Part shown: positions 1 to 64,000 of the stretch, piece by piece
Layout: every line of letters begins with the position of its first letter
Position numbering within the stretch: position 1 is the stretch's first letter
DNA from: Halichondria panicea
Lineage: Eukaryota > Porifera > Demospongiae > Suberitida > Halichondriidae
Assembly (NCBI RefSeq): GCF_963675165.1
Contig: NC_087379.1
Coordinates: 4,977,442-5,041,441, forward strand
DNA: 64,000 nt
Reading direction: 5' to 3'
Notes under the pieces: model-generated
What the model was told of the DNA's origin: nothing
Database searches by the model: none
What the model saw: the letters and a program-made list of their open reading frames with translations, nothing else
Position numbers and translations under genes: made by a program

Positions 1-2047
1 CTATGCTTATTAATATTGATGGCACGTATTTACGAAAGGAAGGAGTACAAAACACTTTCATATGTGGAGTGAGGACCCCTGAGGTATGCACATGATAATA
101 AAATAATTTCGTACTAGGAAAAGGGTCCAAATGCTAGAATTGTAGTTTGTTCTATCTTCTTTATAGCCCCAGAACATAATTATGCAGGAGCCATAAATTA
201 TATCTGAGACTCCAGGCTTCTTAGTAATTCGACTGACAGTACAGTTGGTTTATATCAGCTTTATGCACTTTATGTACATGCATGTAATTGAAAATAAAGA
301 TGTACACATACGTAGAATTTCCACACCGTGTGTAGTATTTCCCCCAGATGAGGTGCACGTACATTATTTTTCTTGCAGCACCTGGATCACGATGACTTTG
401 AGTTAGAAGTGGACTATTCACTGTTTGACGAGTATGCGTGGCCTAGTATTGCACACAGGGTACCGGCATTTGAATCTTTGAAGGTGACAGTCAACATACT
501 TTGTGTGCTTGTACATTGTATGTAATACAGTGAGTTGAGCCCCTATCTTTGGGAGTAGACCTTCCTTGTCCATATCAGTAAAAAATTGTCCCCATTTATG
601 AGGTTAAAAATGATGATCACCATTTATATGCAAAAGGGTTCGAGAAGCCTCTTTTGTATAGGATCAGCCTGTGCAGTTACTAATTAATTAGCAAGCGATC
701 GTATTTGTATAATCAGGAGCACATTACAGTCTCGAGAATCGCATCTCATGCAAATTTGCAAAGCATGACCTCATATGCAAAACCGCTAAGTGGGTGATGA
801 TCATCAGCGTGCGTGAGCTGACGGTGCACTTTTACCAAGCATAGGTCAATAAAAATGAAAATCTACAGCTAGCTAGTTAACTATAAGCCTGGTAGTAAGC
901 TCTCTCTTCTAAGAACCCCAGTAAGACTCCTAGTATGTGTTAGTCTAGGTCTAGCAAACTTTTTCTTTACATGGATATGCTCCTCTTTTAGAATTTTCTG
1001 TACCTCACCAATGACAGTCTCTTCCATGATGTATACCAACATCCATCAAAGACCTAGCTATTCCCTTTAGCTCTTTTTGGCTCAACCTAGCTCTCCTGCT
1101 CCTGCACTACACAAAATCCGTTCATAATGATAATCACATGCAGGCTGACTGCGGTCTGATTTCCACACCCATGTAGAGTTAAACGCTCCTTCTGTAATGT
1201 GCTCCTGGTATAATGAAAGCACCATGGGTGCTGATGCCTCGGTGGAGCTACATAACATAAAGCATAATTATAGCTTTTATATACACATGATGAACATTTT
1301 TGCATTAATTTTGCTACATGCATTCTCAAAGAGTGGGTAATGATCAACCATGATTGTTGTTAAACAATCGATGCCAAAAGTTTAAATCTAAAACTAATGG
1401 CTGCATCAGCAGGCCTTTCAGCTTTCTTCTCACTCTTGCAGCTATACCAATAGCTAGCTAGCGTTCTAATGCAGAGCTATAACTACTAAGTAGAGTAGCA
1501 ACACTCGGTAAACAAGTTTGGCTATGTGCTCTTCTGAAAAGGCTGCAATGGCATTCCAAGTAAGAACGAAGCATTATTTTTCAAATCCATGAATTAAAAT
1601 CCAAGAAAATATATGACTAGAAGCCTATAGAAACTCTTACTTGCACTTCATTGATCCTTGAGCAGCTGTAGCAGTCTACACAGACACACACACAGACACA
1701 GACACAAACACACTACCGTATACCTCGCTTGCGCATGTACACTGAGGCATAATAATTGATAATTGATAGAGCCTCTCTTTGTCTGTTTGCAGTTGCAAAG
1801 TGCTTGGGCTGGTTACTATGATTACAACACTCTGGATCAAAACGCAATTATCGGGAGGCACCCTGTCATTAATAACTTGGTATTTGCCAATGGCTTTAGT
1901 GGCCATGGCATACAACAGTCACCAGCTGTAGGTAGAGCAGTTAGCGAAATTGTTTTAGATGGTTGTTCGCACTCTATTGATCTCAGTAGATTTTCCTTTG
2001 AAAGAGTTGTGAATGGTCAGCCATACAAAGAAAAAAACATTGTGTAA
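1..2047 (+). CDS. FOXRED1: FOXRED1 C-terminal part (last three exons)
   Basis: The last three coding exons of a FAD-dependent oxidoreductase of the FOXRED1 family are present: 1(open)-83, 379-483 and 1793-2047 with its stop. All junctions are GT-AG and phase 0. They read in one frame through NIDGTYLRKEG, CGVRTPE, AWPSIAHRVPAFESLK, SAWAGYYDYN and FANGFSGHGIQQSPAVGRA. These are the C-terminal landmarks I know from animal FOXRED1, including the Gly-rich segment that closes over FAD. The family is mitochondrial and needed for respiratory complex I assembly. The N-terminal Rossmann part lies outside the window. The 1.3-kb intron 484-1792 holds nothing I recognise beyond simple AC repeats near 1680. 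The gene converges on astacin gene A, 640 bp away. Confidence 0.93.
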
Positions 2048-2688
2048 GAGATATTTTTTTTACATATTCTTACGCCAAACTTCATTCAGATGTGTCTTTA
2101 ATTTTTGTGTGTAATCTTCACCCTAACGGTTTGAATTGGGAATGGAAGTAGTTGAACAATGCTGAGTGGACATAATTAAAGGATTTCGAATGCGAGGCTC
2201 TCGAATTGTGACATCATTATAGATCGCAAACGAAACACACGCAAAGAGCTATAGTGATTATACACACTGTATCCTTGCTGTTTACGTGACGTGCTATACA
2301 TAATATATCCCTTTGATGATTTCACTTCCTAGCTAAGTCGCAATTTGCTGCACTAATTATAACAGAAACCTAATATTTGCTTCCATCCACTCATTCAGCT
2401 GCATGTGGGTTCCAACTTAGAGTCCTCGACCATAATGTTATAGAGCTTTGCTTGCATGTCTGTCTCCTGCATGCCTTATATATATTATGCATGTACAAAC
2501 CTTCTCACCCAAAAATTGACCTCCCAACTAGGTACATCTACGGCTTACATATTAGTACTATGACACTTTCAGCTTTTATGAATAGTATTTTTATAATCAT
2601 GCATGCTTCCAGTAATTGTTTGATCAACAAATGTGAATATTGCTACAGACTGAATAAAATGTTAGTCCTCTAGCTTTTCAAATTGTGC
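2048..2688. other. Convergent intergenic spacer FOXRED1 / astacin A
   Basis: This 641-bp stretch lies between two 3' ends. Only short AT-rich non-conserved ORFs are seen, and no RNA gene or transposon end was recognised. It should hold both 3' UTRs. Its A-side sequence does not match the 3' flank shared by genes B and C. Confidence 0.5.
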
Positions 2689-5600
2689 CTAAAATCCTCT
2701 GAACGATCCTGGGGAAGACACCTCCAGAATCACAGTCAAGATACTTCCTATCCCTGGGACTATGTGATCGGTACACTTCTCTCCACACATCTTCTCAATC
2801 AATTGACCCTCACTTCCAAATCCATCGTACACCGCAACAGAATTAGACGAGCATTGCTCACTGTTGGGAATATCAAAATACTTGAAACGAACTTGGGCAG
2901 AACCGAAGGTAATCCAAGTACATGAAATTGTACCAGTGATAGGGCCTGAGGGAAGATTAGCAGGTCCGAAACGTTGACCCATCGGCATGACTCCACCGCA
3001 AGCAAAGTTTCCTTGAGGGTTGGATAGTAAAACAGGGCAATTCGGAGTGGGTGGTGGTAGTGTAGTTGGGGCAATGGTGGTTGGAGGTGTAGGGGGTCTA
3101 GTAGTTGGCCTGGTGGTGGGTAGGGGAGTGGTTGGATCTGGTGATGTCGTGGCTACTGTAGTTGGCCTGGTGGTAGGTAGGGGAGTGGTTGGACAGACTA
3201 TCGTGTACTCAATCCTGAATCCCGTACGTTTTGGTCCATGATATGGTCCAGCAAAGAAGTATAGTCTGGTATTGCCAATTGCAGTGATGAGAGAAGGTCT
3301 ACCAAGATCACAAATGGTGTGAATTAAGCCGGTAGTATTGTGGATCTTCAAATAATCTTTGGGACAGTTTTCAGTTGTTTTTCCAGCTATCCCAAAAGCT
3401 AAATCATCAAATGTGAGGCGAACATTGCATCCTGGAGAAGGAACTTGGATGTTCCATTCACAGTTAAAATTTAAGGGGTAGTTCGTGGGCCAGGCAGGTG
3501 TTTGGAAGCTTCCAGAGGCACCTGTGAAAAGACTTGGCCCACATATACTAGCAGGTGTGGGGGGCTGTATGGTCGGTGTTGTCGTGGAAATTGTGGTCGT
3601 TCTGGTTGTGGGTGGAGGGACAGTAGTTGGAGTAGTAGGGGGAGCAACAGTTGGTGGGGCTGTATATGAAGTAATGTATTAGATCATAATTATAAAAGGA
3701 TAGAATTGATTTTTCTAAGGCATCTGTATATAGCTGGTCTTATGTGTATAAAAATAATTTCTGCGAAACATGAACGAATGATCAAATGTGGGATCTCATT
3801 TGTTTACCGCCAACATATGCTAAACAGATCATTGTATAACTTATGTGTTCTCTCTTTCCAACACACACCCACACTCATATGCATGGGAAATTGTTTTAGT
3901 GCCCACACGATCTGAAAACATGTACATATTTAGTAATGTCCCTAGCTCACATAGTAATGAAAAATACTTGTGGTGACTTACCAGTAGGTGGTGTTGTTGT
4001 GCAGCTCAGACCATCTGCTTGTAGGTAGTAGCCAGGATTACATTTGCATATATAAGAGCCTCCAGTGTTGTCACAAATATGATCACATCCTCCATTATCG
4101 TATGCACACTCATTGAAATCTGCACGAAAACAAGTGTTTGTGTACATGATCATGACAATCACAGTTAGTGTTTATGCATGTGTTGAGGTAGGCAATTCGA
4201 GTTAAATGCTATTATTATAGCCTCTGAAAACATTAGAGCTGCATTATTCACTTACCAAAGCAAGTACTTGCTGCTGGAGAGTGATAGTATCCATTTTTAC
4301 ATTCACAGCGGTACGATCCGTCAAGATTTGTGCATGTGTGACATCTGTTTGATTGGCCACCACACTCATTGATGTCTGTAGTCAATTATGCACATGCATG
4401 GTAGGTTAAAATAATGTATACATCATAACTATAGAAAGTATAATTATGACCATGCAGGCCAGTCTAAATAATTATTGTGGTTTCAAATTCTGATTGTAGA
4501 ATGCACTTCACTCCGTGCTATAGGATGGTAAATTTATGTTCTACATATCTACGTACAGTCAAATTGTGTAAACCGCTAGCCAATTAAAGTACCTACCAAT
4601 TGTTGAGAAGTCCACCCGAAGTCCCCGCGGTGTACCAGGTCCTGTGTTGCTACTATCAGTGTGGTAGTAGACAGTTGCTGTGTTGTCATACACATAGTTT
4701 GAGGTGTATATCATGCTAGAGCTGCAAAATTTGCCATCTCTAGCATTTCTTGAAAGATATTCACCATCCTCGGGGTTTATAGATCGTCCAGTAAATACTT
4801 GGACATAGTCTTTAATGCACCCAGCACTGTAATTGGAGAGTGTATCTGATAAGAGTCTGAGAACAACTCATACTTGTACATGTTTTGACAAATATTTTGT
4901 ACTGCTACAAATCCGCCAAAATAACAGAGAAAAATCTGAAAACGCCAAAATTACTACCCGTCTATAATAGTTAACATTAAGGTAACTATCCATTCTAGAA
5001 CTGAAACACTAGATTGTAGTAGTTTGCCAAACCATAAACATACATTAAGGTGTCTGCTATGTCAATCAAAAGTAAAGGGCGTACAGACAATGGAATCTAT
5101 GAGTGTATATTATACACAGTAACGATTAATAGTTTTCTGGCAGCGAAGTTACCTCTGCTCTAGGCTGAGTCCTGGAAAACTCAGGCGAACTCTGTATCCT
5201 TCAGGCACCCGAATCACCCATGCACACCTCTGATTCACAATATGGTTGGGATAACTCGGCGAGTAGAATGTTCCACTTTTACCTTCAATGACTCCACCGC
5301 ATGTGATTCCATCCGGAAGGGTCAGGGCTTTAGTACTTTGTGGGTAGGTGCTAATCGGGGGCCTTGTAGAACCTAATATTATAGTATAAAATATATTACA
5401 CTTACTAGTACTATGCAGGCAGGACACTCACCACATCGATAAAGGGCATTTGCTTTAAGAATATCCAAAGGGCTTAGTTCTTGTGCAGAGCCGAACACAA
5501 TTCCCCTGTCTATCGCTACAATAGTCGGATTGCTACGGGACTTTGCAAACGAAGTACCAGTGTAGTGCATAATGCTGGCATAGTCATAGCCATAACCTAA

Positions 5601-6768
5601 TGTAAGTGTTTGACTAGGTCTAGCTTTCGCAAAATTGCCTGCTTGTCCATTACGGATGTTATTTGTGATTACGTTTACGTACTGATCCCGGTCATGCCGA
5701 GTGTGCTCATGATAAAATCCTATTGCATGTCCTATCTCATGAATAGCTGTTCTCAAATACACACATCCCGGACCCAGAGAGACACCTTGAGGTTAATAAT
5801 TGCGATGCAGACGTCCAACATAAGAATAGCACCTAGCATAAAATGGTGTTATGAACATGCTTTCCACAGTCAAATTATCATAAACACAAATCTATAATGA
5901 GACAAACTTACCCATCTCCTGAAAGGATATAGATGAAGTAGGGCTCAGTTTTGCGAGGAAAGAATCGAAGACAAGTTCTGTCTTCCCAGTGCCTCATTGC
6001 CTGCAGGATTACTTCCCTCTCATTTTCTGAATGTTAGAAAGAACAGCTGTGTGAGCTTTTGTTAGATACAAAGCAAACTAATCAAATTAATACATCTTTA
6101 GCAGGGGCGGATCCAGGAAAAATGAAAGGGGGGGGGGCTAGTAGAAAGGGGTGAAGCCCCGTACGAGGGTGGCAGAGCCACCCAGGGGGTGGGTATGGGA
6201 GGGGGCTTTTTTGATTTTTACAATTTGCTCACACTTTTACCTTTGAACTGTCATAATTATTAATAAGTGAATACTGAATATGAAAAAGTTAATACAAAAA
6301 ACTCGTTCTAATCAACAAAAGGATGTATACTGTAGATGTTACATCTACATTCATGCACTCTTGGTACATGAAAGAATCACAATGCCTACCAAGACTGCAC
6401 TGAGAGTGAGAGAAGGTAAGGCTGCTTCCTTGCAACTAGCTGAAAAAGTCTGGTATCTGCTCCGTGTTGCAGCTCAACAGCAGCCTAGCCTAGGAAGAGA
6501 GGCCAGGGATATGATCGAGGCTACAAAACATTGCACAAGGAGCTGACTCAGCAACAGCAATAGTTGACCTATGCACTTTATTAGTAGCTAGCTAGCTAGT
6601 ATATGCAGCAGGGGCAGATCCAGGATTTAAGGAAGGGGAGTTCTTATAGTACTTCTTGTCCGCGCAAAGCGTGGGCAAGAAGTTCACTCGGCGCACAGCG
6701 CCGAAATTTTTATGACCACGCCCCTTTTAAAGTACCACGCCCACTAATTAACCCTCGTGTTCTCCCTC

Positions 6769-7104
6769 TAGATGGGCGTGCCCGTCCCCAGCCATAAAAA
6801 TGGGGGGACGGGTTTCAGCCCTATCTAGCATTCGTTCTGCTGCAGAAAATCATGCAGCACCAATCAGATTGCAGACTGCTTACGTAATACATTTTAAGCA
6901 CCAATCGGATTGTATAATTCTTACGTAATGCATTCCTTGGCTTCCCAGCTCCTCCCCTTCTCTGCAGCAAGCTGAGCTCTGTGGTTAGAGGCGCGGCTAA
7001 TATTAACTATATTCATAGTTAGTACGGGAACAGCAGAACGAATGCTAAATAGGGCTGAAACCCGTCCCCCCATTTTTATGGCTGGGGACGGGCACGCCCA
7101 TCTA
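6769..7104. mobile_element. 336-bp Mutator-like MITE with 74-bp TIRs
   Basis: The termini 6769-6842 and 7031-7104 are inverted repeats of 74 bp with a single mismatch, starting TAGATGGGCGTGCCCGTCCC. A perfect 9-bp direct repeat TTCTCCCTC flanks the element (6760-6768 and 7105-7113). Long TIRs plus a 9-bp target duplication is the signature of Mutator-like elements. The centre carries two imperfect copies of an AGCACCAATC(A/G)GATTG...CTTACGTAAT(A/G)CATT unit. It has no coding capacity. The near-identical arms suggest a recent insertion. Confidence 0.9.
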
Positions 7105-7384
7105 TTCTCCCTCATGATTTATAAACACAGGAGAGATGGTTGTGACTGGAGGAAAGATAGTAGTGGTCCCCAGTGGAAAGACAGACGGTGGTGGCTGGTG
7201 AAGAGGAGACTTGGCTATAGACTTGTAGAACTTGACCATCAATATATTAATGATTATAGCAATTATACATGTAAGTATGCAGTGTCATTCAATATGCAGT
7301 GTCATGCACTCTCCCTTACCTGAAACTTTCCTCTTCTTACACCAGGAGTCAAGGATTCATGGCTAGATATAATAATATTATCGC

Positions 7385-9600
7385 TTGACAACGGTGTGTT
7401 ACTCACAGGGTGACTTTGTGAAAGCTCGCGAACTGCTACAGCAAGTAGACTGGGACAACATACTACACACAGAAGATATTGACACCTGTTGGGAGAAATG
7501 GCAAACCTTGTTCCTGAATATAATGAACCAATGCATACCCAAAAAAACTCTTCCTCGCCGAAAGCACCTACCATGGATTAACCACTCGCTCTTATCATCT
7601 ATTAAACAGAGAAACTCCTTACTAAAGAAATACAAGTTAACTGGTAACCCAGTAACTCTTCTACACTTTAAATACACAAGGAACAAAATTACCTCTGAAC
7701 TTCGTAAAGCCAAAAGAGCTTTCTTTAAGAAACTCCATCACGCTGACTCTAAGACTTTTTGGAAACTGTACAAAACTCTCAACAGGAAGGAAACTAATAT
7801 ACCCTCTCTAAGATGCCCACTGTCTGGCACTGTGACAAATAGTCGAGCTAAAGCAAACATTCTCAATGAACAATTCTTCAAAAACTTCAACAACCATTCT
7901 GGCAATTTACCAGGAAACAGCCTGTTTGACACTAATACTCTGTCTAATTTACCTGATGACTTCCTTTGCTCAGAGGATATACTTCTTCCACTTCTCACTA
8001 CGCTGGATGTAAAAAAATCAACTGGAGCGGACGGCATCTCAGCTCTAATGCTAAAAAACACTGCACATTCTATAACCCCTAGCCTCTCCAAACTTTTCAA
8101 TCTCTCTATCAAAACTGGTAAGGTTCCCAGAGACTGGAAGTTCGCCCATGTGGTCCCAATCCCAAAGTCTGGTGACAGAGAAAATCCTGCGAACTATAGA
8201 CCAATATCTATTCTGCCTGTCATCAGCAAAATTCTGGAGAGGCACATACTGAGCGTCATGACAACCCACCTCAATACTAACTCTCCCCTGTCCTCTCAAC
8301 AATGGGGATTATCTGCGGGGAAATCCACAACTGCAGCCCTCATATCTTTTTCACATGACTGCCTTCAATCCCTGGATGGGGGTAAAGAGATGTGTTTGGT
8401 GTTTTTCGATCTCAGCAAGGCCTTTGACTCAGTCCCTCACCTTCCTTTGCTAAACAAACTAAAACAAATTGGATTAAACCCATTCATCACCAAATGGATT
8501 GAAAGCTATCTATCGGGAAGGCTCCAGCTGGTTGTTCTTGATGGTGTAGAATCAAGCCTCCTACCTGTGATTTCAGGAGTCCATCAGGGGTCTATTCTTG
8601 GCCCTCTACTCTTCCTAATCTATATTGACAAGGCTGCCAGCTGTGTGTCATGGAGCAGCATGGCAATGTATGCTGACGACATCGCACTCTACAGGTCAAT
8701 CAGTTCACAATCTGACTACTCAAAACTCCAGGATGATGTGAACTCACTCTGTAACTGGATATCCCACAATCACTTGAAGTTAAACGTTCAAAAATGTTGC
8801 TACATGACCTTCTCTAGGAAACACTCACCCACACTTTCGAACTCCACTCTTACTATTGACGACAATTTTTCTCTCTCCAGGGTAGATGTTTTCAAATACC
8901 TTGGTGTCAACTTTTCAAGTGATTTCTCCTGGACCAAGCATATTACTTCTACATGCAATAAATCGAGAAAACTTATTGGCATGCTCCACAGGAGCTTTTA
9001 CAAATACTCGAAACCTGACTCTACCTCAAACTTATACAAATCACTAATTAGACCTCACTTAGAATACGCCTCTGCTGTCTGGAGTCCCCACTTGGCTAAG
9101 GACATCAAGTTACTGGAGGACACCCAGAAGTTTGCCCTCAAAGTGTGCACAAAGAAATGGGATGAGAATTATGAGACACTGCTAACCATGTGCAACATAA
9201 AAACGCTAGCTATGCGTCGGAGCATAGTCAGACTCTGCCTACTCTTCAAGATCATATCAGGGGACATAACCTATCCGAATCTTCCGTTCACCATTAAAGT
9301 CCAGCCTTACCAATTAAGACATCTGAACACTACACAGCTTTCGGTCCCATTTGCGACATCTAATAACTTCAAATTTCCCTTCTTCGCAGATACTATTACA
9401 GCCTGGAATAGTTTAGGTTTTGACACAGTTGGCATATCACTTGCAAAAATAAGTTACTGTAGATTAATTAAGTGTACATGTCGGTTGTTGTGTATTGTTT
9501 TTGTTAGGTAACTGATTTGAATTAGCTACTATTCTGCTATTTTCTGTTACCTTTGCTGTATGCATAAATTTGTTTAATAAAAAAAATAAAAAAAAAAAAA
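7385..9600 (+). mobile_element. 5'-truncated LINE with reverse transcriptase ORF
   Basis: One uninterrupted 708-codon ORF (7385-9511) encodes the linker after the endonuclease, the reverse transcriptase and the C-terminal region of a non-LTR retrotransposon of the CR1/jockey-like group. RT landmarks in order are TGADGIS, NYRPISILPVISKILE, FDLSKAFDSVPH, GVHQGSILGPLLFLIYID and catalytic YADD, followed by LGVNFSSDFSW and the LEYASAVWSP segment. AATAAA and an A-rich tail follow at 9575-9600. No apurinic endonuclease domain precedes the ORF, so the copy is 5' truncated. The RT reading frame is intact. I could not find an unambiguous target duplication or the exact 5' end. It is nested inside the inner TIR element. 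Confidence 0.92.
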
Positions 9601-10457
9601 ATATGGCTGCAGTAGCCAGCCCCACCCTCTTGTTATGTACATGTAGAGAGAACCCGCCCCACCCTTTTATTATGCAAAGAGAACCAGCCCCACCCTTTTA
9701 TTAAGCAGAGAGGACGTACTTTGTACGACTTTGTCACGACAGTACAGTTAGCTAGCTAGCTAATATATACAAGCTGGAAGGGTAGTTCGTACGAACCCAA
9801 CGAACTACCTCTGGATCCGCCCCTGTGCAGTATGTCTATAGCTAGCCTACATCCTTTATACTCTTAGTAGCTAGACTTGGCTGTTGTCTAGCATCTCTTA
9901 AGTCAGTGAGTTTACATGCAGATGCATAAATAACAAGGTTGGTGGCAAAATTGTTGTAACCTCAGACTAGAAATACATAGGTAGTTTTTCAAAAGGGGGG
10001 GCTTCAGCCCCTCAAAACTACGCCCTGGATCCGCCCCTGTTTAGAGACACCACATTTGTAATCTAAGTCACGTCTGGTAACTACCAGTCTATCACATATC
10101 ATCTTACCACTAAAGTCTGAAGAAATGGTGTATGGTACTCGTGCATCCGGCCATAGAGCGCTGGAATGAAGTATCGCATTTCTCCTAGTTTTTGTCTGAT
10201 CTGTGGACTGATTCTTGCCGTGAGGAACTTCGATGAATGCCATGTCTCCAATGTGCTTTATCATGGCTGCAGATTAATTTTATAGATACTGTACTATGAC
10301 ATTGATACAACCACAAACCTGCTTTGGCTGAAGGGTCTGAGAAATGTCCATTAAACTCATCTTTGACCTCCTCTACATTCTTGTCTGTTGATTTCTCATG
10401 AGTGGAAGATGCCAGGTGAAATATGAGCAGAAGAGTTATGAAGATTTGCTGTAGCAT

Positions 10458-11030
10458 TCTGTTTGTCTGTAGTGAGTTAGTAGTTCAGCTTTCTGGTTAT
10501 TGGTTGACTACTAACCTGACTACTCATCTCCCAGTCACACTGACAGTGTGAAAATGGACTATATACAAACTATCGTGCTTTTGTCTGTGCCTCTCATCTG
10601 TGGTACGCTGAGTTATTTTATAGGATAGTATAGTAATCCTGGTATTGCCAGTTTGTGGTTTCTAAAGTTTCCAGCTGCCCACGCATTCTTGAGATCTGAC
10701 ACTGGTGACCTTAGACACAGGAAGAGTTGCTATGAAACCTACACTAACATGATAATAGCCATCTCCTTTTTAAGTATCTATGCATGTTTTGTCATTATGC
10801 ATTACCTAATTTGGAGAACACAGCAGTTTAGCATACCTATAGAACAATATAAATCTGAAAGGTGAACACTAATCCGATTTTAGCTGAGCATAGGTCTATT
10901 AGGTTTTCTTGTCTCCTCCCCTCTGATGCCACCTCTTTCACGCAGTATTGCTGATCTTGCCAAAATGAAGCCATGTGTTAATTTGTGCATGTGTATAAAT
11001 TATATGCTGTTTATGATGTCAAAACTAATA
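10458..11030. promoter_or_regulatory. Upstream region of astacin A
   Basis: On the minus strand a TATAAAAT (10615-10622) corresponds to the TATA-like box of gene B. In A it is 158-165 bp before the ATG rather than 66-73 bp, because about 92 bp (10518-10609, flanked by CTGA) is present here and absent from B. The extra segment brings its own minus-strand GTATATAG at 10559-10566. Promoter roles are inferred from position only. Confidence 0.4.
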
Positions 11031-11252
11031 CCGTATAGCGCGAAATTTTCGAGGCACTTCCTCTACATTGCACACAATGTTCGTAGAATGACTGCTTACC
11101 GGAAGCCACGCCTTTAATCTCTTTGTACGTTATGCCAGATAATTCTAATTTTCTAATTAAAGAATAATTTTATTTTCATGTAGGATTGCTAACCCACAAA
11201 ATCAGCGAAAATTAAGCACCTCGAAAATTTCGCGCTATATATAGCTATACGG
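11031..11252. mobile_element. TA-flanked CCGTATAGCGCG MITE, copy 1
   Basis: The termini are near-inverted repeats: left CCGTATAGCGCGAAATTTT, right AAAATTTCGCGC followed by TATACGG with a short insertion. TA flanks both sides (11029-11030, 11253-11254). It is non-coding and typical of a Tc1/mariner-type MITE. An orthologous copy sits at the same place upstream of gene B (16924-17132), so insertion predates the tandem duplication. Confidence 0.75.
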
Positions 11253-11649
11253 TAGTACCAAAATAATGAAATGACTTGCTACGTAACACTGTATCTAGCC
11301 TCGAATCCAGGCCGATTAAAATACATATACGGCCTGGTTTCGAGGCTACACGTACATCCAGCATTGAATCAAAATAAGGATAATGACGCCCTCGACCCCT
11401 CATCCTGTTTTAACAGGAAGTGGATCAGTGTGCCGAGAACTATTGTGACCATTCATCAGTTGTGTTAATTCAATTGCAATTTCACACTTCCATGCTGCTC
11501 TGACAAATTTATAGGTAGATTTACTGCTGTGACGCGAATAAACCATTCCGGTCAATATCTTTTAGGCCAATTAGGAGATTGGTATACCACTTTGGTTTGT
11601 ACGTTACGGTTACTTGGAAGTGGAGGTGTAGTGAGAGGAAGGTACGGTA

Positions 11650-11862
11650 GTAGGACGAGAGGTGCATGAGTCTAGTGGTTGGATGTGGTGTTGTCGTGGC
11701 AACTGTAGTTTGCCAGGTGATGGATGGGGGAGTAGTTGGACGTGGTGTTGTCGTGGCTACTGTAGTTGGTATAGTTTTGGGTGAGGGAGTGTATGGTCAG
11801 ACTGCATGTGATTGTCATATGTACTCAATCCTGAATCCCTTACAAAGAGGTCCACGAGTTGG
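11650..11862 (-). pseudogene. Relic of an astacin CUB/linker exon
   Basis: Read on the minus strand this segment still shows GFRIEY followed by PKTIPTTVATTTPRPTT-type linker, as in the last exon of the cluster genes, but the frame is broken and there is no flanking CUB, EGF or protease exon. It is the fossil of a former paralogue. A second copy lies at 17520-17725. Confidence 0.7.
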
Positions 11863-12529
11863 TGTCTCGTATTAATCGTACGATCGTATTGTTTCTGACC
11901 GGCAAATATTAATTTTCAATATAAAACACAGTCATAGTTACTGTGTTGAGCTCTTATCTAGGTGAAAAGGAATTCTAGACAGGCTAGAAAAATTAGCTAA
12001 CAGGCTCCTAGCTATAGGCAAAAAAATAGCGGTTACAGCATAGTTGTTACAGACAAATTGACTTCACAGTGTAAACTTAACCAAATTCTTAGATCGAGAC
12101 AAAAACATCAACTGACAGGCAAAGTGAAGTGAGGCAAAAAGGTGAATACATGCATGGAACGGAGCCCCAGAGGCTCACACAACAACAAATTAAATGGCAT
12201 TACAATGAGAATTGTTAAAAGAAAAGAGTATGATATCAACATCATCACATCAAATTAATTATGGTTTAATTCTACTTTGTCTACATAATTTATTAATACA
12301 CGTGCATTGAGCAAATGAACATATACTGTCTATAAAGCCCAGCCACACACATTGAACAACAAAACATGCTGTCTGGTTATGTTGGTGATTTAGTTTTTCC
12401 AATGTAATAATAATAACGAACACGCTATGATTCACAGCAAAATATATGGCTTTCAGTGATTAGAATAAAGTGACGATCAAAATATATTATGTGAAATAAT
12501 TATGATTTATATAAATGTTGGTTTATCAC
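11863..12529. other. 3' flank of astacin B, duplicate of the 3' flank of C
   Basis: No gene was seen. The stretch is almost the same as 17740-18379 downstream of gene C (for example AACACGCTATGATTCACAGC and the TGGTTTATCACTTAAATTT next to the stop), with small indels. It contains the probable 3' UTR of B. Gene A's 3' flank is different. Confidence 0.7.
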
Positions 12530-15500
12530 TTAAATTTGTTTAAATTGTGCATAGAATCCTCTGAACGATCCTGGGGAAGACACCCGCAGAGTCACGGTCA
12601 TAATATTTCCTGTCCCTGTGACTGTGTACTCGCCACACTTCTCCCCACACATCTTCTCAATCAATGGAGAATTTGAACCAGTTCCAAATCCATTGTGCAC
12701 CGAAACAGAATTAGACGAACATTGCCTACTGCTGGGAATATCGAAATAATTGAACACGACTTGGAATGGTCCAACACCGAAAATTATCCAATTGCATTCA
12801 GGCTTTGTGGTGCCAAGGAAAGGGCCAAAGGGCAGATTAGTAGGTCCGAAACTTTGACCTATCTGGAAGAATCCACCACAACTGAACGTTCCTTGAGGGT
12901 TGGATGGTAAAACAGGGCAATTCGGAGTAGGTGGTGGTAGCGTAGTGGGAGCGAGGGTGGTTGGAGGTGTAGTCGTGGTAGAACGAGTGGTGGGTCTAGT
13001 AGTTGGCCTGGTGGTGGGCGGGGGAGTGGTTGGATCTGGTGATGTCGTGGCTACTGTAGTTGGCCTGGTGATGGGCGAGGGAGTGGTTGGACAGACTATC
13101 GTGTACTCAATCCTGAATCCCGTACGTTTTGGTCCATGATATGGTCCAGCAAAGAAGTATAGTCTGGTATTGCCAATTGCAGTGATGAGAGAAGGTCTAC
13201 CAAGGTCACAAATGGTGCGAATTAAGCCGGTAGTATCGTGGATCTTCAAATAATCTTTGGGACAGTTTTCAGTTGTTTTTCCAGCTATCCCAAAAGCTAA
13301 ATCATCAAATGTGAGGCAAACATTGCATCCTGGAGAAGGAGCTTGGATGTTCCATTCACAGTTAAAATTTAAGGGGTAGGTCGCGGGCCAGGCAGGTGTT
13401 TGGAAGCTTCCAGAGGCACCTGTGAAAAGACTTGGCCCACATATACTAGCAGGTGTGGGGGGCTGTGTGGTCGGTGTTGTCGTGGAAATTGTGGTCGTTC
13501 TGGTTGTGGGTGGAGGGACAGTAGTTGGAGTAGTAGGGGGAGCAACAGTTGGTGAGGCTGTATATGAAGTAATGTATTAGATCATAATTATTAGATCATA
13601 ATTATAAAAGGATAGAAATGATTTTTCTAAGGCATCTGTATAGCTGGTATTATGTGTATAAAAATAATTTCTGCGAAACATGAACGAATGATCAAATGTG
13701 GGATCTCATTTGTTTACCGCCAACATATGCTAAACAGATCATTGTATAACTTATGTGTTCCCACTATCCCACACACACCCACACTCATATGCATGGGAAA
13801 TTGTTTTAGTGCCCCACACGATCTGAAAACATGCACATATTTAGTAATGTCCCTAGCTCACATAGTAATGATTTGTGGTGACTTACCAGTAGGTGTTGTT
13901 GTGCAGCTCAGACCATCTGCTTGTAGGTAGTAGCCAGGATTACATTTGCATATATAAGAGCCTCCAGTGTTGTCACAAATATGATCACATCCTCCATTAT
14001 CGTATGCACACTCATTGAAATCTGCACGAAAACAAGTGTTTGTGTAGATGATGACACTCACAGTTAGTGCTTATGCATGTGTTGAGGTAGGCAATTCGAG
14101 TTAAATGCTATTATTATAGCCTCTGAAAACATTAGAGCTGCATTATTCACTTACCAAAGCAAGTACTTGCTGCTGGAGAGTGATAGTATCCATTTTTACA
14201 TTCACAGCGGTACGATCCGTCAAGATTTGTGCATGTGTGACATCTGTTTGATTGGCCACCACACTCATTGATGTCTGTAGTCAATTATGCACATGCATAG
14301 TAGGTTAAAATAATGTATACATCATAACTATAGAGAGTATAATTATGACCATGCAGGCCAGTCTAAATAATTATTGTAGTTTCGAATTCTGATTGTAGAA
14401 TGCACTTCACTCCGTGCTATATATAGGATGGTAAATTTATGTTCTACATATCTACGTACAGTCAAATTGTGTAAACCGCTAGCCAATTAAAGTACCTACC
14501 AATTGTTGAGAAGTCCACCCGAAGTCCCCGCGGTGTACCAGGTCCTGTGTTGCTACTATCAGTGTGGTAGTAGACAGTTGCTGTGTTGTCATACACATAG
14601 TTTGAGGTGTATATCTGGCTAGAGCTGCAAAATTTGCCATCTCTAGCATTTCTTGAAAGATATTCACCATCCTCGGGGTTTATAGATCGTCCAGTAAATA
14701 CTTGGACATAGTCTTTAATGCACCCAGCACTGTAATTGGAGAGTGTATCTGATAAGAGTCTGAGAACAACTCATACTTGTACATGTTTTGACAAATATTT
14801 TGTACTGCTACAAATCCGCCAAAATAACAGAGAAAAATCTGAAAACGCCAAAATTACTACCCGTCTATAATAGTTAACATTAAGGTAACTATCCATTCTA
14901 GAACTGAAACACTAGATTGTAGTAGTTTGCCAAACCACAAACATACATTAAGGTGTCTGCTATGTCAATCAAAAGTAAAGGGCGTACAGACAATGGAATC
15001 TATGAGTGTATATTATACACAGTAACGATTAATAGTTTTCTGGCAGCGAAGTTACCTCTGCTCTAGGCGGAGTCCTGGAAAACTCAGGCGAACTCTGTAT
15101 CCTTCAGGGACCCGAATCACCCATGCACACCTCTGATTCACAATATGGTTGGGATAACTCGGCGAGTAGAATGTTCCACTTTTACCTTCCATGACTCCAC
15201 CGCATGTGATTCCGTCCGGAAGGGTCAGGGCTTTAGTACTTTGTGGGTAGGTGCTAATTGGGGGCCTTGTAGAACCTAATATTATAGTATAAAATATATT
15301 ACACTTACACTTACTAGTACTATGCAGGCAGGACACTCACCACATCGATAAAGGGCATTTGCTTTAAGGATATCCAAAGGGCTTAGTTCTTGTGCAGAGC
15401 CGAACACAATTCCTTCGTCTTTCGCTACAATAGTCGGATTGCTACGGGACTTTGCAAACGAAGTACCAGTGTAGTGCATAATGCTGGCATAGTCATAGCC

Positions 15501-16447
15501 ATAACCTAATGTAAGTGTTTGACCAGGTCTAGCTTTCGCAAAATTGCCTGCTTGTCCATTACGGATGTTATTTGTGATTACGTTTACGTACTGATCCCGG
15601 TCATGCCGAGTGTGCTCATGATAAAATCCTATTGCATGTCCTATCTCATGAATAGCTGTTCTCAAATACACACATCCCGGACCCAGAGAGACACCTTGAG
15701 GTTGATAATTGCGATGCAGACGTCCAACATAAGAATAGCACCTAGATACATGTAAATAAAATGGTGTTATGAACATGCAGTTTGTCTTTCAATATTCAAA
15801 TTATCATAAACACAATTCTATAATGAGACAAACTTACCCATCTCCTGAAAGGATATAGATGAAGTAGCGTTCTGTTGTGCGAGGAAAAAATCGAAGACAA
15901 GTTCTGTCTTCCCAGTGCCTCATTGCCTGCAGGATTACTTCCCTATCATTTTCTGAATGTTAAGAAAGAACAGCTGTGTGAGCTTTTGTTAGACACAAAG
16001 CAAACTAATCAAATTAATACATCTTTAGAGACACCCCATTTGTAATCTAAGTCGCGTATGGTAACTACCAGTCTATCACATATCATCTTGCTCTTACCAC
16101 TAAAGTCAGGAGAAATGGTGTATGGTACTTGTGCATTCGGCCATAGAGCGCTGGAATAACGTATTGCATTTCTCCTAGTTCTTGTCTGATCTGTGGACTG
16201 ATTCTTGCCGTGAGGAACTTTGATGAATGCCATGTCTCCAATGTGCTTTATCATGGCTGCAAATTAATTTTATAGATACTGTACCATAACATTGATACAA
16301 TAACAAACCTGCTTTGGCTGAAGGGTCTGAGAAATGTCCATTAAACTCATCTTTGACCTCTTCTACATTCTTGTCTGTTGATTTCTCATGAGTGGAAGAT
16401 GCCAGGTGAAATATGAGCAGAAGAGTTATGAAGATTTGCTGTAGCAT
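12530..16447 (-). CDS. Astacin B: secreted astacin-CUB-EGF2-CUB-CUB-like protease
   Basis: The nine exons are 16447-16309, 16256-16098, 15952-15838, 15741-15341, 15275-15056, 14729-14500, 14274-14155, 14021-13887 and 13557-12530. They join in frame to 848 aa. Order: signal peptide (1-18); propeptide with HIGDMAF (52-57) and RTRR (72-75); astacin catalytic domain to about 271 with zinc motif H169-E-x2-H173-x5-H179 and Met-turn SIMHY; CUB1 (272-421, split by a phase-2 intron); two EGF modules (422-506, second DFNECAYDNGGC calcium-binding type); Thr/Pro linker; CUB2; Thr/Pro linker; terminal CUB-like module ending RGFYAQF. Astacins cleave matrix and growth-factor regulators outside the cell; CUB/EGF usually select substrates, but the substrate here is unknown. 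The start is the first Met before a hydrophobic stretch. Its 5' part matches A and its 3' end matches C. Confidence 0.93.
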
Positions 16448-16512
16448 TCTGTTTGTCTGTAGTGAGTTAGTAGTTCAGCTTTCTGGTTATTGGTTGACTA
16501 CTAACCTGAGTT

Positions 16513-16520
16513 ATTTTATA
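16513..16520 (-). promoter_or_regulatory. TATA-like box of astacin B
   Basis: TATAAAAT on the minus strand lies 66-73 bp before the B start codon. Genes C and D have TATA-like sequences at 88-95 and 82-89 bp, so the placement recurs in the cluster. Confidence 0.45.
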
Positions 16521-16923
16521 GGATGGTAATCCTGGTATTGGAAGTTTGTGGTTTCTAAGTTTCCTGCTGCCCACGCAGTCTTGAGATCTGACACTGGTGA
16601 CCTTAGACACAGGAAGAGTTGCTATGAAGCCTACACTAACATGATAATAGCCATCTCCTTTTTAAGTATCTATGCATGTTTTGTCATTATGCATTACCTA
16701 ATTTGGAGAACACAGCAGTTTAGCATACCTATAAGAACTTAAATCTGAAAGGTGAACACTACTCCGATTTTAGCTGAGCATAGGTCTATTAGGTTTTTCT
16801 CGTCTCCTCCCCTGCCTGATGCCACCTCTTTCACGCAGTATTGCTGATCTTGCCAAAATGAAGCCATGTGTTAATTTGTGCATGTGTATAAATTATATGC
16901 TGTTTATGATGTCAAAACTAATA

Positions 16924-17132
16924 CCGTATAGCGCGAAATTTTCGAGGCACTTCCTCTACATTGCACACAATGTTCGTAGAATGACTGCTTACCGGAAGCC
17001 ACGCCTTTAATCTCTTTGTACGTTATGCCAGTTTTAATTAAAGAATAATTTTATTTTCACGTAGGATTGCTACCCACAAAATCAGCGAAAATTAAGCGCC
17101 TCGAACATTTCGCGCTATATATAGCTATACGG
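16924..17132. mobile_element. TA-flanked CCGTATAGCGCG MITE, copy 2
   Basis: Same element, orientation and neighbours as 11031-11252, with a few substitutions. It was duplicated together with the flanking DNA rather than inserted independently. Confidence 0.75.
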
Positions 17133-17519
17133 TAGTACATAGGGTCACCAAAATAATGAAATGAATTGCTACGTAACACTGTATCTAGCCTCGAATCCAG
17201 GCCGATTAAAATACATAATACGGCCTGGTTTCGAGGCTACACGTACATCCAGCATTGAATCAAAATAAGGATAATGACACCCTCGACCCCTCATCCTGTT
17301 TTAACAGGAAGTAGATCAGTGTGCCGAAAACTATTGTGACCATTCATCAGTTGTCAATTGCAATTTCACACTTCCATGCTGCTCTGACAGATTTACTGCT
17401 GTGACGCGAATAAACTATTCCGGTCAATATCTTTTAGGCCAATTAGGAGATTGGTATACCACTTTGGTTTGTACGTTACGGTTACTTGGAAGTGGAGGTG
17501 TAGTGAGAGGAAGGTACGG

Positions 17520-17725
17520 TAGTAGGACGAGAGGTGCATGGGTCTAGTGGTTTGATGTGGTGTTGTCGTGGCAACTGTAATTTGCCAGGTGATGGATGGG
17601 GGAGTTGGACGTGGTGTTGTCGTGGCTACTGTAGTTGGTATAGTTTTGGGTGAGGGAGTGTATGGTCAGACTGCATGTCATATGTACTCAATCCTGAATC
17701 CCTTACACAGAGGTCCACGAGTTGG
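17520..17725 (-). pseudogene. Relic of an astacin CUB/linker exon, copy 2
   Basis: Duplicate of the relic at 11650-11862. GFRIEY and Pro/Thr linker codons are recognisable on the minus strand in a broken frame. It lies between genes B and C. Confidence 0.7.
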
Positions 17726-18379
17726 TGTCTCGTATTAATCGTATTGTTTCTGACAAATATTAATTTTCAATATAAAACACAGTCATAGTTACTGTGTTGA
17801 GCTCTTATCTAGGTGAAGAGGAATTCTAGACAGGCTAGACAAATTAGCTAACAGGCTCCTAGCTATAGGCAAAAAATAGCGGTTACAGCATAGTTGTTAC
17901 AGACAAATTGACTTCACAGTGTAAACTTAACCAAATTCTTACAAAAACATCAACTGACAGGCAAAGTGAAGTGAGGCAAAAAGGTGAATACATGCATGAA
18001 CGGAGCCCCAGAGGCTCGCACAACAACAAATTAAATGGAGATGGAGCATTACAATGAGAATTGTTAAAAGAAAAGAGTATGATATCAACATCATCACATC
18101 AAATTAATTATGGTTTAATTATACTTGTCTACATAATTTATTAATACACGTGCATTGAGCAAATGAACATATACTGTCTATAAAGCCCAGCCACACACAT
18201 TGAACAAAAAAACATGCTGTCTGGTTATGTTGGTGATTTAGTTTTTAACCAATGTAATAATAATAACGAACACGCTATGATTCACAGCAAAATATATGGC
18301 TTTCAGTGATTAGAATAAAGTGACGATCAAAATATATTATGTGAAATAATTATGATTTATATAAATGTTGGTTTATCAC
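17726..18379. other. 3' flank of astacin C
   Basis: No gene seen. This is the presumed 3' UTR and downstream DNA of C, nearly identical to the 3' flank of B (11863-12529). Confidence 0.6.
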
Positions 18380-21300
18380 TTAAATTTTTTGTGATTGTGC
18401 ATAGAATCCTCTGAACGATCCTGGGGAAGACACCCGCAGAGTCACGGTCATGATATTTCCTGTCCCTTTGACTGTGTACTCGCCACACTTCTCCCCACAC
18501 ATCTTCTCAATCAATGGAGAATTTGAACCAGTTCCAAATCCATCGTGCACCGAAACAGAATTAGACGAACATTGCCTACTGCTGGGAATATCGAAATAAT
18601 TGAACACGACTTGGAATGGTCCAACACCGAAAATTATCCAATTGCATTCAGGCTTTGTAGTGCCAAGGAAAGGCCCAAAGGGCAGATTAGTAGGTCCGAA
18701 ACTTTGACCTATCTGGAAGAATCCACCACAACCGAACGTTCCTTGAGGGTTGGATGGTAAAACAGGGCAATTCGGAGTGGGTGGTGGTAGCGTAGTGGGA
18801 GCGAGGGTGGTTGGAGGTGTGGTGGGTCTAGTAGTTGGCCTGGTGGTGGGCAGGGGAGTGGTTGGATCTGGTGATGTCGTGGCTACTGTAGTTGGCCTGG
18901 TGATGGGCGAGGGAGTGGTTGGACAGACTATCGTATACTCAATCCTGAATCCCGTACGTTTTGGTCCATGATATGGTCCAGCAAAGAAGTATAGTCTGGT
19001 ATTGCCAGTTGTAGTGATGGGAAAAGGTCTACCAAGGTCACAAATGGTGCGAATCAAGCGGCCGTTATTATTGTAGATCTTCAAATAATCTTTGGGACAG
19101 TTTTGAGTTGTTTTTCCAGCTATTCCAAAGATTGAATGGAATGTGAGGCGAACATTGCAACCTGGAGAAGGCACTTGGATGTTCCATTCACAGTCAAAAT
19201 TGAAAGGGTAAGTCGCAGGCCAAGAAGGAGTTTGTAAGCTTCCAAAATCATCTGTTAAACTTCCACCGCATAAGGAAGGAGGAGATGTGGTAGGACGGGT
19301 GGTGGGTCTAGTAGTTGGCCTGGTGGTGGGTAGGGGAGTAGTTGTATCTGGTGATGTCGTGGCTACTGTAGTTGGCCTGGTGGTAGGTAGGGGAGTGGTT
19401 GGATCTGGTGATGTCGTGGCTACTGTAGTTGGCCTGGTGGTAGGTAGGGGAGTGGTTGGATCTGGTGATGTCGTGGCTACTGTAGTTGGCCTGGTGGTAG
19501 GTAGGGGAGTGGTTGGATCTGGTGATGTCGTGGCTACTGTAGTTGGCCTGGTGGTAGGCGGGGGAGTGGTTGGACAGACTATCATGTACTCAATCCTGAA
19601 TCCCGTACGTTTTGGTCCATGATATGGTCCAGCAAAGAAGTATAGTCTGGTATTGCCAGTTGTAGTGATCGGAAGAGGTCTACCAAGGTCACAAATGGTG
19701 CGAATCAAGCGGCCGTTATTATTGTAGATCTTCAAATAATCTTTGGGACAGTTTTGAGTTGTTTTTCCAGCTATTCCAAAGATTGAATGGAATGTGAGGC
19801 GAACATTGCAACCTGGAGAAGGCACTTGGATGTTCCATTCACAGTCAAAATTGAAAGGGTAAGTCGCAGGCCAAGAAGGAGTTTGTAAGCTTCCAAAATC
19901 ACCTGTTAAACTTCCACCGCATAGGGAAGGAGGAGATGTGGTAGGACGGGTGGTGGGGGGTGTAGTAGGACGGGGGGTAGGGCGTGTAGTAGGACGGGGG
20001 GTGGGACGTGTAGTAGGACGGGGGGTGGGGCGTGTAGTAGGACGGGAGGTGGGGCGTGTAGTAGGACGTGGTGTAGTTATAGTGGGAGGGGGTGTCACAG
20101 GACATGATGACGGCAATTGTGGTGCAATTGGCAATGAAGGGTTAGCTGCAATAGAAAAAAATCAGGTAATTTATTGCTATACAGCTACGCTCTGCTAAAG
20201 CTGTTGATGATATGGAACTTTACAGGCACAAAGCAACTTACATTGTCTAGGTCCACAGCTTTTGCCATCCGATTGTACGTACTGACCAAATGGACACTGA
20301 CATCTGTAAGAGCCACCCATGTTGACACATTTGTATTCACACCCTCCTTTCTGGTAGGCACATTCGTTTATATCTGAATACAAGTGTGGAAGACAAATTA
20401 ATGATAACGTGGTCTTTGTTGAATAGCACACTAACTGAAGATCATTTGTAAAACATATTTACACGTACCGTAGCAGGTTGTCGCAGCTTTTGAAAAATAG
20501 TAACCTTTTTTACAACTGCACTCAAATGAACCCTGAGTATTTCTACAGTTGTCACATCTGGCACTTTGACATTCATCCTCATCTGTGCACATAGAAAAAT
20601 AATTACCACACGTTTTAATATTACGTTAAAATTGATTGTAGAAGTCTAGTTTCTAAGCAAATCCCAACTCTTACCTATACAGGTGATTTTAATTTGAAGT
20701 CCAGTGCTTCCCCCAGAACTGTCAGTTCGATAAAAGACGGTAATAGTGTTGGTACTTGCAAAGAATCTTGTTCGACTGTATCGATTTCCGCAGATCCTTC
20801 CATCGGTGAGACCACCATATCTAATAATATCCTGATTGTCCAAGCTCGAACCAAAATAGAGTTGAGCATAATCTTTAGTACAACCAGAGCTGGAAAAAAA
20901 CAGATCAGCTCAGCTAGTACATAGTTTTTAAATTATTCGATTTTCAATACCTTGATTCTAAGTTCATTGATGGAAATTCGATTTGAGGAAGGAAACCACT
21001 GGGACATTGAAACACAAAGGCACACTCTTGATTTGGGAGGTGAGATGGGTACCCAGGGGATCGTACTGTTCTCATCTCACCACCACTCAGAACCTCCACT
21101 GTTCCACAGCGGCTGCGGCTGGGGTTCACAGGAGGTAAGGCCGGTGGAACAACAGTGTTCGGAGGAGAAAGTGGGCAAGCTGGAAAATGACAATACAAAA
21201 ATAAGCTATAAGTCACTGTAATCTGTCCTGGTTGACTTACGGCAGTTGTAGAGCTTGTTTGCCTTTAATATGTCCAGAGGACTCAGTTCCTCAGCCTCTC

Positions 21301-22419
21301 CAATTGGGATGTTAGGTTGGTTGGCTTGTATGGTTTCACTTCGTCCATCTCTTGAGAATGCTCTGCTAGAGTAGTGCATGATACTGGCATAGTCATAGCC
21401 TAGTCCAAGGGTGTTTCCAAAGCTTATTCCAAACGCTCCAGTGATGCCAGAAAAAACATTATTTTGCAGGATAGTCACATATTGATCCCTGTCACTACGA
21501 CTATGTTCATGGTAGAATCCAATTGCATGGCCAAGCTCGTGGACTGCAGTAGAAAATCGGACACAGTTGGGACCAAGAAACAATGGTTGAGGTCGTATTC
21601 TTGTCCGTCCTAGGTAAGATCGACAGCTGCAAGTAGAGTGAGCTTTGTAATTGTAATGATTCACGGGATATTACAATAGGAAATATTTATATGGCATGCA
21701 CTTACTCTCCAGGTGAACTGGTCACTATTCGAATGGAGTAGATATCAGAGACTCGAGGGCGAAAACGAATGCAACAGTTCTCTTCCCAATGACGCATTGC
21801 TTGCAGTATGATCCTCCTCTCTTGAGCTGTATGCACAGTTCGAAAACAGATAAACGAATGCTCAAAGTATATTTATACTCACCATCAAACTCGGGTGCTA
21901 TCTCGTAAGGGATAATCCCACCAGGCCATAGGTTTGACACTGCATTTCTTTTGTTCCGGTACTGTTCACTGTTTTCTTGCTCCATTGAAGAGTCTTCGAA
22001 TATCATGTCTTCAATTTCTTCGGTGTTCTCTACAGTAAAACATACATGACAAACAAATTTGACAATACTATTTATGGGGCCAAATATAAGAGAGCCAGGA
22101 ATACCTGATTCATAATTCAGAAGCTCTATCCTGATTCTATAGCCTTGGTATATAGCATCAGGTTCATGCAATGCCATGCACATGCAGTGGAAATCTATGC
22201 TATTGCCTCACCATAATGTTTTTCGATGACATGCTCCCCATTGGCATTGTATGAAAATCCAAAGACTCCTTTAGCTTGACTTCGAGGTTGGTTGAGGCTA
22301 TGCAGCTCAGTAGGGGCATCATCTGTGAGCTGGCTACTGTGGTCACTAATGGTAGGTAAAGCATTTGCTGCAAGCAAGAGTGCAGCTGTGAATGCAGTGA
22401 AAACTGCAAGTTGTTCCAT
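18380..22419 (-). CDS. Astacin C: astacin-CUB-EGF2-CUB-CUB-CUB-like protease
   Basis: Exons 22419-22212, 22029-21883, 21826-21706, 21626-21241, 21179-20951, 20889-20675, 20582-20469, 20373-20242 and 20145-18380 join in frame to 1105 aa. Signal peptide (about 1-20); propeptide with IEDMIF (75-80) and furin site RNKR (94-97); astacin domain with H188-E-L-G-H192-x5-H198 and SIMHY; CUB1 (about 288-435); two EGF modules (to 517); Pro/Thr/Arg linker of repeated TTRPTPRP; CUB2; linker of four 19-residue repeats ([19 protein letters not shown]); CUB3, almost a copy of CUB2; linker; terminal CUB-like module. Intron positions and phases match A and B. The protease and CUB1 are clearly diverged from B, but the last CUB, linker and terminal module are almost identical to B. 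C has one CUB more than A, B, D and E because of an internal duplication. The product is expected to be secreted. Confidence 0.92.
19330..19560 (-). repeat. 57-bp coding minisatellite in the linker of astacin C
   Basis: About four tandem 57-bp units encode [19 protein letters not shown] (19 aa, in frame), nearly identical to each other. One unit is present at the matching place in A and B. The linker length of this family therefore changes by whole 19-residue steps. Confidence 0.9.
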
Positions 22420-22506
22420 GGCAGGTTATGGCGGTTATTAGTAGAATTGCACAACTTTGTAAGTTTTCTTTTCTGATTTCTGAGAGTTATCACTGATTAG
22501 TGCAAG

Positions 22507-22514
22507 TTTTTATA
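22507..22514 (-). promoter_or_regulatory. TATA-like box of astacin C
   Basis: TATAAAAA on the minus strand, 88-95 bp before the ATG of C. Supported by position and by similar boxes in the other cluster genes. Confidence 0.45.
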
Positions 22515-24136
22515 GGGAACAAGCTTCCGGAGTTACAGGGGTTGTAAATATTACACCCCCCAGATTGGTGACCCCCCAGTATAGGAAGTGAAGAAAGTGT
22601 TTTAGGGCTTTGGGGGTGAAGCCATACTATAACAATTCGTGGATTGGGTGTCTTGCCAGAATATCTAGACCTACATTATAACTAGTCCAAACTCTACTAC
22701 CCAGCATGAGACACTCGTTATTGTGCATGCCCTTAAACCGCTAATCAAGCCATGGTCTGTTAGGTGCACGTTTTGAAGAGCCTATAGGTTGCAAGTAGTC
22801 TAGTACCACCGATTAAAAGTGGCAGGTTTGGAGCTATAATTATATACTATAGCTACACTGAAACGGATTTATTTACTGTGTTGAGGAGATGGGGGAGCAG
22901 CTTCATTCGTGCACCTTTATAATATCCCCCTCTCAGGACCATGCATGGTTGATCTTTGTCTGGTGCCTTGATCAGCTCTTTAGATGTACGAATTGGCATT
23001 CGATAATAACAAGGCATCCACAATGCATGAAATCACGGTTGACAGCCTGAAATGTTACTGTTTGATCTCTCTCACTTCCATGTATGAGAAAATGATCAGA
23101 CCATGAAGTTGCATCTACATATATGGTTGTGCCATTGATTGGGTTGCAATATAAATTATAAATGCACTAATAAGACGTTCTAAGATTATGTAAATTATAG
23201 CTGTTGACATAATTATCGGATTTATTTGAATCACATGCATGGTCAACAAAAGTAGCACTACAATAAAATGAGTCATAATTTAGCTATTGCCCAATAAAGC
23301 AAACTTGTTCAATTGTTATTGTGGGAACACGTATCACACTTCTTCAATTACCATTGAGAAGGCAATCAGGCATAACCTTATACAGACATCAATAGACTCT
23401 TCTTTTACAAAGTCGTAACTGATGTCAGCACACACCTATACAGACCCACTGCTTGAATATGTCAACTTGTATTCAGTTGTGACAAATACTTAACCTCCTA
23501 CTTTGTTCTTGAATAAAACACAGTGCTATTGAGGTCACGTAGCATCACGTTGTGGTAAGTTTTATAATTATGACTTGTCAGTACCAATGTGTAGGTGGAC
23601 ACTACAGTACAAGTCCGTGTCTACAGTGACCATGCTAACACATTAATAATTATTATAATTACAGACACAAAAACATGGTCTGAATTTGTCTAGTTCACAC
23701 TATGGTTCGGAGGAGTGCCTATATATAGTGGCCCATTAATTATGTTAATACTAAATCAACAGTGAAACATAACATGCATACTGGGTGTGCATGTTCATTT
23801 TGAGACACATGCATGCATGCAGAACACCATGGATGCTACATACTCACATGAAGGCTCATACCCTGCCAGTAAAAATTGCATGGAGGCTAAAACATGCAGC
23901 ACTGTACACAACTGGATTCTGAACCAAAAGGATCATGTGAAACTAAAGTCCCAAATGAAACACATAATAATTATAATTATAGCTAACATGCAGTCTGATT
24001 ATTGTTGGCACATTTAATTAGACAAGTATATGTACATGTAATTATACAGCAGTATAACGAATTCGAAAATGTTTCGATTCACAGTAAAAGATTATGGATT
24101 AAAATACAATGTGAAGATCAATTATTTTTGAATCAG
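22515..24136. other. Intergenic region between astacins C and D
   Basis: About 1.6 kb, AT-rich, without a convincing exon, RNA gene or transposon terminus. It contains the rest of the C promoter and the D 3' end. The sequence next to the D stop resembles the ends of B and C only over the last codons. Confidence 0.45.
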
Positions 24137-27100
24137 TTAAATTTGTTTAAATTGTGCATAGAATCCTCTGAACGATCCTGGGGAAGACACCCGTAGAGTC
24201 ACGGTCAAGATACTTCCTGTCCCTGTGACTGTGTACTCGCCACACTTCTCCCCACACATCTTCTCAATCAATGGAGCACTAGTTCCAAATCCATCATACA
24301 CCGAAACAGAATTAGACAAACATTGCTCACTGCTGGGAATATCGAAATAAGTGAACATGACTTTGAATGTTCCAGCACCGAAAATTATCCAATTGCATTC
24401 AGGATTTATGGTGCCAGGGAGGATAGGGCCTAAGGGCAAATTAGTTGGTCCGAACGTGTCATTAACGTTCATGAATCCACCACAAGCGAACTTTCCCGGA
24501 GGGTTGGATGGTAAAACAGGGCAATTCGGAGTGGGTGGTGGTAGCGTAGTTGGGGCGAGGGTGGTTGGAGGTGTAGTCGTGGTAGGACGAGTGGTAGGTC
24601 TAATAGTTGGACCTGGTGTTACCGTGGCTACTGTAGTTGGCCTGGTGGTGGGCGGGGGAGTGGTTGGACAGACTATCGTGTACTCAATCCTGAATCCCTT
24701 ACGCTTAGGGCCGTGCTTTGGTCCAGCAAAGAAGTATAGTCTGGTATTGCCTGTTGTAGTGATGGGAGAAGGTCTAGCAAGGTCACAAATGGTGTAATTC
24801 AATTTCTCGTATATTTTCAGGTAATCTTTGGGGCAATTTTGTGAAGATTTTCCTGCTATTCCAAATGCATTAATATCGAAGCTCAATTCAACATTGCAGT
24901 CTGTCGATGGCACCTGGATGTCCCATTGACACTCGAAATTTACAGGGTAGGTCTTGGGCCAGGATGGGGTTTGGATGCTACCAGCGGCAGCAGTTGACAA
25001 TCCTCCACACAACAAGATAGTTTTAGGATCAACGATGTCTTCTATAGTAGTCTCAATTACAATCGTTTCAGGCTCAATTACAAACTCAATTTTATCGAGA
25101 GTACAAGAATGTCCGTCCGGTTGAAGAGTGGATTCGCTATCACAAAAGCATTGATATGATCCGTCAGAATCTGTACAGTGACCAGAACATCCACCGTTGT
25201 TGTCTGCACACTCATCGATATCTGCAGACAAACAAAAAGAGTGAACACAAAACATGTACACGTAGAAGATCTGAAAGCTTGTATAGTATATTTTGGTAAT
25301 GTGCTTTGCTACAACTACGTAGGAAAAAAACTAAACACACCTTCGCAAGTAAGTCCATTATCTGCCAATTTGTATCCCTTGGAACAGTTGCATTCGTACG
25401 ACCCTGGAACGTTTGTGCACAAATCTTGACAGCCTCCATTTCTTGTGAGGCACTCATTCACCTCATCACAAGACACCCTGTTAGATGAGAGGTCGTACCC
25501 CTTAGGGCATAAACATCTCGCCGTATCAACGTCACCAGGGACAACCTCACAGGAATGCTCACAATTGGCAATCAAACAAGGGTCCACGGTATCATCTATG
25601 TGAGAAATAATTCTGTCATATAAATATATTGTAGGTATAATGACTGTTCGACTAACAGCGTGTCTATGAAAACTAAACGCACCTTCACAAGTAAGTCCAT
25701 TATCTGCCAATTTGTATCCCTTGGAACAGCTGCATTCGTACGACCCTGGAACATTTGTGCACAAATCTTGACAGCCTCCATTTCTTGTGAGGCACTCATT
25801 CACCTCATCACAAGACACCCTGTTAGATGAGAGGTCGTACCCCTTAGGGCATAAACATCTCGCCGTATCAACGTCACCAGGGACAACCTCACAGGAATGC
25901 TCACAATTGGCAATCAAACAAGGGTCAACGATATCATCAGCATCTACGTGAGAAACAAGTTATTTCATTATTTCTGCTATATAAATATTATAGGTATAAC
26001 GACTGTTTGACTAAAAATTCTGTCAGTGTGTCTATGAAAATTAAAAGCACCTTCACAAGCAAATCCATTATCTGCCAATTTGTACCCCTTGATACAGCTG
26101 CATTCGTACGACCCTGGAATATTTGTGCAGAAATGTTGACAGCCTCCATTTCTTGTGAGGCACTCGTTCTCCTCATCACAAGACACCCTGTCTGATGAGA
26201 GGTCGTACCCCTTAGGGCATAAACATCTGGCCGTAAGAACGTCACCAGGGACAACTACACAGGAATGCTCGCATTTGGCAATCAAACAAGGGTCCATGGT
26301 TCCATCACCATCTGAGAAACAATTAATCTATATCACGACTGTTTGGTTTAGAATCCTAGCACTAAAGGAACATGTAGAGGAATAAGCTAGCCGTGTGCAA
26401 ATAATTATGCATACATGTATATACCTACAACACATGTTTTCCCATCAGAGAGTAGCCTGTAGCCATCCTCACACACACAGTGGAAAGAGCCGCCTTTATT
26501 TATACACTTGTGATCACAGCCCCCTTTGTCCAGGGCACATTCATTCACATCTACACGGAAGACAAAAATAAATATAGGTATACATGTATGATTTTGTATC
26601 GACATACTTACCAAAACATTGCTTGTGGTCACTGGATAAGAAGAATCCTTTAGGGCAGTGACATTCATATGATCCAGGAAAGTTTGTACAGTTGTGAGAA
26701 CAGTATGCACCATACGCACACTCATCGAAATCTTCAGACTCAAATCTTAAATTGAATCCTTTCAAGCCAGTCCTCTGATTTGAGCTATCAGTGTGGAATC
26801 GAATGTACGCAATATTGGTAGTCGTATAGGTGTTGATAATTCGATCCGATGATTGACAATACTTTCCGATACCGTATCCATTTCGGTTAAAGTTCTCGTG
26901 AATATGTAAGTAATCATTTACACAGCCTCGGCTGTAAAGGGTGAAAATGAATAATCATGAATCACTCTATGTCAATAGTACATAACATCAGCATGAGGGG
27001 ATAAATACGTAAATGCTATACACCTATATACTAACATACATCAATTTATTATTCTTACTTGTAGTCCATATCCAGTTCTACTGTGAACCTTATTCGATAC

Positions 27101-28569
27101 CCCTCTTCAACTCTGATTGTCCACTCGCAGTCAGTATCGTGTGAGTAGACGCCATAGTCTGGTGAGCTGAAGGAGCCACTCGAGACACCATCGAAGACAC
27201 TGCCACATGCAAACTCATGAGGTGGAAGGGTTGGCTCGGGCACTATCTCATCTGGCACAAAGGTCGTTCGTGGGGGGTGGTCTTCAGTAGAATCTAAGAT
27301 GGGAATAAGTAACATGATACGTCATTTTAATTGGTCTATGCATGCAGAAACTTAACTATCATAGCACTAAAAGCATGCATAAAATAACATCTGCTGGCTG
27401 TGAAATGGCTTTTTAAACTGTCATTTTATCCTTACTTGAGCATTTACAGAAGAGGTTGGCTCTAAAGATATCCAGAGAACTCAAAGTATGGGCTTCTCCA
27501 ATTGGTATACTTGGATCAAGTGCAACTATCGTATCCAGATGAGAACTGTGTGCAAAAGAGTTTTTATCGTAATGCATAATACTGTTGTAGTCGTATCCAA
27601 CTCCAAGTAAATCCACTTCATCAAGACTGAGTTTTGTGAACTGTGAGAGTACACTCCTCCCCGGTTTAAGATTATTCTCGAATATATCGATGTACTCGTC
27701 AGGCCTGTTGTGCTCGTGGTAGAATCCGATAACATGTCCAAGCTCATGCACTGCACTACTAAATGAGAAGCAAGACGGGCCAATCGAAACCCTCTGTTGA
27801 TTGGATGTTCTGCCAACATATGATCCACACCTATACAATACAGATAGAAGTGATAAGCAACCAAATCCATTATAATTGCTGTATCACCATTCAAATACAA
27901 TCATCTCGCTATTATCGCTGATTCACAGTTATAACCAATGTTGAATAGAGATGGTATACCATCAGTGCATCTATACTATATCTCACCCTGGACCAGGATA
28001 GATGAAGATGTAATTATCTTCAGTTGTCCTCTTCCTAAAGCGTACGCAGGTGTGCTCCTCCCAATGCGCCAATGCCTCGGTTACGACACGCTGTTGTTTC
28101 TCTGCAATATAGGTTGTAATTGTAAAAATTATTCATGGATGTTTGCGACTATAAAAAATGTCCACACAATACTCACCAGAATAGAATTCATCTATAATGT
28201 AAGGAATGACACAGTTGGGCCATTGCCAACTCTTGGGCTTGACAACGGCTCTCTTTTGTTTTCCCTGCGAGGACTCTTTGTAACTCAGCTTCTCATTCAA
28301 TAGCTCTCGGTAGTTTTTTGTGAAGTAAGTTATATCTCCAACTTTTATTGTGAAATCTGTGCAGTGGACAGTAATATTTTTAGTGTGTGTGAAACTACTC
28401 ATTCCAATTTCTTAAACTTACCAGTGTCTACAGTTGGGTCATAAACAATTGTCCTTTCTTCAGCCATTTCATTACTTTCTCTCACATCTTCAGTTTCAAT
28501 TGGTAAGCACTCCACTACATAAGTAGTTGTCACAGCAAGCAGACACATTAACAAAGCTTGATTCTTCAT
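24137..28569 (-). CDS. Astacin D: astacin-CUB-EGF9-CUB-CUB-like protease
   Basis: Eleven exons: 28569-28422, 28356-28177, 28101-27987, 27830-27436, 27293-27059, 26931-26612, 26550-26425, 26311-26051, 25943-25683, 25595-25341 and 25221-24137, in frame to 1126 aa. Signal peptide (1-21); propeptide with KVGDITY (54-60) and KQKR (82-85); astacin domain with H176-E-L-G-H180-x5-H186 and SIMHY; CUB1; EGF1 fused to the second half of CUB1 in one exon (an intron present in A-C and E is missing); EGF2; three exons that each encode a pair of EGF modules (DPCLIA.CEHSC... and [12 protein letters not shown]...); EGF9; CUB2; Thr/Pro linker; terminal CUB-like module ending [10 protein letters not shown]. Many EGF modules have D-x-[ND]-E-C starts typical of calcium binding. 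The long EGF rod probably spaces protease and CUB domains. It is head-to-head with gene E. Confidence 0.93.
25341..26311 (-). repeat. Three tandem copies of an EGF-pair exon
   Basis: Exons 26311-26051, 25943-25683 and 25595-25341, with their short introns, are tandem duplicates. The last two are nearly identical over the exon (for example [19 protein letters not shown] in both), while the first differs at many positions. All are phase 1-1, so copies can be gained or lost without shifting the frame. Confidence 0.92.
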
Positions 28570-29426
28570 TCTTCTTTTGATCCTTTCTTTTTATGATATT
28601 GAAAGCAACAGTTCAGTTATAGACAACTGACTGCATGAGCTTGCAGCTATTATATATAGATATCTAGTGGATGATACTGTACTGTACACTATAAATAGAT
28701 ACTTCCTTAGTCTAACCAGAAATCCAAGAAATGCCATTAATTATTAAGTGTAATATTGTGTCAGCTCAAGCTCCGTATACTATATGTAACTTGAGGAGTT
28801 TGTTTCCTAGGAGATGTGGTGAAAGATCAAAACCATGCACTATTTATTAATTTTGTGTCCAGATAAACTTCCATTGTTCTCTATAGAAACCATAAAGTGG
28901 ATGCTCAAAAAGGGCCAAGGACTAATCTACATGTAGTTATCGTAATTTCAATGGCAAAAATTACTTTAATTTGCGCATCTTCTAGAGCCCAAAAATTGCG
29001 TCCATTCCGAGCTTGCTTCTTAACTTAAATTATGGTGACGCTGTACAATATACAGGTAGTCTAGGTACGTGGCGTGGTAATAAACAGCATGCAAGTCGGC
29101 CAATGGCACCATACATTTAGTCTAGTCAAAGTGGAGGTGTGTCAGACAAAGTTTACCATACTCAGTTGCAACTGCCATGTACTGGATCTGACTGGCTGTC
29201 ATTAGCACTGTGGCAGACCTGCATGCATGCCTCATGATGCCTCATGATGCCTGGGGCCGGGGACAGAGTAGAGTTGTTCTGACCCTTGGGATACTGATTT
29301 CCGGCTATGAAGCCATACCACCTCACTAATTGAGGGAGAACAATAGATCTAAAGAGGCAGCACTGTGTTCTATATACGGACTCCAAGAGGTCTCCCTGAC
29401 AGCACAGAGAACCTGGTGCATTGAGG
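28570..29426. promoter_or_regulatory. Divergent promoter region of astacins D and E
   Basis: 857 bp separate the two start codons. TATATATA at 28651-28658 is 82-89 bp before the D start (minus strand), and TATATA at 29371-29376 is 51-56 bp before the E start (plus strand). No other gene is seen between them, so the two genes may share regulatory DNA. The roles are inferred. Confidence 0.45.
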
Positions 29427-32400
29427 ATGTGTGGGGGATTAACTTTGACTCTTTTGTCCCTGGCTGTGGGTCTGCTTCTCTGTGGACAAAGGACTCTTTG
29501 TCAACTCCTTCCTGACCTTTCTGATCCTTGTGCTAGCTCAGGTATGTTGGAGGATTTGTACCATGGTACATAAAAAAATACGTTCTCTGCCATGAATACT
29601 GAAACTGAACAAAAATGACAGAGGGTTCATCAGGTTTGCACATATTATCATCACTGATTGATAGCGGAAATTAATTGCTGTGTATAGCCAAAAAGAAGAA
29701 ACTTGGAATTTATTTGTGGGAGTAGATCTATTTCCTATACACACACTTGCAACAGCTCTGGGCTTGTGGAATGCATCCGTGTCCTTCATGGCTAATGGAT
29801 CAATTAAGCCATCAAGATAACAATAATAATTATTCTCATCATGTTACTATTACTGCGCTGGCCTCGTTCCCAGCCTCGTTGTCTCTAAAATAACGCTAGG
29901 TCGCCAACTAGGTCTGGTATTGATTGTATCTGGGCGTGGTTAGGAACCAAAAAACAAAAGCAGAAAGATTTTCCAAGAACAATACACTTGTCGACAAGGG
30001 CCGGCAGTGTTGGTCCTACCTACTAGCTTGTATAGTCCATCACAAAGGGCAGCAATTGATAGCAAAGAGTCTTGCCATACCATGTTGAAAGATGTTTCTT
30101 CATTTCGAGAGGAGCTTGAGAGCCAGGGCCTGTTCTGCAATGAGAGTGCTTCAGCAAGACAATGTATACGTTAGTCTGAAACTTAAACTTGCCGTAGCTA
30201 TAGCTAGCTATGGACAATCTATCGCTAGATTTTTACTTGAGAGTATACATACGGAGCTAAATTACGGTATTAAACTTATACAGGGAAATAATGGTAGACT
30301 CGCAAGCCGTCACTGTTGCACGGTGAAATTATTACAGGAAACAAAATGTGAAGAACCTCTGCTTTTGTTTCTGCAATGAAAACTGTATCATAAAAATAAT
30401 GATCGGCAATATATCCATATAGAGTGTGGTCTCTCTCGTGCAATAATAGCATTTAAAACAAGCACTGCCATACATGGTAAATAGCACTAGCTTCCTTGTG
30501 CAATCTAGATAACATACCGTATTACTAGAATGTTTTGCGAGAATCAAACATTTGCGAATTTGGGAGGGTTGATCAATTCGCAACAATAAAATCCGCAAAA
30601 CCTAAATTATTACTAGTAAATACACACGATCCTTGCCAGAACGTGATCGCAAAGGGTCAAATTTTCTGCTGATTTGGCTCATTCGCAAAGGTTTTTCACC
30701 AGCAAAATATTCTAGTAATACGGTATGCCATTACCTGGTTAAACTCTTAACTTAATAATACTAACAAGCCGAAGTGCATAAAGGTGTGTCTAGACAGCAC
30801 TTTCACAGTACCATGACCATGCATGTTCCTGTTTTCCTCAATGCAGCTACCCAGGTTCATGATAACGATATCGCCTATTTTCCTCCCTCCCTGCTCCCTC
30901 AAAACGAGTCGCCTAGCAACAGTGGAAGCGAAGACAGGAAGAAAAGGGGAGCTACCAGTGAGAATCGAAAGCTGTGGCCAAATGGAGTCGTATATTACAC
31001 CTTTTCAAGCAGATTCAATGGTAACTATGATTGTATATTGCATTATAACTATGCTTGTACATTAACAAACCCTAGGGGCTTGTATAGTGTTGTAGTTGGG
31101 AGCATAATCTACTAAGACCATCTCAAGAACGAGTCCAAGGTTCAGTGTATGTATAGTTCCCCTACCAACGCCTGCCAACTCAATTATTTGGTGCAAAGAG
31201 CCTCTCATCCCCTAGCTTACAGTAAGAACTACAAACGTAAAGCTCTAGTCTAGTGATTCCAAGAGTTGTTTGTGCCAAAAGCTCGGCTTACACACACATG
31301 AATGAACAGAAGGAAACATGTGTTGGCTCTATTCTGTGGTTTCTATAATAGCACTTTGTTGTGCTCTTTAAAACCTCCGCTATTTGTGGGTGTAGTAGTG
31401 AAAGGAGTAGAGGTAGTCAACTGGTGAACCACCATTATGCTGTCCATGATTTAACGCTGTTGGGTTGTGACATTTTGTATGATGTAAGTGCATAATAATG
31501 AATTTTAAGGATTTGAAGTCAATGAAGGCCTGACAGGAATAATCCTTAAATCATGAACTAAGCGGAAAGATAACAACATTATGTCAGGATAATTCGACCA
31601 ACTGAGCTCATAATTATGCTGCACCTCTTGCAATAATTAGCACTTAATTATCTGCAGCTGCTGAGAGGAGACAGATACTGGAGGCAATGAAGCATTGGGA
31701 AGACCACACCTGCATTAGATTCAAGCACCGCTCAAACCAGCCGCACTATGTCAACTTCTTCCCAGGAGCAGGGTAAGAGCCTTGTATGGTTCTCTATTGT
31801 GTAAGATTACTACAATTACCATTTATGTGTACTACATGTAGTATGTAAGTATTGTCATTGACAAACCAACAAACCAACAAATTAACAAGTCTTGGCTGTG
31901 TGTATTGTTCAGTACCATATAATTGTGGGATTGTTTTACCCTCAGCTGGTGTGTCTATGAACCACTCTTAGTAGCAAACAGAAGATGTAATAGTGCACAA
32001 AGAGAACAATAAAGGGCCTTCCTGGTATAGCTTGGCAACCCTACTAATTGCACAAGTTGTGTGGGCACTTCCATGTCAGGGGGTACTTTTAAGACTGAGG
32101 GGTTGCTGTTTGTCCAAATTCTAGTGGGCCATTTCCAGCCAACTTCCTGCCTTGTTGGGTTTCCATAATATAGCCAATAAACTTCTTGCGAAGGGAAATA
32201 CACCGATCACATTACCTTTCCTCTCACCCAGGATGCTACCCATGCATCCGGGCTCTGTGTTTAAAGGTTTCCTTAATACACCTATCCATTTTTGTGGTGA
32301 ATATACCAGTGGATGATCGAGTTCTTGTTTCCTTTATCCTGTCAGTACAATGAACTCACTGGTATTAATTGTCATGTTCTCAGTTGCTGCTCCTATGTTG

Positions 32401-35400
32401 GGAGAATTGACTATGGCCGTCAACCTCAGGGAGTTTCGATTGGTCGTTCCTGTTTCAACTTTCACCCAATCGTCCACGAGATCGGCCATGTTGTTGGTTT
32501 CTGGCACGAGCAGAGCCGACCGGACCGTGACGAATACATCGATATCATCGAAGGCAACATAGTCCCTGGTTATGAGACAAATTTCCAAAAGATTCCGTCA
32601 TGGCGGATTGATTCTCAAGGAGTCGGTTACGACTACAACAGTATCATGCACTACGATTCCAACTTTTTCTCCAGAAATCCCTTTGTAGACACCCTCAGGG
32701 CAAAGGACCCGTCCATCCCAGTGGGGAAAGCTCGAGTACTGAGCGAGTTGGATATCGAACAAACAAATCTATTGTATACGTGTGGTGAGTTCTGTAGTGG
32801 GCCAGACGTTGGGTCTGGGTGTTTTAATGGTTTAGTTGGGGCTGCTCAAAACTTCAAAACTGTCACTGTCACTTGATATCCCTACTCTGCACTAACTACT
32901 GCCCATGTGTATGTGTCTGTACTAGCATTATATTAAAATCCAGACCTTTCATTGAGCTGGTTTCCACCACTTGAAATATGTCTTAATTTAATTGGTGCGT
33001 ACGTACTGCACGTAATAATATTATGCTATTGTGTGTACGATACCCCATACAGATACGAACAACATGCCCCCGCCCAGTGTGATCCTTCTTCCTCTGCCCA
33101 CACCCCCTCCATTCCCCACCGTGCCCTACTCCTGTGTCGAGCATTTGACGGCTCTGAAAGGATCGTTCCAGTCTCCTGGCTACCCACTCTATGAGCACAA
33201 TACGGACTGTGTCTGGATGATCAAGGTTGCCGATGGTTACACAATTCAGCTGATATTTGATCCAATTGAATTGGAAAACACGTACGTTGCACATGTTACA
33301 GTGTAAGCACTTGTTTTGGCAATTTGGAGCCGGTAGGATTATTGCCAAATAGCATAAGAGGAATCTGCTGTCCCACTAGAGAGAGAATTTCATATTTTCA
33401 TTATAATGTACACGTAGCAGTTTCCTACATATCTTATGTACTTATAAAATTATGTGCTAGACAAAAGAACGTGTAGTTGTAAATAGCATCTTCTTCCTAA
33501 TAGTAATTAATTTTGTTCTAATATAATTATAGTAATTATTTAATATGCAGTGGCATGCACTTATGAGGTTGTAGCTAGTGGGAGGACATTTCTCTAATAT
33601 GACCTTCAACTCTTTAATTTGTGATATCCTTACCAAGTATCGTAATTTTCCACTGGCTTCAAGTCTTCTTTGAAATATAATTACATCACTTGCGTACACA
33701 AATTGTTTGCGTGTGTTTATTCAACCTCCCACTTTCCTTTCCGACAATTTGGTGAACCTTACCGCGTCCTTAGCCATTGCATGGCTTTACGAGTGCATGC
33801 ACTGCTTATGGTAGTGAGGACATAGTTATTGCTTTCCAATTATTAGCTGGGGATTTGTTTGGATGTTTTTGGATTCATTACTGCACTAAATATAGTGTAG
33901 ATACATGTGTACTAGCTGTCATGACATGCGTGCATGCGTGTCATTAAATTGGTTTGTGAGTTGATTTGCCTGTAATCCACATAATTATATGGACAATATC
34001 ACTAACTCATTGACACCTTTATATGGAATTACGTAGCAGCTCACAATTTGTTCTGTATAGTTATCTATACTCCTAATCTGATGACTTGAGCGCTGTAACC
34101 CTAACAATCTGTATGATCACACACATCTTGCTTACTTATCCTATAAACTAACCCTCTCATCCAGGTACCAGTGCGTCAAGGATTACATCAAAGTGTTTGA
34201 TAATCTCCATGGAAGCGGGGACGGCCAAGTGATTTGTGCCTATTACAATGTCTACAATTACAGACTACAAACAAACACAGCACGGATACATTATCACAGT
34301 GACCATGACAACGATCGATCACACACACTCACACCACTCGCTGGATTCAGGGCCTCTTATAAAGTCGTAGGTAAGTCAGCAATATGACTTTGTCTACAAG
34401 TTAAATCTGCATGTTGTATGTGTACGAGATTGGTTTCGTGGATGCTCTACGTGTTTGTTTCTTGGTTAACTCCAGTCCTCCATTTTAATCTACATGTACC
34501 TCTGATAATTAAGCATAGTAAGTGTTATAAATGTGTTATAGGTATACTCCTCAGTCTGTCACACACACCTTTGCTTGCGCTGAATCCCAGTAGGGAGTTG
34601 TTTACAGCTAATACATTTGTACATGTGGTTAAATTAATTAATTATTAATTGGTTTTGTAATGATGACTGGTGTGTATTATGTATACTGTACATGATCAAT
34701 CAGCCAGTCCTTTGGGACATCCCACTAGGACTCCCCTATAAGGTAATGTATGCACACTGTTACTAGGCTACGCACCCATTCAATTGAGTAAACTTTGAGT
34801 ACATGTTGGCCACTAAAAGCCAATAAAAGGTGGGTTAAAAGCAAAGCACCCACTTACGGTGCTTCCTACCTTGTGGTAAGGAAAACCTTTCTATATATGG
34901 TCTGTCTTGTTTTTTATTGTGGACAAACCCATTTGCACTCCCTCACAGTCTGCTCACAGTAATTAGTACCTCTTCATATAACCTAAACACAGCACTGATT
35001 CCCAGAAGTACATGTATATAGTCATATATGGAAATAGAGCTGTAGGTTTTTCCCATTAATTTTATCTGGTTTCTTTCACATAGAAATGCCCAGCCGCTGC
35101 ATGTGTCCTACATCCCAGCTAGTAACCATTAGCACACTAGAGCCACGTACAGCCATAGCAATGATTGTCTAGGAACGCTCATTGAAGTATATTATACAGT
35201 CTGTGTTTTGCTCTGTGCTGCATCCCTCTCACATCAAATAGTCATAGCAATTGTCACTACAAAATTGTATGGAACCGCATTATGAGACCCATTTGCAACG
35301 TTTTCACAATTGTGCTGAACTAGTTAACCGTCAGAACAAAAACCGAAGCATGTAAGTGTGGTGTGTTTATAGCAATTTTCTTTATGTGGACTTAAAAGTG

Positions 35401-38400
35401 CTCTGTCAGGTTCCCAATTTGCAATGCTATGAAAGCATGATCAAAGCTCTGAGTATGTATAGGCGGAGAGAAACCTGATCTCTTGCACAGATAAAAGTAT
35501 TGCTGCACAAGCAAATTAACTATGACAGCCATAGCTATAAGAGAGACTCAAAGTAGTCATATGTGGTTCTGCACAAAAGGTGAATACGTTTTGGCTTCAG
35601 TTTGTTTGTGTAAGTGTTTGAAAACTTTCCTTTGATGATATTCGATATTCAATATTTCAACTTTAATGGTATCTGTTGCATGCTGTATTTTCAAAGGTGA
35701 ATATGCTGTAATCAAACTTTTAAATGATGTAGTCAGAGATATGTCAGGATGTGCATGGCTTAATACCATTTTGTGTTTGCACAACAAAGTGTTCTTATGA
35801 TCTTATGAAATTACATACCATGTTTCAAATATGATTATTGCTGTGGACACGTCATATAGTCGAAGAGTTGCTGGGCACTTGCAGTTGCTATGAGATACCA
35901 TATTAGTATCTTTAGTGATTTTAACGACCAGCCAAAAAGTCATATTACCTTGGCTCATTTTCCTTACACCAGGCCGAAGATCATTCATTGTTGACTTGAT
36001 GTCAATAGTTTCGTGGAAGTTAATACAGTTGTCATGTTTGGCTAATCTGATCATGTATATTGTCACACCCACCTAAGAGTAACACGATAAGTACATGCAT
36101 TAGCAAGTACTATAATTTGTTATCCTAACGAAAAACAGGCTTCTTACAATAGTAACTTTATACATTAGTTAAATTTGTGTTTCTAATTTGTACCATCAAC
36201 GGGTTTACCTGGAAACTAACATGAATACCTTGAATGCACTAAGCGTTACTAATCAACTGAACTCTATGCATTTGATACGTGTCATCGCTACATTCACACT
36301 TACATGCACTCTCAGATATCGACGAGTGTGTGTATACGCACTGCTCTCACAGCTGTCGCAATCTTCCCGGCTCCTACGAGTGTCGATGCCCTCGGGGCTT
36401 CTTCTTGTCTGCAGATGGACACAATTGTTTTGGTGAGCTAGCCGATTCTGTTTTGAGAGCCCTTCTTAATGACCACCCGTATAGACTTGTACTGATTGTT
36501 TAGCAGCATTGCTAAACTTGATGCATTTGAACTCAAACAGTGCATACGTAACTACTAAGTATTCTACCATGCACATATATAAAGAACTAGAATAGACGAT
36601 CCATTTCTAGGAACCATGCATGACTCATTAATTTCTGCTTATAGCCTGCATGAATACCATTGTGTTCTACTGCGGTAACTGGCATTACCGCTACAAAGAA
36701 TGTTGTGTTCCTTCCATATGTGTTGTGTATGCATGGGATGTGGTAGCCAGTAGGCTCTATGATAATAAGTGGGTAATTAGCCTCATTACAGAGATATTTT
36801 GCAAAAAGGAATATCGTGTAACAAAACAGTGACTATAATTATAATAATAATTAATTATGCATGTACATATTGTACGATATCTGATAGTCGTGTACTATAA
36901 TTATGATTAATTGTCACAGTACATGAGCTTATCTCTTTACACAGACATGAACGAGTGTGCTCTTGGCAATGGAGGATGCGATCATCAATGTGTCAACACG
37001 GGAGGATCCTTTAGTTGTGGGTGTCGCCCTGGTTACAAGCTGCAGGCTGACAGCCACTCCTGCCGACTGGAAGGTGTGTGTGTGTGTGTGTGTTGGAGGA
37101 AGTGTACTGCTTGTATCACTCACTATACTATATACTCACTGCTTCTGTATAATAATTATGTAGAAGAACCCTGCTGTACGTATATGCTTAATATGGATGG
37201 CTAGTTAGATTAGTACATATACTCAAAGGAGACAAGCACAGCAGAACAGACGTGTCCTTCGTCCAAACTGGAGGTCATATAAGTTTCCTGTGCACTCGGC
37301 TTATAGTCGGAAGGAAGCCACGCACAAATAGACCTCAAATCTTTAAAAATACTGATTTGATCATCTAGCTGCTGTTTACATTGCAGCTGCAGTCTGTGGT
37401 GTGTGGTGTGTTGCACGGTGGCATGTGCCTACATTGAATCAGCTTCCTGACTATGTCGCCTACTCCTATTGAGAGCTACATGATTTGATTAATAAGAGTG
37501 GCAAACAGAGTCCACATAATGAAAGTACCTGTCCACTTAGCATGCTTCCCTGGTAAATCATTATGTTGAAAGTTTGCTAACAGAGGTGGGAGGTGGTGTC
37601 CCATAGGGAGACTCCGTAGCATGTGACCTGATTCAATAATAGTTGGCAGAACAGAGCTGAGAGCATTTCCTCACTTTTAGTGCTTTAGTTCAAGTCTTCG
37701 AACTCCTGTCCATAGTTCAGGTGTTCTCCTGCCCATAGTTCCATGCACTCTTTTGTCATGGTGGGATCATTGATTAATTTTGCAAAGTGTATATAGTCAA
37801 CAGATTGCAAAAAATCGAAGCTTACTTCTATATAGTGCTTCAGGTCCCTCCTGCCCATATTTCCACAACTCTCTCGTCATCTGCATGTCCATTGTGGGAT
37901 CATGAATAGCTATGTGTTTAATCATATGTAGATATTTATTGCAAAAAATTGAAGAATTGGTTATACATTTCGTAAGAAATTGAGGCCGAGTTTACACGAG
38001 AGCATTACCTCACTTCTAGTGCTTTAAGTTTAGGTCTTTGAACTCCTGTCCATAGTTTAGGTCTTTGAACTCCTGTCCATAGTTCCATGCATGTACTCTT
38101 TTGGTCATGGTGATCATTGATTTTATGCTAGGTGTATCATTATAGTCAACAAATTAATTTATTGCAAAAAATCGAAGCTCACTTCTATATAGTGCTTCAG
38201 GTCTCTCCTGCCCATAGTTTCATAACGGACTTCAGCTCTTGTCATCTACATGGTCATTGTGGGTGATGAAATGTATGCTAGGTGTTTAAATCATACATAG
38301 ATATTTATTGCAAAAAATTGAAGCCGCCATTGATTAAAAATTTCGTTAAGAACTTGCTTGAGGCCAGTTTGTATTGAGAACATTATTATTCCCTCACTTT

Positions 38401-41400
38401 AGTTCAGGGTCTTATTTCGAACTATTCCTGTCCATATAGTTCAGCTATTCTCCTACCCATAGTTCCACATTGTGGGATCATTTACGTAATGAAATTTATG
38501 CTGTGTGTATAATCTTAATTATGTAGCAGTGGTGGCGTAGGAAGGGGAGGGCTCGGCTCCAGGGGCTGGAGCAGATGAATTATCAATCTGCACGGTCAAC
38601 TTTTTTCCATTCGAGCCCCCCAATTGCTTCCTATGCCACTGTGTAGTTATATAAAACTGATAATGGGAGGCCGATTTTAGCTTGTCTGTGTGCCTTCCCA
38701 AATACACGAAAGCAATCATAGCCACATGTACTGCTGTACTGTATACTAGGGGCTGTAATGGATATATACTGTATTTCAGGTTTAAAATGCAAGATAATTG
38801 ACTGCGTATGACACTGTACAAGCCTTCAAACTATTATATATCATTTGCATCTTATGCAGGAACGTCATGCAGTCTGTATAATGGTGGCTGTGAGCACATC
38901 TGCAGTGAGACTCCGTCCAATAAGATCTGCTCCTGCAGATCTGGCTACAAGCTGCACAGTGACAGGCGCTCGTGCATTGGTGAGTTGGGTAAAGATCATC
39001 ATACAAAGTTAGCGAATTATGAAACAACTTTTTGCAATGGGTAAAAATCATCAGTTACAAATCATTGTTTTTGTTAAGTTGGCTGGCTTAGGTAAAGATC
39101 ATCACTGTATTATGCCAACAACGCATAACAATCCTCACACATACAGATGACAATGAGTGCCACTTCCAGCGTAGTGGGTGTCGCCATGTGTGTACCAACA
39201 CACACGGTTCCTACGTCTGTTCATGTCGTGACGGGTTCAAGTTGGATGCTGATCAACACAACTGTCTTCCTGGTGAGTTTGCCACGGCTGGCTGCTAAGA
39301 TTGCTTTCTCACTTAGCCAGTTCGATACGCCGACCTCGTTAAGGAGTACGTTCATTTTCTCCTTGAATGCTCTTGACTCTAGTTATAGCTGTGTGGCTAA
39401 TAACGATAAGTAGTATAATAAAATTATGACATCATCATATCATCCTGCCTGCAGAACATACCTGCTCCATGGACAATGGTGGGTGTGACCAGCTGTGTAG
39501 GGACACAAGCTCCGGTGCCGTCTGCAGCTGCAGGAGAGGGTATCGCCTGGCAACTGATGAGCGCTCTTGTCAAGGTACAGCCATGGAAATTGTTAGCATG
39601 AAATGAGCGAAATGTTTAATTACAATTGCGTGTGAGGAGAATAATTAGCTGTAACTATAATTGATCAAATGCGTGAATGTTGTACAGTACTTATGCGTGC
39701 ATCATTAGATGGACTTTCCTCAGTAACTCATGCATACATACTCATATTCCCTGCAGACATTAACGAGTGTTCAGAGAGTAGGTTCTGTCAGGACATCTGT
39801 ACCAACACTAATGGCTCTTTCGTATGCTCCTGCTCCGAGGGACTCACACTCGACCACAACTACAGAACCTGCTCCGGTATGGGAGGAGTAGCAATTAAGT
39901 TGTTTTATGGTATCTTTTCTCTGCTTCTTAACTTCCAATTAGGATATGAAATTCCTTAGTGTTGCGTTGTTCCAAGTTTACTGCACTTTTTGATTTTTTG
40001 TCTGACCTACTGTATAATCCTACTGTATAATCTTATCACAATTACGCCATGTATATTGTTTGTTGCAGATATCAACGAGTGTTTGACTGGTGATAACACG
40101 TGTCCATTCAAGGAACGTTGCATTAACTACTTTGGCACGTATCGATGCTCCTGTCCCCCTGGTTACCACACCACCCCCAGTGGGCAAGGATGTGAAGGTG
40201 ACACTAACGCTAATTCACCAAGAGCACTGAAGTGCTAAACCCAGGGCATGGTTTTATAAAAATTAATGTGAGTAGTATAATACGTGAGGAAATGAGTGGT
40301 GAAGGTGTCTATAGTCTAGTCAATGTGCAAGGAAGTATTAGGTTTTTGCTTGCTTAGACAACGAAGCTTTTATATCAAATCTGCACGATAGAAGTTAATG
40401 AATTGTTTTTCAGGCTGTAAATGCAGCGATTTGACAGCCGGGTGAGCAGACTCAGAAACTAGAGCACTGAAGTGCTAACCCTCGCCTGTTTACATGAATA
40501 CAAGTAATGCAGTTGCCTTTCCTATACTGGCAGTTGTATGAGTATAGGATATACTACACCTAAGAGGGGGAGATATCTCCGAGTAGGTGTGACATATCTG
40601 ACTTATACCACGTGACCGCAGCACTATAAAAGGACCTCTCCCTAGCAACAATTCAATCCACGATGCAGACTGCAAAAAGAACAAGACTATGCCAAATTTT
40701 GCAGCCGTCAAAGAGCTAGTTGATCAACGCGTCGACTCCTACACAGATGCTCAAGAGCTTCCTTGGTCCAAGCGTTAACCGTTCGACGTCCCTTACTGGA
40801 GTTGCAAGCTCTTCTTGGATAAAATGTATCTAACCACGCCCATGGACCCATGGCAGCTTAGCCATCTTGTTGGAGAGCAGCTTCCGTGTTTATGCCGTCG
40901 CTTTGAGTCTTAGTACTGTCAAGCATGGCTCTTCTCTTTGCTTACTTTCTTAGAAAAATATTATACAGCCCCAGGCATGCACAGTTTTCAAGTTGTTTTT
41001 TTCATTTGTTCAAGAAAGTAAGCAAGGGTATATCCTACAGCTGTTGACCAATGAGATCAATTAGTGGTGCCGTAAGATAACATTAGTGATGATTATCACA
41101 ACGTCGCCTACTACGGTTTTAAGTGGAGTTGCGTACTCTTCCTAATGAACTCTTGGTTCTAGGGATAAAGCAAAGAAGTAACCCTCATTACAATCATAAT
41201 TCTAGCTTTCGACTTTAGTGACCCTGTTCCATTGTTCCTGGTACGGGATCACTTCAGCTGTAAATACGTAGGCCTACCACCTCGAATAAAGGCGCAGGGT
41301 GTATCTAGTAGTGTAAGTTTAAGCTTCTTAGCTTTATTCGACAATGAAGCTTAAACATTAAAATCTGCCACTACTAAAACTAATAACTTGTTGTGTGAAG

Positions 41401-44400
41401 GCTATCCAGGCTGTGAACGCAGCGCTGTGGAATCCAGGTAAGCAGACTCGTGTGTCACAAACAGACAAACAAACAAGACGACTATTATACCCGCTGGCCG
41501 CGGCACGGCCTCGGGTAATGACAGACAAATAAATCAACACACTGGCAGACTATCTTGCGCGCCTTCTGTTAAACGTCCAGCGTAGAAACTGGATTATTAG
41601 CGCATGCGCTCATGGGGTAAATAGCAGAGCTCTATACGCTTATATTCGAGAATGCGCCTATAATGCAGTCATTTTCGAGCCCCACCCAGTAACCGAATGT
41701 CTCTGTGATGAGAGCTAGCTGACTTGTAAGCTAGCTAGAAAGTGAGCAAGCAAGGCAAGTAGGCAGCCCTAACTGGATCTATTATGTTACAGTTCATTTT
41801 ACAGTTTATTTCACAATTCATATTATAGAAACATTCATATTGGGAACTGGAACAAAAGGACCTCATCTTTGTCTCACATTCTCTCAGCATGATCAAACAA
41901 GGGAGCAGCATGCCCAGAGAGTTTTTCCAGATGGATATCACCAGCTATAATAGCTATCATGCACTGTACAAGCTAGCTAGCTCCTAGATATAAAACAAAA
42001 TTATCCTAATATCCTTCGCATAATTGGAAAAGCGCTTTAATTCGAGTACAAAAAACCGGCAGTTGAGCATGCACTTAAAATAAAGATACGCTTATAGTCG
42101 AGTAAGCGCTAATAATCCAGTTTCTAAGAAAAGTATAATACTTCAATCTATTTGCTACGTATTTAGTGGAGTTAAAAGTTTAGTAATTAAATGGTGTGTA
42201 AGCTTCTATATAGGAGGTTTTAGATGAGTTGCAAGTGAACGGACTTTCTGACATAACTGTATGTCATGCACATAAGTACGCTGTTGTTTCACAGATCAAG
42301 ATGAGTGTGCCCAGGGATTCAGTGCATACTGCTCCCACACCTGCCGTAACATTCCCGGCTCCTTCCAGTGTGAGTGCCCCCCAGGCTATGTTCTACAAGA
42401 CCTGTACACATGCCGAGACGCAGACGAGTGTATCAGTCGGACAGATGAATGCAATCGAGCCTCCGGGGCAACTTGTCAGAATTTGATTGGATCATACCTT
42501 TGTAAATGCCCGGATGGATATATTATGGATGACAGTGGACGTAGTTGTATAGGTGAGTTAATTATGTTGGCTAGGCTGCATTATATAGGATAGAATATAC
42601 CAGCTAGTGTTTCCCCCAGTGTTAAGTTCAAACAGGTGGCCCAATATGGCTTACCTAGTATGATAGTAACTACCAATCTTTTTTTGCCATTACCGTATAG
42701 CGTGAAATTTTCGTGGCACTTAAATTTCATGGAGTTGCCTCTAAAAGTGTTTCGTTCATAAAATTCGCGCTATTTGGCCAAATGACGTTGTGTCGTCTGT
42801 CAGCTAAGTATTCCGTGGATCTAATTTTTGTGGAGGATTGCTAACCCTCGAAAATTATAGGTATTTGGCAGAAGGTTCTCAATGTCCTCATGCAAACACA
42901 TGCAGTGGCACAAGCTAGGTTCTCAATGTCCTCATGCAAAAACACATTCAGTGGCACAATGCATGACCACAATAGAGATCGAGAATCTGTACAACAGCCA
43001 GTACTTTACCCACATTCAATTAGCTTATCAACACTGTATGCACAAGTACAGCTTCTCAAATGCAATATATTAGCTTACAGTAGTGCATACCTATCTCACT
43101 GCGTTATATCAGAAACCCAACAAGTATAAATTGACAGTGGTCTTCATTTCGGTGTTGATTTCATTTTGCTCAAAATACCCAATTATAGAGTCATTGCTTG
43201 GTTACGAGTGTGAGTATGCTGACGAATGTGACGAGGGTTTTGTGTGTGCGGAGGGGGAGGGGCTGGACTACATGACGTGTCAGTGCCCACCCGGGTTCTC
43301 CCTGTCCAGTGATGAATTCTCTTGTAAAGGTGAGATATTTGAACTAGTTTCGTCCATTGCCAGTAGTCCAGTAAATGGTTGTATACATCGACCCTTGTAT
43401 TAATTATTCTGTGCTTAAATGTATTAGTCCTCAATAGCCGCTCATGGAAACCAGTTCCTTGAATAACTTCCTTTGAGCTGCTCGTTTTGTTTTTCTGATC
43501 AAAAGCCTACAACTATTAATTGTGCTTTATGCAACACATCATGGTACTGCATGTATTACTTCTGTTTTTCACTATTATCCAGAACCCCTCACTACTGCTA
43601 AAGATGTCACGACCATGGTCCAACCTATTGATCCCATCACCTCACCCATCGTGACAAACAATCCTATCACAGAGCACTCCACTGATGTTAGTACTACTGA
43701 AGACCTGAAAGCTTCATCTACTGTATCTGCAAGCTCTAGTGAAACAGACTCTTCAGCGATTACAAATACTTTACAAGAAGGCAACAGTGAAGAGGCGACA
43801 TCGCAAACCAGTAATGCTCCCACGATACAATTGATAACCGACATTGACATTCCGTCTACAAATATGCTACAAACCACATTTGATGGCTCTACAACAAAGA
43901 CTGTTACTGTAACAGAATCTCCAACCACAATATCACATGCAAGTACTGATTCTATTAGCTCTGTAGTCACGGCAGCTCACCCACCCACAACAATAACCAC
44001 CACGCAACCTCCCCTGCCCTCAACCAGTTCCTCTACCAAGCATATCACCACAAACGAACCCATGGCAACCAAACAAGCATCTACTGATCCTCATTCACCA
44101 ACAAACTCACCTTCAACTGTTGTATCTACAAAATTCCCCACTACAAACTCACCAACCCAACCCTCCAAAGCATCCATCACCACAAAACTTGAATCTAGTA
44201 CTGAAGCAGTGCTCTCTACTGATATACCTCCCAAAGAATTATCTACCATATCACCCCTCACTACAACAAGCAAAAAGATACCATCAATAGATACTTCACC
44301 TACCACCCACTCCACTCTGCCTTCTACACAGAACTCGGTCACCAAATCGTCAACAATTTTTACTGCTGTACCCTCTACAAAATATACTACCTCAAACTCA

Positions 44401-45714
44401 CCAATGCTTACAACGTCAACTACTACACAAAAAATGACACCCCCTCCCAGTACTAAAGAACCATCTACAAATACGCCAGAGAGCTCATTCGATGCTACCA
44501 CCCTCAGTGAAGGAACTATGGTAACAAACACCTCGAGCACAAAATCACTTTCACATACCGAACCCCCCTCACAACCCCCAGGATGTGGTGGGCATTTCTT
44601 TGAAGACAGTGGCTCTTTCAATTCCACAAATTGGCCAGAGACTTATCCGGTAAATATTGACTGTGAATGGACTATTGAGCTACCCGATCCGAGCAAAATC
44701 ATCGAGCTGTCATTTAATCATTTCGTGTTTGGATTGAGCGGTAAAATGCCTGAGTGCAAAAAAGACTGGATAAAGGTGTACGACGGTCACAGCTACGATG
44801 ATGATTGGTGGGGTCCATTATGCTCGTTCTGGAAACCTGATCCAATCAAAACGACTTCACACAGAGCAATGATTGTGTTCCATTCTGGCCCGCGACACAA
44901 CAAATCGAGGAAGGGCTTTAGACTTATGTTTTCATCCGTTGATAGACCCACTATTACTTCTCCACTCACAACTACCACTTCACTATCTGAAACAGATGAA
45001 TACACAACTAGTAATGCGGTGGCTACTACTACTGCGCTAGGAACTACAGCTGTGACAGGGGACGATATGGAGTCATCCGAAGATGTGTGCATTGTTCCCC
45101 CTCCTCCAATTGCTTCTGATGGTATGTGTGTAACTATAGATACAGGAAAGAGAATTAAGGATTGGAAACGAGGCACCTCAATATCTGTACTGCTTCATGC
45201 TCTATTACATACCCTAACCAAATTGAAAGCATTCATGTAATAATAATTATGTATATGTCAATGACAGCTTTTTATGCTTTCAAAATCCATGTTTACCTTA
45301 ATTTTGCTATGCTTTCAAAATCTTTATGCAGGACTGTTCCAGTGCTACGCATTTATAGCTCCAGGAACAAAGTTTGGACCACCTCGTTTCCCATTGTTCT
45401 TTGACACACATACTGCTAGACAGTGCCACTGGATTCTTATTTCAAGCTCACAAAAGGTCCACCAGTTGCGATTCTTGTATTTTGACCTCCCGTTAAGCTC
45501 GAATTGTTCCGAGGCAAGCCTTAAAGTTTACAGCGGGTTCAACACCGAAGGAGATGATTTGGCCACCTTTTGCGGGGATTTAGAGCTAGGGCGGAGGACA
45601 CTTACATTAGGTAGTAGCCATGGTGTTATGACAGCTGTGCTGAAAGTGAATGCGCCAGAGAGTTGTAGTTTTAGAGGATTTCATGCAGTTTTTGAGGAAG
45701 TACTCAATCCTTAA
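29427..45714 (+). CDS. Astacin E: astacin-CUB-EGF9/10-mucin-CUB-CUB-like protease
   Basis: I join 17 exons: 29427-29541, 30847-31020, 31658-31772, 32384-32784, 33053-33281, 34165-34370, 36316-36432, 36945-37073, 38860-38979, 39147-39272, 39455-39574, 39757-39876, 40069-40197, 42295-42552, 43189-43329, 43583-45121 and 45332-45714. This gives an uninterrupted 1473-aa frame. Order: signal peptide (1-25); propeptide with NDIAYF (45-50) and RKKR (69-72); astacin with H166-E-I-G-H170-x5-H176 and SIMHY (M223); CUB1 (269-413); nine EGF modules, mostly one per phase-1 exon, two in exon 14 (414-786); a cysteine-rich EGF-like exon (787-833); about 330 residues of Ser/Thr-rich mucin-like sequence; CUB2 ([12 protein letters not shown]); Ser/Thr linker; terminal CUB-like module. 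Exon 1 is chosen because it is a hydrophobic ATG exon with a strong phase-1 donor. It is probably an extracellular matrix protease with a glycosylated stalk. Confidence 0.9.
30517..30723. mobile_element. TA-flanked CCGTATTACTAG MITE in intron 1 of astacin E
   Basis: Inverted ends CCGTATTACTAGAAT(G/A)TTTTGC with TA on each side (30515-30516, 30724-30725). It is 207 bp and non-coding. It shares only the CCGTAT terminal bases with the other MITEs here. Confidence 0.8.
37660..38515 (+). repeat. Diverged tandem repeat of about 310 bp in an intron of astacin E
   Basis: Blocks beginning near 37664, 37994 and 38385 share CTCACTT..TAGTGCTTTA, CTTTGAACTCCTGTCCATAG, TTGCAAAAAATCGAAGCT and CTATATAGTGCTTCAGGTC in the same order. 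The copies have accumulated indels. No coding potential. Lies in intron 8. Confidence 0.75.
38525..38642. mobile_element. Small foldback MITE in intron 8 of astacin E
   Basis: The left end AGTGGTGGCGTAGGAAG...GGGCTCG is mirrored by CGAGCCCC...CTTCCTATGCCACT at the right. About 118 bp with imperfect terminal inverted repeats. No clear target duplication was fixed. Confidence 0.65.
40198..41582. other. Repeat-rich part of the large intron 13 of astacin E
   Basis: The phrase GAGCACTGAAGTGCTAA occurs near 40225 and 40460, and a GGCTGT(A/G)AA(T/C)GCAGCG phrase occurs near 40413 and 41409. A promoter-like block at 40535-40670 contains CACGTG-adjacent sequence and TATAAAAG. Its CTTAGGTGTAGT-type core reappears on the other strand near 60853. 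No exon of E was seen here. Confidence 0.45.
41585..42124. mobile_element. 540-bp TA-flanked TIR element in intron 13 of astacin E
   Basis: Perfect inverted ends GAAACTGGATTATTAGCGC, each bordered by TA (41583-41584 and 42125-42126). Subterminal ATACGCTTATA(T/G)TCGAG motifs lie inside both ends. No transposase is present, so it is a non-autonomous element of Tc1/mariner-like type by TSD. The perfect ends suggest recent mobility. Confidence 0.85.
42693..42865. mobile_element. Degenerate CCGTATAGCG MITE in intron 14 of astacin E
   Basis: The left end CCGTATAGCGTGAAATTTTC resembles the MITE at 11031. The right part (CCCTCGAAAATTATAGGTATT) is only partly mirrored. An old copy. Just downstream a TTCTCAATGTCCTCATGCAAA phrase is repeated twice (about 42877 and 42920). 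Confidence 0.6.
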
Positions 45715-47002
45715 TTAACTATTTCATTGACTGGTAATATTTATTGCTTTCCATTATGTTTGTCCCACCTCTTCTATCATCTCACGTATATACAGTTATA
45801 CAGTGTATATTATTATGGTGCACAAGTATATTTTAAAAAAATGTAACGTAGTGTTAAATTTTCATGAGATGCAAAATTTCGTGTTTTTCAAGGGCATAGC
45901 AGTTAATGTGGAATGTGTTCTGGTTAGTCTGTAGTAATGGCAAGTAGAGACACCGCCATCTTTAACCAAATGGAGTATGCAGTCCAATTCATAGTAAATG
46001 CTGTTGCTTGCATCCTGCATGTGAGGGAAATGATACGCTATAAGACCATGATACAGAACAAGGTAGCAAGTTATACAGTAACACCATAATTATATTATAG
46101 TCTGGGGCCAGACCAGTATGGCAACAGTATACTATGCTTCTAGCTACGGTTTCTTGGATTGCAATTTGGGGACTTACAAAATAATGCTTTGTTTTTACAA
46201 TATAGACTCTCGATATACCGGCCATTTGGTTTGCCACGAATTGCTAGCTAGATGTTTACTGCACAACACTCGCCCTGAAATGTGGCCATCGGTATTCCGT
46301 ATACTGGTCAGTCAGTACTGGCTGCCCCAAACTAGGTGTAAGTTTATTACGGCCGAATATTACGTTTTGGGTGTTGTTTGGCAGATTAAATAATTGAAAT
46401 AGAGAGCATTATGATTCCTCGAGACGTAACGATAAAATTAGTCGTAGATTCGAGTTTAGTTTTTTTTACCGCGGTTATTTTTTGAAATGCCGTCGCCTGC
46501 ACTGTCCCAAGGGTAGCCGGATTTACAAGAGTCTACTTACTGTACATAGCAAAACTTGTCCATAGATGCTACTATACTTTATAGCAATAGCTAATAGCTT
46601 TATGTTATGTAGCTTTGACACATCCACCGAGACATCAGCACTTACGATGCTAATTAATGAGTGTTGTGAGCCCTCACTTAAGAAAGGAGGAATGTTGTGG
46701 TTTAGTTTACGTCCTGTTATTAGTGCTAAGTTTACCTGTACTGCACTCTATCTAGATTGCACTCAGCTATGTCATGTCAGTTAGCTCTAGCTCTAGCAGT
46801 GTAGCTTGGAGAAAACGGGGATCGATACGTTCTGGCAAAAATCTAATTATTTGGCTGTTTTTTTCAGTGATCACTGTCCTGGCAGGAAGCAACCTAGCCT
46901 ATAAAGTGTTGATAGAGTGTGCAATTAGTTCGTGTAGTCTATCACACAAACTTTGGAATTTGGCGACCTACTGTAATTAACATTCATTCAGTAGATCTAG
47001 CC
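45715..47002. other. Intergenic region astacin E / GT92
   Basis: About 1.3 kb, AT-rich. It should contain the E 3' UTR and the GT92 promoter. I found no exon with conserved content and no clear element borders. A possible last exon of DCAF17 was looked for here and not found. Confidence 0.45.
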
Positions 47003-48487
47003 ATGAGAAATTTATTTGCTCTTATTTGTCTGCTAGCATTAAGTGCAGTGACAGTAACTATTTTTTTCTACTATCCTGATGTGCTGGCTAAAAGACAGAT
47101 CCCAATTGAAGTGCCTTCAAGAAGGAATGGTCTTCTACTGCAGCAGCTGGCTTTGACTATCCCCCAAATGCCTATGAAGTACAGCACTAGCACTACAGTC
47201 AACCCGGTGCAGAGTTGGACTCATGCAAAACCCACTAAGCAGCTTGCAGTAAAAGCAAAGGAACCTCCTCCTAACAAAGACATCTCACCAACCTCGGCGA
47301 TAACTAAAGCATACAAGTGGACCAATGTCAGTAGTAAAGGAAACACCAGACTTGTGTCAGCCTACTTAGATGAGAGAAGTTCGGGACATCCGACAGTATT
47401 TCTACTTGGTCTACACAAACATACAGTACCCAAGGAAAATTTCTATTGTGCATTTCAGTATCCAAATAGAACCAGTGTATGCTTAAAAAGTTTGGCTACA
47501 CAAGAAAATCTGAATATAGCTGATGAGAAAGTTGGCAAGGACAGCTGGGCCTTTGGTCTTAGATGTGTTGTACCTTATCCACTCCCGATCAACGTAGCAG
47601 TGTCTCAAAACAAACAATGCAAACCTCCTAATGTGTCTAATTGGATTCACATTTCGAGAATTGAATCTAACAAATCTGTCAACTTTGGAATATGCATTGA
47701 AACTCCAATGTTTGGCAAACGTATTTCTTTGAATATGGTGATTGAAGGAATTGAACGCAACCTAGCGTTTGGAGCAGGATGGATAACTGTGTACGTACAG
47801 GACAAAAACCCAGCTACAATGAAAGTACTGAGAGACTATGAGAAACAAGGTATTCTGGAGATTGTGGAGTGGAATTTATCTCAAAATGATGCCTCTAATT
47901 CGCACTATTACGCTGAGTCCGTATGCATCAACGACTGTCTCTATAGAAACATGTACAGGGCTAGGTACTTGATATTTACAGATTTGGATGAAATCATAGT
48001 GCCACAAACACGCAGGAACTGGAGTGAAATGATGACGGCAATTGATCAGTCAAACACCTCGGCATTTCTATTCAGCCATTCTTCAAGTATGGAATTGAAA
48101 GGAAGTAAAACAACACTACAGCAGTCATATTTAAAGAACTGGACATGCGACGGAAAAACCGAAATATCCAAATATCCATTACCCTTCTACATAAATCACA
48201 ACTATAGAACCCCACCCTTTCCTTACTTCAAAGAACAAAAAACGTTGAGACGGAAAACAATAGTGAAACCAATTTACGTTCAGACAATGGGAATACACAC
48301 ATCAATTCTTCGATTGAACAAAACACTTCAAATCGTAGTACCATCTGAAATAGGCCTTTTGAGCCACTACAGGAAACCGCCAATATGTCTACAGTGTAAA
48401 GATGTTTTACAGCAGAATGAGCGTATTAGTCATCTAGTTCCAAGTTTGTTTACCCGAATACGAAACAAGATATGTCAATACCTCTGA
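47003..48487 (+). CDS. Glycosyltransferase family 92 (DUF23) type II membrane enzyme
   Basis: Intronless 494-aa protein. The ATG at 47003 is chosen because the open frame upstream has no other ATG before it. A short cytoplasmic start is followed at once by a membrane anchor (LFALICLLALSAVTVTIFFYY), then a Lys/Pro-rich stem and the catalytic region typical of GT92: ICIETPMFGK, SLNMVIEGIERN, WITVYVQDKNP, and FTDLDEIIVP with the metal-binding DxD-like D327-L-D329, then YIKNW-like and HYRKP segments. Family members (for example nematode GALT-1) add galactose to glycans in the Golgi; the donor and acceptor here are not deducible. Its stop overlaps the end of the DCAF17 reading frame on the other strand by 13 bp. 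Confidence 0.9.
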   Translation: MRNLFALICLLALSAVTVTIFFYYPDVLAKRQIPIEVPSRRNGLLLQQLALTIPQMPMKYSTSTTVNPVQSWTHAKPTKQLAVKAKEPPPNKDISPTSAITKAYKWTNVSSKGNTRLVSAYLDERSSGHPTVFLLGLHKHTVPKENFYCAFQYPNRTSVCLKSLATQENLNIADEKVGKDSWAFGLRCVVPYPLPINVAVSQNKQCKPPNVSNWIHISRIESNKSVNFGICIETPMFGKRISLNMVIEGIERNLAFGAGWITVYVQDKNPATMKVLRDYEKQGILEIVEWNLSQNDASNSHYYAESVCINDCLYRNMYRARYLIFTDLDEIIVPQTRRNWSEMMTAIDQSNTSAFLFSHSSSMELKGSKTTLQQSYLKNWTCDGKTEISKYPLPFYINHNYRTPPFPYFKEQKTLRRKTIVKPIYVQTMGIHTSILRLNKTLQIVVPSEIGLLSHYRKPPICLQCKDVLQQNERISHLVPSLFTRIRNKICQYL

Positions 48488-51400
48488 CACAAAAATGTCA
48501 TGTCGAATTTCGTACTACATGATGTATAACTACCACTTACAGTTTTCCAGGTTGGTAAAGATACTTTTTTTATTATTTCTCCAGTTCTGTCGTCAAGGAA
48601 ACAGAACCACGCCTCTGTTCCATCCCCATCCCTGCTCGGCAGTGTGACCACAGCATGGAGTAGGTCCAGCTCATTCTCATAATCCACATCTTGGACTGCT
48701 GACTGCATTTTAAACAAATTATTATCTATTATCTAACATACAATGAATTTGTTGATGAATCTATATCTCCTCTTATACCATAATTATGATAAATTATGTC
48801 AACACAGTTAGTGCAGTAATGACTACTGTATAACATGAGTTCAGCTAATTATTTAATAGCAAACACCCACTCGCAAATGCGCATTAAGTGTCCACGTGGT
48901 TGAAAGCTTTTTGCGTTGCTGATTAGCATGCGCAGAAGCAGCTAAACACTTCAGATTAGCCTAACAGTATAGCTTCCAGGGCGGATCCAGTGGGGGGGGG
49001 GGGGGTTAGGGGGCTTGAGCACACCCCTGTTCTCAAGAACTACCTTAGCTAGTCTTAACCAACAAGCCTGAAAAAACAGTATCACGTTTCTATGTAGCCT
49101 CGTCCCCCACGCCACTCTCTCTGAGATATGTGGAGGAGGCTAGTTTCTATGTTACACGGCTACATAAAATTACTGCTGCTTACTCACCACAAAGAGGTCG
49201 TCTATATCCTGAGCACACACCCTCCTCCGAATAGTGCGACCAGAAGACGTCCTAAGGGGCTGAATAAAGCATGGAATAGATTAGCAACCCTTTATGAGAT
49301 AGTGAATCACTTAATTTTATCAGGCATGCTTATTTGGTAAATACATGAGACAAGCATTTATTACAATTTCCTTCCTCTTTGACAGTGACCTGAAGTCAGT
49401 AGTGTAAAGTTTCACAACTCCCTCTTCTACCAGTTGATAGCAGCTGCAGAGAAAGTAAAAAATGTCGTTTGCTTCACTATATGCACTGCATTGCATGCGT
49501 TCTGGTAAACCATGCGTAGGTTTTTGTGATTAAAATTTTTATCAAGTCAACTTGCCCACAAAAAGAATTTTTACCCCATGAAAATCTCTATCATTGTATC
49601 ACCTCACTGTGCTGCCACTGATGTGCATGATCCTCAGATAATCGTCATGGTGAAAGTCTACCACATCTTGATGGAATGCTACAGTGTCTGTACTAAACTT
49701 AGCAACCTACAAGAAGAAATTAAGGGATTTGCAAAAATCTATACCGTACTTATTCAATTTAAGGCGACACTATAGTTACAAAGCCAGAGGTCGTTTCTTT
49801 TGGAGGTTGAAAAATTATTTTGAAGTCCTGGTTGTCATATATTTAGAGGGTCGTATCTAATTGGATATTGCTCTACTCCTCGATTATAGGCCGCATAAAT
49901 TACATTGTTTCTTGCGGCCTGGAATCGAGGCTATGGTTTGACCTCTATTTAGGACGTGACATAAAAAGTTAACGCAGTAGTCACTACTTTTAGAAGTCAG
50001 AAAATTGGAAAAGATCGAGGGTGTCGCATATTTGGAGGGTCGCTTTAAATCGAATAAGTATGGTACTACTCTATTGATGCATGTCCAATATCTGTACCTG
50101 CAGGCACTGACCAGTTTTCCACTTTGCAGTGAGCGTAGGAAGAAGACGCTGTTGTCTTTGGGGGAGGGATTGTGTAAGTAGACTGTTGGGGATCCTCCGA
50201 AGCTCACTCCCAGCTCAGAGCCACTCCTGACCTCAAACAGCAGCGGGGGGCGCTCTGGTGGCGGGGGGAATTATAAATAGTATATGCTTTAGTCAGAGTG
50301 TGTAGACAAAAACTAGACAGTAGCTAAGGAAAATATCTCTATCTACACCGTAATAAAAGGCGTATAGCGGGTCCCACCTGATCGCCAAATTTACTCGCTA
50401 TATGCGGTATAGGTTGTTATGTCAACGCTCCAACAACTCTAGTGAAAGTATAAATACAAATTATGCACAACCAGTTATCAGATTCAGTTTACAAGGTACC
50501 GTATAGCTTACTTTCATATGGCAGTATATTTCGTATTGTATAGCATCACACGCAAATTAAAACAACGAAATTATTCTAGGTTCAACGTCACTATCCTGAG
50601 CTGTGCGAATATTTAAAATACGGTAATTAATACAAAAATTCCCCGCTATACGGTATTATTATCAGTATAGATACACAGCTATTGTAGTCATCTCCTGGAC
50701 TACTTTCAGATAATTATTATCTACTGCCAATTATTCTATACTGTTATTCTATACTGTATTACACCATGGTCTGACAGGCTGCCATTACCCACTCACCAGT
50801 AATATTCAAGGTGAGTGGCACCCCAAAGCCAGTCTCTCCCATCACCCCGGCCCTTGTGCCTCCTAGCTCCACCCACTCTCCGAGGGTGGCCTTGACCACA
50901 CTGTAATGCTTAATGATCCATGGCAGACTGTACATCCGGTAGTACCCCGTGCTGTGGGCCACCACCAGCACATCCTGGTTGAGTGAGGCATCCTGAATGT
51001 CACCACCAAATATCTGCTCAGGTGAAAAGAAGTGACTGTGTAGCAAGCAAATTTAATATACAGCACATCAAAGGGTAATGAATGGATTGCTGCACGCAGT
51101 ATTAAAGTTAGTCTGCTGTGCATACTGGGCTTTGTGCCAAATACACAGCTCCTCAAAATTTACAATAAAGAGTGTCTGTGAGGATGAATTATTGGCCCCC
51201 TCATTCAAGTAATTGCTGCTCTCTTGCTAAAGGCCACAAAGAATGAAGAAGTACTAGCGTGTTATCAGGTAAGCAACTCACACTAATGAACCCCACCTTT
51301 CTGTCCACTGAGAGACAAGCCACCAGCTCGAGTGGGTGGACTTTGAACACAGCAACGACCAGGAGACGTGAGGAGGTGTACTCGTTAGCCACACCCCTTT

Positions 51401-52521
51401 GTCGTGCCAGCTGTCTACTGAACTGTATTGACTTAACTTGTACCGTATGGAGGTAGTCAGCCCATTGTAGGTACCTGAATGGAAATACAAACAAATTGCT
51501 GCACGCTGGGTTAATCAAGCAGCTTGGAAAATATTGCTCAGCTTGAATTAAAATGGGGTGTACAGCGGTGGTAGCAACCACATAAGTACAGTATATAATA
51601 TCGTGACTAGCCGGGCTCACCGATAGCTAACAGCAGTTGACAGGAAGACGGATCTGAGTAGGGAGCCATTGTTGGCATTGAACACCCTCAGGTAGCCGTC
51701 GGCTGAGAGCACCAGTAGACACACCTCTCTCTCCTCACTTGAAGGGGAGGCTCTTTGCTGGGGAGGAAGCTAGGGGTTAATTAGCATCAATCCAGACGAT
51801 TACGTTATACAATTATTATTACGAGGCACATGAAATTATTTTTTTTGTGGAATTAACATTCTTTCGACACCCTCCTAACTTATGGATGTGTATTGCTACA
51901 TGTATCGTAGCATCAAAATCGGGTTTAGGGGACAGGAGGCTCACTAGCTGGCTGTCGAGACAAAGAAGACTATCATAACTGCTACAAAAGACTATAAAAT
52001 ACCAACTTACAATGTGCGAATGATGAAGTATCACTGCCAATATTTTCATGTCTTTTCTTATTGCTCCAAAATCGTACAGCATTCGAGGCTGGCCACCAAT
52101 ACCATCATTGTAGTACGCAACTTGGTGGTTGTCAAAATACATCCTCCTAGAGTGGATGGTGTACAGCGGGGCAGAATGACGGAGGAAAATATGGTGCACT
52201 GTTAACGTACCTGTCCAGTCCAATACATACATGTTTGTTTGATAGTCTTTTCCAAACAGGCTGAAACTCCATTGATGGCTACATAATTATGAATACGGAG
52301 CCTTTACAGACAATAGTATGCAACGAATAACTGTATCCCACACACACTTTCGTAGTAGTATGATACAAGGGTGACTATAAGTCTAGTACCTAGAAATTGC
52401 TGCAAGCTAAACTTACTTGTAATACAATGGTTCTTGCTATTGAACAGCTGGTTCTGAGGGCCTTCTCACAGCTGGTCTCTCTCTGGAGGGAGTAGAGTTG
52501 GTGCACAACACTAACACTCAT
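48475..52521 (-). CDS. DCAF17: DCAF17-like DDB1/CUL4-associated factor
   Basis: Eleven exons: 52521-52417, 52278-52211, 52146-52011, 51757-51621, 51474-51297, 51013-50797, 50254-50112, 49706-49603, 49443-49365, 49259-49188 and 48702-48475, in frame to 488 aa. Vertebrate DCAF17 is about 520 aa. Similar segments in the same order include RRMYFDN (GRIYFDN), YLQWADYLHTV, VFKVHPLELVACLSVDRK, DASLNQDVLVVAHSTGYYRMYS, GGTRAGVMGETGFGVPL, ERPPLLFEV, DFHHDDYLRIMH and DVDYENELDLLHAVV. In vertebrates DCAF17 is a nucleolar substrate receptor of the CUL4-DDB1 ubiquitin ligase. The donor after exon 9 (ATT/GTAATA) is weak. The last exon reads to the stop at 48475, but a strong GTAAGT at about 48534-48539 could lead to a further exon I did not find. 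Confidence 0.87.
48976..49060. repeat. Partial end of the CAGGGGCGGATCC transposon family
   Basis: CCAGGGCGGATCCAGT followed by a G-run matches the left terminus of the elements at 6102 and 6609. No right end was seen within DCAF17 intron 10, so this is a truncated or decayed copy. Confidence 0.55.
49744..50063. mobile_element. TA-flanked CCGTACTTATTC MITE in DCAF17 intron 7
   Basis: The left end CCGTACTTATTCAATTTAAG is mirrored at the right by TTAAATCGAATAAGTATGG with a few mismatches, with TA on both sides. About 320 bp, non-coding. It fills most of the intron. Confidence 0.75.
50347..50660. repeat. CCGTATAGC-type repeat fragments in DCAF17 intron 6
   Basis: GTATAGCGGG near 50361, CTATATGCGG near 50398, ACCGTATAGC near 50499 and GCTATACGGT near 50645 are arranged as inverted pairs. 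They look like one or two decayed MITEs of the CCGTA group. Exact borders cannot be fixed by eye. Confidence 0.5.
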
Positions 52522-52998
52522 TTCTCCTCTCGTTTCTAGGCCGATGTTTTCTAAAAGAACGTAATGATATTTTCTCCATCAACCTTTTTTAGAGAAAAAT
52601 CAGCATGGGAACTACAAGCGCGCTTAGTCTCGTGAGCTCCCCACCCACGGAGGGCGACTGATTCATGAGATTTCTGCATGGACTCCCATGAACTGATTTC
52701 CATGGAGTCAGATAGGGTTACTTGTATCATAGTTGCATCTACTGTACAGTATAAGGATTTGGTTGTTGTCGAAAACAGCAGAAAGTCCGGGCCTGCCTTT
52801 TATAGTCATCAAATATCTACATCAGAATCAAGGGAATTACATGTACATTGTATGTATAACAAATGTATAAAATCAATGAGAAAGTATAGTGTTATCTATT
52901 AAGCGGGTCAGCAGTTCATCCTGTATTTCTCTCGACATAAACACAGAATTATAGAATCTTAGCCGAGTCAGTACAATCATAGAGGCTTCATAAAGTAC
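52522..52998. promoter_or_regulatory. Divergent intergenic region DCAF17 / receptor
   Basis: 477 bp between two start codons on opposite strands. It should contain both promoters. I see no TATA box I would defend and no element borders. Confidence 0.35.
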
Positions 52999-53970
52999 AT
53001 GTATTCTTCAAATGCTATGAATGCAACCGATGCTATTGAGTTCCCTTTATGGATACCACTAACTACAGTTAACCTGTTTCTTTTTATCGGAGTGCTTCTA
53101 CCTACTACAATACTCATGAATGTGTCAGTATTGGTTGCTTTAATCAAAAGCAAGGTCAAGCACAAGCCACTTCTAGTTCTCTTTGGATCCCTTTTGATTG
53201 GTGTCTGTATCGACAAACTATTTGTCTGTGTGGATCAGTGTGTGAACTCACCTGCGTCCATTCGTTACTGTCATTGTACAAGATGGACGATAGTTCCATT
53301 GCAAGCACCAAGAGTATTCTTCACAGTGTACTCAATTGTAGCTGTGACCTGCCTGAGTGTCGTGCAGCTTCTCACAATGAAAGGGAAGCGAATTGGTTAC
53401 AAACATAGTTACTTCTTCACAGCAATAGCAGCTCTTGTAGCTTTTTTCTGGACAGTTGTCTTTGTTATCACAAATGGCTTGGCAAGGTATCCAGTACATT
53501 GTCATATATTCTGCTATGAAAACGAATCTCCAGAAGGACGAAATATTGTTACAGCATTTTTTATTGTAGTCATTTGTTTCGTAGTGTTTACAATGACACC
53601 TGCTTTTGTCATTACAATACTAACTTCGATAGAGGCTTTTCGAATATTCAAGAGGAGCTTCATAGTTCGATCTGAAAATAGAATTGAAACATCACTGAAT
53701 CGACGAATGATGTTATTACCTGTGCTGATGGCAGTTCTTCTAGTGTGCAATAGCATACTAAGCTTCTTTTTCACCACTTTCACGGGTTATATTTTAAAGC
53801 AGGCTGGTGTGGAAACATTTTATGGCAACTGGGCTAATATCGTGTCAAAATACGAGTACTTTATTTTGGATATGTTGCATAGCTTGTTTTTTCCACTTGT
53901 ACTACTCTACCTGTACATTAGTGTTCGGAAGACATGGAAGAAGCTATTTTTGTGTAAAAACGAACAATAA
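52999..53970 (+). CDS. Orphan seven-transmembrane receptor, single exon
   Basis: A 323-aa intronless protein with seven hydrophobic stretches: about 14-40, 54-72, 103-127, 138-160, 186-210, 238-262 and 286-308. An N-glycosylation sequon (NAT) precedes the first. Cysteines in the first and second outer loops (around YCHC and CHIFC) could form the usual loop disulphide. The third cytoplasmic loop is basic (FRIFKRSFIVRSENR) and the tail is short (RKTWKKLFLC). The overall plan is that of a G-protein-coupled receptor, but I do not see a DRY motif or a clear NPxxY, so I cannot name a class or ligand. Sponges carry many lineage-specific receptors of this kind. The alternative start at 53017 cannot be excluded. 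Confidence 0.7.
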   Translation: MYSSNAMNATDAIEFPLWIPLTTVNLFLFIGVLLPTTILMNVSVLVALIKSKVKHKPLLVLFGSLLIGVCIDKLFVCVDQCVNSPASIRYCHCTRWTIVPLQAPRVFFTVYSIVAVTCLSVVQLLTMKGKRIGYKHSYFFTAIAALVAFFWTVVFVITNGLARYPVHCHIFCYENESPEGRNIVTAFFIVVICFVVFTMTPAFVITILTSIEAFRIFKRSFIVRSENRIETSLNRRMMLLPVLMAVLLVCNSILSFFFTTFTGYILKQAGVETFYGNWANIVSKYEYFILDMLHSLFFPLVLLYLYISVRKTWKKLFLCKNEQ

Positions 53971-54022
53971 GTACTGAACTGAACCGCATGCATAGATGAA
54001 ATAGCTTTTGTGCATGCATATA

Positions 54023-55185
54023 TTAATTATTTGTTGGGTCAACTTGCTCATTGATGATGTCTATTATATCTACATCATTATCTTCATCACCAACTAACAC
54101 ATGTTGAATTTCTTGTTCGTTAGCAGCTCTTCGCCGAAGATTCAAATCCATCATCATGCGCTTGCTTTTAAAGCAGTTGATCACTTTTAGCCATACATTT
54201 GTCTTCTTAAGAACGTACTTGTGTGTATGGAAGCACACGATTGTTAGGAAGAGAATGAAAGCAATAGACATGGAAAAGTTGGCTAGTATGTACTGATTCC
54301 CCTTTATTTCTCGCACATAAGAGGTTCCGTATGCTAAAATCGTAAGATTGAATAAGAAAAGTGTTTCTATTAGATCTCCAAGCGAAGTCTTGTGCACTTT
54401 CTTAACAATTAGCTTGAAAAAACATATGCCAATTGCTATACACCCAGCAGAGATAATAGGTAAGTAGGTATCCGTTGCAAAGGCAGCTATGATGTTGTAA
54501 GCAATGAGAGAAAAGAGAAGTAATCCCAGCCAGTAACGATGCTTTGGAGTGAATGGAGGGGAGGGTATGCGTTCATGAAACCATTGTGTTTTTCATGATC
54601 TGAGCAGTGAGGAAACCATTGGCCAAAGAAAATCAAAACAGTATAAACAATCTACCAGCAGTGAGGATTACAACAGCAGCAATAAATCGAGCTGTGTGTT
54701 CGGGGTTAAAATACCGTATGAGAAAGTTAAACTGCATTGCAGAAATTGTGAACCGCAGCAGCTTGGAGTAAGAGAGCATGAAAAGTGTGTGACAGTGCAG
54801 CAGTGCAGCAACAGGGTTGGCATTGGAAAGAAGTTGAGTCAAGGTGTTTGCACAAAACAATAATTCCAAGCATAAGAAAAAACAAATAGGGTGGGAAGAC
54901 AAGTTGAAGGAGTACTTTAAGTGTTCGAGCACTCCTTGCATTTTGAGGTAGCCAGAATAAGACTGAGTTCTTGCTCACATTCACCGCACAAGACACCACT
55001 TCGGTTGTATGCACACTGTCGGTTTATCTCGTGAGAGGTTTTCAAACTGATGTCAATTAGTTCCTTCGTACAGTAATCAAAAGGGCAACTATCAACAATG
55101 TATCCTAATTCACCATCAGTATCGTAGGTAACCCCAATTCATATGCCAGTTTCCATTCTGAGGAAGCCATTAGAACAGTTTGCTA
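54023..55185 (-). pseudogene. Decayed cysteine-rich multi-pass membrane protein of sponge type
   Basis: Reading downstream on the minus strand: GELGYIVDSCPFDYC, then QCAYNRSGVLCGECEQELS and TSKCKECSN, a hydrophobic segment, SNANPVAALL...LFMLSYSKLLR, then WFHERIPSPPFTPKHRYWLGLLL, and the final LGDLIETLFLFNLTILAYGTSYV with an acidic tail ending at 54023. I know this order from large sponge proteins whose extracellular half is followed by a Cys-rich knot and about ten helices. Here successive parts lie in different frames with stops between them (for example a frame change after ECSN and a TGA upstream of WFHERIP), and no plausible introns remove them. The extracellular part is missing. Function of the family unknown to me. 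Confidence 0.75.
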
Positions 55186-55399
55186 TGTAAGATTGCAATT
55201 TCACATCACACTCACATACACACTCGATTCGAGACATTGATGGCTGAAATTCTAATAGGCAAGTGCAGAGAAGAAAAAGTAGGTTTTGTGTGTGAAGACA
55301 AACAATGGTGGTTAATGACAGCCAGGAGGTAAGTATTCTTGGGATTGTAGGAGTTCTGACGCGTGGTAGTCATTCTCGTGTTGGACAGTTGCAAGCCGT

Positions 55400-57120
55400 C
55401 TTCTAAGCATGCCGTGGCACAGTCAATCCCACTATTGCCCAGGCCATGAGGGCCCTCCACCTGGACCGGTACCATCTTTCCCATGCAGGATCAAGACTTA
55501 CTCGAGCACAACGCCTCTGGGATCACACTCACCCCGAGACAGCACAGGCAGTGACAACACGACCCAACAAGAATCTGGGGATGACGGCAGCAATACCACC
55601 TCACACTCGCCGGTAACATCGGCAGCGGACAGCTCTGGAACGGAGGACAATTTGATCCCCTACACCTCAGATTCCATTCACGCTCGCATCCAGGCAACCC
55701 TCTAGACTAGACGCCACCACAGTTCACCCCGGAGCCATCGCCACTCCCCAAGCAAGCCCCAGCTCATCCCTCTCCGACGAATCCGAGCTCTCCCGCTCAG
55801 GATCAAGTCTCGGACTCCCACCACAAGCACTGTCATAACAAGCACAGGCACCACAGGCACGGTCACCACAAGCGGAGTCATTCCCATCACTCAACTGTAC
55901 CCATTTTGAAATCCCTACAACAGAAGATTGTACGAGGTGAGTTCATTGAATTTACTGAACTGTTAGGGGAACTCACAGTGGCAGGCGGCGCTATAGCATC
56001 CAATCTCGCACAAAGAAGCATCGCGTAGCTCCCATTGCCTCCCTGCAGTTACGGTTGCAAGTATTTTCGACATTTGCAGAGGTGCTCTTGTCGGCCTCCC
56101 CCAGCATAGCCCAACGACTCTGGCGTTACCATAATTCGCTCTCTTCCAACCTCATGCCTGGCTACAGTACGACTTCCAATTTCGACGCAAGCTAACTATT
56201 GACCCGACTTGTTTATGGTAAACTGAACTAGTTGCCTCATACACGGTGCGCCCGCAGGTCATTTGTTTTTTGTGTGGAGCAGCCAACCACATGGTGACTG
56301 AATGCCAACTCTCTGGCTCCACGTGCACTAGCCTAGCCTAAGCTCTACCTCCGACCCTTCCCAAGCTAGACCCCTGCCCCCTCGCAGGCCTAGCCAGAAC
56401 ACGCCTGCGAAACGAGACCTGCCCCAACCTTTAGCTCCGCCTCCTGTATAACAGGATTGGCTTCTGTTGGTTCGAACCACGTTGTTCTCGTCGACATGCC
56501 TGCATGCAATGCCAGGGGTCTCACCCAATGCGTGACTGCCCACAGCAGTTATGCTGAGGGCCCCACTGGAACTATACCTCACGGTGAGGGGCCTTTTACC
56601 ACCCACACATATACATTATCTCGAGCGCATTATGAACAAGCCCCCCCATTTGGCATCTACTCAATTATTTACTCCGGTATATAATCCCCAAACTCGGGTC
56701 AACGACATGCATAACCATCCTTTATCCACCCACGGGTCAATTATATACGGCCCTCAGGATCATTTAATCCCCATCCTCGGGTTACTTCTAATACTACCTC
56801 TGATTCTGTATTTAACACACAATCTCGCACAAACGATTCTTCGCCACGAGGTGCACCCGCCTTGTGCCCATCTAACAAATGCTCACTATGCACCCGCCTG
56901 CCACCAACCACACCCACATTCTCTGCCATTACAGGTATCGCCGCTCTTCGATCTTTACATGCACGAGCATGCGATCACCACCCCGATCGACGCAACCCTG
57001 CTGGAACAGCTCACCCCAACAAACACTTAGCAGCATATCTCATTCGATCCCTACGGTCTGGTTTTCAAATTGGCTACACCAGCCCCAGGCGCCCCTTGTG
57101 TGCACCTAATCTCTCCTCAG
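55400..57120 (+). mobile_element. Decayed DIRS-like retroelement (gag and start of pol)
   Basis: Fragments in changing frames: QKIVRGEFIEFTELLGE (about 55925), SIAQRLWRYHNSLSS and a following block with stops, a zinc knuckle C-x2-C-x4-H-x4-C (CFLCGAANHMVTEC, 56264-56305), and AAYLIRSLRSGFQIGYTSP (about 57030-57090). The last resembles the segment before the reverse transcriptase of DIRS-type elements (GFxIGYxGPR). Several stops and frame changes are present and no RT, RNase H or tyrosine recombinase follows. Element ends were not found. The class is inferred from memory of similar elements. Confidence 0.6.
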
Positions 57121-57284
57121 ACTACATGGCTATAGTGTAAACAGAATCTCTGTTATGTGGCCATTATAAAGTTTGTGAGGTTGCTTGTGTGACGGCAATG
57201 ATGTGGTCTATGTTGTGCTTGTGGTTTACATGAAGGCTGTTATTTTTTGAGAATAAAATACAGGTCAAAATTTTCTTGAGCATA

Positions 57285-57493
57285 CCGTATGGGTAGAAAA
57301 TTTCAAGGTGTTTTAATTTTTCCCGTTTTTCGTGGGTGGCTGCAGAAGACGAAAATTAAAACCCACGGAAAGGCTTTGTTTACGCATGCGAGATAGTGAC
57401 ACACCCTAACTCCACGAAATTTACTACCCGCAAAATTTTCCAAATAAGGAATTGCACGAAAATGTACACCCTCGAAATTTTCTACTCGTACGG
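57285..57493. mobile_element. TA-flanked CCGTATGGGTAG MITE
   Basis: Left CCGTATGGGTAGAAAATTTC and right GAAATTTTCTACTCGTACGG are inverted repeats with two mismatches. TA is on both sides (57283-57284, 57494-57495). The interior is rich in CGAAAATT and its complement. Non-coding, 209 bp. Confidence 0.8.
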
Positions 57494-58704
57494 TAACTAC
57501 TCAGGAGTGCAACATACATGTACAATGTAGCTGTCAAGAAGGGCTTCACTAAACCCGGGTTTGTAATTGCACCACCTTGCACGTAGGGGTTTAATTGAGT
57601 GATCCCTGTGGCTAGCCGTCAGTCGTGTCTAAGGTGGGTGCCCTCACCAGGAGCTGGGGGGGGGGGGTATAGCTCTAAGAATCGCGATAATTATGTATAA
57701 ACATTGTACCTATTTTAAGCAGTACATTAGCTATAAGCCTGTGTGTGTGTAGGGGGGGAAGGACAGTATATTAGCTATGAGCTTGTGTGTGTGTGTGTGT
57801 GAATGAGGGGGTTGTACATGCATGTCATTTTGAGAAGATGAGATGAGGAGGTGAACAATGTTTTAACACACAATGACACACACCATAATTATGTCCCCAA
57901 GCACCAACAAAAAAACTTGGTGTTTGAGAGGAACAACACAAGCTTGCCTAAGGGTGGATACGTAAGAGTGCAAGTGGCAGACAATCAACACCTGGTTTTT
58001 GACCCTGACAAAAATCAGAGACACTTTCTAAAAATAGAACTGCCCATATTCATTTAGACTACATTACATCATCTATAATTGATCTGATTGGCTAAAAACA
58101 GTAGATTACATGGAAGCATAATCTACAAGAAGGTACTTATTCTACAGGAAATGGGCGCATATTCTACAGGAAGTGGACACATATTCTACAGGAAATGGAC
58201 ACATATTCTACAGGAAGTGACAAATAATTTGCAGGAAGTTCTCAAAAGTTGGAATGAAATTTTTAGTGAAAGTGACAAGAAGATAACAAAAACATTATAA
58301 AAAACACAGAATGCAATAGTTTGTTCAGTCAATATCCATTTTTTTCCATGTCAACTGTTGCTTTGTATTGCTTTTTCCAGTTGGGCATGGGCAAGGGGGG
58401 CCAGGAAGCATCAAAAACACTTTAGCAGTCGCTTGATACTTTCTATTGAGTTTTTTAAGGTTCCATGCCGATCCAGTCTGCTCTATACCCCCCTCCACTC
58501 TACCACAGAACTTCATTCTTTTTCTTGTAGTGTTGCAGTCAGTTCTAGCATAGTTCTAGGTTCTTTTTACTTGTCTGTTCTTTCCAGTATCTTCAAGAAG
58601 CGTTTCACAAGCTTTACTAAGTTTTACTGTAGTTTTTCATTGTTTTGAAGCCGTCTTCTTGTCAACTGGTGTCTCTCACAGGTCTCCAGCTCGTCCAGCT
58701 ATTA
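57494..58704. other. Repeat-bearing spacer without a recognised gene
   Basis: Contains a G-run (about 57657), a duplicated ATTAGCTAT(A/G)AGC followed by (GT)n near 57728 and 57770, and a minisatellite at 58139-58226. Short ORFs show no conserved content. Confidence 0.5.
58139..58226 (+). repeat. 22-bp minisatellite, four units
   Basis: Four tandem units of ATTCTACAGGAA(A/G)TGG(A/G)C(A/G)CAT, the last degenerate; an echo of the CAGGAAGT phrase continues to about 58240. Confidence 0.85.
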
Positions 58705-60648
58705 CACAGCCAAAAATCCACGGGTCCGTTTCAGGCCGTTAGTTGAAAACGGGCCGTTACGGCCCGTGGAACGGCCTGTATACAGGATGTAGCCAACCCA
58801 CGTCCTGTATACAGGCCGTCTCACGGGCTGTAAACAGGACGTTAGCCCACGTCCTGTTTACAGCCCGTGGATACGGGCCTGTATCAGGGCGTAGCAACCA
58901 CGTCCTGTATACAGGCTGTTGCAGCTGTAGCTTATGCGCATGCGCTAGCTTGGGGCAGGATGACGTCACCTGACTACAAAAAGAGAATGAGACAGACAGG
59001 AGCTCTGAGAAAAAATCCTGCTGCTTGTCACATGCACAACATGCACAAGAGGAGCTGCTGGTCCAAAAAGACAACTTGAAGAGGACTATACACTATTAGT
59101 CTACCTGTGAACAGAAAAAGGTGAAGCTGTAGCAGCATATGCGCATGTTATTATATTAAACAGTTATTATTTTTATTGAACTTTCTCATAGCATGCAGTT
59201 TGTGTTCCTCTAGTTCCACAGCTATTTCAAATCTATAGTAAATTTGACCTCTAGTGTAGTTGGCAGCAAAGGTCTGTAAATTTCACCTCTACTGTATGTT
59301 TATAAATTCAGGTTTGCACGTTGTTATGGACTTTTGAAGCTGGAGCACTGGCCAATTTTACAAGGTAAACGTTTCGTTTTGCTTCCTTTTTGAAATAATC
59401 CTCCTCATCGTAGGCTCCCATCTGAAGTTTTTTCACTTTTGATAAAAAGGTGTTGAAGAATGCTCCCAGGTTTGTTATTCTCTTTCACTAGCATTCACAT
59501 ATTAAACACGCGATCAAATTGACTTTAGATAATGCTGCCGAGTTGAAGTCTGGGCTAATTACGTAAGTGCCACTGTTCTATTGTGTTTTGTGATACATTA
59601 TTGCTTCTGTAGACACTAGATGTTGTCAGAAGAATGAACTAAAGATAAAGCAACAGTTTCCTGGTAAGAAAATTCAGCAACTATGTAATCTGTGTGAATA
59701 GCGTATCATTGGTGTACAGTTGTGAGATATCTTTGAGATGAAAAAGAGCCCTTGTAATGTGTACAGCACACTGTAAGCTGTTGACTGACTTCATAGTACG
59801 CCGGTAAGATTATTCACAGTGGTGTGTTCTTTTAATCTTCTAACTCTTCTTCAGATGTTGCAAAATTCAAGGTTTGTTTATTGTTTTCATCTTTAGCACT
59901 CGTTACACATGTTATTTAATGATTTCTTTATTGGCATGCCGAGTTGGAGTCTGGATGTGTTAGGTAAGTGCCATTATTTTGTATGTGTTTGGTGATACAT
60001 TATATGCCTCATAGATTGAAGTTTTTAGATGAATGATAAAGAGAATGCAACAATTGCCTGGTAAGCAACTTAGTTTAATTTATGTGAATAAGTATTATTA
60101 GTGTACAGCTGGCGAGCTATCTCGGAGATGAAGAACGGCCCTTCAAGCTGTTCACTGACTTCATAGTACGCCGGTAAGCAGTGGTGTATTTTTTGTATAA
60201 TTCCCAGCCTCTTCTCCTCAGAGTCTATCTTTGTGCACAAAAACAAGACGAATATAAATACAGTAAGTTAGTATACTTATGTGGCGTTAACGTACGGTTC
60301 AACTGGTTGTTTTTATCTGCAGTGCCACCGTGGGGATGTGAAGACACGGACATGATAATGAGAGACATAATGTAGCTGAACAGAAATTAATATATATATA
60401 TATCTTGTTCTTGTCTTCTTTGTCTTTGAATTGTGACCTTTTGAAGCATGATACTAGCTTATTAAATTGTGCATGAGAACAGTATGATACAGGCTGAATA
60501 CTACAGGCTGAATACAGGCCGTTTGTACGGGCAGTTTACAGGTTGTATGTTTAGTAGTGTCTACCCAACGGTCCCGTATCAGGATGTGGTAAACGTCCTG
60601 TAACGGACATGTAACGGACCTGACACGCCCCGTGGATTTTTGGCTGTG
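58705..60648. mobile_element. 1.9-kb non-autonomous TIR element with subterminal palindromes
   Basis: The ends are CACAGCCAAAAATCCACGGG at 58705 and its exact complement finishing at 60648. Just inside the left end (58730-58925) short palindromic phrases such as CCTGTATACAGG, CCTGTTTACAG and ACGGGCC(G/T)T alternate with ACGTCC. Similar phrases recur inside the right end (60485-60620). Such arrays usually bind a transposase. The interior has a diverged direct duplication (about 59560-59835 and 59970-60185) and no long ORF. I did not find a convincing target duplication, so superfamily is open. Confidence 0.75.
59560..60185 (+). repeat. Internal direct duplication with donor-like GGTAAG sites
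   Basis: Two diverged copies share, in order, GTAAGTGCC(A), GTGATACATTAT, CAACA(G)TT(T/G)CCTGGTAAG, TGTGAATA, GTGTACAG, GAGATGAA and ACTTCATAGTACGCCGGTAAG. Each copy carries three sequences like a 5' splice site. No protein frame is conserved between the copies. Confidence 0.65.
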
Positions 60649-61182
60649 GAGCACAAATTCAATTTCTGTTGCTACGCACCAATCCTGGCTTTTATAACCA
60701 CGCCTCGCACATGCGCAATGAAGTCCAAGTTAGATAGACCACACCCACTCGTAGAATATGCGTCTTAGTAACCGCCTTGGTTACGGTTAGATTCCCTCGG
60801 CTTTGCGCCTCGGGCTAACCGCAACCGCGGAGGTTACATAGACACAATTCTACTCTTAGGTGTAGTCTATCCTATACTTAGCCAATCGGATTGCAGTATT
60901 TATGACCGGAACTAGAGCATTTTAGGAGTATAAAAGTCGCTGTCTTCTTTTGCACACACTACCTGATACCAGCTCTACCGTCTCAGCCCAGCTCTACCGT
61001 CTCAGCCCAGCTCTACCATGGCCATTCCACCACCTCCCCCAAGAATGCAGGTTCGCGTTCATGTCGTGATTAGGGTATGGGGTATTATGAGTAAAGTAGA
61101 TCTTGAGACTGAATCTTTATAGGCTGAGTCCAAGGTGTCCGTTACATGTCCGTTACAGGACGTTTACCACATCCTGATACGG
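60574..61182. repeat. 45-bp perfect inverted repeat around a promoter-like block
   Basis: 60574-60618 (CCGTATCAGGATGTGGTAAA...) is the exact reverse complement of 61138-61182. The left arm belongs to the right end of the TIR element at 58705-60648. The right arm is outside it, about 520 bp away. Confidence 0.9.
60882..61074 (+). promoter_or_regulatory. CCAAT/TATA promoter-like block and short first exon
   Basis: CCAAT at 60882-60886, TATAAAAG at 60929-60936, a 19-bp tandem repeat CAGCTCTACCGTCTCAGCC (2.5 units, 60970-61015), then ATG at 61018 opening MAIPPPPPRMQVRVHVVIR and a possible donor AGG/GTATGG at 61075. Spacing fits a real core promoter and 5' UTR. No following exon was found, so it may be a captured or orphaned gene start. 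Confidence 0.4.
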
Positions 61183-61185
61183 TGT

Positions 61186-61345
61186 CATAGGAATGAATGA
61201 CTCCCCTAAATAATGACTCCCGGTCACTCCTACCTAGGCACCAGTGACTCCCGGTCACTCACGCCTAGGAATAAATGACTCCCCCGGTCACTGACTCCTA
61301 GTCACGAATGACTCCCCCCTGGAAAAAATGACTCCCCCGAAATTT
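61186..61345 (+). repeat. Interspersed TGACTCCC / GGTCACT repeat
   Basis: The phrase (A)TGACTCCC, often followed by CGGTCACT and CCTAG, recurs about eight times at irregular spacing. Part reads as a hyphenated palindrome (AGTGAC...GTCACT). Non-coding. Confidence 0.75.
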
Positions 61346-61774
61346 ATATACGAACACTGATCCATAGAGCTAAAGAGACTTCAGGGGCTATACTAAGTAC
61401 ATGCATCCTCAAAACCTGTCACAGTGTGACTATACAATCAAGCTCAAGACTGTTATATCAGGACTGCATGCATGTATGCTATCTGTGAGAGACCTGTTTA
61501 ATACATAGTATGACTATAATTACAGCTGTTCCTTATATACTGTAAACTGGTTCAGTCTAGCTATTAGTACCTATAGTACTTATACTACATTGTACACTCT
61601 GTTCACATTTTCACACGTCTCACGGTCACTGTAAAGCAAAACTTATAATACAACAACATCCATCAAAATAACAAATAGATCTACAGTGCATGAAAAACAA
61701 ACAAAACAACAGTGCAAATTAACAGTGTATAAACAAAAACAGCTAGTGGAAGATAACGAAATGCTAAAAAAATT
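61346..61774. other. Spacer downstream of the integrase/Ulp1 gene
   Basis: AT-rich, no recognised gene or element end. Probably includes the 3' UTR of the minus-strand gene that ends at 61775. Confidence 0.4.
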
Positions 61775-64000
61775 CTATCTAGATCTACAAGTAGGACAAA
61801 ACCAATCTCCAAGTGGAGATACTTTAATACGAACACATTTATAATGATACCACACATTACACGTATCGCACTGGACCATTTCATCATAACAGTCAGGACG
61901 GAGACAAGGGCAGTATATCGTAATTACTATGCTGGAAAATCTTTCTGGTCTCTTGCGGCTACTAATATCTTTTGACTTTGGAAATCTTCTGAGTTTCTCA
62001 TTTTCAAAGCAACGCACAAGATGTGGCCTCATTTTGTCTTCATTTAGGGTGATGGTATCCAGATTGTCTCCTTGCAATGCGTGGTATGCAGCGGCAATTG
62101 CAAACAAACCACAGTTGTTACTGCCACTGCTCTGCTGTTGAATGGAGGCCACAGATAGTAACAGCCCATTGTGCGCTATTAAAGGCTTATACATCTGTGC
62201 AATTTGCAGCTCAGCACTTGGCTCCAGGTCTTTCCCATATTGGAAGCAGCTATCAAAGAGGAAAAGTTCCCCCTTGATGAGTGCTGTCGCAATCCAGTGA
62301 TGCCTCTCTGTTACAAAGAATATCTGCACGGCTGTATAGGATATATATATGATATAATTATAATTATATTGTAATTATACGGCCAAGGATGAGGATGAGG
62401 TATAATTATACCAATACTATAATAATACTACTATTAATTTAAGTAGAAATTATACCTGTGGCTTCACTACTAGTGACTGCAGGAAAAGACATCTTCTGAA
62501 CCAGAAGAGTAGAATAGCAGCCTTCAATATTTGGAAATTGCATTCTCATCAGTTTGTGCGCAGCATACATATGACGGTCAGAAAGCATCCCGCTCTCAGC
62601 AAGAACTACATCCTTGTCTCCCGTCCTCAGGTCCAAATCCTTCACCCAGTAGCTTGAATTCTGTCGAATGTGCACACAATAATTATAATGAACGGTTTAT
62701 AGTGTGCATGCACATAATTATTAATAATAATTGCAATTAACGATAGCTCCTGTTAACAAGTATATAACTATATTATACCTTTCTTGTTACAGACTGAGTA
62801 GTCCTTTGCTTCTTCAAAGGTGGCTCCATAGAGGATGCAGTCTTAACCTGAGAGAAGGGGGCGTCTCGCTTGCGAGAGGAGTGAGCATCTGGCTTGTGAG
62901 AGGAGGGGACGTCTGGCTTGTGAGAGGAGGGAGCGGCTGGCTTGTGAGAGGAGGGGACGTCTGGCTTGTGAGAGGAGGGAGCGGCTGGCTTGTGAGAGGA
63001 GGGGGCGTCTGGCTTGTGAGAGGAGGGAGCGGCTGGCTTGTGAGAGGAGTGAGCATCTGGCTTGTGAGAGGAGGGGACGTCTGGCTTGTGAGAGGAGGGA
63101 GCGGCTGGCTTGTGAGAGGAGGGGACGTCTGGCTTGTGAGAGGAGGGAGCGGCTGGCTTGTGAGAGAAGGGAGCGTCTGGCTTGTGAGAGGAGGGAGCGG
63201 CTGGCTTGTGAGAGGAGGGGGCGTCTGGCTTGTGAGAAGAGGGAAAATCACAATTTTTTTCCCACAGCTTCTAAAAATGGAGTGCATAATTATAAAGAAA
63301 CATTAAATTAATATCGTAAAGAGAAATGTAATGTAATTATAATTAGCTTCAAAATCTAGATACACATGCATTATACCTTGCTTGGGTCTTTCACAGGAGT
63401 ACTCGTCAAAGAAGGGTTAAACTGATCGAGAGATTCATCGTGATGGTTGTCTGATAATTCGGAAGGATCCGAGAGAGAACTATGTTGATCCAAGAGAGGT
63501 TTTTCGGAGTCTGAGCCATGGGAATGCTTTAACCGCTGTTGGTTAACAGCCTTTTTTAAGGTCTTTCCAGTCTTAGGGTTGGCAATCTTAAAGACTCCCT
63601 TGTCCAAGCACTCCACCACCGTATATGGGCCTAACCACCGAGGCTTCAGCTTGTCTCCCTTCTTACATTCCCTAGCTGGCTGAATTCCTCAGCCAGACCA
63701 AACTCCCAGTCTTAAACACCTAGAAAAATGACATGGCTATGACATTAAACGAGTAATGAAAATAGCCATGGTACGCTCATACAATGATATAGCCTGCTCA
63801 CCCTCTTGTCTGCATGCTTCCGATCATAGTACATCTTGTCCTTTTCTTGGGCATTGTCAATGTTCTTCTTGGCTTTGCTGTGGATATCATCCTTTAACTT
63901 TGTAACAGCTCGAGCATGGGTCATAATGGCACTAATGTCCCAGCTCTGCTCAAGTTCACCCTCGCTGCCTAACTCCAGTTGAATAGGGAGTACAGGTTTC
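61775..64000 (-). CDS. Ginger-type integrase C-terminus + Ulp1 protease + PHD finger (5' part outside window)
   Basis: Exons on the minus strand: 64000(open)-63802, 63719-63377, 63270-62779, 62660-62456 and 62307-61775. Encoded in order: end of an integrase-like region (NIDNAQEKDKMYYDRKHADKR), a GPY/F-type module (KPRWLGPYTVVECLDKG), a hydrophilic part, about 16 SSHKP(D/A)(A/V)P repeats ending in a nuclear-localisation-like PPLKKQR, a Ulp1/C48-like protease with His (RHHW), Asp (LFLFDS) and Gln/Cys (QQSSGSNNCGLFAI), and a C-terminal PHD finger (CPCLRPDCYDEMVQCDTCNVWYH... and FCPTC). This combination is known from Ginger1-like DNA transposons and genes domesticated from them. Exon 63719-63377 is 343 nt where phases require a multiple of three, and its first part (GSLVWLRNSAS then TAG) is one base out of frame with RECKKGDK, so this copy is broken there or the base is an error. 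The protease-PHD part is intact. Confidence 0.72.
62862..63245 (-). repeat. 24-bp coding minisatellite (SSHKPDAP / SSHKPAAP)
   Basis: About 16 units of 24 bp, alternating between two variants so that a 48-bp period is also visible. In the spliced frame on the minus strand each unit encodes SSHKP(D/A)(A/V)P. The pattern is continuous without unique spacers. Confidence 0.9.

Follow-up and report, generated by a model that had tools for sequence, protein, structure and literature searches.

A chimeric astacin gene with an A-type front and a C-type tail, probably formed by unequal crossover in a tandem array

Genes and features of the last array block

The window, i.e. the whole stretch of 64,000 nt that was analysed (positions in it are given as w), holds the last block (block 6) of a tandem astacin array of six blocks over about 230 kb; a sequence-only reading of the window had covered just this one block in six. 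On the minus strand, block 6 has the order D, C, spacer, B, spacer, A. The window copies are referred to as A6, B6 and C6, and the block 5 copy of B as B5. The features are:

24137..28300 (approximate), minus strand: gene D, upstream neighbour
18380..24000 (approximate), minus strand: gene C (C6), parent type of the 3' half of B
16510..18379, minus strand: first copy of the C-type 3' spacer, lying between C and B; relic at 17546-17706, MITE at 16927-17119
12530..16447, minus strand: gene B (B6), spliced by hand: GT-AG introns, a single open frame
16447-16309, 16256-16098, 15952-15838, 15741-15341, 15275-15056, minus strand: B6 exons 1-5
14729-14500, 14274-14155, 14021-13887, 13557-12530, minus strand: B6 exons 6-9
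13181..16509, minus strand: A-type half of B6 (promoter, exons 1-8, CUB2), from sequence comparison
13077..13180, minus strand: switch interval of B6, last A-type to first C-type diagnostic site
12530..13076, minus strand: C-type part of B6 (Thr/Pro linker, terminal CUB module)
10608..12529, minus strand: second copy of the C-type 3' spacer, following B; relic at 11674-11809, MITE at 11034-11239
2689..10519, minus strand: gene A (A6), parent type of the 5' half of B
6102..10039, no strand assigned: nested transposon in intron 2 of A6, inverted ends CAGGGGCGGATCCAG, 5-bp target duplication TTTAG

The predicted product of B6 has 848 aa and consists of signal peptide and pro-region (both assigned by eye), astacin domain, CUB, two EGF, a linker, CUB, a Thr/Pro linker and a terminal CUB. 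A Pfam search gave Astacin with 2.7e-60, CUB in three stretches and EGF_CA in two. As the astacin domain carries the HExxHxxGxxHE motif and matches the profile over its whole length (2-188 of 189), B is predicted to be a metalloprotease of the Astacin (M12A) family. The solved structures closest to this domain are tolloid-like 1 (E 1.7e-47) and BMP1 (1.7e-45). BMP1/tolloid proteins have the order astacin-CUB-CUB-EGF-CUB, from which B departs with its order astacin-CUB-EGF-EGF-CUB-CUB. B is presumably made as a protein, and its new C-type tail may alter the binding of the protease.

The frame of B is open; A6 is broken (stop in exon 4, nested transposon in intron 2) and has a shortened C-terminus. 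Past the 3.9 kb insertion, at about w10040-10519, come the promoter and first two exons of A6, and the transposon contains an ORF (7385-9511) that encodes a reverse-transcriptase domain. Broken A copies were found in the two blocks that carry B (A5, A6) and in one of four that lack it (A4), numbers too small for the claim that A decays where B exists. Upstream of exon 9, C6 gave no match to A or B copies (E 1e-20, 150 bp).

Mosaic structure of B6

Sites fixed in all six A and all six C copies of the array were used as diagnostic sites (139 columns, 116 events). B6 had 30 A-type and three C-type events up to w13180, and none of A type and 83 of C type from w13077 onwards, a switch as extreme as which was found in 0 of 10,000 permutations (max-chi-square). 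When each of the 12 A and C copies was left out in turn as a control, scattered single sites and no comparable switch were observed. The three C-type sites upstream of the switch are 13384, 13218 and 13205, two of which also occur in Ap4. Sliding identity of B6 to the local A and C (150-bp steps) swaps sides once. From w16450 to w13151, identity to A was 0.76-1.00 and fell below 0.95 in just two windows, w16001-16150 (0.76), which spans the insertion point of A, and w15701-15850 (0.85); identity to C was 0.13-0.62, with 0.75-0.89 reached in two CUB2 windows alone. In w13001-13150 B6 is close to both (A 0.95, C 0.99). Beyond this, between w13000 and w10601, identity was 0.87-0.99 to C vs 0.10-0.80 to A, which contradicts a B that is equally A-like in its 3' module and flank, and in the last window (w10451-10600) B6 matches either one poorly (A 0.33, C 0.40).

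Diagnostic sites and sliding identity agree on a chimera with an A-type front and a C-type tail, as the sequence-only reading had proposed. Its switch range of 13095-13170 falls inside w13180-13077, and the two motifs it had named are of the expected types, SLITAIGN of A type and the linker PTTPSPITRP of C type. For five of the six C copies, C1 being the exception, the longest tract identical to A6 (67-97 bp) also lies within w13077-13180. In its A-type half B6 is 97.1-99.1% identical to the A copies, and in its C-type half 97.6-98.1% to the C copies; this similar divergence of the halves from their parent types fits one exchange.

The spacer between C and B and that between B and A align colinearly, with 93.7% identity across 1948 columns and 93.4% across 2833 when the end of exon 9 is included. 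Relic and MITE were found in each spacer, as the sequence-only reading had stated; the MITE has 26-nt inverted ends in both, and the relic copy at w17546-17706 contains stops in the one frame read. The C-like flank after B, previously given as about 650 bp, actually extends over about 1.9 kb, to w10608.

Probable origin by unequal crossover

A mosaic gene with parent types on both sides and a doubled spacer is the layout of an "anti-Lepore" product. Together with the one main switch, this bears out the earlier proposal of a chimera by unequal crossover, and B is very probably the duplication product of such an exchange, with one gene of A type and one of C type as partners. In an ancestral block of the order D-C-A, exon 9 of A would have paired with exon 9 of C on the other chromatid, as the latter carries a homologous CUB domain. 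An exchange within the near-identical stretch from the end of CUB2 to the start of the Thr/Pro linker would then give a chromatid with C, spacer, B (A front, C tail), spacer and A. B would retain the A promoter, signal peptide, protease, first CUB and EGFs and acquire the terminal CUB module of C. During or after block amplification, exchange between copies may have shuffled short patches, and the A of block 6 would have decayed. The reciprocal deletion product, a gene with C front and A tail, was absent among the array copies compared in this one assembly.

The sequence-only reading had suggested looking for the parental arrangement in other individuals or related sponges. It was met inside the same genome, where C adjoins A without B in blocks 1-4, four of the six, and the fused arrangement exists in two places, blocks 5 and 6. 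This C-A layout could reflect loss of B instead of its original absence. That B was once in blocks 1-4 and was deleted by a reverse exchange between the near-identical fronts of B and A is rather unlikely in our view. A crossover of B and A would restore the C-A layout, and, as the array copies are nearly star-like in parts, their order in time is hard to tell. No B leftover was recognised in blocks 1-4, which is weak counter-evidence since none is expected after such a deletion.

The present A and C of the window had been named as the literal parents of B, and this was rejected in parts by AU tests. A sisterhood of A6 and B6 is rejected for promoter and exons 1-2 (p-AU 6e-12) and survives at w14291-16028 (0.13) and w13181-14290 (0.059), and a sisterhood of C6 and B6 is rejected for module plus flank (p-AU 0.001). 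As the local copies are not the nearest relatives of B6 in these parts, a single exchange between the two copies now present in the window oversimplifies its history. Adjacent copies as closest relatives are expected of a recent, undisturbed crossover and do not define an old one; the rejections are compatible with later exchange between copies. Of the former claim of one event between A and C, the crossover between the two gene types stands, and for the array as a whole a single event is less secure, as the switch of B5 differs.

The alternatives considered are not mutually exclusive. Gene conversion, by which C would have overwritten tail and 3' flank of a tandem A duplicate, could draw on short patches of near-identity across blocks, e.g. 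B6 and A2 with 0-1 differences per 300 bp over w14529-15428, and on the modules of C3, C5 and C6, which are identical across 311 bp. Nevertheless, conversion would need a separate duplication of A and a tract of about 2.4 kb (linker, module and the spacer as far as the promoter of the following A), and the same layout can be obtained from one crossover, so that we regard this explanation as very unlikely. An assembly artefact, with haplotypes or blocks falsely joined, might be suspected from the 99.8% identity across 6.7 kb in some block segments. It is highly improbable, given that six blocks are more than two haplotypes would provide, that blocks have private features (the nested element is whole in block 6 alone within the 301-kb region searched, and a 386-bp gap is confined to the C2 and C4 spacers) and that the fused layout was found twice.

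The second fusion gene and related systems

Block 5 contains B5 in the same layout as B6, which leads to the question of one origin or two. Two independent crossovers in separate blocks, with repeated exchange at the border of CUB2 and terminal module, are conceivable as a tentative alternative, compatible with the crossover mechanism itself. The switch points differ (w12941-12906 in B5 vs w13180-13077 in B6), as does the composition of the linkers. As the spacer of B5 contains other sequence, its comparisons in the 3' flank rest on colinear pieces; there, B6 groups with C3/C6 (96/95) and B5 is found among C1/C5/C2/C4; a B5+B6 sisterhood is rejected there (p-AU 0.004), as for module plus flank (0.013), which in our reading depends largely on a single 300-bp patch, w11109-11408. 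An earlier 3' tree placing B5 and B6 with C2/C4 was based on non-colinear pieces and was replaced by these trees.

Against two crossovers, B5 and B6 differ at one of 482 positions across promoter and exons 1-2, compared to 4-18 differences to the six A copies. Their sisterhood is favoured for this region, where both lie upstream of an A of the other type (A2/A4-like). Moreover, the front half of B5 at w14291-16028 is not of the local A5 type (p-AU 0.017-0.025), and module site 12883 is common to B5 and B6 alone among the B and C copies. Two more 300-bp windows are without difference between them, and the pair has the lowest dN among 28 pairs compared (dN/dS 0.30 on 16 changes). A 3-bp form in exon 8 sets B5 and B6 apart from A1-A6, as does G at 14057, but both were rejected as marks unique to the pair, being also present in the four A' copies; as the marker 13384G likewise occurs in Ap4, these sites are weak evidence for a shared origin. 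An origin of B5 from the same crossover as B6, with the linker patched later, is somewhat likelier than a second crossover.

In duplications of the haemoglobin anti-Lepore or CYP11B1-CYP11B2 type, a fused gene stands between its two parents and the intergenic segment is doubled. Like these, B combines the front of its downstream neighbour with the upstream neighbour's tail; unlike these, it belongs to a six-block array, has patches in common with other copies and shows the layout twice. For stickleback spiggin, intrachromosomal chimeras of tandem secreted-protein genes with domain order kept are reported, known mainly via transcripts, partial genomic sequence and one draft-assembly locus (PMC4989455). 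B likewise arose among tandem secreted-protein genes with its domain order kept; it differs from that account in being known from genome sequence alone, with genomic layout and unfused blocks in one assembly. The Sdic genes of Drosophila melanogaster (PMC7475035) are also a young tandem family of similar copies, of a different gene type. Among titles and abstract openings in a literature search, no astacin array with fused members was described. Unequal crossover is a textbook mechanism, and B, best accounted for by it, is a well-documented example: a checkable domain-swap gene with unfused blocks, two fusions, exchanged patches and a decaying parent on one chromosome, in which the emergence of a new pairing of protease and tail can be traced without a second species.

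A broader reading, in which exchange recurs in exon 9 and has fused C tail and A protease at least twice, the array shuffles protease-tail combinations and the parental A decays after each fusion, appears unlikely. The A-A' pair would then be an older round of like kind; the spacer of this pair has 77-81% likeness to the C flank.

The astacin-CUB array and the composition of gene B

A search of the genome (131.5 Mb, 39 contigs) using the 3' portion of B as DNA query gave 56 matches, of which all but three fell on C3:4775804-5002430, about 230 kb, and the remaining three clustered on C2 near 5.926 Mb. When C3:4740001-4980000 was joined to the window (G000:C3:4977442-5041441), six tandem blocks became visible.

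Astacin-CUB genes per block (minus strand; digit, block number; A', truncated A-related copy beside A)
Block 1: A', A1, C1, D1
Block 2: A', A2, C2, part of D
Block 3: A3, C3, D3
Block 4: A', A4, C4, part of D
Block 5: A', A5, B5, C5, D5
Block 6 (window): A6, B6, C6, D6

B is present in two of the six blocks, and in the other four C adjoins A without it. Relationships between the six blocks (G000:C3:4773000-5014000) are mixed, the same truncated D gene is common to blocks 2 and 4, and an astacin gene of another type lies on the plus strand at w32313-32876 (w, window coordinates), with relatives in other blocks.

In 150-bp steps, B is A-like from the promoter to w13151 and C-like from w13000 to w10601, and it matches A and C alike at w13001-13150. 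Across 116 diagnostic events, each fixed within the six A copies and within the six C copies, B6 showed 30 A and 3 C up to w13180 and 0 A and 83 C from w13077; the corresponding counts for B5 were 34 A and 6 C up to w12941 and 0 A and 74 C from w12906, with two events matching neither. An equally extreme switch was obtained in 0 of 10,000 permutations for B6 and B5 alike, and control comparisons of each A and C copy with the rest of its own class revealed no comparable switch, only scattered single sites. Sliding identity and diagnostic events therefore confirm the sequence-only reading of B as a mosaic of A front and C tail. For five of the six C copies, the B6 switch falls inside the longest tract identical with A6 (67-97 bp); this adds little, as a switch interval is by definition without fixed differences, and the longest tract lies elsewhere for A6 versus C1 and mostly elsewhere for A3 too.

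A hand-made splice model of B6 with GT-AG introns has nine exons (w16447-12530) and 848 aa, in the order signal peptide, pro-region, astacin, CUB, two EGF, linker, CUB, Thr/Pro linker and terminal CUB (domains from Pfam, signal peptide and pro-region assigned by eye). The predicted protein carries the zinc motif HEIGHAIGFYHEH, and among solved structures tolloid-like 1 and BMP1 are nearest to it. The B tail module shows 95-96% protein identity to C modules (C6, C4) versus 67-68% to A modules (A2, A6), and CUB2 of A and C are 80-82% alike. In B an A-type protease is joined to this C-like tail, and it is natural to suppose that the same protease may thereby have a changed binding partner.

Probable unequal crossover and the parents of B

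The C-B spacer is repeated between B and A with 93.7% identity over 1948 columns; with the end of exon 9 included, w10608-13412 and w16506-19244 are 93.4% identical over 2833 columns. Both spacer copies contain a relic (w17546-17706, with stops in the single frame examined, and w11674-11809) and a MITE (26-nt inverted ends), a sequence that recurs on many other contigs. The spacer also includes a dispersed repeat (w11943-12255, about 310 bp), and its copies on several further contigs show 72-75% identity. The parent-fusion-parent order and the doubled spacer match the outcome of a single unequal exchange within exon 9, as such an event would yield C, spacer, B, spacer, A. Gene conversion, with C overwriting the tail of an A duplicate, would require an earlier A duplication plus a very long tract. 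Divergence from the parent types is similar in both halves of B6: over 2350 ungapped columns the front is 97.1-99.1% identical to the six A copies, and over 1557 columns the tail is 97.6-98.1% identical to the six C copies. Fusion of tandem genes via unequal crossover is a well-known process, as in the anti-Lepore haemoglobins. It is also described for the spiggin genes (PMC4989455). In the open-licence literature, titles and abstract openings among the matches listed gave no description of this astacin array.

Unequal crossover between an A-type and a C-type gene is thus supported, but the proposal was too simple in assuming local parents and a single event. A6 and C6 are not the closest relatives of B6 throughout: A6+B6 was rejected in promoter and exons 1-2 (p-AU 6e-12), and C6+B6 in module plus flank (p-AU 0.001), where C6 groups with C3. 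Over promoter and exons 1-2, B6 differs at 1/482 positions from B5, 4/482 from A1 and 18/476 from the local A6, which the tree groups with A2, A4 and A5, opposite B6. Further into the gene, A6+B6 was not rejected (p-AU 0.059 for w13181-14290 and 0.13 for w14291-16028).

As for the single event, B5 has the same layout as B6, but its linker differs and so does its switch (w12941-12906 versus w13180-13077), as would be expected from two origins. The flank tree, too, rejected B5+B6 (p-AU 0.004), a rejection which we read as leaning on w11109-11408. Against two origins count the near-identical promoter stretch (1/482), two 300-bp windows with zero B5/B6 differences, one module site common to only B5 and B6 among B and C copies, and a B5 front half that is not A5-type (p-AU 0.017-0.025). 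Neither one origin nor two is favoured by the module-only tree (support 56/58), the mid-gene tree (71/80) or w14291-16028 (B5+B6 p-AU 0.22). We lean towards one origin of B5 and B6. The B5-A5 spacer of block 5 (G000:C3:4941106-4943271) contains an extra segment similar to the older spacer between A and A', and a short piece of C flank occurs there twice, a sign of another unequal exchange.

Decay, insertion and probable exchange in the array

Patches are common to array copies of different blocks: B6 and A2 show 0-1 differences per 300-position window over w14529-15428, and the C3, C5 and C6 modules are identical across 311 bp. Because of these patches, and because exchange between B and A would restore C-A, blocks 1-4 are not provably ancestral. 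Blocks 3 and 6 have one full A, and blocks 1, 2, 4 and 5 have A and a truncated A'. The 3' flanks of A6 (w1-2670) and A3 are A'-type at 12/12 sites separating A from A' flanks (A reference: A1, A2, A4, A5), and exon 9 has a single separating site, where A6 has the A form and A3 the A' form. Either a deletion-type exchange fused A and A' in blocks 3 and 6, or their single A is the older state and the A-A' pair derived. Similarity of the A-A' spacer to the C flank is 77-81%. The Thr/Pro linker differs in length between copies; in C6 (w19311-19574) it comprises 4.6 copies of a 57-bp unit with 97% match.

Judged over the first eight exons and the A-type stretch of exon 9, A1, A2, A3, B5 and B6 have open frames, and the frame is broken in A4 (exon 5), A5 (exons 4 and 8) and A6 (exon 4, by a stop); the A6 module also ends early. 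Exons 1-6 gave no match in any of the four A' copies. C1 (block 1, G000:C3:4789307) has lost its frame in the catalytic exon, so C, too, decays in places. From small change counts, dN/dS (NG86) was 0.30 for B5 versus B6 (8 silent and 8 replacement changes, 655 codons), 0.30-0.46 among the ten open-copy pairs except A2-B6 (0.98, resting on only 4 silent changes), and 0.36-0.68 among 18 pairs including a broken copy.

Insertion in A6
w6102-10039 (3.9 kb), intron 2 of A6: putatively nested transposon, inverted ends CAGGGGCGGATCCAG, 5-bp target duplication TTTAG

The element contains an ORF with a reverse-transcriptase domain. Matches to its outer parts (1-503 and 3728-3938) adjoin at other genome places (40 of 517 candidates scored), which suggests that one element lies within another. 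Within the 301-kb region it is whole in block 6 only, and parts of it match many places in the genome.
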